The notes below the pieces were generated by a model. That model was not told where the DNA came from. It made no database searches and worked only from the letters and a program-made list of their open reading frames with translations. From positions 1 through 35,460 of IMG/VR virus record IMGVR_UViG_3300035034_002217: 35,460 nucleotides of DNA. One strand, 5' to 3'. Position 1 is the stretch's first letter. Every line of letters begins with the position of its first letter. This stretch comes from a virus. Below, in pieces: positions 1 to 35,460 of this stretch. A program made the translations under genes and the position numbers.

Positions 1-146
1 CAAGCTGCTTTTTGAATTGTGTAAGTGATAGTGTCATTTTGGTCTCCGTTACCATTTCCAGTGGGCCAATCCCTCTGTCTATATATTATATATAATCCAC
101 ATGATGCGGAATTACAAGACCTATTTTACATTTTCTGCAGTTTGTT
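1..146. other. left-edge non-coding stretch with AT-rich palindrome
   Basis: I see no convincing gene here. It contains a perfect 15-bp AT palindrome (TATATATTATATATA, 80-94), in an AT-rich context unlike the GC-rich phage genes. It lies just beyond the 3' end of the leftward nuclease gene, so it could be a transcription end region, a prophage/chromosome junction or a promoter for something outside the window. No T-tract hairpin terminator is visible. Confidence 0.4.
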
Positions 147-494
147 TCAGTCGCACCAGTCTAGCTTGCGCTGTCCGCCATCATAATCCCAAACCTGCGC
201 GTGACCGTTGGCGACCAACCACGCGCCGATGTCGCCGTCTGGCCCTGACAGATCCACAACGCGCCGACCGTAACTGTCGAGGCCGTAATCGCGCGTCACC
301 GTGACGGTCTGTCCGCGTGTGTGAGAAATGATCGCCGCTTTCGCATCATAGCCAGCGGCGCGCTCGGCTTCGCATTTCGGTTTCCAAGTTTCAGGCGCAT
401 CAACATCATGCAGCCGAAATTTCTCACCACTCGGCAATCGCCCGCTATCGGCGTCTGACCAGTAAATCTGCAGGGCGATAAAAAGTTCGATCAA
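147..494 (-). CDS. staphylococcal-nuclease-like (SNase/thermonuclease) protein
   Basis: This is a small (115 aa) SNase-fold nuclease, a family that cleaves DNA and RNA in a calcium-dependent way. The signature DADSGRLPSGEKFRLHDVDA (residues ~14-33), followed by PE, contains the first catalytic Arg (FRL). A Glu in the CEAERAAG stretch and an Arg in DSYGRRVVDL fit the other two catalytic positions of the family. The start is a TTG 5 nt after the stop of the upstream 69-aa gene; the frame closes a few codons upstream and has no ATG. The N-terminus is hydrophobic (LIELFIALQIYW), which may be a short signal or anchor. The protein ends soon after the core, as in minimal phage and plasmid SNases. 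It may be phage cargo or a host gene flanking the attachment site. Family assignment is firm, role is not. Confidence 0.8.
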   Translation of the reverse strand: MIELFIALQIYWSDADSGRLPSGEKFRLHDVDAPETWKPKCEAERAAGYDAKAAIISHTRGQTVTVTRDYGLDSYGRRVVDLSGPDGDIGAWLVANGHAQVWDYDGGQRKLDWCD

Positions 495-499
495 TGTCG

Positions 500-709
500 T
501 TAAAGCCCATGCTGCCTAGCTGTTTTTTCAAGAGCGAGGGCATCTTCGTAGGAAGCTTCGAATTCGATTCTGTCGGTGCTGTCCTCGATAGCGATCGCGT
601 AATCAATGATCGAAGTCTCGCCTAGGCGATGCGCTACATTAAATTGAGTGACCGCATCGGCCTCAATGTGCGTGCGGCATGTAAGTGTTGTTTCAGACCT
701 TTTTTTCAT
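500..709 (-). CDS. hypothetical 69-aa protein
   Basis: Small acidic protein that I do not recognise. It begins with a basic stretch (MKKRSETTLTC) and then has alternating polar and hydrophobic residues with no membrane segment. It is the first gene of a two-gene leftward unit with the SNase-like gene, separated by 5 nt, so the two are probably co-transcribed. The ATG follows an AT-rich non-coding stretch that could hold the promoter. Length, codon use and coupling support a real gene; the function is unknown. Confidence 0.5.
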   Translation of the reverse strand: MKKRSETTLTCRTHIEADAVTQFNVAHRLGETSIIDYAIAIEDSTDRIEFEASYEDALALEKTARQHGL

Positions 710-925
710 TGTGCGATCCTAGTTATTTCGCATGTACTTGTCATGCATTTGAGCTGTCGTTGATAATTTACCGAACGCGGTTCGTCAAAATTGTGGGCGC
801 GTTTCTCTTTTTGTTCATGCCTGAATATGCAGTATAGATGCGCCCACTTTTGCGCGCAGACCATTGAAAACACTGCAATTACGCGGCCCTGCAGGGGTCG
901 CCATTGGTGAAATAGTGTTATGTTT
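710..925. other. non-coding stretch 3' of integrase; possible attachment region
   Basis: This 216-bp gap is more AT-rich than its surroundings. The octamer GCGCCCAC occurs at 840-847 and again at 948-955 inside the integrase 3' end, and as its inverse GTGGGCGC at 793-800. A 13-bp palindrome CGAACGCGGTTCG sits at 772-784. Short inverted and direct repeats beside an integrase gene fit arm- or core-type sites of attP, but no duplicated core can be identified within this window. It may also carry the promoter for the leftward 69-aa/SNase unit. Confidence 0.3.
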
Positions 926-2032
926 TTAATCAATTTTATCACCGAAAGCGCCCACATTGTTTGTTTGGGCGGTTTTGAGTGGGTCGTTTTGTTCTGGGAA
1001 TAGGCCCAAAAGGGCCTCTTTGGCGAGGCGTTTTTGGTCGGCGGCGCGGGTGTAGCGTTGGACTTCTTGCAGGGTGATGTGGCCTGTGACGGCCCCGATT
1101 TGTTTGGCGGTCATGCCGTGCTCTGCGAGGCGCGCGGCCATGGCTTTGCGTAGGCCGTGCAGGCTGCGGTTCTCTAGGCCTGCTTCGGTTGTCCATTTTT
1201 TGAACATGCCGCCGAGTGATTTGGCGGTGTACGGCGTGCCGCGCGTGCTGGTGATGAATGTGAACGCGGTTGGCGCGTAGGCCAGCGCCTCGCGCAGGGG
1301 TTGGACCACGTAGAGCTCAATCGTGCGCAGCGTTTTGTCCTGTTTGATTTTCAGGAAACCATCATGCGTGATGTTGCGGGGGCCGAGCTTTACGAGATCG
1401 CTGCGCCGGCTGCCCGTGTAGAGCGCCAGTGCGTAAACCAAATATGGTATCGAGCCGACCGGATGAGCGGCTTCGAAGGCGAGGCAATCGTCCAGTGTCC
1501 ACGTGGCGTGTCCGCCATCGCGTTCTTTTAGGCGTTTGACGCCGCGCACCGGATTGTCTTGGCAAAGTCCCGCCTCCATGCCCCATGAAAAAACGGCGGA
1601 TAGCAGCTTTAGGTGATTATTGGCGGCGGCGGGGGTGTCGCGCCGCGCGTCGCGTCCTGCGCGAATGTTCTGTGAGGTCAGCTCAGTTAAGGCGATGTCG
1701 CCAGATGCGACTTTGATCCGCGATAACATGCGGTTGCGCACCTCACGGGTGCTGCCGCGTAACTGCGCAAATTCAGGCGAGCGCTGATAGTGAAGGATAA
1801 GATTGCCGAGCGTTCCGTGCGCGGGCAGGCGGCTATTTGTACGAATGGGTGCGCCGTTTCGGATGGCTTCCCATTCTTTGACCCACGCGTCGCTGCCCGG
1901 AGTTTCGTGCATCTGGATTTTGAGGCCCGTCTGCGGATTGATCGTGTACCAGACCTGTTTTCCGCTCGCCCTGTTGTAGACGCGCGTGCCTTTGAACCGC
2001 TTTCGAAACTCTGCCAAACCTGTCTCCATCAT
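926..2032 (-). CDS. int: tyrosine-family phage integrase
   Basis: Site-specific recombinase that would catalyse integration and, with an excisionase, excision. All catalytic positions of the tyrosine recombinase family are visible: Arg in TGSRRSDLVKL (~209), a candidate beta-hairpin Lys near 233, HGLRK (His ~292, Arg ~295), TGH (~318) and the nucleophile Tyr in QRYTRA (~327). The N-terminal ~170 residues contain arm- and core-binding regions; the length of 368 aa is normal. The ATG overlaps the stop of the upstream AlpA/Xis-like gene (ATGA), so the two are translationally coupled at the end of the leftward operon. This assignment is secure. Target specificity cannot be read from the sequence. 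Confidence 0.95.
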   Translation of the reverse strand: MMETGLAEFRKRFKGTRVYNRASGKQVWYTINPQTGLKIQMHETPGSDAWVKEWEAIRNGAPIRTNSRLPAHGTLGNLILHYQRSPEFAQLRGSTREVRNRMLSRIKVASGDIALTELTSQNIRAGRDARRDTPAAANNHLKLLSAVFSWGMEAGLCQDNPVRGVKRLKERDGGHATWTLDDCLAFEAAHPVGSIPYLVYALALYTGSRRSDLVKLGPRNITHDGFLKIKQDKTLRTIELYVVQPLREALAYAPTAFTFITSTRGTPYTAKSLGGMFKKWTTEAGLENRSLHGLRKAMAARLAEHGMTAKQIGAVTGHITLQEVQRYTRAADQKRLAKEALLGLFPEQNDPLKTAQTNNVGAFGDKID

Positions 2033-2262
2033 ACTGCTCGAATATGTTGGGGCGGATCATTGGCAGGTGCGCCGCGCCGTGGCAAGGCGTCGATGAACGC
2101 ATCGATGTCGCCCCGCTCGTACAGAACGTTGCCACCAATCACGCGCGGCGGCGCGATTTTGCCTTCCTCAACCCACCGCACAAACGTCGCTTCATGCACA
2201 CCGCAATACTGTGCGGCGGCGACGGCTTTCATGAGGCGTGGGGGTGAGGGGGCGGTCGGCAT
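2029..2262 (-). CDS. AlpA/excisionase-like helix-turn-helix protein
   Basis: A 77-aa DNA-binding protein of the MerR/AlpA-like excisionase type. The segment AAAQYCGVHEATFVRWVEEG (~residues 14-33) forms the recognition helix-turn-helix. It is followed by the wing-like IAPPRVIGGNVLYERGDID and a typical D-x-hydrophobic ending, the normal arrangement in Xis and AlpA proteins. Its stop overlaps the integrase start (ATGA), and its own start overlaps the stop of the DUF5131 gene (TAATG). Position immediately upstream of int argues for a recombination directionality factor or int regulator. Family is likely; the exact role is inferred from context. Confidence 0.8.
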   Translation of the reverse strand: MPTAPSPPRLMKAVAAAQYCGVHEATFVRWVEEGKIAPPRVIGGNVLYERGDIDAFIDALPRRGAPANDPPQHIRAV

Positions 2263-3341
2263 TATGTGATGGGCCAGTTGTGGTGGGTTTCACCGTCGAG
2301 CTTGTGGCCGGCTTTTTTCTTGCCAGTGCGAAGGAAGATTGCGTGCTCGGTGTCATCGTCTATTCTGTCGAGGCCGTCTCGCCATGTTTTCTGTGTTTGT
2401 GGATCGTCGAAATCTGGAAGTGCATGTCCGTCAATTGTGCTGCCATCCTGAAAATTCCAAAACGGGTGTTGTGCGTCTTCGGTCGCGGGCAGCCATTCGC
2501 CCCACTGTTTGAAGAAAAACGGGACGCGCGCGCTGGCGCATTGATCGCGTAGGTTGCGGGCCCAATCAGGGTGCATTGGTCTGGCGTTTGGTCCGCTTTC
2601 GCCGCCCACAATAATCCAATCAAGGCAGGTTCCAATCCCGCCTTCTTTGAGGGCGTGCTGTGCTTCGCGTTTGCAGAGTGCGCTCCACTGTTCTGTGCCG
2701 TTTGTGTCGATAGTGTTGACTGAAAGATTATCTAAATCAATCGCGCCTAAAAGTGGCTCGCAGCTCAAGAACCGCTTCGCCGCTGGCGTCGCCAGTAGGT
2801 GCGGGATGCGTTCATCCGCGCGGGCTTGGTCTTCGACGCTGACGCCGAGCCACACATTCGCAGCGGGATAAATTGACGATTCAAGACGGTGAGAGTTGTA
2901 GGCTTTATGCCCGTGATTTTTTATCCACTCACGCATTCTTTTTGCGCGCTTGGTTAAGATGATGAAGATGTGCTGCGGACATTGTCCCGCTATTTGAAAA
3001 ACCCGCGCAATTTGTTCGTCGGTCACGTTTTCTGCAAATAAGTCGCCCATCGAATTGACGAAGATCGCGCGCGGTTTGGTCCAGCGCAATGGCGCGTTAA
3101 AGGCCTTATCACTGGCCTCGCCAATTTTGCCCGTCCAGACGGGGCCTGCTTTGCTGGGCTGTGTTGTGCTAGCGTAGTGCGGCGTGTTTGGGTTGCCGTC
3201 GAGGCGGTTGCCCGCCATGCGCATCGCGTAGCAATTGGTACAGCCGGGGCTAACAACCTTGCAGCCGACTACGGGGTTCCACGTTTCGCCTTTGTAGCCG
3301 GGAATGTGTGTCCACTCGATAGCGGTGTTATGCTTGGTCAT
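2262..3341 (-). CDS. phage Gp37/Gp68-family protein (DUF5131)
   Basis: Recognised by the N-terminal signature IEWTHIPGYKGETWNPVVGC and the three-cysteine cluster C-x6-C-x2-C in CKVVSPGCTNCYAMRM (~residues 27-42), followed by the PSKAGPVWTGKI region and the downstream block DWIIVGGESGPNARPMHPDW. The Cys spacing suggests an iron-sulphur or zinc site and recalls radical-SAM-type proteins, but the biochemical activity of this family is not established as far as I know. At 359 aa it is longer than many relatives because of a hydrophilic C-terminal part. It overlaps the upstream 58-aa gene by an ATGA and the downstream Xis-like gene by TAATG, so it belongs to the integration operon. Confidence 0.8.
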   Translation of the reverse strand: MTKHNTAIEWTHIPGYKGETWNPVVGCKVVSPGCTNCYAMRMAGNRLDGNPNTPHYASTTQPSKAGPVWTGKIGEASDKAFNAPLRWTKPRAIFVNSMGDLFAENVTDEQIARVFQIAGQCPQHIFIILTKRAKRMREWIKNHGHKAYNSHRLESSIYPAANVWLGVSVEDQARADERIPHLLATPAAKRFLSCEPLLGAIDLDNLSVNTIDTNGTEQWSALCKREAQHALKEGGIGTCLDWIIVGGESGPNARPMHPDWARNLRDQCASARVPFFFKQWGEWLPATEDAQHPFWNFQDGSTIDGHALPDFDDPQTQKTWRDGLDRIDDDTEHAIFLRTGKKKAGHKLDGETHHNWPIT

Positions 3342-3514
3342 TGGCGTATCTCCCTTGGCGCGTAGCGGCTCATGCGGGCGGCGATGTTTCGGGCGGCGTT
3401 GGCATTGTTGTCGGCGATGGCGCGAGTCAGGGCGTCTTGGTGTGCGGCGAAGATGCTGGCGCGCGTAGTGTCACGGATGCGCAGGTTTTCGGCGGGGGTG
3501 TTTTGGCGGGTCAT
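3338..3514 (-). CDS. hypothetical 58-aa protein, overlapped on both sides
   Basis: A short reading frame beginning MTRQNTPAENLRIRDTTRAS and ending REIRQ, rich in Arg, Ala and Asn. It fills the gap between the 130-aa gene and the DUF5131 gene exactly. Its ATG overlaps the upstream stop (ATGA at 3514-3511), and its TGA overlaps the ATG of the DUF5131 gene (3341-3338). That double overlap is the pattern of the whole operon and is the main reason to believe it. Sequence upstream of the DUF5131 start (GGGAGATACGCCA) supplies an SD inside this frame. No known domain is seen. Confidence 0.6.
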   Translation of the reverse strand: MTRQNTPAENLRIRDTTRASIFAAHQDALTRAIADNNANAARNIAARMSRYAPREIRQ

Positions 3515-3903
3515 GATGCAACCGTTCCGAGCTGATGCCGCAATTTTAATAGCCTAAAGGCTGGTCTCAAAATCTCCGCGTCTGTCTCCAGCATGTCGAG
3601 CTCTGCGATAATACTTTCATTCTCTGCATCATCGCCTAGGTGTAGAATTATGTCAGCGGCCAGACTCGCTTGGCCCCAGCTTATTATGACCTCGACTGCC
3701 GCGCGAATGTAGCCGCGTTTATATTCTTTGGCGGCTTCGCCTTTAATTGCTTGAAGTTCTGCCGCTGTGATTGTCACAATCCCGTCCAGTGCAAGTTGGT
3801 CCGTGAAGTAATCAATTGCAATTTCCGTTCGTTCTCGTGCGTCGCTGGTGAAGCAGACGCGTAGTAATTTTTGCTTTGTTGGGTTGACCAATTCACGTGT
3901 CAC
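3511..3903 (-). CDS. hypothetical 130-aa protein of the leftward operon
   Basis: Not recognised. The protein is predicted helical and fairly acidic, with a hydrophobic heptad-like segment around IIAELDMLETDAEILRPAFR near the C-terminus and no transmembrane helix. It overlaps the ParB-like gene stop by ATGA at its start and the 58-aa gene by ATGA at its end, so it should be co-translated with both. Proximity to a ParB-like protein and to the integrase gives no firm clue to its function. Confidence 0.6.
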   Translation of the reverse strand: MTRELVNPTKQKLLRVCFTSDARERTEIAIDYFTDQLALDGIVTITAAELQAIKGEAAKEYKRGYIRAAVEVIISWGQASLAADIILHLGDDAENESIIAELDMLETDAEILRPAFRLLKLRHQLGTVAS

Positions 3904-5865
3904 AGCTTTTCTCCTGCTAGTAGTTTGCGCTCGAGGGCGCGCGCGCCTTTTGTGTTGACGAATTGGGCCTCGATGGGGGTGTGTTCGGGTTTGATGGCGG
4001 CGGTGATGTCTGTCACGGCGTCGGCTTTTTTGTCGTCGAGCACGCTTTCATCGACGTGCAGGCGGTAGGTGTTGATGACCCCGCGCAATTGCGGTTTGGT
4101 GTAGCCGTTGAGCCAGTCCGCATCCATGACGTGGCCCGTGATTTGCGGCGTGTGACTGCGCGTAAACAGGGCGATGGCTTCGGGCAGTGCGCCGGGGGTG
4201 CCGTCGTAAGTGCTGTCGATGAGCTGGTCCGCAATCAGGGCGGTAAAGATTTTCGCGGCGGTCTCTGCGCTCGATAGCATGTGCGCGGTGAAGGCCGCGT
4301 GGTCGATGACATAACCTTCGGCGTCTAGTCCGTCAGCGCTGTGGCGCAAGGCGGTGTCGCGGGCGGCGTCTGCCGTGCCAATTTTGCCTGCTTCGCCGCT
4401 GACATGCTCACGTTTAATGTTGACGAGGCGCGGGCCGTAATCACGGGTCGGCATCAAGGCGGCAAGCGCCAGCGCCATCGCGTAATTGTGGCCGCCCGTG
4501 TTGGTGAGCGCCTCGCGCAGGTGAACCGTGCGCGCCGCTGCGCCGCGTTGCCATTGGCGGGTGCTAAGCGGTTTGGCGCTGGTCTCGTCTTCGCCCGCGT
4601 CGTCTCTGGTGTCGTCGCCGCCTTTAAGGTCTTGGGCCAGCAAGTCGGCTTGGTCCGCGCTGGCGTAGACGGGGTGGGTAATGGTCGCCACAAGTGAATA
4701 ATCGTTAAAGACAACGTGCGCGCGCTGTAAATCAATTGGCGTTTTGTCGGTCGCGGCGGGGTAGTCGTGGTGATTGTGGTACGGCGCAAACACAGGCGGT
4801 TTGGCGTAGCCGAGCGCGGTTGCGGTCGCTTCTGCCGCGTCGCGGGCCAGTGATTGCGCCAGCCCTGAATTGGTGAAATGGCGTTCGCCGTCTTCGTCGG
4901 CGTCGGTAATGTGGCCGCCGCGCGCAAGGTAATCCTCGACTGTGAAGGCCTGTTTGCCGACGGGGATGGCCTCGCCCGAAAGCCAGCGTTTCAGTCCGGC
5001 CCGATTGCGAATATCTGTCCACTCGCTTTGAATTTCCGTCAGCGCCGCGTCTTGCAGCTCGTGGGGCCAGCGGCCCAGTTCGTCGGCCCATTTCACGCTG
5101 CTGAACACGCCCGCGTAGAAGGCGTCGGCGACGGTGGGCGACAGGCGGCGCGAGGTTCACGCGGATCTGTGCCCAGCGTTCGGTGCGGCCTAGCGTTTCG
5201 CCAATTTCGCGGCACACGGCGCGAGCCTCTGCGGTGCCGTCACTGGCGGCAAGGCGGGCATCCTGTAGGTCGGCAATCGCGCGCGCCTCGTCCAGTGGGT
5301 GAACGTCTTGGCGCAAGCTGTTTTCCGTGACGGCCAGTTCCAGCATTTGAATGTCGGTCAGCTCGCGCACCTGCGCCATGACGGGGTGGTTCTTGGCGAT
5401 GTCACCGCGCTGGGCCAGCAGCATCAGCGCGCGCCAGCGGCGTTCGCCCGCGACGATTTCAAAGGCGGCGTCGATGTGGTCTGGCGCGGGGCGCACGACG
5501 ATGTTTTGCATCTGGCCTTTTTCCAGCAAGCTGGCGGCGAGGTCTTCCAGCTCGGCCTCATCAAATTGCTTGCGGTAATTAAGCGGGCTGCGCGCGATCT
5601 GGTCGAGCGGGATTGTGCCGTCATTTGAAGGGGTGGCCGGTATCGGGTCCGTGAAGGACGCTTGCCCGATACCGGCCAGCGTCAAGCCCTCGGGGGTCAG
5701 GGCGAGGCTGTCTTGTACGATGAGGTTTTGCGCGCGGTGGCTGTCCAACGTGCGGTTGAAGTTTGGTTGCTTAATGCCCGCCGTTCGCGACAGGTCGGCT
5801 TTGGTGGCGTCAGGCGCGCCGTGCAGTGCGCGCAGGAAGTCGGGGTTGAATTGTATGGTGCTCAT
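3900..5865 (-). pseudogene. ParB-like DNA-binding protein gene, split by a frameshift near 5146-5153
   Basis: The first part is a typical ParB/Spo0J N-domain: DQIARSPLNYRKQFDEAELE (~89-108), the CTPase-type box GERRWRA (~140-146), then ENSLRQDVHPLDEARA (~181-196), followed by a helix-turn-helix (~215-239). After QIRVNLA the frame changes. The continuation in a second frame, RLSPTVADAFYAGVFSSVKW and onward, runs to the stop at 3900 and completes a long C-terminal domain. The total length of 1966 nt is one base over a multiple of three, so a 1-nt insertion or 2-nt loss in the GC-rich run GGCGGCGCGAG is implied. The start at 5865 is preferred to the in-frame ATG at 5898 because GAAGGA lies 8 nt upstream. 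It could be a sequencing error, a real mutation or, less likely, recoding. ParB domains in phages serve partition or DNA binding. Confidence 0.75.
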
Positions 5866-6329
5866 TATGCGTGTCCTTCGCTGTGCGAAGGCGCGCAAGC
5901 GGGTTCCGCGCAGCGCGCATGAACCGGGCTCAGGGCTGTTGCCGCGCGCGCCTCTAGTCGTGGGAGGGGTGCACCAGCGGCTTGGTTCATGTTGGCGCAG
6001 CCAACGGAACCTGCTTCGGCGCGCGGCGGCGTCGCCGCGTCTAGCGCGTCCAAAATACGCTCACATGCCGTGTGGCGTTCAAATTCGGCGAGGGCGGCGC
6101 GTGTGAGGGTGTTGCTTTGCGCCTGTAGCTGGCGGTAGAGCGGCATGGCGTTTAGGCGCGCGTCGGCGCTGATGCCGTTTAGGGCGTGGCCCGCGTCGCG
6201 GACCATGCGGCGGCCTCGGCTGGCCTCACGCAGGCCAATGACAACATTCATCGGTAGCGCAGCGGTTGGCGTGGCGGCGTAACGCGGGCCGCGAACCGCG
6301 TTCGGATTGTCTGTTTTTGTGTGTGGCAT
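5865..6329 (-). CDS. hypothetical 154-aa first gene of the leftward operon; tail made of repeat elements
   Basis: Not recognised. The first ~100 residues (VIGLREASRGRRMVRDAGHA, then a helical QLQAQSNTLTRAALAEFERH segment) look like a genuine soluble domain. The last ~55 residues are translated from two copies of the two-hairpin repeat in opposite orientations (peptides EAGSVGCANMN and ALSPVHARCAEP). The stop and the ParB-like start share a base (TAATG). The start has a good SD, GGGAGG, 6 nt before the ATG, partly inside a 6-bp stem (CCCATC...GATGGG). It is first in the operon behind the operator region at 6330-6411. Confidence 0.6.
   Translation of the reverse strand: MPHTKTDNPNAVRGPRYAATPTAALPMNVVIGLREASRGRRMVRDAGHALNGISADARLNAMPLYRQLQAQSNTLTRAALAEFERHTACERILDALDAATPPRAEAGSVGCANMNQAAGAPLPRLEARAATALSPVHARCAEPACAPSHSEGHA
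5869..5939 (-). repeat. two-hairpin element, copy 1
   Basis: Read on the minus strand: conserved CAGCCCTGAGC, then the outer stem GGTTC/GAACC enclosing a GCGC/GCGC inner stem. The second hairpin follows, CCTTCG-cacag-CGAAGG (5886-5891 pairs with 5875-5880). The GAAGGA of the second hairpin is 8 nt before the ParB-like ATG. It is translated as the C-terminal tail of the 154-aa protein. Confidence 0.8.
5975..6050 (+). repeat. two-hairpin element, copy 2
   Basis: Outer stem GGTTC (5984-5988)/GAACC (6007-6011), inner stem GTTGGC/GCCAAC (5991-5996 with 6000-6005), the conserved TGCTTCG, then a second hairpin GCGCG-GCGGCG-t-CGCCGC-gtCTA-GCGCG. It is oriented against the gene that contains it and lacks the leading CAGCCCTGAGC. 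Confidence 0.75.
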
Positions 6330-6411
6330 CGTTGCCTCCCATCGGGTTGATGGGATGGGTTATGTCATCAATAATAACAATTGCAAGCAAAAAAGTTATG
6401 AACAATAACAA
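6330..6411 (-). promoter_or_regulatory. promoter/operator region of the leftward ParB-int operon
   Basis: AT-rich leader between the operon start at 6329 and a non-coding gap. It holds GTTATGAACAATAAC (6395-6409). Its reverse complement GTTATTGTTCATAAC matches 13 of 15 bases of the palindrome at 7370-7384 in the immunity region. A looser pair, GTTATGTCATCAATAATAAC, lies at 6359-6378. On the minus strand, TTGCAA, a 16-nt spacer and CATAAC make a plausible sigma70-type promoter between the operator-like sites. This suggests that the repressor or the Cro-like protein controls the integration operon. Confidence 0.55.
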
Positions 6412-6529
6412 TTCTTCGCGGCAGGTGTCGCGCTAACGGCCCTCACGATTGGCGTGATGCGCCGTGATTCTGGAGGGTTGTTGATGTTGGGATTTATGTT
6501 TTGCGCGCGGGGTTTAATTGCTCTGATTA
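6412..6529. other. intergenic stretch, nothing recognised
   Basis: This spacer lies between the upstream control region of the leftward operon and the end of the repressor operon. I see no supported gene, strong hairpin with a T-tract, or repeat copy in it. Confidence 0.4.
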
Positions 6530-6646
6530 TTATATTGGGCGCTGTACAATCTGTTCACTGAGATGCCATTGCCAAGCTGGTAGGCCAAAGAATAGTAGCA
6601 GGATGACCGCGAACGCGCCAAGCCCCCACCAGTCGCCCGCTTTCAT
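6530..6646 (-). CDS. 38-aa single-span membrane peptide
   Basis: A very short frame starting MKAGDWWGLG, with one hydrophobic segment (AFAVILLLFFGLPAW) followed by a short polar tail ending QRPI. It begins 3 nt after the stop of the 96-aa membrane protein gene, so it is the third gene of the repressor operon. Its strong single-helix character and tight spacing argue that it is translated. A role in superinfection exclusion or in partnering the upstream membrane protein would fit a gene expressed with the repressor, but that is inference. Confidence 0.55.
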   Translation of the reverse strand: MKAGDWWGLGAFAVILLLFFGLPAWQWHLSEQIVQRPI

Positions 6647-6649
6647 CGC

Positions 6650-6940
6650 CTAGCTTTTGCGAATGGCGTTGATGATCCCGCCGCCGATGATGAACAGGGG
6701 TCCGACGATTAGGCCGATCTTAGCGAAATAGTGCGCCCAGAACAGGACGACCGTATCCATGTCCATGCCCGCCATAACGGTTGATAATGTTCCGCTTTCA
6801 AACACTGCCAGCGCCTCTGGAAAATTGGCGGCGATAAAGAAGTAAATCGAAAAACTCATGATTAACAGCACCGCACCGATGGCGGGAAAGCCAGATGGTT
6901 GTGCGGATTTTGATTGTTTGGATTTGCTTGCTTCGGTCAT
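6650..6940 (-). CDS. 96-aa two-span membrane protein in the repressor operon
   Basis: It has a polar Lys/Ser-rich N-terminus (~residues 1-16). Two hydrophobic segments follow (~18-38, IGAVLLIMSFSIYFFIAANF; ~69-90, containing IGLIVGPLFIIGGGIINAI), separated by an acidic loop. No family is recognised. It starts 3 nt after the repressor stop and is followed within 3 nt by a 38-aa membrane peptide, so all three should be expressed in the lysogen. That context is typical of superinfection-exclusion or lysogenic-conversion membrane proteins. A holin function is less likely because the gene is not beside lysis or late genes. Confidence 0.6.
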   Translation of the reverse strand: MTEASKSKQSKSAQPSGFPAIGAVLLIMSFSIYFFIAANFPEALAVFESGTLSTVMAGMDMDTVVLFWAHYFAKIGLIVGPLFIIGGGIINAIRKS

Positions 6941-6943
6941 GCC

Positions 6944-7300
6944 TCAGCCTTTACTTGTCGCGTCTTCATGCTCGTACTCTGTCTTGTCCCGTTCGGCCAG
7001 ACCGCGCGCCATGTCGACAACCAGTTTGCGCTGGCGCGAGGGTACGTCGGCAAAGTAATCTAGCAGTTCGGCGCTCTCTGCTTTGCTGCCATCTGGATGC
7101 TCGAAAAGGGCGGGGACGGAGGGCGCGCCAACGCCAATGCGGAGCGCCTCCATGAACGCCAGCGTAATATTGTAGGGACGCGTTTCTGCCGCCGCGATAG
7201 ATGATCGCGCGTAGCCAATGCGAAGCGCCAGCGCTTCTTGCGAGAGCCCAGCGGCTTTGCGCCACTCTTTGAAGTACAATTTTGCAGGCTCGTTTGACAT
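6944..7300 (-). CDS. XRE-family phage repressor (CI-like)
   Basis: 118-aa transcription regulator. A helix-turn-helix of the Cro/CI type occupies ~residues 10-40 (EWRKAAGLSQEALALRIGYA, then RSSIAAAETRPYNITLAFMEAL). The C-terminal part (LLDYFADVPSRQRKLVVDMA) is short and has no LexA-type protease domain, so induction by RecA-stimulated self-cleavage is unlikely. I chose the ATG at 7300; an in-frame ATG at 7405 would run through the operator region and the divergent promoter. SD is weak (GCCAAG), and a short-leader transcript is possible. It is divergent from the Cro-like gene and leads an operon with two membrane proteins. Confidence 0.85.
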   Translation of the reverse strand: MSNEPAKLYFKEWRKAAGLSQEALALRIGYARSSIAAAETRPYNITLAFMEALRIGVGAPSVPALFEHPDGSKAESAELLDYFADVPSRQRKLVVDMARGLAERDKTEYEHEDATSKG

Positions 7301-7394
7301 ACTTGGCAGTATCGCACGGGCCGTGTTTGGCGTCTGTTGGTGTCGATAACATTGTGCTTGACGGTAACAGTTATTGTCAATAACAGTCTCAATC
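7301..7394. promoter_or_regulatory. immunity region: divergent promoters with operator repeats
   Basis: A perfect 15-bp palindrome GTTATTGTCAATAAC lies at 7370-7384. Related half sites TGTCGATAAC (7341-7350) and TGACGGTAAC (7359-7368) repeat TGTCAATAAC (7375-7384), about 16-18 bp apart. Rightward, TTGACG (7358-7363), a 16-nt spacer and ATAACA (7380-7385) place the transcript start almost at the Cro-like ATG. Leftward, TTGACA (7380-7375), an 18-nt spacer and CACAAT (7356-7351) serve the repressor operon. Both promoters are embedded in the repeats, so one set of bound regulators can choose between them, as in lambda OR. Confidence 0.7.
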
Positions 7395-7769
7395 ATGAGA
7401 TTCACGGATTGGTTTGAGGCTTCGGGCCTGACAGAGGAAGTGGCGGCGCAGCAATGCGGCGTCTCGCGCAGCTACATTGCCCGCTTGAAGCGCGGGGCGG
7501 TGCCGTCTGATACGGTCAAGGTGCAAATTGAACAGGGGACGGGCGGCAAAGTCGCGTGGGCCGACTGGAAGCCTGTCGTGAAATCGGCCGACTTGAAAGC
7601 AAAAAGTGTGTGTGGTCATGCCGCACAATCTGACGCAGCAGGGGCGGCAACGCCAGCCCAATCGGATGCAGAGAGTGGGGTCAGCCCTGAGCTTGGTCCA
7701 TCGCGCGATAGCGCGGGTGACCTGCTTCGACCCGCTGCGCGTCGCGCTCAGGGCGGGTCAAAACCATGA
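7395..7769 (+). CDS. Cro-like helix-turn-helix regulator
   Basis: 124-aa protein whose first ~60 residues form a compact Cro/YdaS-like HTH: FTDWFEASGLTEEVAAQQCG, then VSRSYIARLKRGAVPSDTVKVQIEQGTGG. The rest is low-complexity and ends in a repeat-derived tail (SPELGPSRDSAG). The ATG at 7395 sits 10 nt beyond the predicted -10 box, so its message may be leaderless; upstream in-frame starts lie inside the operator. It diverges from the repressor gene, the standard place for Cro. The stop overlaps the next start (ATGA). Confidence 0.75.
   Translation: MRFTDWFEASGLTEEVAAQQCGVSRSYIARLKRGAVPSDTVKVQIEQGTGGKVAWADWKPVVKSADLKAKSVCGHAAQSDAAGAATPAQSDAESGVSPELGPSRDSAGDLLRPAARRAQGGSKP
7682..7759 (+). repeat. 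two-hairpin element, copy 3
   Basis: CAGCCCTGAGC, a weakened outer stem (GGTC/GACC), inner CGCGC/GCGCG, then TGCTTCG and a second hairpin whose outer arms are ACCCGC (7730-7735) and GCGGGT (7753-7758). The purine-rich GGGCGGG of the last arm lies 8 nt before the CII-like ATG at 7766. It is translated as the tail of the Cro-like protein. Confidence 0.75.
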
Positions 7770-8206
7770 CCTCGCCAAAAGCGCCGCTGTCTCTAGAGTC
7801 TGCTATTACGCGCGCGGCAAAACCCCTTGGCGGGGTGACGAATGCGTCATTGGCATTGGGGCGGGATCGTTACACCGTCGCGCACGCAGCCAATCCGAAT
7901 AAGCCTGACATGTTACGCTTGGATGATGCCATCGCGCTCGACCAGCTCTGTTTTGATGCCAGCGGGCAGACGCCAATCCTTGCCTATTACCAAGCCGCGC
8001 TGGCGCCAGAGGATGGCCCGCGCGCGTCCGTGCTGGCGCATTTGGGTGCGGTCACGCGGCAATCGGGGGATCTGGTTGGGACGCTCGCCGATGCGCTGGC
8101 CGATAATGATTTGACAGACGGTGAGCGCGCCGAGGCGTTGGGCGCGGTTGAGGCGCTGCGCGCGCAACTTAGCGGTTTGGTTGAAACTTTGACGGGAGCG
8201 GCGTGA
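7766..8206 (+). CDS. CII-like phage regulatory protein (candidate)
   Basis: 146-aa protein placed immediately after the Cro-like gene, the position of cII in lambdoid phages. The N-terminal half (LESAITRAAKPLGGVTNASL, then MLRLDDAIALDQLCFDASGQ) resembles the phage regulatory CII (CP76) type, with a helical C-terminal half (SGDLVGTLADALADNDLTDG). This similarity is from memory of the family pattern and is moderate. The ATG overlaps the stop of the Cro-like gene, and its SD is in the 3' arm of repeat copy 3. The next gene starts within its stop (TGATG). Confidence 0.5.
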   Translation: MTSPKAPLSLESAITRAAKPLGGVTNASLALGRDRYTVAHAANPNKPDMLRLDDAIALDQLCFDASGQTPILAYYQAALAPEDGPRASVLAHLGAVTRQSGDLVGTLADALADNDLTDGERAEALGAVEALRAQLSGLVETLTGAA

Positions 8207-8577
8207 TGACGGGATTGCGGTTTTATGATTTGGGCGCGGATGTGCGGATGCTGCGCGTTGGCGCGGGGTGGATGGTTTGGCGCTGGATAAATGACGGCGC
8301 GGCGATTCAAGTGCTGGCGGACGGGGATGGTCACAAGGGCTTGCTGTGGATCGCGCGCGAGCGGGATTACTGCAATGATTGCGCGTGGCCGCACCAATGC
8401 GCGCGCGAGGAAAGCTGTGAGCGTCGCGCGCGGGGTGAGGTGCGGGGGAGATATTTTAACCGCGCTAAGAGGCTGTCGCCTCACGCGGTCGAAGCAGGTT
8501 CCGTTGGCTGCGCCAACATGAACCATGCTCAGGGCTGTGTTCCCGCTGCGGCGGAGGCTGTGTCATGCGTGTTGTAG
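8206..8577 (+). CDS. hypothetical protein with a four-cysteine cluster
   Basis: 123 aa. The first ~50 residues contain hydrophobic beta-like strands (AGWMVWRWINDGAAIQVLAD). A cysteine cluster C56-x2-C59-x5-C65-x5-C71 follows, with a nearby His, which could bind zinc. The tail after ~85 is repeat-derived (EAGSVGCANMNHAQG). The ATG at 8206 overlaps the previous stop as TGATG; the GTG at 8203 is less likely. No family is recognised. Position among early genes suggests a small regulatory or accessory protein. Confidence 0.55.
   Translation: MTGLRFYDLGADVRMLRVGAGWMVWRWINDGAAIQVLADGDGHKGLLWIARERDYCNDCAWPHQCAREESCERRARGEVRGRYFNRAKRLSPHAVEAGSVGCANMNHAQGCVPAAAEAVSCVL
8459..8538 (-). repeat. two-hairpin element, copy 4 (reverse orientation)
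   Basis: On the plus strand the second hairpin comes first: CCGCG-CTAA-GAGGC-tgtc-GCCTC-A-CGCGG. GAAGCAGGTTCC, the GTTGGC/GCCAAC inner stem, ATGAACC and AGGGCTGT follow. The inner stem is the same as in copy 2, while the second hairpin differs and instead resembles those at 14.6 and 27.7 kb. It is translated in frame. Confidence 0.8.
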
Positions 8578-8876
8578 AATATTTAGGCCACGATGCGCTT
8601 GCGGCGCGCGGCTTTTGTGACTTGCAGGGCGTTTTGTTTGATCGCGCGCTTTACTTGGTCGCGGGCGAGCAAATGGCGCGGAGTGTGAGTCTCTCTTGCA
8701 CGGCTCTGGTCTTCCAAGGCCCTGTCGCTACTGGGGCTTTAGTGGCGTCGCCGCATCCCGATGCGTGCGGGGGGTGCGGCGACGCTTACCCGTTCGATGT
8801 CTCGCCTGATGCTGTCACTCAACTCCGCCCACGCGGTCCAACCTTGCGTCTGGTTAGAGCGGAGGGCGTGTCATGA
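8565..8876 (+). CDS. hypothetical 103-aa protein
   Basis: Not recognised. It has a Cys/Gly-rich centre (ACGGCGDAYPFDVSPDAV) that might bind a metal, and otherwise a mixed composition. It overlaps the previous gene by 13 nt. The start context GCGGAGGCTGTGTCATG carries a strong SD and is nearly repeated at the next gene start (GCGGAGGGCGTGTCATG). Its stop overlaps the next ATG. The short length and the overlaps on both sides are typical of early phage genes. Confidence 0.5.
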   Translation: MRVVEYLGHDALAARGFCDLQGVLFDRALYLVAGEQMARSVSLSCTALVFQGPVATGALVASPHPDACGGCGDAYPFDVSPDAVTQLRPRGPTLRLVRAEGVS

Positions 8877-9256
8877 GTTGGCGTCACATCAAAAACAAAA
8901 TCATCACGGCGCTGGGCGGGCAAGTTGTGCCGCGCCAAGGGCTGCACATTCAGGCGCACTGCGAGACCTCGCGTCACGCTCGCATTTTCTTGGATGGTGA
9001 AGATGTGACCGCCTCGAGGCGGGGGACCGAAATTGAGGTTCAGAACATCAAGGCGGGCCAGCCTTTTGTAATTACACTGGTTTGTAAGGCCTCGGTTAAT
9101 TTGGGCAGTCCTTATTTAATCGAGGGCGTTGGTAGCGGGCCCACCTCTGCTGGCGCGCGCAAAGCAACAGCCCTGAGCCCGGTTCATGCGCAAGGCGAAG
9201 CCGCCAGCGCGGAACCCGCTTCGCGCGCACCTGCACAGCAGGTGACGCGCAAATGA
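8873..9256 (+). CDS. hypothetical 127-aa protein with repeat-derived tail
   Basis: The first ~90 residues look like a small beta-rich fold (CETSRHARIFLDGEDVTASR, then IKAGQPFVITLVCKASVNLG). Its strand pattern resembles an immunoglobulin-like or phage surface domain, but I cannot assign a family. Residues from ~97 (ALSPVHAQGEAASAEPASRA) are translated from repeat copy 5. The SD GGAGG is 7 nt before the ATG. Its stop overlaps the methyltransferase start, whose SD lies in the repeat. Confidence 0.5.
   Translation: MSWRHIKNKIITALGGQVVPRQGLHIQAHCETSRHARIFLDGEDVTASRRGTEIEVQNIKAGQPFVITLVCKASVNLGSPYLIEGVGSGPTSAGARKATALSPVHAQGEAASAEPASRAPAQQVTRK
9167..9250 (+). repeat. two-hairpin element, copy 5
   Basis: ACAGCCCTGAGCCC, outer GGTTC/GAACC, and an interrupted inner stem CGC-aa-GGC-gaa-GCC-gcca-GCG. 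CCGCTTCG follows, then the second hairpin CACCTGC (9228-9234)-aca-GCAGGTG (9238-9244). AGGTGA in the last arm is 7 nt before the methyltransferase ATG at 9253. It is in frame with the upstream gene. Confidence 0.8.
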
Positions 9257-9951
9257 TCCACCTCAAAGCCAATGCTTACGGCCATGCCGATCCGCAGCTT
9301 TATGAAACGCCTGAACTGGCGACGCTGGCGCTGATTGATGTTGACCCTTGGCTGCGCACCGAGGGTCAGCCGCGTCTGATACTAGAGCCTGCGTGTGGTC
9401 CGGGGGCCATTGCGGGCGTGATGGGATATGCGGGTCACAAAGTGCGCGCCAGTGACCTGCATTATTACGGTGAGCGCTGGAAAGGTAAGGCGTGGACGCC
9501 GCGCGATCCCGCCTGGATGATGCCCGAATGGCATAAGGATTTCTTTGATTGGACGCCGAACGCGGTTCGGTTGTGGGTCGGTGACAGTGCGCGCTACCAA
9601 GGCTGTACCGCGCTGGTCACCAATCCGCCCTACGGGGCAGACGAGCACCGCGCCAGCCGCGCCGAGGCGTTTGCGCTGCACGCGCTAGAACTGGTCCCGC
9701 GCGTTTACATGCTGCTCGAGGCGACATTTTTTCAGGCGGGTGGGACGCGCCGCGCGGAACTGTTTGATCGTGGGCATTTGACGGGGTTCTTTCCGTTTGC
9801 CGACCGGCTCGACATGCACCGCGATGGCTTTCCTGAAGAAGACAAGCAGACCCAATCGCGCCGTCACGCGTGGTTCCGCTGGCAACGCGGCGCAGGCTGC
9901 ACACGCCCAGAGGTGAGGCGGCTCTGCGCCGCGACGGGGAGGGGGTTGTGA
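9253..9951 (+). CDS. N6-adenine DNA methyltransferase-like protein
   Basis: 232-aa class I SAM-dependent methyltransferase. Motif I is LILEPACGPGAIAG (~43-55), an acidic residue for the SAM ribose is in VRASDLHYYG (~64-73), and the catalytic motif IV is TNPPYG (~123-128), which points to N6-adenine or N4-cytosine modification. A target-recognition domain is not obvious, and no restriction endonuclease gene is adjacent, so it looks like an orphan phage methyltransferase that could modify phage DNA or alter regulation. The start overlaps the upstream stop. The last ~25 residues are Arg-rich. Confidence 0.8.
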   Translation: MIHLKANAYGHADPQLYETPELATLALIDVDPWLRTEGQPRLILEPACGPGAIAGVMGYAGHKVRASDLHYYGERWKGKAWTPRDPAWMMPEWHKDFFDWTPNAVRLWVGDSARYQGCTALVTNPPYGADEHRASRAEAFALHALELVPRVYMLLEATFFQAGGTRRAELFDRGHLTGFFPFADRLDMHRDGFPEEDKQTQSRRHAWFRWQRGAGCTRPEVRRLCAATGRGL

Positions 9952-10238
9952 TGGAGATTGTAGAGGCTGCTGCTGTCGCCGCTCAGTGGCTGTGTGCTGT
10001 TTTGTTTATGGTCGGGATGGCGAGCGCGCATCGCGATGGTGACTTTAAGGGTGTGCAGTATTGTGCATCCTTCGCTGTGATAATACTTTTATTTTTACTG
10101 CTGGGGCGGCTCGGAGGTATCGAGGAGGCGCTCAACAGTAGCCCTGAGCCCGGTTCATGCACGGCGCAAAGCGCCGATGCGGAACCTGCTTCATCTCCCG
10201 TTCCCCGCAGCGGCTTAGCGGGAGGTCAAAACCCGTGA
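9951..10238 (+). CDS. small membrane protein with repeat-derived tail
   Basis: 95 aa starting MEIVEAAAVAAQWL. Two hydrophobic segments (~6-24, VAAQWLCAVLFMVGMA; ~38-56, FAVIILLFLLLG) flank a short charged loop containing HRDGDFKG. The tail from ~63 (SPEPGSCTAQSADAEPASS) is encoded by repeat copy 6. I chose 9951 because it overlaps the methyltransferase stop as TGATG; the in-frame start at 9870 would lie deep in the methyltransferase gene. Function unknown. Confidence 0.6.
   Translation: MEIVEAAAVAAQWLCAVLFMVGMASAHRDGDFKGVQYCASFAVIILLFLLLGRLGGIEEALNSSPEPGSCTAQSADAEPASSPVPRSGLAGGQNP
10137..10224 (+). repeat. two-hairpin element, copy 6
   Basis: TAGCCCTGAGCCC, outer GGTTC/GAACC, inner GGCGC-aaa-GCGCC, and TGCTTCA. 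The second hairpin has outer arms CTCCCG (10195-10200) and CGGGAG (10219-10224), inner CCGC/GCGG and a CTTAG bulge. GGGAGG in the final arm is 9 nt before the GTG start at 10235. Confidence 0.8.
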
Positions 10239-10927
10239 CAAAACAATTTAACCATCAAGGCACGGGCAGCCCAAATGATGCGCGCTGGCATCGCCACGGC
10301 GATATTCGCCGCAAGTGGGCGGTGACGCGGCGCACGCCGATTTGTCAGCTCGTGGCATCTGGGAAAACGTGGGGCTTTACCTGTTCGTTCCCGCCGCCCG
10401 GCGCGATGATTGGGCAGCGGATTGGGCTGCACTGTGGCACGTCCGCCGTCAAGCAAGATGATATTTCAGACGCGGCGCGCGGTGCGATTGCGAAACTGAC
10501 GGGGCATCCGCTCGAGGACTGGAACCTCGGCCTGCGCGAGTTGAAAGCCGAGGCGGGCCAGATGGTCGGCTCGGCGGTTCTGGTCGCGGCATTTCGCACG
10601 GACGGCCTGAACATTACAGACACAGTTCGGATTTTCCGCTTCGACAGCGAGGGCCATAAATATTTGCCCAGCCCGCAAGGCCCAATTGCGCGCGTCGGTT
10701 ACGGCCAGACAGAGGTTCAGTGGAGTGATTATCACGGCAAGTTGATCCGCCCTGTCGGGGACTGGACCTCTGGCCGCTGGGTCTGGGCGTTTGCCGCCCC
10801 TGTCGCGACCGTGGCGGGCGCGCGCGGGGCGGTCCTGCCCGGCGTCGGCGCTGGCCTGTGGGATGTCGGCAAACAGATCGCGATTGTGAAGAAAAAGATG
10901 AAGCAAACTGAGGGAGTAGTGTCATGA
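10235..10927 (+). CDS. ASCH-like domain protein (candidate)
   Basis: 230-aa protein with a GTG start at 10235 that overlaps the previous stop; a longer in-frame ATG at 10157 lies inside the membrane-protein gene and the repeat. The region WAVTRRTPICQLVASGKTWG, then FPPPGAMIGQRIGLHCG, then AVLVAAFR and later RPVGDWTSGRWVWAF matches the general ASCH pattern: hydrophobic P..I..G.K, then IGQRI.iH, then a strand and a W-G-R-W ending. The ASCH fold is related to PUA and binds RNA or modified nucleosides. The match is by eye and could be wrong. It lies between a methyltransferase operon segment and replication genes. Confidence 0.4.
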   Translation: MTKQFNHQGTGSPNDARWHRHGDIRRKWAVTRRTPICQLVASGKTWGFTCSFPPPGAMIGQRIGLHCGTSAVKQDDISDAARGAIAKLTGHPLEDWNLGLRELKAEAGQMVGSAVLVAAFRTDGLNITDTVRIFRFDSEGHKYLPSPQGPIARVGYGQTEVQWSDYHGKLIRPVGDWTSGRWVWAFAAPVATVAGARGAVLPGVGAGLWDVGKQIAIVKKKMKQTEGVVS

Positions 10928-12564
10928 GTCAGTTTTGGGACGGGCCAGCGTTCGCGCGGATGGAGGCGCGGATTTCACGGCTAGAGGCGCTACTCGCGCG
11001 CAATGCGCCTGCTGATCGCGCGGCGACTGACGCGGCTGAAACCGCACGGGATGACGACGAGGATGCAGCCTTGAGCCGTCCGATGTTGCAATCGGTCCAC
11101 AGGACCGATTGCCGGACCACATCGAACCATGCGCAGGCGAAGCCTGTCGCGGAACCCGCTTCGACGGGCGGCAGCGAAGCTGCGTCTAGCCCGTCCCAAG
11201 ATAACTCCCCTAATCCATTCCTGCTGCCCATTGGCGCCCACTTGAAGTCTGACGGGCGTGAGCGCGCCGTTTGGGATTTGCTGAAGTTTGGCCAGCACGT
11301 CCCGTTGGATGATATTCGTGCGAGCGGTGACGATGGCACGCTATCTCAAACGAATGCGCAATTGATTATTTCAAATCTACGCAAAAAAGTTGTGCGGGCG
11401 TACCAGATCACAAGCCGACATGGCGGGTATGAGGTGACGCCGCTGGCGGGCGTTAAGCCGCACGCCAAAAGCGTGTTTGATGTGCCTGAAAAGCTGTTGC
11501 TGACCCTAAGCCCGCGCCAGTCCCACTTGTGGGCTATTTTTAGCGATGGCGCGCCGCATTCACTGGATGAATTGGCGAATGTGCGGGCGGGTCAGCCGCT
11601 GGCATATCAAGATGTGCGCGACCACTTGACCACGTTGCGGCGCATGTTTGCGGCTATTTCATTAGACTTTGTGAATGTTGGCGCGGGTCTTTATCAGGTC
11701 GTCATAAAGGAAGAAGAGGATACGAAAAGCGCCGCTGCGCCTGTTGTCGATGCTGTGCCTGTGACGGCCTCGCCACCTGCGCGTGTGATTGTTTTGTCGC
11801 AAGCTGTTGCCGATCGTTTAGCGCCGCGTGAGCAGCAGTTTTGGAGCGTCCTGAAATATGGGCGCGGGCATGACCTTGACGCACTGCGCGATGCCCCGCC
11901 TGATCGGTATCTGACGAAGGGTAATGCGAAGACGATACTTAAGGGCTTGCGGGCAAAACTGCGTGACGATGACATCGAGATTACGCTTACGAATCGCAAA
12001 TATTTTGCGGTTGAGGGCCGCGTTTTTTCTGACACGCCAGACGCTGGATCTGACGCAGCAACGGACGCGCGTGATATGCCACGCGCTGATGGGCCACTGC
12101 AGGGCGCCAGGCCGAGCGCGGGTGCAACTGGTCGTAAATCAGCGCGGCCAGTGCCAGCGGCGCCGCGCGCGCCCTTTTTGGATGCGATGGACTGCAGTGC
12201 TGAGCCGTCCGATGTTGCGATGAACTCACTGGATCAATCGCCGGACATTATCGAGCCATCGTCAAGCGAAACACGCACGGCTGACCCGCTTCACAACGCG
12301 GCCAGCGCGCAAGACAAATCGCTTTGTTTTGAGATGGACCGAAAGCGCCATTATCGCCTGCCCAATCGGTTGCAAAAATTGTTTAAAATGCTGTCTGCGG
12401 GACAGCCCGTTTCGTCTGAGGCGATTAGCAAGCTGACCTCGCCTGCGGGCGGCAAGCTGGCTGTCGTGATGTGGGTCAATAATTTGCGCAACGCCATCGC
12501 GGCAGACGGCCTGATCATCACCACCATTGGCGATACGTTCACGATGGAGGCGTCCGATGACTAA
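10924..12564 (+). CDS. 546-aa protein with four winged-helix-like units
   Basis: A short coiled-coil-like N-terminus (FARMEARISRLEALLARNAP) is followed by four related units at ~112-173, ~192-262, ~297-365 and ~478-543. Each has the pattern hydrophobic W-x-L-L/F-x-x-G-x-x-hydrophobic, an L-x-x-(L/V)-R helix (NLRKKV, TLRRMF, GLRAKL, NLRNAI) and a final beta-wing (GGYEVT, GLYQVV, KYFAVEG, DTFTMEA). This resembles the OmpR-type winged helix used for DNA binding. The linkers are low-complexity and, at ~50-92 and ~420-452, derive from the repeat element. The ATG overlaps the upstream stop. Four DNA-binding units in an early gene next to a sliding clamp suggest replication or origin binding, but that is inference. 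Confidence 0.6.
   Translation: MSQFWDGPAFARMEARISRLEALLARNAPADRAATDAAETARDDDEDAALSRPMLQSVHRTDCRTTSNHAQAKPVAEPASTGGSEAASSPSQDNSPNPFLLPIGAHLKSDGRERAVWDLLKFGQHVPLDDIRASGDDGTLSQTNAQLIISNLRKKVVRAYQITSRHGGYEVTPLAGVKPHAKSVFDVPEKLLLTLSPRQSHLWAIFSDGAPHSLDELANVRAGQPLAYQDVRDHLTTLRRMFAAISLDFVNVGAGLYQVVIKEEEDTKSAAAPVVDAVPVTASPPARVIVLSQAVADRLAPREQQFWSVLKYGRGHDLDALRDAPPDRYLTKGNAKTILKGLRAKLRDDDIEITLTNRKYFAVEGRVFSDTPDAGSDAATDARDMPRADGPLQGARPSAGATGRKSARPVPAAPRAPFLDAMDCSAEPSDVAMNSLDQSPDIIEPSSSETRTADPLHNAASAQDKSLCFEMDRKRHYRLPNRLQKLFKMLSAGQPVSSEAISKLTSPAGGKLAVVMWVNNLRNAIAADGLIITTIGDTFTMEASDD
11066..11196 (+). repeat. two-hairpin element, copy 7 (expanded) inside the multi-winged-helix gene
   Basis: A CAGCCTTGAGC variant is followed by an extra cruciform: CGATGT (11081-11086)/ACATCG (11119-11124) surrounding the 10-bp perfect CAATCGGTCC-aca-GGACCGATTG (11089-11111). 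Then come GCGCAGGC-gaa-GCCTGTCGC, GGAACCCGCTTCG and the second hairpin ACGGGC-GGCAGC-gaa-GCTGC-gtCTA-GCCCGT. It is in frame as the linker before the first winged-helix unit. Confidence 0.75.
12193..12292 (+). repeat. degenerate two-hairpin element, copy 8
   Basis: GCAGTGCTGAGCCGTCCGAT closely matches the start of copy 7. The GTCCG/CGGAC pairing remains, but the other stems are decayed and only GACCCGCTTCA of the 3' flank is left. It encodes the linker before the fourth winged-helix unit of the same gene, so it probably arose with copy 7 by duplication. Confidence 0.5.
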
Positions 12565-12910
12565 TCTATTCGGCCATTCTACCAGCGCGGCGAAGGCAAG
12601 TGCGTTGGATCTGCGTAAGGCGGATGTGAAGGCGAAGTTGAGTTTTGGGGAGGTGGCCACGGCGCTGCGCCTGAAAGGGTCTAGCCGTGCCGGATGGGAT
12701 TGCCCGTGCGGCGCGCCGTGCGGCCTGAAGGAAGAGCGCGGCCATCGGGGCGCACGGTGCAGCGCCTGCGCCAACGGCGTCGACGTGATTGGCTTGTGGA
12801 TGGGCGCGCAGCGGGTCGGCTTCGTCGCCGCCGTGCGCGGTCTAGAGGATTTAATTGAAGCCCGCGACCGCAAAGCCGCAACGGGTGATGATTTGTTTGG
12901 AGAGAGATGA
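12557..12910 (+). CDS. stand-alone primase-type zinc-finger protein
   Basis: 117 aa starting MTNLFGHSTS and overlapping the previous gene by 8 nt. The centre GWDCPCGAPCGLKEERGHRG, then ARCSACANGVDVIGLWM, gives Cys49, Cys51, Cys55, His63, Cys68 and Cys71. It resembles the CHC2 zinc-binding domain at the N-terminus of DnaG-type primases, including the hydrophobic helix after the last Cys pair. There is no TOPRIM or catalytic domain here or in an adjacent gene. It may recruit or modify a host primase, or bind DNA at the phage origin. Its stop overlaps the dnaN start. Confidence 0.55.
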   Translation: MTNLFGHSTSAAKASALDLRKADVKAKLSFGEVATALRLKGSSRAGWDCPCGAPCGLKEERGHRGARCSACANGVDVIGLWMGAQRVGFVAAVRGLEDLIEARDRKAATGDDLFGER

Positions 12911-14040
12911 TGAGATTTGAGATTGATGCCAGTATCTTGCGCGATGCGGTGGTGGCGGTTGAGGGCGCGGCGGAGCGTAAATCGACGCTACCCATTTTGA
13001 CGATGATGCTGCTACGGCTAGAGGGCAATGCCCTCACGGTGACGGCGACGGATTTGGATGTTGAGGCGGCGCAGACGCTTGCTGTGTCAGGCGTTGAGGA
13101 TGGCGCGGTGTGCGCGCCCGCGTCCGAGCTGGCTAAAGTGCTGCGCCGGATGCGCGGTTTGGCGACGGTGTGGATTGAAGAGGGGCGGTTGCTGATCAAG
13201 GCGGGGCGGTCGCAGGTAAAGCTGCCGACGCTGCCTGCAACTGATTTTGCTTTGATGGCGCGCGGCAAGGGCGACAATGACGCCGTGCTGACCTTTGGGG
13301 CCGAGGCCCTGCACGCGGCGCTGTCCACAGTGGCGCACGCGGTGTCGCGCGAAGAGACGCGGTATTATTTGAACGGCGTCTACATTGAGCCAGGCGAAGA
13401 CGTGACCCTGTTCACCGCAACGGATGGACACCGATTGGGGCACGTTCAAATGGCGGGCGGTGCCGACACGAAAGGCATTATTTACCCGCGCAAAACGCTG
13501 GTCCATTTGATGGCGATGTGCGTGCGCGCCAAGGATGGCGATGTAACGCTAACCTTTGTTGATGCGTCGGCGGGCGGATTTGCCAATATCGTGCGCGCCA
13601 ATGCGGGGGCGGAAACGCTTAGCTCCAAAGTGATTGATGGTAATTATCCCGATTATGGCCGCGTTATTCCCAAAGAAGATGGCGCGAATATTAGCGGCTT
13701 TGACCCTGAAAAGCTGAAAATTGCGGTTGAAACCGTGATGTCGGGTTCGGGTGAGCGCACCAGTAGCGTGAAGTTTGAGCGCGGGGCGTCTGGCCTGCGG
13801 TTGAGCCTGAACGAGACCGATTTTAGTGCCGAAGCAGAGATTGACGCCGAGGTCTCGGAGGGGCTGCAGCCGTTTGGGATTAACGGAAAATACGTGCTCG
13901 ATGCGCTTGCGGCGGTGGGCGACGGCGCGCTGCGCTGGACCGTGGCCGATTCGATGTCGCCCACGCGCCTAGGCGTCGTGAGCGGCGACGGCGTCGAGGA
14001 TACAACACAGCGCATCGTGATGATGCCCCTGCGCGTTTGA
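12907..14040 (+). CDS. dnaN: phage-encoded DNA polymerase III beta subunit (sliding clamp)
   Basis: 377 aa, the normal length of the bacterial clamp. Family landmarks run the whole length: RKSTLPILTMMLLRLEGNAL (~24-43), the VTATDLDVEA strand, SREETRYYLNGVYI (~146-159), the ATDGHRLG motif that is nearly invariant in beta clamps, VIDGNYPDYGRVIP, and the C-terminal RIVMMPLRV, which corresponds to the usual MPMRL ending. All three domains are complete, so it should form a dimeric ring that tethers a polymerase. The start is ATGATG; the first ATG overlaps the zinc-finger gene stop. Phage-encoded bacterial-type clamps are uncommon and imply a phage-modified host replisome. Confidence 0.9.
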   Translation: MMRFEIDASILRDAVVAVEGAAERKSTLPILTMMLLRLEGNALTVTATDLDVEAAQTLAVSGVEDGAVCAPASELAKVLRRMRGLATVWIEEGRLLIKAGRSQVKLPTLPATDFALMARGKGDNDAVLTFGAEALHAALSTVAHAVSREETRYYLNGVYIEPGEDVTLFTATDGHRLGHVQMAGGADTKGIIYPRKTLVHLMAMCVRAKDGDVTLTFVDASAGGFANIVRANAGAETLSSKVIDGNYPDYGRVIPKEDGANISGFDPEKLKIAVETVMSGSGERTSSVKFERGASGLRLSLNETDFSAEAEIDAEVSEGLQPFGINGKYVLDALAAVGDGALRWTVADSMSPTRLGVVSGDGVEDTTQRIVMMPLRV

Positions 14041-14051
14041 GGAGAGAGTAG

Positions 14052-14321
14052 ATGGCAAAGCAGTATGAAAAGCTGAAAGCTTTGGTTGAGACCAACGCGC
14101 ACATGAATGGACAGGAGAAAAGCGACTTGAAGGCGTGGCTGTTCGATAGGCAGGCGCATGAATGCCCCGCCTACATTCAGATTGATAACACGGACACAGC
14201 GGATCTGGCGATGAACCTAATTGAGGCGCTGAAATACGAAGACCAAGGCGTGATTGACCGCCTTTGCACCGCAATTGCTGGCCGTCATGCTTCCGATGTT
14301 TTGATGATTGTGGGGTCATAG
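14052..14321 (+). CDS. hypothetical 89-aa protein
   Basis: Not recognised. It starts MAKQYEKLKALVETNAHMNG with a GAGGAGAGAG Shine-Dalgarno-like run, 12 nt after the clamp stop, so it is in the same operon. It is mostly helical and charged, with a central DNTDTADLAMNLIEALKYED segment; no membrane segment or Cys pair is seen. It may be a small partner of the clamp or of the replication proteins by location only. Confidence 0.6.
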   Translation: MAKQYEKLKALVETNAHMNGQEKSDLKAWLFDRQAHECPAYIQIDNTDTADLAMNLIEALKYEDQGVIDRLCTAIAGRHASDVLMIVGS

Positions 14322-14323
14322 TC

Positions 14324-14545
14324 ATGGTCGTAACGGTAACAGATAACGGCAACACAATCACAATTTCGGGTGGCGGGATTGAGCCGATTACGATGACGGA
14401 CACGCAGCTCGCGGAGGTCACCAGTCGCCTCGCGCGTCAACGTCGCGGCGAAGGTAAAACAGCCCGGAGCCCGGTTCATGCGCGCAGCGCGGAACCTGCT
14501 TCGCCCTCTCCCGCGATAACGGATCAGGGAGGGCAGGAAACATGA
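14324..14545 (+). CDS. hypothetical 73-aa protein with repeat-derived tail
   Basis: Starts MVVTVTDNGNTITISGGGIE, 2 nt after the previous stop, an opening that looks like a short beta-hairpin domain. The last ~28 residues (SPVHARSAEPASPSPAITDQ) come from repeat copy 9. An in-frame upstream ATG at 14264 would lie within the previous gene and is not preferred. Function unknown. Confidence 0.55.
   Translation: MVVTVTDNGNTITISGGGIEPITMTDTQLAEVTSRLARQRRGEGKTARSPVHARSAEPASPSPAITDQGGQET
14460..14533 (+). repeat. two-hairpin element, copy 9
   Basis: CAGCCCGGAGCCC, outer GGTTC/GAACC, inner GCGC-gca-GCGC, TGCTTCG, then a second hairpin with arms CCCTC (14504-14508)/GAGGG (14529-14533). AGGGAGGG lies 8 nt before an ATG at 14542 that overlaps the upstream stop, although that ATG now opens only an 11-codon frame. 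Confidence 0.75.
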
Positions 14546-14756
14546 CCCATCCGCACCGTATCCTGATCCCGCCATAGATCCCGCGCCCTAGGACGAAGGC
14601 GCGCGGCGAAGGGTGGACAGCCCTGAGCATGGTTCATGCGCGTAGCGCGGAGCCCGCTGCGTGGCGCGTGAGGCGTAAGCCTCTTAGCGCGGCACAAAAC
14701 TAAGCCTCTATTTTCAAATGATTTTTACCGCGTCAAAAGACGCACACGGGGAAGCT
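14542..14756 (+). other. remnant gene region between two repeat copies
   Basis: An ATG with a good SD (14542) overlaps the upstream stop but reads only MTHPHRILIPP before TAG. The stretch then passes a GC-rich inverted repeat and ends in repeat copy 10. In other intervals a repeat-borne start opens a full gene, so this looks like a decayed or deleted cassette. No other coding potential is convincing. Confidence 0.4.
14617..14695 (+). repeat. two-hairpin element, copy 10
   Basis: ACAGCCCTGAGCAT, outer GGTTC/GAGCC (one mismatch), inner GCGC-gta-GCGC, then a second hairpin GCGCG-T-GAGGC-gtaa-GCCTC-TTAG-CGCGG. This second hairpin is the reverse-orientation equivalent of those in copies 4 and 14. 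It is not followed directly by a start codon. Confidence 0.75.
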
Positions 14757-15116
14757 ATGACTAAAAAATCGAACGGGGTTCGGGTTATGATTAGCGAAAG
14801 CAATCAAAGAACAATAATTCTGGCTGCTGTCATAATCGGCAATATTGCGTTTATTGTTGGCGCGCTTTGGTTGCTGGCGATCTATCCGTTTTACGGCTCA
14901 CTGGTCATTTGCGGGTATGTTCTGGGCAAAGTGGATAACTGGATGCGCCACTGGAACCGCAGAACCGATGAGCTCAACCTAGAACTAGATGCGCTGAATG
15001 CACGGATGGCGGCGCGGTTGGCGCGCAGCAACAGCCCTGAGCATGGTCCAGCGTCAAGCGAAGCGCAGACGGGCGGCCCGCTTGGCGCGCCTTCGCACAG
15101 CGAAGGACCCGCATAA
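14757..15116 (+). CDS. membrane protein with repeat-derived tail
   Basis: 119 aa from the ATG at 14757 (MTKKSNGVRV, SD GGGGAAGC); in-frame alternatives exist at 14718 and 14787. Two adjoining hydrophobic segments (IILAAVIIGNIAFIVGALWL and YPFYGSLVICGYVLG) are followed by an amphipathic, coiled-coil-like segment (DELNLELDALNARMAARLAR). The tail (NSPEHGPASSEAQTGGPLGA) is repeat copy 11. No family is recognised. It lies directly before the replication-initiator-like gene and shares a base with its start (TAATG). Confidence 0.6.
   Translation: MTKKSNGVRVMISESNQRTIILAAVIIGNIAFIVGALWLLAIYPFYGSLVICGYVLGKVDNWMRHWNRRTDELNLELDALNARMAARLARSNSPEHGPASSEAQTGGPLGAPSHSEGPA
15030..15112 (+). repeat. two-hairpin element, copy 11
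   Basis: ACAGCCCTGAGCAT, a decayed first hairpin (GGTCC...GGCCC; inner GCGTC...GACG), then the second hairpin GCGCGCCTTCG-cacag-CGAAGGACCCGC. Its last 28 bases match copy 1 on the other strand except for one base. GAAGGA is 8 nt before the ATG at 15116. Confidence 0.75.
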
Positions 15117-16084
15117 TGCTAAGCGCGGTTTTGAGCATCAAGGGTAGTTGGTTGCTGAAAGGCGCGCCGCTGGCCGTGGTTGAGGCGTTGGCGGTTTATA
15201 CCGATCAGGCGACCCTGTGCAGTGTTGTCAGCCTTGATGGCCTCGCCGCGACGGCCCGCGTTGATGTGCGGACCGTGTCGCGGGTTCTGGATGATTTGGG
15301 CGGGCCAGCGCATGACCAGCTCGTGCTACGCCTGAAAGCGCCCAAGGGCGGCGCGGGGGCGGTTTCGGCGTTTCGGGTGCATTGGGAGCGAATCGCCGCC
15401 GTTGCGTCCGCCTGTGGCCGCGCACGGCGCGCCGTGATGGGTGGGGCGCGGCGTGTGGCGAGCAAGCGCAAGCTGATCGGTGCCAGTGCCTCGGCTGTTG
15501 TCTGTGGTGACATGCTGGCGGCGGTGCGCGCGGCATGTTTGGCGGAGGGGCATCACGGGGCCGCGCGTAAGATTTCAGACGCGCAAAACAAGCTGGATCA
15601 AGCGTTCGAAAATTGGCCCGCAAAAGTGTCCATTTCGGGCTTGATTGAGACGGTTGATTTGACGGTTGAAGCCTGTGGAATTGTCGAGATCAACTCGGAC
15701 ATTCTGTCACTCAACTCGGACATTCTGTCACTCAACTCGGACATTCTGTCCACCGCGCATAGTATAGATAATACCCCTCTAGGAAACCAACCCTTACGCG
15801 TACACACGCGCGAGGGACGAAATTTGATTGCGTCTTTGGCGGCGGTTGCCGAGCCATCGGGGCAGCGGCGGGGCAAGCTGCTCGAGCTGCTCTTGGGCTC
15901 GCAAATTGTGACGCTTGACGGGTGGCTGATCGTGAGGGTGGCGGATGACGAGCGCCGCACCCTGATCGAACAGCAATCGGGGGTCGGCCTGTTCAGTTCA
16001 GCGATGGAAATGGGATATTTGGGCCTGATGCTCACAACGCGGCGTGATGCGCCCAAAACGGAAAAAACGGAGATTTCACGATGA
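15116..16084 (+). CDS. replication-initiator-like protein with internal iterons
   Basis: 322 aa. The N-terminal ~75 residues form a winged-helix pattern (LSIKGSWLLKGAPLAVVEAL, then DGLAATARVDVRTVSRVLDD), as in phage and plasmid helix-turn-helix replication proteins. The middle is basic (GRARRAVMGGARRVASKRKL). Residues ~192-212 are three copies of NSDILSL, encoded by three exact DNA repeats, followed by an AT-richer stretch and a second compact domain. An initiator gene that contains its own iterons mirrors lambda gene O. The SD lies in the hairpin of copy 11. Without a family match the initiator label is an inference from the HTH, the repeats and the position beside replication genes. Confidence 0.5.
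   Translation: MLSAVLSIKGSWLLKGAPLAVVEALAVYTDQATLCSVVSLDGLAATARVDVRTVSRVLDDLGGPAHDQLVLRLKAPKGGAGAVSAFRVHWERIAAVASACGRARRAVMGGARRVASKRKLIGASASAVVCGDMLAAVRAACLAEGHHGAARKISDAQNKLDQAFENWPAKVSISGLIETVDLTVEACGIVEINSDILSLNSDILSLNSDILSTAHSIDNTPLGNQPLRVHTREGRNLIASLAAVAEPSGQRRGKLLELLLGSQIVTLDGWLIVRVADDERRTLIEQQSGVGLFSSAMEMGYLGLMLTTRRDAPKTEKTEISR
15691..15750 (+). repeat. three 21-bp direct repeats, candidate origin iterons
   Basis: The unit CAACTCGGACATTCTGTC plus the spacer ACT is repeated exactly at 15691, 15712 and 15733 (the last lacks the spacer). Each unit contains the interrupted palindrome GACA-TTC-TGTC. An AT-richer stretch (AGTATAGATAATAC, 15761-15774) follows. The repeats lie inside a putative initiator gene, as lambda iterons lie inside gene O. 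Confidence 0.6.
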
Positions 16085-17160
16085 GCGATCAAACAGCAGG
16101 CAAGGGGAAATTGACGATTGAGCGGGCAATGCCGGATGATGCCGAAGCGGCGCGGGCTTACGTGGCAGACCTGCGCCCAGACGCGAAAGCGGAACGCGGT
16201 TCGGGGGATGTGGGTGACGTGGGTAAGGCGCAGAACGCGGACGGTCATGCGGGTGAGCGAATTGCAAAAAGTGCACACTACTCGAAACATGGGGGACCCA
16301 GCCCTGAGCATGGTTCATGCGACGGCAGCGCCGACGCGGAACCCGCTTCGAAGGGCGGCGGCAAAGCCGCATCTAGCCGTTCAGAACAGAGATCACGCGC
16401 CCAGCAGCTCGCCGAGCACACGGCGCGGCTGGCTGAGCTGCGCGGGCTGAAACTGGCGGGGCAGTTCTATGTTGGCGGGGTGCCGATTGACCAAGCGATT
16501 GGCGATGTGACGCGGCTATCCAACCAAGCGCGGGCGGCGATTGAGGCCAAGCGCGCCACGATGGCAGAGGTCATGCAGGGCTATCGCCGGCGCGGGGTCA
16601 AGGCGCACCCGCTGGCGGTTTTGGTGGCGCGGTGTGACTTGTTTTCGCCTGTGTATTTCTCAATCGGGGTGGCGATGTGTGACCTGCTGGAAGCGCGCGC
16701 GCCGATGAGCCGCGATGTAGCGGCGCTGCAAATGGGGGGGCGGATGTCAGCGCGGGCGGCCAATCGGGCGGTCTATCGCAAGGCGGCGGAGGGGCGCAAG
16801 CCGGTCAAGAATGCGGCGGTGTCGACGTTTGGACCTGCGCCGATTAACGAAGCACGGCGGGCGGCGGGCGATGGCGGCATGGTTGCTGGGCTAGATCGCG
16901 GGACGCAGCGGGATGTGGTCTGGGCGGCGTTTGAGGGCGCGGCGGACCGTGAGGCGGCGGCGGGCGGTCTGCGTTTGCGAGCGGCGGGTGATTCGGCGGG
17001 GCGGGTGCTCGCGCGGGTGATTCGGGGCGGGGCAACGCTGGAGGAGGTGAGGGTAGGGTTTTGTGTGGGGCGGAAGCAGGATGTGCAGGATGTGCTGCGT
17101 TGTGCGATGGTGGCTGGGCTTTGCGCGGCGGCTGGGCCGTTGGGGGTGCGGGTTGAGTGA
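16081..17160 (+). CDS. hypothetical 359-aa protein, last early-arm gene
   Basis: Not recognised. The first ~75 residues are low-complexity, then a linker encoded by repeat copy 12 (SPEHGSCDGSADAEPASKGG). A larger helical, Ala/Arg-rich domain follows (~105-359) with AQQLAEHTARLAELRGLKLA, FSIGVAMCDLLEARAPMSRD and a C-terminal GGATLEEVRVGFCVGRKQDV. The ATG overlaps the initiator stop (ATGA), so it may work with it, for example as a helicase loader or regulator; nothing in the sequence proves this. No Walker motif is visible. Confidence 0.6.
   Translation: MSDQTAGKGKLTIERAMPDDAEAARAYVADLRPDAKAERGSGDVGDVGKAQNADGHAGERIAKSAHYSKHGGPSPEHGSCDGSADAEPASKGGGKAASSRSEQRSRAQQLAEHTARLAELRGLKLAGQFYVGGVPIDQAIGDVTRLSNQARAAIEAKRATMAEVMQGYRRRGVKAHPLAVLVARCDLFSPVYFSIGVAMCDLLEARAPMSRDVAALQMGGRMSARAANRAVYRKAAEGRKPVKNAAVSTFGPAPINEARRAAGDGGMVAGLDRGTQRDVVWAAFEGAADREAAAGGLRLRAAGDSAGRVLARVIRGGATLEEVRVGFCVGRKQDVQDVLRCAMVAGLCAAAGPLGVRVE
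16298..16382 (+). repeat. two-hairpin element, copy 12
   Basis: CCAGCCCTGAGCAT, outer GGTTC/GAACC, inner GCGACGGC/GCCGACGC-type pairing interrupted by AGC, CCGCTTCG, then a second hairpin AA-GGGCG-GCGGC-aaa-GCCGC-atCTA-GCCGTT. It lies in frame inside the gene as a linker, with no start codon after it. Confidence 0.75.
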
Positions 17161-17357
17161 GATTATTTGCGGTGGGCGGTTGACTGGGAACCGAGATGCG
17201 GTGATGAGGAATACATTCCGACACTTGCAGCCGACAGACCGACACTTCGGGGTGCGGCGCGGGTCCTTCCTGAGCAAAACACTATGTGGGCAGCCGAAGC
17301 GCGTGGGCGTTTTTTTATTTGGGTGTCCGTCGAAAGCCCTACACATGACCTACGGAG
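17161..17357. promoter_or_regulatory. gap before terminase genes; candidate cos/pac or late-promoter region
   Basis: A 197-bp gap separates the early and late arms. CCGACACTT occurs at 17218-17226 and 17239-17247, with a third CCGACA at 17231, spaced 8-13 bp. A run of seven T (17310-17316) follows a GC-rich stretch but without a clear stem. Repeated short boxes before the small terminase gene could be terminase-binding sites, as in lambda cosB. Frames through this gap have no SD or recognisable protein. Confidence 0.35.
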
Positions 17358-18077
17358 ATGACAGTTAGCGCGATGTCTGGTGGCGAAGTCCCGATCTCGA
17401 TTTCAGAATGCCAGCGCAAATTGGCTGAGGCGGGCGACGCCATCTCTCGTCCGACGCTCACCGAGTATCTCGACCGCTACGAACTCAAGCGCTTCGGGAC
17501 CGCCACGCGCCCCAAGGTCTTGCTCAGCGAAGTTGCCGCCCATCGCCAAGCCAACGGCCTGCGCAGCGTGATGCAGGGCGTTGACCCAACCGAAACCAAA
17601 CCCGCAGCGCAGCCACCTGCGCCGCGTCTCGCCACAGCGCGCGAGGATGACGACACCAACATCGCCCCCATCGGAGCCAAACAGCGCCAGATGCACGCGC
17701 AAGCCGAAAAGGCTGAGATCGAACTCGAAATCATCAAGGGCAACCTGATTGAGCGCGACCCCGTCGATGCGATGATTGGCGAGATTTTCGCCGCAATGCG
17801 CATGGCCGAGGGCAGTGAGGCGGGCCCAACCGCCGACCGAATCGCCAAAGAGTTAAAGCTGAACGATGACGCCAAGCGCACTGTGCGCCTCGCCATCAAA
17901 GCCTTCAGCCGCACGCTACAGGCCCGCATGGTCGATGTCGCGGCGGACACAGGCTCCAAACTGGGTGACGAGCGCAAGTCCGTCACCAAAACCCGCATTG
18001 CCACGCTCACCGCGCACGCTCACCGAATGCGGCGCGGGGGTCGCGCGCCTGCGCTGCCACAGGCCGCCAACGATTAA
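17358..18077 (+). CDS. terminase small subunit-like protein
   Basis: 239 aa (234 aa from the alternative ATG at 17373). The N-terminus SISECQRKLAEAGDAISRPT, then LTEYLDRYELKRFGTATRPK, resembles the winged-helix DNA-binding head of lambda Nu1-type subunits. The centre GAKQRQMHAQAEKAEIELEI, ending LIERDPVDAMIGEIFAAM, is the helical Nu1-type connector that contacts the large subunit. The C-terminus is basic. It is directly upstream of a GpA-type large subunit. The GGAG abuts the first ATG, so the 17373 start may be the real one. Confidence 0.75.
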   Translation: MTVSAMSGGEVPISISECQRKLAEAGDAISRPTLTEYLDRYELKRFGTATRPKVLLSEVAAHRQANGLRSVMQGVDPTETKPAAQPPAPRLATAREDDDTNIAPIGAKQRQMHAQAEKAEIELEIIKGNLIERDPVDAMIGEIFAAMRMAEGSEAGPTADRIAKELKLNDDAKRTVRLAIKAFSRTLQARMVDVAADTGSKLGDERKSVTKTRIATLTAHAHRMRRGGRAPALPQAAND

Positions 18078-18287
18078 CACGAAATTGCAAAGTCTGACCC
18101 GTCGCGCCTGACGTTCAGACCTCGCATAGCCCTGTCGCCGTTCCTACGGCGGTGACAGGGCGCACCTTCTACCCGCTCGAGTGTACCTCCCACGCAGCCC
18201 CGCCGGACAAGGGGCGTCTCCGGCTGTCCTGCCATAGGTGTTTCGAGCGGGTTCATTTCATACTCGCCTCAAGGACAGTCATCCGGC
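18078..18287. other. gap between terminase genes with hairpins
   Basis: The 210-bp gap has a strong imperfect hairpin (CCCTGT-CGCCG-ttccta-CGGCG-GTG-ACAGGG, about 18130-18160) and a wider inverted repeat CCCGCTCGA (about 18172)...TCGAGCGGG (about 18242). No T-tract follows, so a simple terminator is not supported. No gene is seen. The spacing is unusual because terminase subunit genes are commonly close or overlapping. Confidence 0.4.
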
Positions 18288-20561
18288 ATGAAAAACATCC
18301 TTGGCCTCGCATGTGGGGCCGCTTTCGTTTGTGGCTCTATCGCGGCCAAGGCCAGCCCGCCGCCGCAAATGACCGTGAGTGAGTGGGCCGACCGTCACCG
18401 TGTCATCTCCGCTGCCTCTGGCGCGCGCACACCGGGGCCTTGGCGCACGAGCGCCGCGCCGTTTTCGCGCGAAGTGATGGATTGCATGGGCGTCGATTAC
18501 CCCGCGCAGACCTGCTGGGTCGCGGCCTCGGCGCAATCGGTCAAGACCCAGTGCATGAACAACGCGGTCGGCCACTGCATCGACACACAGCCCCGTTCGA
18601 TTGGCATTTACTGCCCGTCTGGCGATAAGGCGAAAGACTATAATCGCGAGCAGTTTCAGCCGATGGTCGATGTAACCGAGTGCTTGAAATACGAAGTCCT
18701 ACCAACCCGCGCGAAAGGCGATGACGGGTCGACCACAACCCGTAAGCAGTTCCGCTCTGGCGCGGGCTTTCTGAAAATCCTGTCGGCGGGAATTGAGAAA
18801 GACCTGCAATCGACCAGCCTCGGCCTGCTCGTCTGTGAGGAGCCGTCATCGTGGCCGCTGGAAGTTGGCACACGCGGTAAGCCCCTGCCACAGGCGCGCG
18901 AGCGTCAATCGGGCTGGGGCGATGAAGCCAAGGAAATCGGCGCGGGGACAACGAACGAAGTCGGCGAATGCCTCGTCACGCACGAGGTCGAAATGCGCGA
19001 CCTGCGCCGCTACTACATGCAATGCCCGCACTGCGATGTGCGGTTTGTATTGAAGTTTGAACAGATGGGTGGGCCGAAAGCGGGCGCGATCGAAAAGCCT
19101 GAACCGTGGTTCGTTTCGCCGTGCTGCGGGTCGGTGCTTGAGCGCACTGATCTGGCCGAAATGCTGGTCGAGCATCCTTACGCGGCAATGCCCGTGACTG
19201 AGTGGCCAGACGATTGGGCGCGGCGTCGTGGAGCACTGTGGATTAAAGACTACGCGTCAACCGACCCAGGCAATCCACAGCCGCCAGAGTTGATCGCGCC
19301 TGACCAGATCAAACACTGGCGCAGCCGCACAAGTGAGGGCCGCGACCCCAGTTTTCACTGGTGGCAGGGCATCTCGCCGTTCGCGCAGTGGAGTGTCATC
19401 TGGCAAAAGTGGCTGGCTACAGACGCCGACCCTGACAATCTGGTCAGTTTCTACCAGCAGGTTCTGGCGCGGCCTTACGAACCCGCGATGGATCGCCCGA
19501 AAGCCGAACAGCTCGCTGAGGCGATTGCTAATCCGGATTATCAGCGCGTCGCAAAACTGCGGCGCGGCGAGATCCCGTCTTGGGCGTGCCTGACCTCGAT
19601 GGCCTTCGACGTGCAAAGCACCTATTTGCAATGGGGTCTGTACGCGTGGGGCCCTGCCGAGCATGGCGAGTCCTCACCGGGGCGACCTGCGGTGAATGGC
19701 GCGCTGGTCGATTGGGGCACGATTGAGATTGTGCCAGACAATCCCGCCGCGTGGGCAGCGCTGAGCCATATTCGCAGCCGCGAATGGCCGTCGGTCAATA
19801 CGGTTGAGTTGGTCCCTGATGCTTGCGCCGTCGATACGGGAGGGCATTACACGACCTTCACTTACGGGCAGATTGCGCGGCTCGCCAATTTGATGGCCAT
19901 CAAGGGCGCGAAGCAACAGGATGCGCCGCTGATCGAACGCGGCAACCGCAAAAAAGGCACGGTCGGCAAGCGCAAAGTGTCCATCCCGTTCTGGTTGGTC
20001 GGCGGACACCGCGCCAAGAAACGGATCTATCACGGCTACAAACAGGCCATGGCGAGCGCGGCCTCTGGCAAGCGCGAACCAGGTGCGATGTTTTTGCCAC
20101 CTGAAACGCCGCAAAGCCTGCTCGAAGAATTGACGGTTGAGTACCTGAAGCCCGTCACCGTGGGCCGGACCCGCACAGAGGTCTGGGACCATCCCAAGGG
20201 CAAGAAGAATGAAGGCACCGACATTGCAGTTTACGCGCTCGCGGCGGCGTCTGAAAAAGGGCTTGACCGTTGGACGCATGACCAATGGGATGCGCTCGCG
20301 GCGGCCCGTGCCAAGCGCACCGTCGATGATGCGCCGCTGCTGGCTTTTGCCAGCCCGAACGGCCCGACCGAAATGCCGACACAGGGCGAAGACGACGCCG
20401 TGAACCTGCCTATTGGGGATGACCCCATCAAAGCGGGCGACGCGCGCACACAGACTTTTGAAACCCGCAAAGCCAACCCATCCGCCGCGCCCGCCGTGCC
20501 GGACTGGATCGCCAAACAACGCGCAGCCAACGCTGCCGCAAACCGGAGTAAGCCAAAATGA
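18288..20561 (+). CDS. terminase large subunit, lambda GpA family
   Basis: 757-aa packaging ATPase/nuclease. MTVSEWADRHRVISAASGAR (~28-47) is the usual GpA N-terminal motif. The Walker A region is atypical (VAASAQSVKTQC), and the following LGLLVCEEPSSWP is the Walker B-like block. A zinc ribbon follows (YMQCPHCDVRF ... SPCCGSVL). The C-terminal nuclease has the expected AFDVQSTYLQW, VDTGGHY and GTDIAVYALAAA acidic motifs. AAGGA lies upstream of the ATG; the first ~25 residues look hydrophobic, and the ATG at 18369 is an alternative. The stop overlaps the gpW-like start. Confidence 0.93.
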   Translation: MKNILGLACGAAFVCGSIAAKASPPPQMTVSEWADRHRVISAASGARTPGPWRTSAAPFSREVMDCMGVDYPAQTCWVAASAQSVKTQCMNNAVGHCIDTQPRSIGIYCPSGDKAKDYNREQFQPMVDVTECLKYEVLPTRAKGDDGSTTTRKQFRSGAGFLKILSAGIEKDLQSTSLGLLVCEEPSSWPLEVGTRGKPLPQARERQSGWGDEAKEIGAGTTNEVGECLVTHEVEMRDLRRYYMQCPHCDVRFVLKFEQMGGPKAGAIEKPEPWFVSPCCGSVLERTDLAEMLVEHPYAAMPVTEWPDDWARRRGALWIKDYASTDPGNPQPPELIAPDQIKHWRSRTSEGRDPSFHWWQGISPFAQWSVIWQKWLATDADPDNLVSFYQQVLARPYEPAMDRPKAEQLAEAIANPDYQRVAKLRRGEIPSWACLTSMAFDVQSTYLQWGLYAWGPAEHGESSPGRPAVNGALVDWGTIEIVPDNPAAWAALSHIRSREWPSVNTVELVPDACAVDTGGHYTTFTYGQIARLANLMAIKGAKQQDAPLIERGNRKKGTVGKRKVSIPFWLVGGHRAKKRIYHGYKQAMASAASGKREPGAMFLPPETPQSLLEELTVEYLKPVTVGRTRTEVWDHPKGKKNEGTDIAVYALAAASEKGLDRWTHDQWDALAAARAKRTVDDAPLLAFASPNGPTEMPTQGEDDAVNLPIGDDPIKAGDARTQTFETRKANPSAAPAVPDWIAKQRAANAAANRSKPK

Positions 20562-20791
20562 GTGCAGAACGGATTGCCGCGCTACAAACACGCCTGATTT
20601 CAATCGACCAAGCCCGCGTTGATTTTGCCTCTGGCAAGCGCGTGTCAAAACATTCCTACGATGGTCACGTGATTGAGTACCAGCAATCGTCTGGCCTCGA
20701 CTTGGACACGCTAGAGGCGCGCACGCGGATTGAGCTGGCGCGCTTGCAGGGACAGCGCAGCCCTTACGCCGCGCGCCGGATGACCTACTAA
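20558..20791 (+). CDS. gpW-like head-tail joining protein
   Basis: 77 aa, typical gpW size. The N-terminal helix ERIAALQTRLISIDQARVDF is followed by SGKRVSKHSYDGHVIEYQQS, the short two-strand region of the gpW fold, then a second helix LDTLEARTRIELARLQGQRS. Position between terminase and portal is that of lambda W, which closes the packaged head and prepares tail attachment. The start overlaps the terminase stop (ATGA), and the portal ATG follows its TAA directly. Confidence 0.85.
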   Translation: MSAERIAALQTRLISIDQARVDFASGKRVSKHSYDGHVIEYQQSSGLDLDTLEARTRIELARLQGQRSPYAARRMTY

Positions 20792-22411
20792 ATGACCAAA
20801 TTGCTCGATCGCCACGGCGCGCCTTTGCGGGCGTCGGCTTACAGTGGTTTCGGTGGCGGCTTTGGCGGTGGCGGGGGCTTTGAGGGCGCGCGCTCTGATC
20901 GCCAGCAAACCCGCGCGTGGCCGTCATTCTCCATCCCTTCCAGTAATGAGACGATGGGGGCGCGCCAGCCAACCTCGGCCCGCGCCCGTGACCTTGTCCG
21001 AAATAATGGCAACGCCAAAGGCGCGCAGACGAAACAGATTGCCCGCGTCATCGGAAAGGGTCGGCGGTTCCGCTGTCGCCCTGACCATGAAGCGCTCGGC
21101 ATTTCAACGGATCAGGCGCGCGAGCTTGGCCGTGCGATTGAGCGCGAGCTGGCGCTCTGGGGCGGCGGCATGCGGCCCCAGTGCGACATCGGACGCGAAA
21201 TGTCCTACGGCCAGATGCAGCGCGTAATGTACGCCGACCGCTACACGGCGGGCGAAAACACGGCAGCGATTCGCTGGCGTCCCAATCGCGGCACGCGCTA
21301 CGCCACCTGTTTACAGCTGATTGACCCTGAACGGCTCGGCAACGCGAACGACATGCCTGATACCCCGCAAAAGCGGCAAGGCATCCATTTTAGCGACGAT
21401 GGCGAGCCAACGGCTTACGACATTCGCCGATTTCACCAAGGCGACGTGGCGATGGGCGCGTGGGCGTTTGAGTGGGACGAGCTGCCGCGCTTTGACGGCG
21501 ACGGGCGGCCCGTTCTGGTCCACGGCTTTACCGCCGACCGCGCCGAACAGGTGCGCGGGCTTTCAGCGTTCGCTTCAATCCTGATCGCGTTTCGTGACGT
21601 GCAACGGTTTACAGAGGCGGAACTTGGCGCGGCAATTATCAACGCGCTGTTCGCGGCCTTCGTGAAATCAAACTTTGACCCGATTGCGGTGGCCGAGTCG
21701 CTGGGCCTCGAAGGCGGCGGTGATTTGGCGGGCCAGGTGCAAAGCTGGCAAAGTGTGCGCGGCGAAATTGCGGCGGACGGCTATCGCATCGGCGACAACC
21801 TGCTGCCTGTTCTGGCCCCCGGCGACGATGTCAGTGTGCCAACTGGCGGACGCAACACGGGTGGCTTTGATCAATTCGCGGGCGCGGTCCATCGCGGCAT
21901 CGCCAACGGCCTCGGCATGGACGCGCCAACCTTCACGGGCGACCTGTCCGGCGTCAATTATAGCTCGCTGCAGTACGGCCTCGCGGGCATTTGGGATCTG
22001 GTCACGGGCGAGGGGTTTGAGTTTGATAGCGACACGCTGGCGCCGATTGAATACGCGGTCATCCAAGAGGCGTTTGAGCGCGGTTACATCACGGAGCCGT
22101 CGGGCGCGGACCACAGCTTTGACGACCTGCCGCAAGCCTATTTGAACGGGCGTCACATCGGCCCGGGCCGTCCTCAAATCGACCGCGTCAAGAATGCGCA
22201 AGCCAGCGCACTCGAAATCTATCTCGGCCTGGACTCAGCAACAAATATCGCAGCGGAAAATGGCCGCGATTACGAAGAAATCCTCGCCGACCAAGCCGAA
22301 GAACGCGCGCTCGCCGAGCAGTACGGCTTCGTGCGCGCCACGCTGTCCGAAGTTGGCGGCGTCAAAAGCGAAGACCCAGACCAAGCGCAACACCCCGAAA
22401 CGAGACCCTAG
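20792..22411 (+). CDS. portal protein, lambda GpB family
   Basis: 539-aa dodecameric portal candidate. A Gly-rich N-terminus (GFGGGFGGGGGF) precedes ARDLVRNNGNAKGAQTKQIA and the family-typical RADRYTAGEN-like region (MYADRYTAGENTAAIRWRP). YDIRRFHQGDVAMGAWAFEW, HGFTADRAEQVRGLSAFASI and LGMDAPTFTGDLSGVNYSSL are hallmarks of the lambda portal family (QIRGIS-type turn, the GLP-type helix and the NYSS motif). Gene order with terminase, gpW and an S49 protease confirms it. The C-terminus is charged. Confidence 0.93.
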   Translation: MTKLLDRHGAPLRASAYSGFGGGFGGGGGFEGARSDRQQTRAWPSFSIPSSNETMGARQPTSARARDLVRNNGNAKGAQTKQIARVIGKGRRFRCRPDHEALGISTDQARELGRAIERELALWGGGMRPQCDIGREMSYGQMQRVMYADRYTAGENTAAIRWRPNRGTRYATCLQLIDPERLGNANDMPDTPQKRQGIHFSDDGEPTAYDIRRFHQGDVAMGAWAFEWDELPRFDGDGRPVLVHGFTADRAEQVRGLSAFASILIAFRDVQRFTEAELGAAIINALFAAFVKSNFDPIAVAESLGLEGGGDLAGQVQSWQSVRGEIAADGYRIGDNLLPVLAPGDDVSVPTGGRNTGGFDQFAGAVHRGIANGLGMDAPTFTGDLSGVNYSSLQYGLAGIWDLVTGEGFEFDSDTLAPIEYAVIQEAFERGYITEPSGADHSFDDLPQAYLNGRHIGPGRPQIDRVKNAQASALEIYLGLDSATNIAAENGRDYEEILADQAEERALAEQYGFVRATLSEVGGVKSEDPDQAQHPETRP

Positions 22412-22414
22412 ATC

Positions 22415-23449
22415 ATGCCTCAATCTCTGAGCGCGCTTGTGGCGCGTCACACCAACACACAGCCCGTCTACATGGCCCCCAGTCACGCGCAGGGCGTCTT
22501 GCAGCAAATCCTGAACGCGGAACCAACCGCGCTGCGCTCGCCTTCAAGGCTGCAGGCAGCCTTGAAGGTTTTGAGTCGGCCATTTGCTAAGCCGCTTGCG
22601 CGGCAGAATGGCGAAGCGGGTTCCACGCCTGCGGCGCATGAACCGGGCTTAGGGCTGTCGCCAGCCTCTGCGATGGAAGATATTGAAAGCCGCGCGCCAG
22701 AATTTTCAGCTTACGCACCGCTCTGGATGGGCGACGATGTTGAGGATCTGGATTGGGGGATGTCGCTAAAAGATGGCATTGCCACGCTTAACCTCGACAC
22801 GCCTATCGGGTCGAATGGCTACTGGTACTGCGGTCACTATTATCACGGTTATGACAGCCTGAATGCCGCCATCCAAACGGCGCTGGCTGACCCGCGTGTG
22901 AATGGCATCTTTCTGCGGATGGATTCGCCGGGCGGTGTTGTGCATGACGGGCTGAATGTCCTGACTGAGACACTGCGCGCGGCTGACAAGCCGATTTGGG
23001 TGTTTGCGGACATGGCGTGCAGCGCGGCTTACTGGATTGCGGCGCAGTGTCCTTGGATTGTCGCGCCCTCGACGGGTATGGTTGGATCCATCGGCGCGTG
23101 CATCGTTCACACCGAATTTGCCGACTTCCTTGAAGCCGAGGGCGTCAAGGTCACGGGTATTGCCTTTGGCGACAATAAACTCGACGGCGCGCATTTCCAG
23201 CACCTCAGCGACGATGCCCGCGCGCACCTGCAGGCTTTTGTCGATGAGGCTGGCGAGCGGTTCGTCGAAGCAGTCATCACGGGTCGTCCGTCACTGTCTG
23301 CCGAGGCGGTCATCGCGATGGAGGCCCGCTGGTACGGTGCGCGGCATTCCAATCCCGATTTGTCTGGTCACGATCTTCGTCTGGTTGATGAGATCATGAG
23401 CGAACAACAGGCTTTCGAGGCGCTGGTCGCCGCGACGCAGGCCGTCTGA
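22415..23449 (+). CDS. S49-family capsid maturation protease (GpC-like)
   Basis: 344-aa SppA-like serine protease expected to cleave scaffold and portal in the prohead. MDSPGGVVHDGL (~169-180) is the oxyanion-region motif, ADMACSAAYWIAAQ carries the nucleophile Ser (~203), and AFGDNKLDGAHF carries the general-base Lys (~255). Residues ~41-86 are an unusual insertion encoded by a 28-bp perfect palindrome and repeat copy 13 (GEAGSTPAAHEPGLGLSPAS). The natural domain resumes at the ESRAPEFSAYAPLW region. No scaffold fusion is present; the following gene fills that role. Starts 3 nt after the portal stop. Confidence 0.92.
   Translation: MPQSLSALVARHTNTQPVYMAPSHAQGVLQQILNAEPTALRSPSRLQAALKVLSRPFAKPLARQNGEAGSTPAAHEPGLGLSPASAMEDIESRAPEFSAYAPLWMGDDVEDLDWGMSLKDGIATLNLDTPIGSNGYWYCGHYYHGYDSLNAAIQTALADPRVNGIFLRMDSPGGVVHDGLNVLTETLRAADKPIWVFADMACSAAYWIAAQCPWIVAPSTGMVGSIGACIVHTEFADFLEAEGVKVTGIAFGDNKLDGAHFQHLSDDARAHLQAFVDEAGERFVEAVITGRPSLSAEAVIAMEARWYGARHSNPDLSGHDLRLVDEIMSEQQAFEALVAATQAV
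22541..22568. repeat. 28-bp near-perfect palindrome inside the protease gene
   Basis: Arms CCTTCAAGGCTGC (22541-22553) and GCAGCCTTGAAGG (22556-22568) are fully complementary with a 2-nt spacer. It lies in frame at the start of the inserted linker, just upstream of repeat copy 13, and differs from all other stems in the window. Confidence 0.8.
22578..22659 (-). repeat. two-hairpin element, copy 13 (reverse orientation)
   Basis: The second hairpin comes first on the plus strand: GGCCATT-TGCTAA-GCCGC-ttgc-GCGGC-ag-AATGGC. GAAGCGGGTTCC, inner CGCC-tgc-GGCG, ATGAACC and CGGGCTTAGGGCTGT follow. It is translated as part of the N-terminal insertion of the S49 protease. Confidence 0.8.
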
Positions 23450-23496
23450 TCGAACTTAACCCCGCAACATTTGGCACTTTTAAGGAGACCCCCACA

Positions 23497-24042
23497 ATGT
23501 CCAAACGCGCTAAACCACAGCTTAGCAAGGCGCAGCAAACGCGCCTCGCCATGCTGAAAAAGCAGCAGACCAAAGCGTCTGCTGAAATCGCCGCAATGGA
23601 AGGCGAAGACGAAGCCGGCGCTGAAGAGGAAGAGGATGACGCCGTCACCGAAACCGAAACAGACGAAACCACGGCTGAAGGGTACGATGACAAACCCGAT
23701 GCCGAGACTGATCCCGACGATCCAGACGCCGAAGAAGATGACGAGGAAGATGACGAGGAAGATGACGAGGAAATGGAAGCGCGGGTTCAGCTCTTTCAAA
23801 ACCTGCCGCAAGCGCAGGGCCAGCGGGCGCTCGCTGCGGGTCTCGCTCGTGAAGGCACTAAACTGTCTGTCGCCAAATCTTTGCTCACCGCTGCGACACG
23901 CGGCGAGCGCCTCAACGCCCGCCAAGACTACGGCACCGCGCGCTCTGGCGGTGGTCGTCCAACAGGCGACAAAGCCGATGGCGCAAGCCTCGCGGCGTTC
24001 GCCAAGGGCGCTGGTTTCCGCGCACGTCGCAAGCGCGCGTAA
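23497..24042 (+). CDS. acidic scaffold-like protein
   Basis: 181 aa. A basic N-terminus (SKRAKPQLSKAQQTRLAMLK) is followed by a very acidic stretch (~35-90), including perfect tandem copies of a 12-bp unit coding DDEE. Then come a helical segment (LFQNLPQAQGQRALAAGLAR) and a basic C-terminus (AFAKGAGFRARRKRA). Position between the protease and the decoration protein, high helicity and charge are the features of assembly scaffolds. Sequence families for such proteins are poorly conserved, so this is a context-based call. SD AAGGAG precedes the ATG; a terminator-like hairpin follows. Confidence 0.6.
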   Translation: MSKRAKPQLSKAQQTRLAMLKKQQTKASAEIAAMEGEDEAGAEEEEDDAVTETETDETTAEGYDDKPDAETDPDDPDAEEDDEEDDEEDDEEMEARVQLFQNLPQAQGQRALAAGLAREGTKLSVAKSLLTAATRGERLNARQDYGTARSGGGRPTGDKADGASLAAFAKGAGFRARRKRA

Positions 24043-24049
24043 TTTAGGG

Positions 24050-24071
24050 GCCCGCTGCGGCGGGCTTCTTT
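24050..24071 (+). terminator. hairpin with T-rich tail
   Basis: Stem GCCCGC (24050-24055), loop TGCG, stem GCGGGC (24060-24065), then TTCTTT. It lies directly after the scaffold-like gene and before the decoration gene. It is probably a partial Rho-independent terminator that sets relative capsid gene expression. Confidence 0.6.
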
Positions 24072-24125
24072 CCACTTTGTTTTAAGGGGCTGGCGAGGCT
24101 GGCTCGAAATTAAGGACTGTTTTCC

Positions 24126-24476
24126 ATGGAAATCCTCAAAAGTGAAACCTACGATCCAACGCTCATCGAGCTTGGTGGCCAACCGCACTTTCAAAAGCTG
24201 ACAATCCTGTCTGGTGCGACGCTTGCTGCCGGAACTGTTCTAGCTGAGAGCGCGACCGCGACAAAGTACGAGGCGGCGGATGCTCTGGCAGATGTTGAGC
24301 CGTTTGTTTTGAAGGATGCTGTTGACGCATCGGCTGGCGATGTGGAGGCCATTGTCTACCGCGCGGGCCTGTTTGACTTCAATAAACTCACCGTGCCGTC
24401 TGGCGTCACGCTGAAGCAATTGCAGACCGCTTGGAAGGGCGCTGCGATGCACACGGTCTCTGCTGTCGCCGCTTAA
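24126..24476 (+). CDS. head decoration protein, lambda GpD family
   Basis: 116 aa, normal size for the family. EILKSETYDPTLIELGGQPH, then KLTILSGATLAAGTVLAE, is the beta-rich GpD-like core, and VLKDAVDASAGDVEAIVYRA, with the terminal VPSGVTLKQLQTAWKGAAMH, completes it. These trimers stabilise the expanded capsid lattice. Position between the protease/scaffold pair and the capsid gene matches lambda D. The TAAGGA SD is 11 nt upstream of the ATG. Confidence 0.9.
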   Translation: MEILKSETYDPTLIELGGQPHFQKLTILSGATLAAGTVLAESATATKYEAADALADVEPFVLKDAVDASAGDVEAIVYRAGLFDFNKLTVPSGVTLKQLQTAWKGAAMHTVSAVAA

Positions 24477-24545
24477 CGCGGCAGCTTCGGCTACCACGGC
24501 GGCGCGCCGCTACACACCTAAACCCTGACTGAAAGGACTTATCCC

Positions 24546-25580
24546 ATGCTGGATATCCGCAACGCGTCCACCGCCGTTTTAATCGGTGCGATGTACAACC
24601 TCTATCGACCTTCAACCTTTATTCTCGATCTGGCTTTCCCGTTCGAAATGACTTTTGACACGGAAAAAGTGTTTTGGGATGAGGTCGCCGACAGCCGAAA
24701 AATGGCGACGTTTACGCCGCCAGATGTTCGCGCGAACCGCAACCAAGCGCAACTGTACGACACCAAGTCGATTACTGCGCCCTACATCAAGGAAGACGGC
24801 ATCATCAAACCCGGTCGCGCCCTGAAGCGTCTGGCGGGCGAGCAGCCGCTTGGTGAGCTGTCGCCTGAACAACGCTTTAATCTCATCGCGCTGGATGACC
24901 TCCTGCGTTACGAGCGCATGATTTTGCGCCGTAAAGAATGGATGGCTTGTTCAATTCTGCACACGGGTAGTGTGACGCTCACGGGCGAGAATTACGCCGC
25001 GCCAATCGTCGTAGACTTTGACCGCAATGACGATCATCAAGTCGTACTCACAGGGTCTGACCGCTGGGGTGAGACGGGTGTTAGCGTCATTAGTGACATT
25101 GAGGATTGGGCAACCACTGTTCAAACCACGTGCGGCGTCGCGCCACGCACAGTCGTGATGTCGGGCAGTGCTTGGCGTCAGGCGCGTAAAGATGAAGAGT
25201 TCCGCGAGAGCCTCGACATCCTGCGCGGTGGGTCGTCTAGCATCGAGCTTGGTCCAATTGTCCCTGAAGATATTAGCCACGCGCGTTACGTGGGTCACTG
25301 CGGTGATTTTGAAATCTGGATTTACGAACAGCAGGTTCAGGACACGGATGGCACCGCGATTAGCTTGATGCCTGCCAACACTGTCTGGATGCTATCGCCA
25401 GCGATGGAAGGGGTGCAGGCTTACGGCGCAATCCAGTCCGTTGACTCGCTTATTCCTGCGACTTTGTTTCCGCGCATCTACCCAGAGCGCAACCCAGACG
25501 GCTTGGTGGCGGAGGTGCAAGCTGCGCCAATTACCATCCCGCTTCGCATCGACGCGACGTTTCGCGCGACGGTTCGTTAA
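24546..25580 (+). CDS. major capsid protein, lambda GpE family
   Basis: 344 aa. Family landmarks are the N-terminal RPSTFILDLAFPFEMTFDTE (~20-39), then FTPPDVRANRNQAQLYDTKS (the variable P-loop/E-loop region), YIKEDGIIKPGRALKR, and the C-terminal LSPAMEGVQAYGAIQSVDSL, ending TIPLRIDATFRATVR. This is the HK97-fold capsid subunit of lambda-like heads. GAAAGGA lies 8-9 nt before the ATG. The gene is followed by a strong structured gap. Confidence 0.93.
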   Translation: MLDIRNASTAVLIGAMYNLYRPSTFILDLAFPFEMTFDTEKVFWDEVADSRKMATFTPPDVRANRNQAQLYDTKSITAPYIKEDGIIKPGRALKRLAGEQPLGELSPEQRFNLIALDDLLRYERMILRRKEWMACSILHTGSVTLTGENYAAPIVVDFDRNDDHQVVLTGSDRWGETGVSVISDIEDWATTVQTTCGVAPRTVVMSGSAWRQARKDEEFRESLDILRGGSSSIELGPIVPEDISHARYVGHCGDFEIWIYEQQVQDTDGTAISLMPANTVWMLSPAMEGVQAYGAIQSVDSLIPATLFPRIYPERNPDGLVAEVQAAPITIPLRIDATFRATVR

Positions 25581-25590
25581 GCCGCAGGGC

Positions 25591-25643
25591 ACAGTCACTG
25601 GGCGGCGGCGCTGCGTCGCCGTCCTATTGACTGTTCCAGTCAA
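25591..25643 (+). promoter_or_regulatory. two competing hairpins after the major capsid gene
   Basis: Structure A: ACAGTCA (25591-25597) pairs with TGACTGT (25628-25634) and encloses GGGCGGCG (25600-25607)/CGCCGTCC (25617-25624). Structure B: TTGACTG (25627-25633) pairs with CAGTCAA (25637-25643). Both need the same TGACTG, so they are mutually exclusive, as in attenuators. The position suggests control of read-through or of mRNA stability of the highly expressed capsid message. Confidence 0.5.
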
Positions 25644-25670
25644 ACTTCAGTTTCAAAAATGGAGGCCCTC

Positions 25671-26105
25671 ATGGCCAAAGAAAAACAGCTTACGACGTTC
25701 ACGATCTTGCTTGGTAGCTTTGTTGCGCGCGATGAGGCGGGCGAGAAAATCACAAAACGCGTTGGTGACGTGATTGAGTTGGACGATGAAGAAGCGGCGC
25801 AGCACGTTGCCACTGGCGCGCTGGTCGCAGGTGTTCCTGCCAAAACTGAAGACACGGCGCAAGAGTCGGTGAATGTTTCGGCTCTCAAAGGGCAAGTTAC
25901 CAAGGCTAAAAATGCGCTTGCTGATGCCGAAACCCGCGCGCTGGCGGCTGAGGCGGGGCAGGCGAAGGCCGAGCGGGCTTTGGACCTGCTCGCGGAGCTT
26001 GATGACGAAAACGTCAAGACCGCGCTTGAGGAGGTTGCGACGCAAATCGCAAATGAGCTGGCGGCTGCGGCGCAGGCTGAAGCCGACACAGCGGCCAACA
26101 CGTAA
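25671..26105 (+). CDS. FI-position head protein (unassigned)
   Basis: 144 aa from the ATG at 25671, which has GGAGG 5 nt upstream inside the alternative start codon region (25659). It has a short N-terminal beta domain (TTFTILLGSFVARDEAGEKI, then VGDVIELDDEEAAQHVATGA) and a long helical C-terminus (ALKGQVTKAKNALADAETRA, then ALEEVATQIANELAAAAQAE). Its place between the capsid and FII-like genes is that of lambda FI, which helps packaging, but sequence similarity to FI is not clear. Similar small E-to-FII spacer proteins are common in phages. Confidence 0.55.
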   Translation: MAKEKQLTTFTILLGSFVARDEAGEKITKRVGDVIELDDEEAAQHVATGALVAGVPAKTEDTAQESVNVSALKGQVTKAKNALADAETRALAAEAGQAKAERALDLLAELDDENVKTALEEVATQIANELAAAAQAEADTAANT

Positions 26106-26138
26106 CCGAACGCGGTTCGCTTCTAAAAGGATTGCACG

Positions 26139-26489
26139 ATGTCAGCTTGGGCGCAGCAAATACTTGACGGCAGTTACGCTGCGCCTAGCGCCGATGACGC
26201 GGTCCTGACGCCTGCGGGCGGCGGTGACGCTGCCCCGGGCCGTGTTTTTATGGCCTCTGGCGATGAGGCTTATCAGGGGGCTGGCATGTTTAGCCAGCCC
26301 GCGCTGGGCACACAGCAAATGCAGGTGCGCAAGTCGGACTGGTCGGCCCTGTCAAAGGGCGACACGGTGGACATTTTGTCGGCGGTTGGTGGGACGGTCC
26401 TGTCGCGCTGGCGCGTAACAGAAAAGCCGCTCTCGCTCGACCCCAAGCGCCTGACATGGACGTTCCAGTGTGTTGAGGTTGAGGTTTAG
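26139..26489 (+). CDS. FII-like head-tail attachment protein
   Basis: 116 aa, the usual FII size. The N-terminus is helical and acidic (WAQQILDGSYAAPSADDAVL); the C-terminal half is a beta barrel-like QMQVRKSDWSALSKGDTVDI followed by GTVLSRWRVTEKPLSLDPKR and FQCVEVEV, matching the head-tail joining pattern in which a small protein caps the gpW ring. It follows the FI-position gene and precedes the DUF6441 gene, which starts (GTG) just after its stop. The AAAAGG SD is clear. Confidence 0.75.
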   Translation: MSAWAQQILDGSYAAPSADDAVLTPAGGGDAAPGRVFMASGDEAYQGAGMFSQPALGTQQMQVRKSDWSALSKGDTVDILSAVGGTVLSRWRVTEKPLSLDPKRLTWTFQCVEVEV

Positions 26490-26492
26490 GCC

Positions 26493-27185
26493 GTGGACTT
26501 CGGCTTCGCGCTTGAGGGGTTTGGGCGCGCGGCGACAGGCGGGTATCAGATTTGGCGTGACAAGGTTCGCCAAGTGGTCCTAACGGCCAATCGCGGGGCT
26601 ATTGAAACCGCGATGGCAGACGGCAAGAATAAGCTGCGCGCCGATTTGCGGGCGGCGGGTTTGGGCGCTTTAGAGAAGTCGTGGCAATCGGAAATGTTTC
26701 CGCGTCGCGGTCTGGCTTGGGAGCCGTCTGGCCTGCTTTATTCCAAGGCTGAAATCATCGTTTCGGCGTTTGATGAGGGCGTCACAATCCGGTCAAAAGA
26801 TGGCGGCTTGCTCGCTATTCCGATCAAGGGCGGCTTTGCGGAGGATTTCCCAAATCCGCGCGGGGCCGAAACTAAAGTCGATTACGCGCGGCAAAAGTTC
26901 GGCGACCGCCTGTTCACCATTCCCGCCAGCGGGGATCGCCCTGCAATCTTGGCGGTTGAAATGGTCGGGCAGACGAAGACGGGACGCCTGACGACGCGGC
27001 GCAAAACGAAAACAAACAAGTACACTAAGGGCACGTTTACCGCGCCTTTGTTTTGGCTTGTGCCACAAGCGCGGCTCGAAAAGCGGCTCGATATTCAATC
27101 GACGTTTGACCAGATCGAACGCAAATTCTTTAGCGACTACACGCGCCAGCTCGCGCGCGAAATTAACCAAGCGGGGATTGATTGA
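26493..27185 (+). CDS. DUF6441-family tail protein (Z position)
   Basis: 230 aa with a GTG start. The block KLRADLRAAGLGALEKSWQS, then WEPSGLLYSKAEIIVSAFDE and GVTIRSKDGGLLAIPIKGGF, is the recognisable core of the DUF6441 phage family. A basic KTGRLTTRRKTKTNKYTKGT loop and a C-terminal helix follow. Its function is not established; the location matches lambda Z, a tail completion protein that connects tail and head. Its stop overlaps the next start (TGATG). Confidence 0.75.
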   Translation: MDFGFALEGFGRAATGGYQIWRDKVRQVVLTANRGAIETAMADGKNKLRADLRAAGLGALEKSWQSEMFPRRGLAWEPSGLLYSKAEIIVSAFDEGVTIRSKDGGLLAIPIKGGFAEDFPNPRGAETKVDYARQKFGDRLFTIPASGDRPAILAVEMVGQTKTGRLTTRRKTKTNKYTKGTFTAPLFWLVPQARLEKRLDIQSTFDQIERKFFSDYTRQLAREINQAGID

Positions 27186-27676
27186 TGCCAACAGCAATTG
27201 AGACCGCGCGCCAGCGGCTGCACACGGTGCTGAGGGCGGCGGGGGCGGCGTCGTCGGCCCTGCCCAGTGACATCCCGCGTAACCGCTCTCTGGTTGATGT
27301 GTTTCAGGATGTCAGCGCAGGCGGGGTAACGGGTAAGGGCTACGTCAACCTGATCGACGGCGACCGCCGCATCATCGAGAGCTTTCTGGGCGCGGATGGC
27401 AAGGGCGAAGACGAGCTGGCCGTCGCGGCAGTGATTGAATGGATTTATTTCGAGATTGACGAAGCCAAACGCACGGCGGGTTTTGACGCGGGCCTCGACG
27501 CGCTCGGCGCAGCGATTGAGGCGGTCGAGGATGACCCCCTCTGGGATCGGCTCGATGTCATCGGACTGGAAGAGGCGGACCTCTCGACAGGTCCACTACC
27601 CGGCATCACAGCGGCGCGCGTGGTTCTGGAAATCACGCTGACCAGCCGCAACTTGTTCGGGCGGGAAAAAAGGTAA
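27185..27676 (+). CDS. tail terminator-like protein (U position)
   Basis: 163 aa from the ATG at 27185; a TTG two codons earlier in the reading frame is not preferred. The fold looks alpha/beta: IETARQRLHTVLRAAGAASS, VNLIDGDRRIIESFLGADGK, AAVIEWIYFEIDEAKRTAGF and a terminal VVLEITLTSRNLFG strand. Size and order (after the Z position, before the tail tube) match lambda U, which caps the finished tail tube. Sequence identity to U is not evident by eye. A cluster of repeat copies follows directly. Confidence 0.6.
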   Translation: MPTAIETARQRLHTVLRAAGAASSALPSDIPRNRSLVDVFQDVSAGGVTGKGYVNLIDGDRRIIESFLGADGKGEDELAVAAVIEWIYFEIDEAKRTAGFDAGLDALGAAIEAVEDDPLWDRLDVIGLEEADLSTGPLPGITAARVVLEITLTSRNLFGREKR

Positions 27677-27683
27677 GATTTTT

Positions 27684-27764
27684 TATCCCGCGCTAAGAGG
27701 CTTGCGCCTCACGCGGGATGAAGCGGGTTCCACGTCGGTTTCACCGACGCATGAACTAAGCTGC
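27684..27764 (-). repeat. two-hairpin element, copy 14 (reverse orientation)
   Basis: ATCCCGCG-CTAA-GAGGC-ttgc-GCCTC-A-CGCGGGAT with 8-bp outer arms, then GAAGCGGGTTC, inner CGTCGG-tttca-CCGACG, CATGAAC. It lies in the gap after the tail-terminator-like gene. Its second hairpin is like copies 4 and 10; its inner stem is unique. Confidence 0.8.
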
Positions 27765-27789
27765 AGGCGCTTTTATCGCGCTGGTCGCG

Positions 27790-27842
27790 CTGTTTAGCGG
27801 GTTCCGTCGGCGGTGCCGATATGAACCAAGCTGAAGGCTCGG
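27790..27842 (-). repeat. partial two-hairpin element, copy 15
   Basis: GCGGGTTCC, inner GTCGGC-ggt-GCCGAT, ATGAACC and AAGCTGAAGGC. Only the first hairpin and its flank are clear; a TTTAG before it may be the remnant of the second hairpin. The orientation is that of copy 14. Confidence 0.6.
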
Positions 27843-27868
27843 CCTTCCTCAAAATTCACGGCAAGGGG

Positions 27869-27950
27869 CAACAGCCCTGAGCTCGGTTCATGTTGGCGAA
27901 GCCAACGGAACCTGCTTCGACCCCGTGCGGCGTAGCCGCTTAGCGGGGGC
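27869..27950 (+). repeat. two-hairpin element, copy 16
   Basis: ACAGCCCTGAGCTC, outer GGTTC/GAACC, inner GTTGGC-gaa-GCCAAC, TGCTTCG, then the second hairpin ACCCCG-t-GCGGC-gta-GCCGC-TTAG-CGGGG. It is a complete and well-paired copy and a good reference for the family. Confidence 0.85.
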
Positions 27951-27977
27951 AACAATTTAACTTCAGGAGTAATCTTC

Positions 27978-28988
27978 ATGGCTTCAGCACTTGGTAAGCT
28001 CAGCGAATGCGCTGGGGCGATTCAGGAGAGTTTCAAAACACTCGGTGATGATCCGAATGTTCATCGCCTGCCATTCTACAGTGAGGGTCTTCAAGACCCG
28101 GGCCGGATGGGGCGGGATGATGAGCTCGGCAACGCGGTTCACAACCCTTACGATGAAACCGACCCTGCGCCGACTTTGGTGAACGTGTCGGGGCCCGTCG
28201 TTGTTGCGGCGGACATGAACACGCTGCCATTCTGGTTGTCGCTGCTGTTCGGCTCACCGTCTGCGCCAACAGGGTCTGGGCCGTATTCGCGCGTGTTTAC
28301 TAGCGCGGTGGAGCCAGACTTTGGCACGGTGCAGTTCAAAACCGCCGCGAGCCGCTGGAAAGTCATTAGCGGGCTGGCTTTCTCTGGTCTCGATTTTGAT
28401 CTGACCAAGCAAGACGGCTACCGCCAGTTTACGTTTGCGGGTGCGGCGCGCGATGTCACGATTGTCGATGATGACGAGAACTTGCCGCTTGATCTCACGG
28501 GTGTGACTTCACCTGCGCGGGCCAAAGCTCCTGCGACGGTGGGTGAGTTGCTCATCAATGATACGGCGGTAGGGCGTTTGACGGGCGGGCGGTTTAGTTA
28601 CCAATCGGGTCTCAACCGTCAAGATTACGTCGACGGTGACGCACGCGCGTCCGAGATGGAGCGTGATGGCGGCACGACCGTGACACTGACGCCGACGATT
28701 CGCCTAGGCCGCGCGGCGTCGCAGAACGGCATTCTCGACCTGTTGCAGGGTGCGCAAAACCCTGTCACGGGCGCGCCAAAAACGCCGTTTAACTGCAAGT
28801 TGCGCCTGTCCATTGGCGCGGGCCTGCAGGTGACGTTTGAAATGCCGCGTTGTTTTGGTGAACGTAAAGTCGAAACGATTGGCGGTCCGGGTGGTCTGGA
28901 AATCACGCCAGAGATCCGCGCAACCCAATCGGCGACAGCGCCAGCGGTTACCGCGACGCTTGTTAACGCGGTTGCGGCGTTCAGCTAA
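27978..28988 (+). CDS. major tail tube protein
   Basis: 336 aa. The beta-rich pattern (TVQFKTAASRWKVISGLAFS, then GLDFDLTKQDGYRQFTFAGA) and the later ELLINDTAVGRLTGGRFSYQ, TTVTLTPTIRLG and VTFEMPRCFGERKV fit a phage tail-tube subunit of the larger two-lobed kind. The position before a G/GT-type chaperone and the tape measure is that of lambda V. SD AGGAG is 9 nt before the ATG. It is the first gene after the repeat cluster. Confidence 0.8.
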   Translation: MASALGKLSECAGAIQESFKTLGDDPNVHRLPFYSEGLQDPGRMGRDDELGNAVHNPYDETDPAPTLVNVSGPVVVAADMNTLPFWLSLLFGSPSAPTGSGPYSRVFTSAVEPDFGTVQFKTAASRWKVISGLAFSGLDFDLTKQDGYRQFTFAGAARDVTIVDDDENLPLDLTGVTSPARAKAPATVGELLINDTAVGRLTGGRFSYQSGLNRQDYVDGDARASEMERDGGTTVTLTPTIRLGRAASQNGILDLLQGAQNPVTGAPKTPFNCKLRLSIGAGLQVTFEMPRCFGERKVETIGGPGGLEITPEIRATQSATAPAVTATLVNAVAAFS

Positions 28989-29524
28989 TGGCGCTGCGAT
29001 TAGGGGCGAAAGCCAAGCCGCAATGGCGCGAATTCCCCGGCGGGGTACGGCTGAAAATGCGCCCTGCCACGGGACTGGACGAGGAATTGGCGCGCGGCGC
29101 GGCTGTCGCGGCGGCCCGCGCAATTGTTGAGGCGGGCGACACGCTGGGCCGTTACGGTTTGGATTCGCTGACGACGCCAGACATTATCGAGGGCGGCAAT
29201 GCCAGCGAATTGCTCGGCTACGGCACAACGCTGTTTGCGGCGGAGCTGGCGGGGCGCGTGGTCACCGAATGGGACGGTATTGTCGGCGATGACGATACGC
29301 CGCTTGAATTGACGTTGGCCAATCTCGGCATGTTGATGGCGGAGCGGGCCGAGGGCGGGATGAAGTCTTACGCCGCGCTGTTCGTCAACGCGGCCTGCAC
29401 CAAGACAGCGGCGGCGCGTGACGAGGGAAACGTCTCTGCCAGCGCGCCGAATGGCACTGGGGCGCTGGCGGAACCTATTGCGGCGGATGCCGCGAAGACG
29501 ACCTCCCCTGTTCAAAAGGCTTAA
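28988..29524 (+). CDS. tail assembly chaperone, zero-frame product (gpG-like)
   Basis: 178 aa if translation stays in frame. The core LKMRPATGLDEELARGAAVA, then NASELLGYGTTLFAAELAGR and TPLELTLANLGMLMAERAEG, is a helical domain of the kind that binds the tape-measure protein. The Ala/Thr-rich C-terminus after ~145 looks unstructured and is read in the overlap with the -1 frame. It overlaps the tube gene stop by a base. A slippery site in this gene yields a longer product (separate entry), as in lambda G/GT. Confidence 0.8.
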   Translation: MALRLGAKAKPQWREFPGGVRLKMRPATGLDEELARGAAVAAARAIVEAGDTLGRYGLDSLTTPDIIEGGNASELLGYGTTLFAAELAGRVVTEWDGIVGDDDTPLELTLANLGMLMAERAEGGMKSYAALFVNAACTKTAAARDEGNVSASAPNGTGALAEPIAADAAKTTSPVQKA

Positions 29525-29799
29525 AGGGCGAGGATGGGCAGCTTTGCCCTGTCTTCGCGCACGTCCCGCAAACACCAGAGGGCACACTGGCGTGGACCGT
29601 CGCGCTACAATCTGGGGTGTGGAATTGGCTGGTCGTGGCAGGGATGGGCGGCGGCACGGCCCGCTGCACGGGCCTGAACTGGCCAGCGGCATTGGGCGCG
29701 GCAAAGACCGTAAATGACAATTTAGACGGCGAATTGCTGCGCGAATGTTTCGCCAGCATCGAGCGCGGAATGTTGACAGCGCAGGGAAGTAAAAAATGA
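28988..29799 (+). CDS. tail assembly chaperone -1 frameshift product (gpGT-like)
   Basis: Predicted 270-aa fusion: residues 1-148 in frame zero, then a -1 shift at 29425-29431 and continuation to the TGA at 29797-29799. The -1 part is open from 29422. It has Cys-rich RSCQRAEWHWGAGGTYCGGC, then PVFAHVPQTPEGTLAWTVAL, then GMGGGTARCTGLNWPAALGA and a final helix. The last section resembles the DUF1799-type T domain (hydrophobic W, GMGG, GL-x-x-A). In-frame starts for a separate protein are poor (GTG at 29617). Its stop overlaps the tape measure start (ATGA). Confidence 0.75.
29425..29431 (+). promoter_or_regulatory. slippery heptamer GGGAAAC for -1 frameshifting
   Basis: The heptamer is in the correct phase (G GGA AAC; zero-frame codons GAG GGA AAC GTC), closely like the GGGAAAG of lambda G/GT. 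It falls 4 nt after the stop (29419-29421) that opens the -1 frame, so there is room for the shift. Confidence 0.8.
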
Positions 29800-32324
29800 G
29801 TAAACGCACCCAAGAAGTCACCCTGCGCCTGACCGCGAAGGGCAAGGAAGCATTGCTTGCCGCCCTGCGCGCGACGGGTGAAGAGGGCGAGCGCGCGGCC
29901 AAGAAAATTGAGCGCGCGACACAGCCCGCTTCCAAAGGCCTGAAAGCCGTTGACGAAGCCGCCAAGGGCGCAAAAGACGGCCTCGAAGACATGGCAGACC
30001 AAGCGGGACCGCTGGGCCCCGTCCTGAAGTCGATGGGCGCGGGCGGTCTGGCGGCGGCGGCGGGCATTGGCGCAATTGTTGTTGGGCTGGGCGCGGCGGT
30101 TAAGATTGGCCGTGAAGCAGTGACGGCGTTCGATGCCATCGGCAAAAGCGCGGACACGTTGAACCTGTCCACGGATGCTTACCAAGCGCTGACGCTGGCG
30201 GCGGCGGAACAGGGCGTCACCGAAAGCCAACTCGAAACAGGGACCCGGGCGCTGACAGAGCGCACGGTTGAACTGGCGCGCAGTCAGGGCGAATTGTTTA
30301 GCCGTCTGAAAGACACGCACCCCGAATTGCTAAAACAGCTCGCGGTGGCGAAAGACGGCGACGCGCGGTTCCGTTTGGTGACAGCGGCCATTCAAGGCGC
30401 AACAACAGAGACAGAGCGTAACACGATTGCTTACGCCGCCTTTGGCGAAGTCGGCCTCGATGTCACGCGGATGCTAGAGCGCCAAGAGGGCGGCTTTGAT
30501 GGCCTGGTCGGGCGAATGAAAGAGACGGGCCTCGTGATGGAGGAGGACGTCATTCGCCGTGCGGAAGATTTGAAAATGGAAGCTGACGCGGCGGCGATGG
30601 CGATAGACCTGAATTTAAAGCGAGCATTTATTGACCTTGCGCCCGTTCTGACGGGGACTTCTAATCTGCTCGCGGATGTTACGGGTTGGATGCGAGAGGC
30701 GCTGGACGGCTTTAATGATATAGATGATCGCGCGATTAAGACAATTGAGAATCGGGCTGCGCGGCTTGAGGTTAGATTGCAGGCTCAAGGCGTCAACACG
30801 CAGACCGGTGAAATGCCGGGTAACCGTGCATTTGCCGAGGAAAAGCGTGAGTTTCAAGAATTGCTTGAACTGCGGGCTGAGCTGGGTGATCGGCGGGAAG
30901 GCGGCAGACAGCGAACTTTTGCTAACGATCGCCAAGGGTTATCGACGGATCAAATTGACGCTGAAATTAAAGGCTATGAAAGTGCGTTAGAGTCAATTGA
31001 GACCGCAATTGCTGCGCGAATTTCGGCGCGGTCAGCCGACGTTGGTGACGGCTTCATGTCGTCGGCGGTGAAGGCTGCGATTGAGGCCGAAATCCGCGCG
31101 GACTTCAAGGTGCAAGAAGAGGCATTCAAAGCCAATATTAGAATCCTAGAAGACCAAAAGACCCAAAATGCGGCGGCAGCGGCGTTTGAGTTTGGGTCTG
31201 GTACGGAAACGGGGACAGGTAAAGGCACGACACGCCCCCGCGACAATCGCCAGCAGGCGGCGCGGTTCCTGTTGCAGCAAAACGATCCGACGCTGGCGAT
31301 TAAGCTGGCGCAAGAAGAGATTAACGCGCTTGTCGAGGAAGGCTTGCTGACCGAACAACAGGGCATTGCTGCCAAACAGGAGGCCGCGCAGGCGCTGGTC
31401 AATCAAACGCCCGCGATGAAGGCCAATCTGGAATTGCAGCGCGAGTGGGACAAGGTCGCGGCGGACCAATTGCGAACCAGTGAAAAGAACACCGAAGAGT
31501 ACGAAAAGCAGACGGCGGCGTTGGCCGAGGCGATTGCTCTGGATGCGCAGCGGTTCAATCAGGCGTTTGAGACGCCAGAGGCCTCGCGTGAGCGTCAGCT
31601 TGGCGAGTTGGATGATTTTGCGTCGGCGGCGGCGGATAATGGCACACCGCTTGACCCAGAGGCGATTGCGCTGGCGACCAAGGAAATCGAAGAAGGTTAC
31701 AAGCGCGCCAGTGAGGCCGCGAGTGATTTTCAGGGCACCCAGTACGCCATCGAAGACGGCTTGATGGGCCTAATTGATGGCACGATGAGTTTCGAGGATG
31801 CGTGGCGCGGCGTCATGCGCCAAGCGATCATGGAGGTGTTTGGCGTTCAAGACACGATTACGGAACTGGCGGGGTCACTGCGCGGGATGTTGGACGACAT
31901 GTTTGGCGGTAGCGGTGGCATTGGTGGCTTTATCGGCGGTCTGTTCGGTGCGGCGACGGGCGGCGGGGGCGGCGCGGTCGCGGTGAACCACACGGGGCGC
32001 GGGTCCTACGGCGCATCTGGCGGTTATCGTAGCCTGAATTTTGGCGGCTCTGGCATCGGGTCGGCCTTGTCGCCTGGCGAGTCGCTGTCGGTGGTGCAGG
32101 ACCGCGAGATGATTTTCCAGCCTGAACAATTGGCCGCCATGACGGGCGGCCCGTCGGCAGTGTACCACATCGATGCGCGCGGCGCCGACAATGCTGGCCT
32201 CGCGCGCCTGGAGGCGATGATTAAGCAGCAGGGCGGCGAAATGCGCGCGGCGCAGCGCGCGATGCCAGGCCAAATTCGCAGTACGATGCGCGACCAGTTC
32301 GCGCGCACGGGCGGGCGGCCGTAA
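29796..32324 (+). CDS. tail tape measure protein
   Basis: 842 aa. An N-terminal helical region (TLRLTAKGKEALLAALRATG) precedes a hydrophobic, Gly/Ala-rich segment (MGAGGLAAAAGIGAIVVGLG, ~85-104) that can insert into the membrane. Long coiled-coil-like helices follow, then a Gly-rich C-terminus (FGGSGGIGGFIGGLFGAATG) and the common ending SALSPGESLSVVQDREMIFQ. This protein sets tail length and helps DNA ejection. Length, composition and position right after the chaperone pair make it secure. The start overlaps the chaperone fusion stop. Confidence 0.92.
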   Translation: MSKRTQEVTLRLTAKGKEALLAALRATGEEGERAAKKIERATQPASKGLKAVDEAAKGAKDGLEDMADQAGPLGPVLKSMGAGGLAAAAGIGAIVVGLGAAVKIGREAVTAFDAIGKSADTLNLSTDAYQALTLAAAEQGVTESQLETGTRALTERTVELARSQGELFSRLKDTHPELLKQLAVAKDGDARFRLVTAAIQGATTETERNTIAYAAFGEVGLDVTRMLERQEGGFDGLVGRMKETGLVMEEDVIRRAEDLKMEADAAAMAIDLNLKRAFIDLAPVLTGTSNLLADVTGWMREALDGFNDIDDRAIKTIENRAARLEVRLQAQGVNTQTGEMPGNRAFAEEKREFQELLELRAELGDRREGGRQRTFANDRQGLSTDQIDAEIKGYESALESIETAIAARISARSADVGDGFMSSAVKAAIEAEIRADFKVQEEAFKANIRILEDQKTQNAAAAAFEFGSGTETGTGKGTTRPRDNRQQAARFLLQQNDPTLAIKLAQEEINALVEEGLLTEQQGIAAKQEAAQALVNQTPAMKANLELQREWDKVAADQLRTSEKNTEEYEKQTAALAEAIALDAQRFNQAFETPEASRERQLGELDDFASAAADNGTPLDPEAIALATKEIEEGYKRASEAASDFQGTQYAIEDGLMGLIDGTMSFEDAWRGVMRQAIMEVFGVQDTITELAGSLRGMLDDMFGGSGGIGGFIGGLFGAATGGGGGAVAVNHTGRGSYGASGGYRSLNFGGSGIGSALSPGESLSVVQDREMIFQPEQLAAMTGGPSAVYHIDARGADNAGLARLEAMIKQQGGEMRAAQRAMPGQIRSTMRDQFARTGGRP

Positions 32325-32327
32325 ACG

Positions 32328-32909
32328 ATGCGGCCCGGCATTACGGCGGCGCAGATTTCCGCGATTAGCGCGCACCGCGTTCAGTACGCCACGCTGCTGG
32401 ATGTGGACTTTCCGAATGACCCTGCACGGCTACACGGGGGCTGGGGGTGGCTGACTGTGAGCGGGCGCGATTACATCGGGTCTGGCCTGCTGGGGTCGGT
32501 GTCGGAAGCGCGCGAAAATACGGGCGGGCGGGTGTCTGGCGCGTCCTACCAATTGTCTGGTGTGGCGACACCAGAAGGCACGGCGATTGTCGAGAAATTG
32601 GAAGAAACAGCCTACAATGACACGATTGAGGTGACGCTGGGGTTTGCGATTTTTAACCCTGTCACGGGTGCGGCGATTGGTCCGCCGATCAATTTGCGAG
32701 CCGATTATCTCGACGGGGCAGGGCGGTCGCACACGGCCAGCGGGGCCGTTTTAACCGTCACGGCAGAACCGCCCGGGCTTGACCGCTCGGTTCGCGGGGC
32801 CCGCCGCATTTCATCAGCCGATCAAAAAAGGGAGTACCCAGATGACACAGCCGCTGAAAAGCTCGCCAATATCGGGGTCATCCCGCTCGTCGTGCGCTTT
32901 GATACGTGA
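32328..32909 (+). CDS. minor tail/distal tail protein (M/L position)
   Basis: 193 aa. A beta-rich segment ALLDVDFPNDPARLH-like (YATLLDVDFPNDPARLHGGW), then DTIEVTLGFAIFNPVTGAAI, suggests a tail-tip adaptor. The C-terminal RGARRISSADQKREYPDDTA resembles the R-x-x-x-ADQ...D-T ending of DUF2163-like phage tail proteins. The assignment rests on order (after the tape measure, before a K/J-like pair) and moderate resemblance. It starts 3 nt after the tape-measure stop, and its C-terminus overlaps the next gene by 68 nt. Confidence 0.55.
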   Translation: MRPGITAAQISAISAHRVQYATLLDVDFPNDPARLHGGWGWLTVSGRDYIGSGLLGSVSEARENTGGRVSGASYQLSGVATPEGTAIVEKLEETAYNDTIEVTLGFAIFNPVTGAAIGPPINLRADYLDGAGRSHTASGAVLTVTAEPPGLDRSVRGARRISSADQKREYPDDTAAEKLANIGVIPLVVRFDT

Positions 32910-33330
32910 TCGCGTCGCGGCGGTGCTGTCTGATTTTGAGGGCCAGCCTGTCGATTTTGTAGAGTTGGATTGCGTGCGGCTGGGCTTTGCCGTCGTCGCG
33001 GCGGTTTTCGACATGGAAGCCGATGACGTGGCCGCTTGGGTGGGGATGAATGAATGGAGCGATGAGGCCAGCGCCTTCGCGGCGGTGGAGGCGTTTGGTG
33101 TCACGCTAGGCGGGTGCATGGTTAAGGCGGCGAGCGCGCTAGGCCTGACGCCAGCGCGCGTGTCGGAGGCGTCTGTGGGCGCGGTTGGGCTGGCGGCGCA
33201 GCGCGGCGTTCTGGGCGCGACACTGTGCGTTCTGGGGCCGGATGGTTGGATGACGGCGACGGGGCCAGAGGGCTTGGTGGCCGTGCCCGCGGACGCCGTG
33301 GCGCAGGCGTGGAGCGCGGCCCGTGGGTGA
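32842..33330 (+). CDS. DUF6950-like or NlpC/P60-like tail-tip protein (K position)
   Basis: 162 aa from the ATG at 32842, chosen because GGGAG lies 7 nt upstream; an in-frame start at 32779 is weaker. The segment VAAVLSDFEGQPVDFVELDC, then VRLGFAVVAAVFDMEADDVA, and the end GATLCVLGPDGWMTATGPEG look like the DUF6950 phage family, whose layout recalls NlpC/P60 peptidases with an N-terminal Cys. A clear His of the catalytic triad is absent, so enzymatic activity is doubtful. The last 8 nt overlap the next gene. Confidence 0.5.
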   Translation: MTQPLKSSPISGSSRSSCALIRDRVAAVLSDFEGQPVDFVELDCVRLGFAVVAAVFDMEADDVAAWVGMNEWSDEASAFAAVEAFGVTLGGCMVKAASALGLTPARVSEASVGAVGLAAQRGVLGATLCVLGPDGWMTATGPEGLVAVPADAVAQAWSAARG

Positions 33331-34942
33331 GCAAGTTGTTATCTGGCTCGCTGTCGAGGGCACAAAGGCGTCAATTATTAAGTTTACCGTCGATGCAATT
33401 GTCGTTGCGGCGGTGTCTTACGGCGTCAATGCCCTGTTCGCGCCAGATTTGGATGATCGCGACCAAGGCCGTGAATTGCTGTCGCGCCGCGCCGACGATC
33501 CGCACCGCATTATTTTCGGCAAGGCAAAAGTGTTTGGCACGCTGGTGGATGAGTTTGCATTCCATTCGGCTTACCCAAATGATCCCGCTAACGTTTTGGT
33601 GCGCCAGCAATTGTTGGCCGGACACGAAATTGACGGGATTGATCACCTGATTGTCGATGGTGAGCAGGTGTCGTGGAGCGCCGTCACAGGCGATGCGTGG
33701 ACGGGGCCAAACCAAGGTGCGGTGACGAGTTCGCCCTTCAACACAACTTACGACGCGCGCAAAAATACAGACTATCAAAACCAAGTTGCGTCCTTTCTGA
33801 TGGCGTCGCACGGATTGGGCAAGCCGGACCAGCCCGCCGATGCCCTGCTGCGCGCGATGGCGGGTGACCATTGGCGGTCCACCGATCGCTGGCAGGGGCG
33901 ACCGTATTTGGCGTGGATGGCGCGGCTAAATTCAAAAATGTTTAACGGCGAGCCACAGGTCGCGGCGGTCGTGCGCGGAATGAAGGTGCATGACCCGCGC
34001 GATCCCGACAGCGACCCGGTTGATCCTGCGACGTGGGTTTGGACGGATAATAATATTCTTTTGGCCGCGCATTATGAGCGTGGGATTTACGGCTCGCACC
34101 AGTCACTGGTCGAAAACCTGCCGGGCAAAGTGCGCGAACCAAAGTGGACCGATTTTGAGATGATTGCCGACGGCGCGGACAAATGCGACGAGCTGGCACA
34201 GGTCACCGCGACCTATTCCGAAAAACGTTACCGTTGCTGGGGTACGGCGACGGCAAGTGATGATCCTGAATTAGTTCTGGCGAAGATCCTCGGGTCTTGC
34301 GCAGGGTGGCACGCGCGGCCTTCGGGTGTCTTTCGCGCGTGGCCGGGGGCGTACTACCCGCCTGTGCAGGGGTTTCGCCTTGATGATAATGATTTGCTTG
34401 AGCCATTTAGTGTCTCGGCGCGGCGGTCAGTCACGGAAACGGCGGGCGGGATTCGCGGTAAGTTTTTCTCACCCGAGGATAACTGGAAAGAGGTGCCTTA
34501 CCCCGATGTCGTTGACGAAAACGTCACGGGCGAGCCGCGTTTTGCCGAGCTGCCACTGGAAATGTCGCCGAGCCCGTACCAGTGCCAGCGGGTCGCCGCG
34601 ATCACACTGAAGCGCGGCAAGCGGCGTAAGCGCGTCAATGGGCCGATCAAGCTGAAAGGTTTGGCGATTGGCGCGGGCGATACGGTGCCGCTGACCTTTG
34701 CGCGTGAAAACCTGAAAGATGAAGTATTCTTGATCGAGGATTGGTCGCTGAGCGCGGGCGATGATGGCAATCCCGTTTTAACGATTAGCGGCGTCGGTCA
34801 TCACCCAGATGATTATGCCGACCCGCCCTACATCGACCCGCCCCTGCCGCTGGCCCCGATTGATTTTCGCTACAACCGCGTGCGCCCTGGCATCAATGGC
34901 GGGTTCACGATTTCGACCACGTACCCAGAGATCCTCGAATGA
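33323..34942 (+). CDS. tail-tip/host-specificity-type protein (J position)
   Basis: 539 aa with a GTG start overlapping the previous stop. After a hydrophobic N-terminus (IIKFTVDAIVVAAVSYGVNA), family-like blocks appear: NDPANVLVRQQLLAGHEIDG, WVWTDNNILLAAHYERGIYG, DGADKCDELAQVTATYSEKR, YRCWGTATASDDPELVLAKI and FSVSARRSVTETAGGIRGKF. These match the central portion of gpJ-like tail-tip proteins that form the hub and attach to receptors, though the long C-terminal J arms are absent. Its C-terminus ends IDFRYNRVRPGINGG. Stop and next start overlap (ATGA). Confidence 0.8.
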   Translation: MGEQVVIWLAVEGTKASIIKFTVDAIVVAAVSYGVNALFAPDLDDRDQGRELLSRRADDPHRIIFGKAKVFGTLVDEFAFHSAYPNDPANVLVRQQLLAGHEIDGIDHLIVDGEQVSWSAVTGDAWTGPNQGAVTSSPFNTTYDARKNTDYQNQVASFLMASHGLGKPDQPADALLRAMAGDHWRSTDRWQGRPYLAWMARLNSKMFNGEPQVAAVVRGMKVHDPRDPDSDPVDPATWVWTDNNILLAAHYERGIYGSHQSLVENLPGKVREPKWTDFEMIADGADKCDELAQVTATYSEKRYRCWGTATASDDPELVLAKILGSCAGWHARPSGVFRAWPGAYYPPVQGFRLDDNDLLEPFSVSARRSVTETAGGIRGKFFSPEDNWKEVPYPDVVDENVTGEPRFAELPLEMSPSPYQCQRVAAITLKRGKRRKRVNGPIKLKGLAIGAGDTVPLTFARENLKDEVFLIEDWSLSAGDDGNPVLTISGVGHHPDDYADPPYIDPPLPLAPIDFRYNRVRPGINGGFTISTTYPEILE

Positions 34943-35460
34943 TAACGATCATTTACACGCCGTCGGCGGATGAGCCGTTTAATCAAGTCTTGGAAATTTG
35001 GCGACACACCGCTTTGATTTCGCCCGCGACAGAGGCCAGCGTCGCGGCGGCGGCGGTCTTTATCGACCGTAGGCCCGGCGACGTATTTATCGACAAATCG
35101 GGCGAACTGGTCGCGGCCACCGATTATTATTACTACATACGCGTGCGCGGCGAGGGCGGGCTTTACAGCGATTTTCGCACGGTCGGGCCGCGCCAGATTA
35201 GGCCGTTGCCGCAATCGCTAGGCGGGACGGGCGCGACGGATGCGGCGGGCATTCGTCAGGGCCTGTCGCTAGGATTTCTAGCGGCGGAGGATTCGATTGA
35301 TCTAGGGGGCGGCTCGACAAGCGGCGTCACGCCAATCAATCGCGGCGGAACGAATGCGACAACGGCCACACAGGCGCGCCTGAATTTCGGCATCGGCGCC
35401 ATCGCGAGTTACAACACAATCGCGCTCACCAATGCCGTTTTTACGGGTATCCTGCCGCTG
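34939..35460 (+). CDS. tail fibre or stalk protein, partial (runs off window)
   Basis: The reading frame is open from the ATG at 34939 to the window edge (174 codons). It begins ITIIYTPSADEPFNQVLEIW and has a fibronectin-like or short beta domain to ~94. Two copies of the GGTGATDAAGIRQGL-type motif follow (the second is GGTNATTATQARLNF), which is a hallmark of phage tail-fibre shafts. The start overlaps the J-like stop (ATGA). The remainder, and therefore any chaperone or receptor-binding tip, is outside the window. Confidence 0.75.
   Translation, partial: MITIIYTPSADEPFNQVLEIWRHTALISPATEASVAAAAVFIDRRPGDVFIDKSGELVAATDYYYYIRVRGEGGLYSDFRTVGPRQIRPLPQSLGGTGATDAAGIRQGLSLGFLAAEDSIDLGGGSTSGVTPINRGGTNATTATQARLNFGIGAIASYNTIALTNAVFTGILPL

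Follow-up and report, generated by a model that had tools for sequence, protein, structure and literature searches.

The window is a virus record of 35,460 bases. A covariance model trained on 23 copies of a palindromic repeat, of which six are window copies, detects 15 copies in it at E<1e-4; a divergent relative of these lies mid-gene at 12193 (Table 1). Copies are found in either orientation, and some stand in tandem or inverted to each other, a pattern also seen in chromosomes.

Six of these copies (1, 3, 5, 6, 9 and 11) lie at gene junctions. At each one the upstream reading frame continues through the repeat, which forms an in-frame tail, and the 3′ arm of the second hairpin contains an SD-like string: GAAGGA in copies 1 and 11, GGGCGGG in copy 3, AGGTGA in copy 5, GGGAGG in copy 6 and AGGGAGGG in copy 9. 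All six motifs were found where the initial annotation had placed them, and its statement that a start codon follows at 7–9 nt and overlaps the upstream stop is true, as read from the sequence, for all six. The overlap is TAATG at 5865 and 15116, where the 36-nt ends are near-identical, and ATGA or GTGA at the other four junctions. The start codon of the gene at 10235 (g10235) is GTG; an in-frame ATG at 10157, within copy 6, is a possible alternative start, but the starts of relatives align near 10235. All six starts had been taken as those of a next gene. However, start 14542 opens an ORF of 11 codons only, after which another repeat copy (copy 10) is found, leaving a credible downstream gene at five junctions.

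The repeat had also been presented as a cassette linked to starts. This describes the six junction copies but not the other window copies, which are antisense, mid-gene or intergenic, so that about 6 of 15 fit the description of a coupling cassette. Copy 7 carries extra nested palindromes, beginning at 11064. The SD of gene 27978 (AGGAG) lies outside copy 16, with an opening energy of 2.7 kcal/mol. The number of copies that end no more than 12 nt from a start on their own strand has a p value of about 5e-8 under random placement, a naive null, since selection acts against insertions into genes.

Table 1. Repeat copies of the window and, for the six junction copies, the hairpin holding the SD, the next start, the predicted SD-opening energy (kcal/mol) and z against shuffled upstream sequence. 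CM, covariance model.
Copy	Coordinates	Strand	Location	CM match	SD hairpin	Next start	SD opening	z
1	5862..5937	-	in-frame C-terminal tail of gene 5865-6329	R1, 48.3 bits	5875-5891	5865 (-), ParB-like gene	9.3	2.6
2	5976..6057	+	antisense within gene 5865-6329, back to back with copy 1	53.9 bits				
3	7683..7766	+	tail of Cro-like gene 7374-7769	57.4 bits	7729-7759	7766, cII-like (Phage_CP76 match)	17.3	1.7
4	8450..8536	-	antisense, C-terminal end of gene 8203-8577	77.5 bits				
5	9169..9257	+	tail of gene 8873-9256	61.7 bits	9229-9243	9253, methyltransferase-like (MTase)	14.5	4.6
6	10140..10233	+	tail of gene 9948-10238	87 bits	10195-10224	10235	12.4	1.8
7	11114..11202	+	mid-gene, in frame, gene 10924-12564; direct repeat D4	29.7 bits				
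8 (divergent)	12193..12270	+	mid-gene in 10924-12564; 73% identical to 11064-11141	none				
9	14461..14542	+	tail of gene ending 14545	52.3 bits	14503-14534	14542		0.5
10	14619..14702	+	intergenic, tandem partner of copy 9, away from starts	80.1 bits				
11	15033..15119	+	tail of gene 14718-15116	33.9 bits	15090-15106	15116	5.6	1.3
12	16300..16389	+	within gene 16081-17160	79.2 bits				
13	22572..22656	-	antisense within gene 22415-23449	71.6 bits				
14	27678..27769	-	intergenic	67.5 bits				
15	27771..27839	-	intergenic, partial	29.1 bits				
16	27873..27958	+	intergenic, upstream of gene 27978	79.9 bits				

In the window the ParB-like gene (3900-5867, minus strand) consists of two ORFs that overlap, 3900-5108 and 4732-5865, while L065, L087 and L004 each have a homolog in one undivided ORF; the split is either a frameshift or an assembly error. 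Gene 15116-16084 contains three tandem 21-nt repeats (TCAACTCGGACATTCTGTCAC) at 15690-15752.

A repeat family of Hyphomonadaceae chromosomes

Scanning 84,980 species genomes with a sequence pattern returned 56 stretches, nearly all from Hyphomonadaceae and chiefly from Henriciella OFTM158, and the covariance model matched in 23 of 105 Hyphomonadaceae genomes. With a wider pattern, four stretches were obtained from viral contigs, L082–L084 lacking support from the covariance model. The genomic copies come from MAGs, with at least 40 in Henriciella OFTM158 and at least 36 in Henriciella MO_005.B12, no more than 40 candidates being scored in any one genome. The plan common to 87 copies (including a few from phage contigs) comprises CAGCCCTGAGCnnGGTTCATG, a variable stem, GGAACCyGCTTCG and a second hairpin that has TTAG towards the 3′ side; in the consensus fold, 11 of the 23 pairs are changed on both sides. 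The window shares this core, from CAGCCCTGAGCnnGGTTCATG through the first hairpin and GGAACCyGCTTCG to the second hairpin. A phage-specific repeat is ruled out by the copies in Hyphomonadaceae chromosomes: the repeat is a dispersed chromosomal palindrome, and a phage coupling cassette is not its origin. A known RNA family was rejected as well, the window having no Rfam match at gathering thresholds and ten host loci giving tRNAs only. No name for the family was met in the literature searched.

Most positive genomes carry one or two copies and two Henriciella MAGs (G001, MO_005.B12, and G002, OFTM158) dozens, a lineage-specific expansion without evident transposase. Single copies in two genomes (L012 and L040) are located at the same place beside a tRNA gene. 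The Y1 (RAYT) transposase domain PF01797 was absent from G001 and weak in G002, where no repeat element was found in the 15 kb surrounding the PF01797 genes. Mobilisation by a RAYT is unsupported, none being linked to the repeat.

Chromosomal copies look mainly intergenic. Among 82 of them, 13 overlap an ORF on the same strand and 9 in antisense, and clear in-frame use was not evident. Of 72 genomic copies, 37 have an SD-like 4-mer (AGGA, GGAG or GAGG) in the 3′ arm of their second hairpin, about 90% paired, and in most of these CAAAACC comes next; copies 3 and 6 of the window correspond to this genomic consensus with a start codon added. Among about 80 genomic copies fetched, no more than one is followed by an ORF start at SD spacing, and this copy belongs to a prophage. 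Hairpins are kept equally in antisense and intergenic copies, and pairing alone is thus no proof of a role in translation. The frequency of such 4-mers where no ORF follows and the stems of antisense copies favour a neutral or selfish repeat, which would spread on its own and be tolerated at phage gene 3′ ends with no regulatory role; the SD would then owe its place in a stem simply to a purine-rich 3′ arm and to the close packing of phage genes, by which copies abut the next start. The SD left open in three junction copies of relatives (see below) points the same way.

Alternatively, the repeats could be mainly transcript features, that is REP-like 3′-end stabilisers or terminators, as several single genomic copies just upstream of terminator-like hairpins and the intergenic cluster 27678-27958 of the window might suggest. 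We consider this very unlikely, most early copies being inside the coding sequence of continuous operons and in both orientations.

Among known systems, REP/BIME/REPIN elements with their RAYT transposases are short, extragenic palindromes, dispersed and often paired in inverted orientation (PMC3116915), and the family is like them in its dispersal, its tandem and inverted pairs and its high copy number in some species; pairs and arrays of this type were seen in the chromosomes. The unit here is nevertheless longer (two hairpins, about 85–95 nt), is partly within phage genes and has no linked RAYT. Rickettsia palindromic elements (RPE) are palindromes of about 100–150 nt lying in frame in genes, with peptide tails (PMC10969869). 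The likeness is one of layout: palindromic repeats of a bacterial lineage giving in-frame peptide tails, with a conserved peptide (SPEPGSC/ALSPVHA...EPAS tails) in the window and in two Henriciella prophages. In contrast to RPE, the in-frame copies are here in phage genes, at gene ends and holding the SD of the next gene, and the chromosomal copies look mainly intergenic.

The initial annotation had drawn an analogy with the start-associated sequences (SAS) of cluster K mycobacteriophages, a 13-bp GGGATAGGAGCCC at starts in the non-structural half, of which an extended form (ESAS) has inverted repeats (PMC3203893). The analogy stands for repeats adjoining translation starts, with inverted repeats in the extended form. 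However, the 13-bp GGGATAGGAGCCC is absent from the six junction sequences, which rules out identity with SAS, and no in-frame tail or chromosomal family is described for the ESAS inverted repeats, which lie upstream of the 13 bp. By comparison, the structured, coding repeats of the window resemble RPE more than SAS.

Predicted SD masking in the window and its relatives

The proposal that folding would hide the SD agrees with in silico fold energies. For the six junctions the predicted mean SD-opening energy is 11.9 kcal/mol (unpaired 0.11), compared to 3.8 kcal/mol (0.49) for 35 other starts (Mann-Whitney p=5e-5), a comparison in which the copy 1 start was taken 2 nt off 5865, the position used for the per-junction values of Table 1. 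Compared to shuffles, masking is strong for copies 5 and 1, moderate for copies 6 and 3, weak for copy 11 and absent for copy 9; given their low z, copies 9 and 11 are weak singly. A sequestered downstream RBS at an overlapping or close stop and start is the arrangement of structure-mediated coupling, and it is the one predicted for these junctions.

Copies 1, 5 and 11 share a short SD hairpin with a fourth junction, in the Henriciella MO_005.B12 prophage (G001:C23:25057-25090), the class thus occurring in two phages. Its alignment is gap-free and 7 of 7 pairs are kept in all four hairpins, four being changed on both sides; the covariation score was reached by 1 of 500 shuffles. The hairpins precede unrelated genes and keep the SD in the 3′ arm. 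Beyond this prophage, no member was found in 105 family and 398 order genomes, nor in viral contigs. The recurrence of compensated stems before unrelated genes gives some support to the portability of this short class, and it is here that the initial idea of a portable translational-coupling cassette holds best. As a general description of the repeat it fails on the chromosomal family, where at most one copy fits, on the minority of window copies that do, on overlaps existing without the repeat and on three OFTM158-prophage copies that leave the SD open. Stems changed on both sides before unrelated genes with the SD retained in the 3′ arm, the opening cost far above that of other starts and an element-free relative (L087) that masks the same cII SD with its own hairpin nevertheless argue against a neutral repeat, which we regard as possible but unlikely.

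No near relatives of window positions 1-24000 were found by megablast among deposited phages or plasmids. Homologs of window genes are present in the Henriciella MO_005.B12 prophage (G001:C23), in the OFTM158 prophage (G002:C46) and in others, and this relatedness suggests a Henriciella-type host for the phage. The element was absent from forty loci of MTase relatives, and the clamp, as a single-protein query, had no relatives in viral contigs. The clamp junction carries an element tail and an ATGA overlap in the OFTM158 prophage, an ATGA overlap without the element in the window, and no element in L078. Likewise, the cII junction of OFTM158 has a GTGA overlap and the MTase start of L081 an ATGA overlap, both without the element. 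The viral contig L087 is collinear with the window and element-free throughout; its MTase directly overlaps g10235, and both the MTase and g10235 starts overlap the upstream stop. These overlaps in element-free relatives indicate that the overlap architecture pre-exists and that the element is an addition.

At the element junctions of the OFTM158 prophage (clamp, 3533 and L085:18067) the SD is outside any stable hairpin, with opening energies of 1.9 kcal/mol for the clamp and 2.6 kcal/mol for 3533, and the same is true of the L004 copy upstream of a ParB-like gene. In L087, where starts are in general more structured than in the window, an unrelated hairpin masks the SD of cII (z=4.1) and likewise that of the MTase (z=3.0). 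The OFTM158 cII ortholog is mildly structured (z=1.1). The same core genes are available with the element, with an unrelated hairpin and with neither, natural replicates by which the role of an SD-masking structure is directly testable. The strong L087 hairpin (GCCACCCC...GGGGTGGC) is located at about 7220-7310, just upstream of cII.

Possible coupling and exaptation of the repeat

In phage f1, a hairpin is found just upstream of the -4 overlap of VII-IX (PMC12548453), and termination-reinitiation at ATGA overlaps is a known coupling route (PMC6728339). The window junctions have the same general layout, a hairpin that precedes or covers the RBS where stop and start overlap, and that upstream translation would open. 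They differ from f1 in that the hairpin derives from a repeat family and that coupling is what we infer from the sequestered SD and the in-frame tails. On these grounds translational coupling at the junctions is plausible, and translation of the next gene probably depends on the upstream neighbour. The compensated stems of the short class and the hairpins of L087 also favour coupling; the stems kept in antisense copies, the open SD of the OFTM158-prophage junctions, the weakness of copies 9 and 11, the mild structure of the OFTM158 cII ortholog and the generally more structured starts of L087 speak against it. A stop/start overlap can by itself couple through reinitiation, with no need of a hairpin.

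It seems to us somewhat probable that a palindromic repeat of chromosomal type was inserted in frame at phage gene 3′ ends and exapted there as an SD hairpin. The element is a two-hairpin palindrome of roughly 85–95 nt, of the type found in Hyphomonadaceae chromosomes, and the phage has it in either orientation. Where genes are tightly packed, it would have entered the 3′ end of the upstream gene in frame, by insertion or copying; this insertion history, and with it the direction of transfer, is what we infer from family membership and from overlaps that pre-exist the element. The consensus 3′ arm of the distal hairpin, often purine-rich (GAGG or GGGAG, then CAAAACC), would have come to lie an SD spacing before the next start, the distal hairpin so becoming the SD hairpin of the next gene. 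When folded, this hairpin would mask the SD until opened by a ribosome on its way through the in-frame tail, and at the overlapping stop and start the same ribosome or a new 30S could initiate the next gene. The route may thus be RNA unfolding, termination-reinitiation or both, and any regulatory value of such coupling is likewise putative.

The repeats might instead be boundary linkers, marking, and perhaps promoting through recombination among copies, the acquisition of small accessory genes, each providing an adaptor (tail, SD and start) for the displaced conserved gene. None of the fetched relatives has a homolog of the tailed upstream genes 5865-6329, 8873-9256, 9948-10238 and 14718-15116, and the downstream genes (ParB-like, MTase, g10235 and 15116) are conserved in relatives, so that the repeat may mark insertion boundaries. 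The direct MTase-g10235 overlap in L087 and the near-identical ends at 5865 and 15116 are also in line with this. However, the numbers are small: 4 of 5 accessory-to-core junctions carry a copy, compared to 2 of 10 others, with Fisher p=0.047 under a post hoc grouping, and the association of copies with accessory genes is suggestive only. Moreover, copy 3 and the OFTM158 clamp copy sit between conserved genes and no recombinant was seen. We consider the linker explanation rather unlikely.

A bolder extension of the exaptation reading, which we hold as doubtful, is that phages turned the chromosomal palindrome into a portable junction adaptor, a unit of roughly 90 nt comprising an upstream tail, an SD hidden in its last hairpin and its own spacer and start. 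If this were true, accessory genes could enter upstream of conserved genes and yet stay translationally coupled. Confirmed coupling would make the repeat a natural case of a mobile repeat turned translational adaptor. The subject spans fields that are mostly treated separately: selfish palindromic repeats, the extension of proteins in frame and the control of translation at operon level.

The element is also found in other positions relative to genes. In the OFTM158 prophage (L079, 9093-9197 and 4117-4193) it forms in-frame N-terminal regions of genes, including that of the g10235 homolog, window copy 6 being on the other side of the start. In the viral contig L003 (1096-1166), the element's own TGA (CCCTGAG) closes one ORF and its own ATG (GGTTCATG, after AGG) starts the next.
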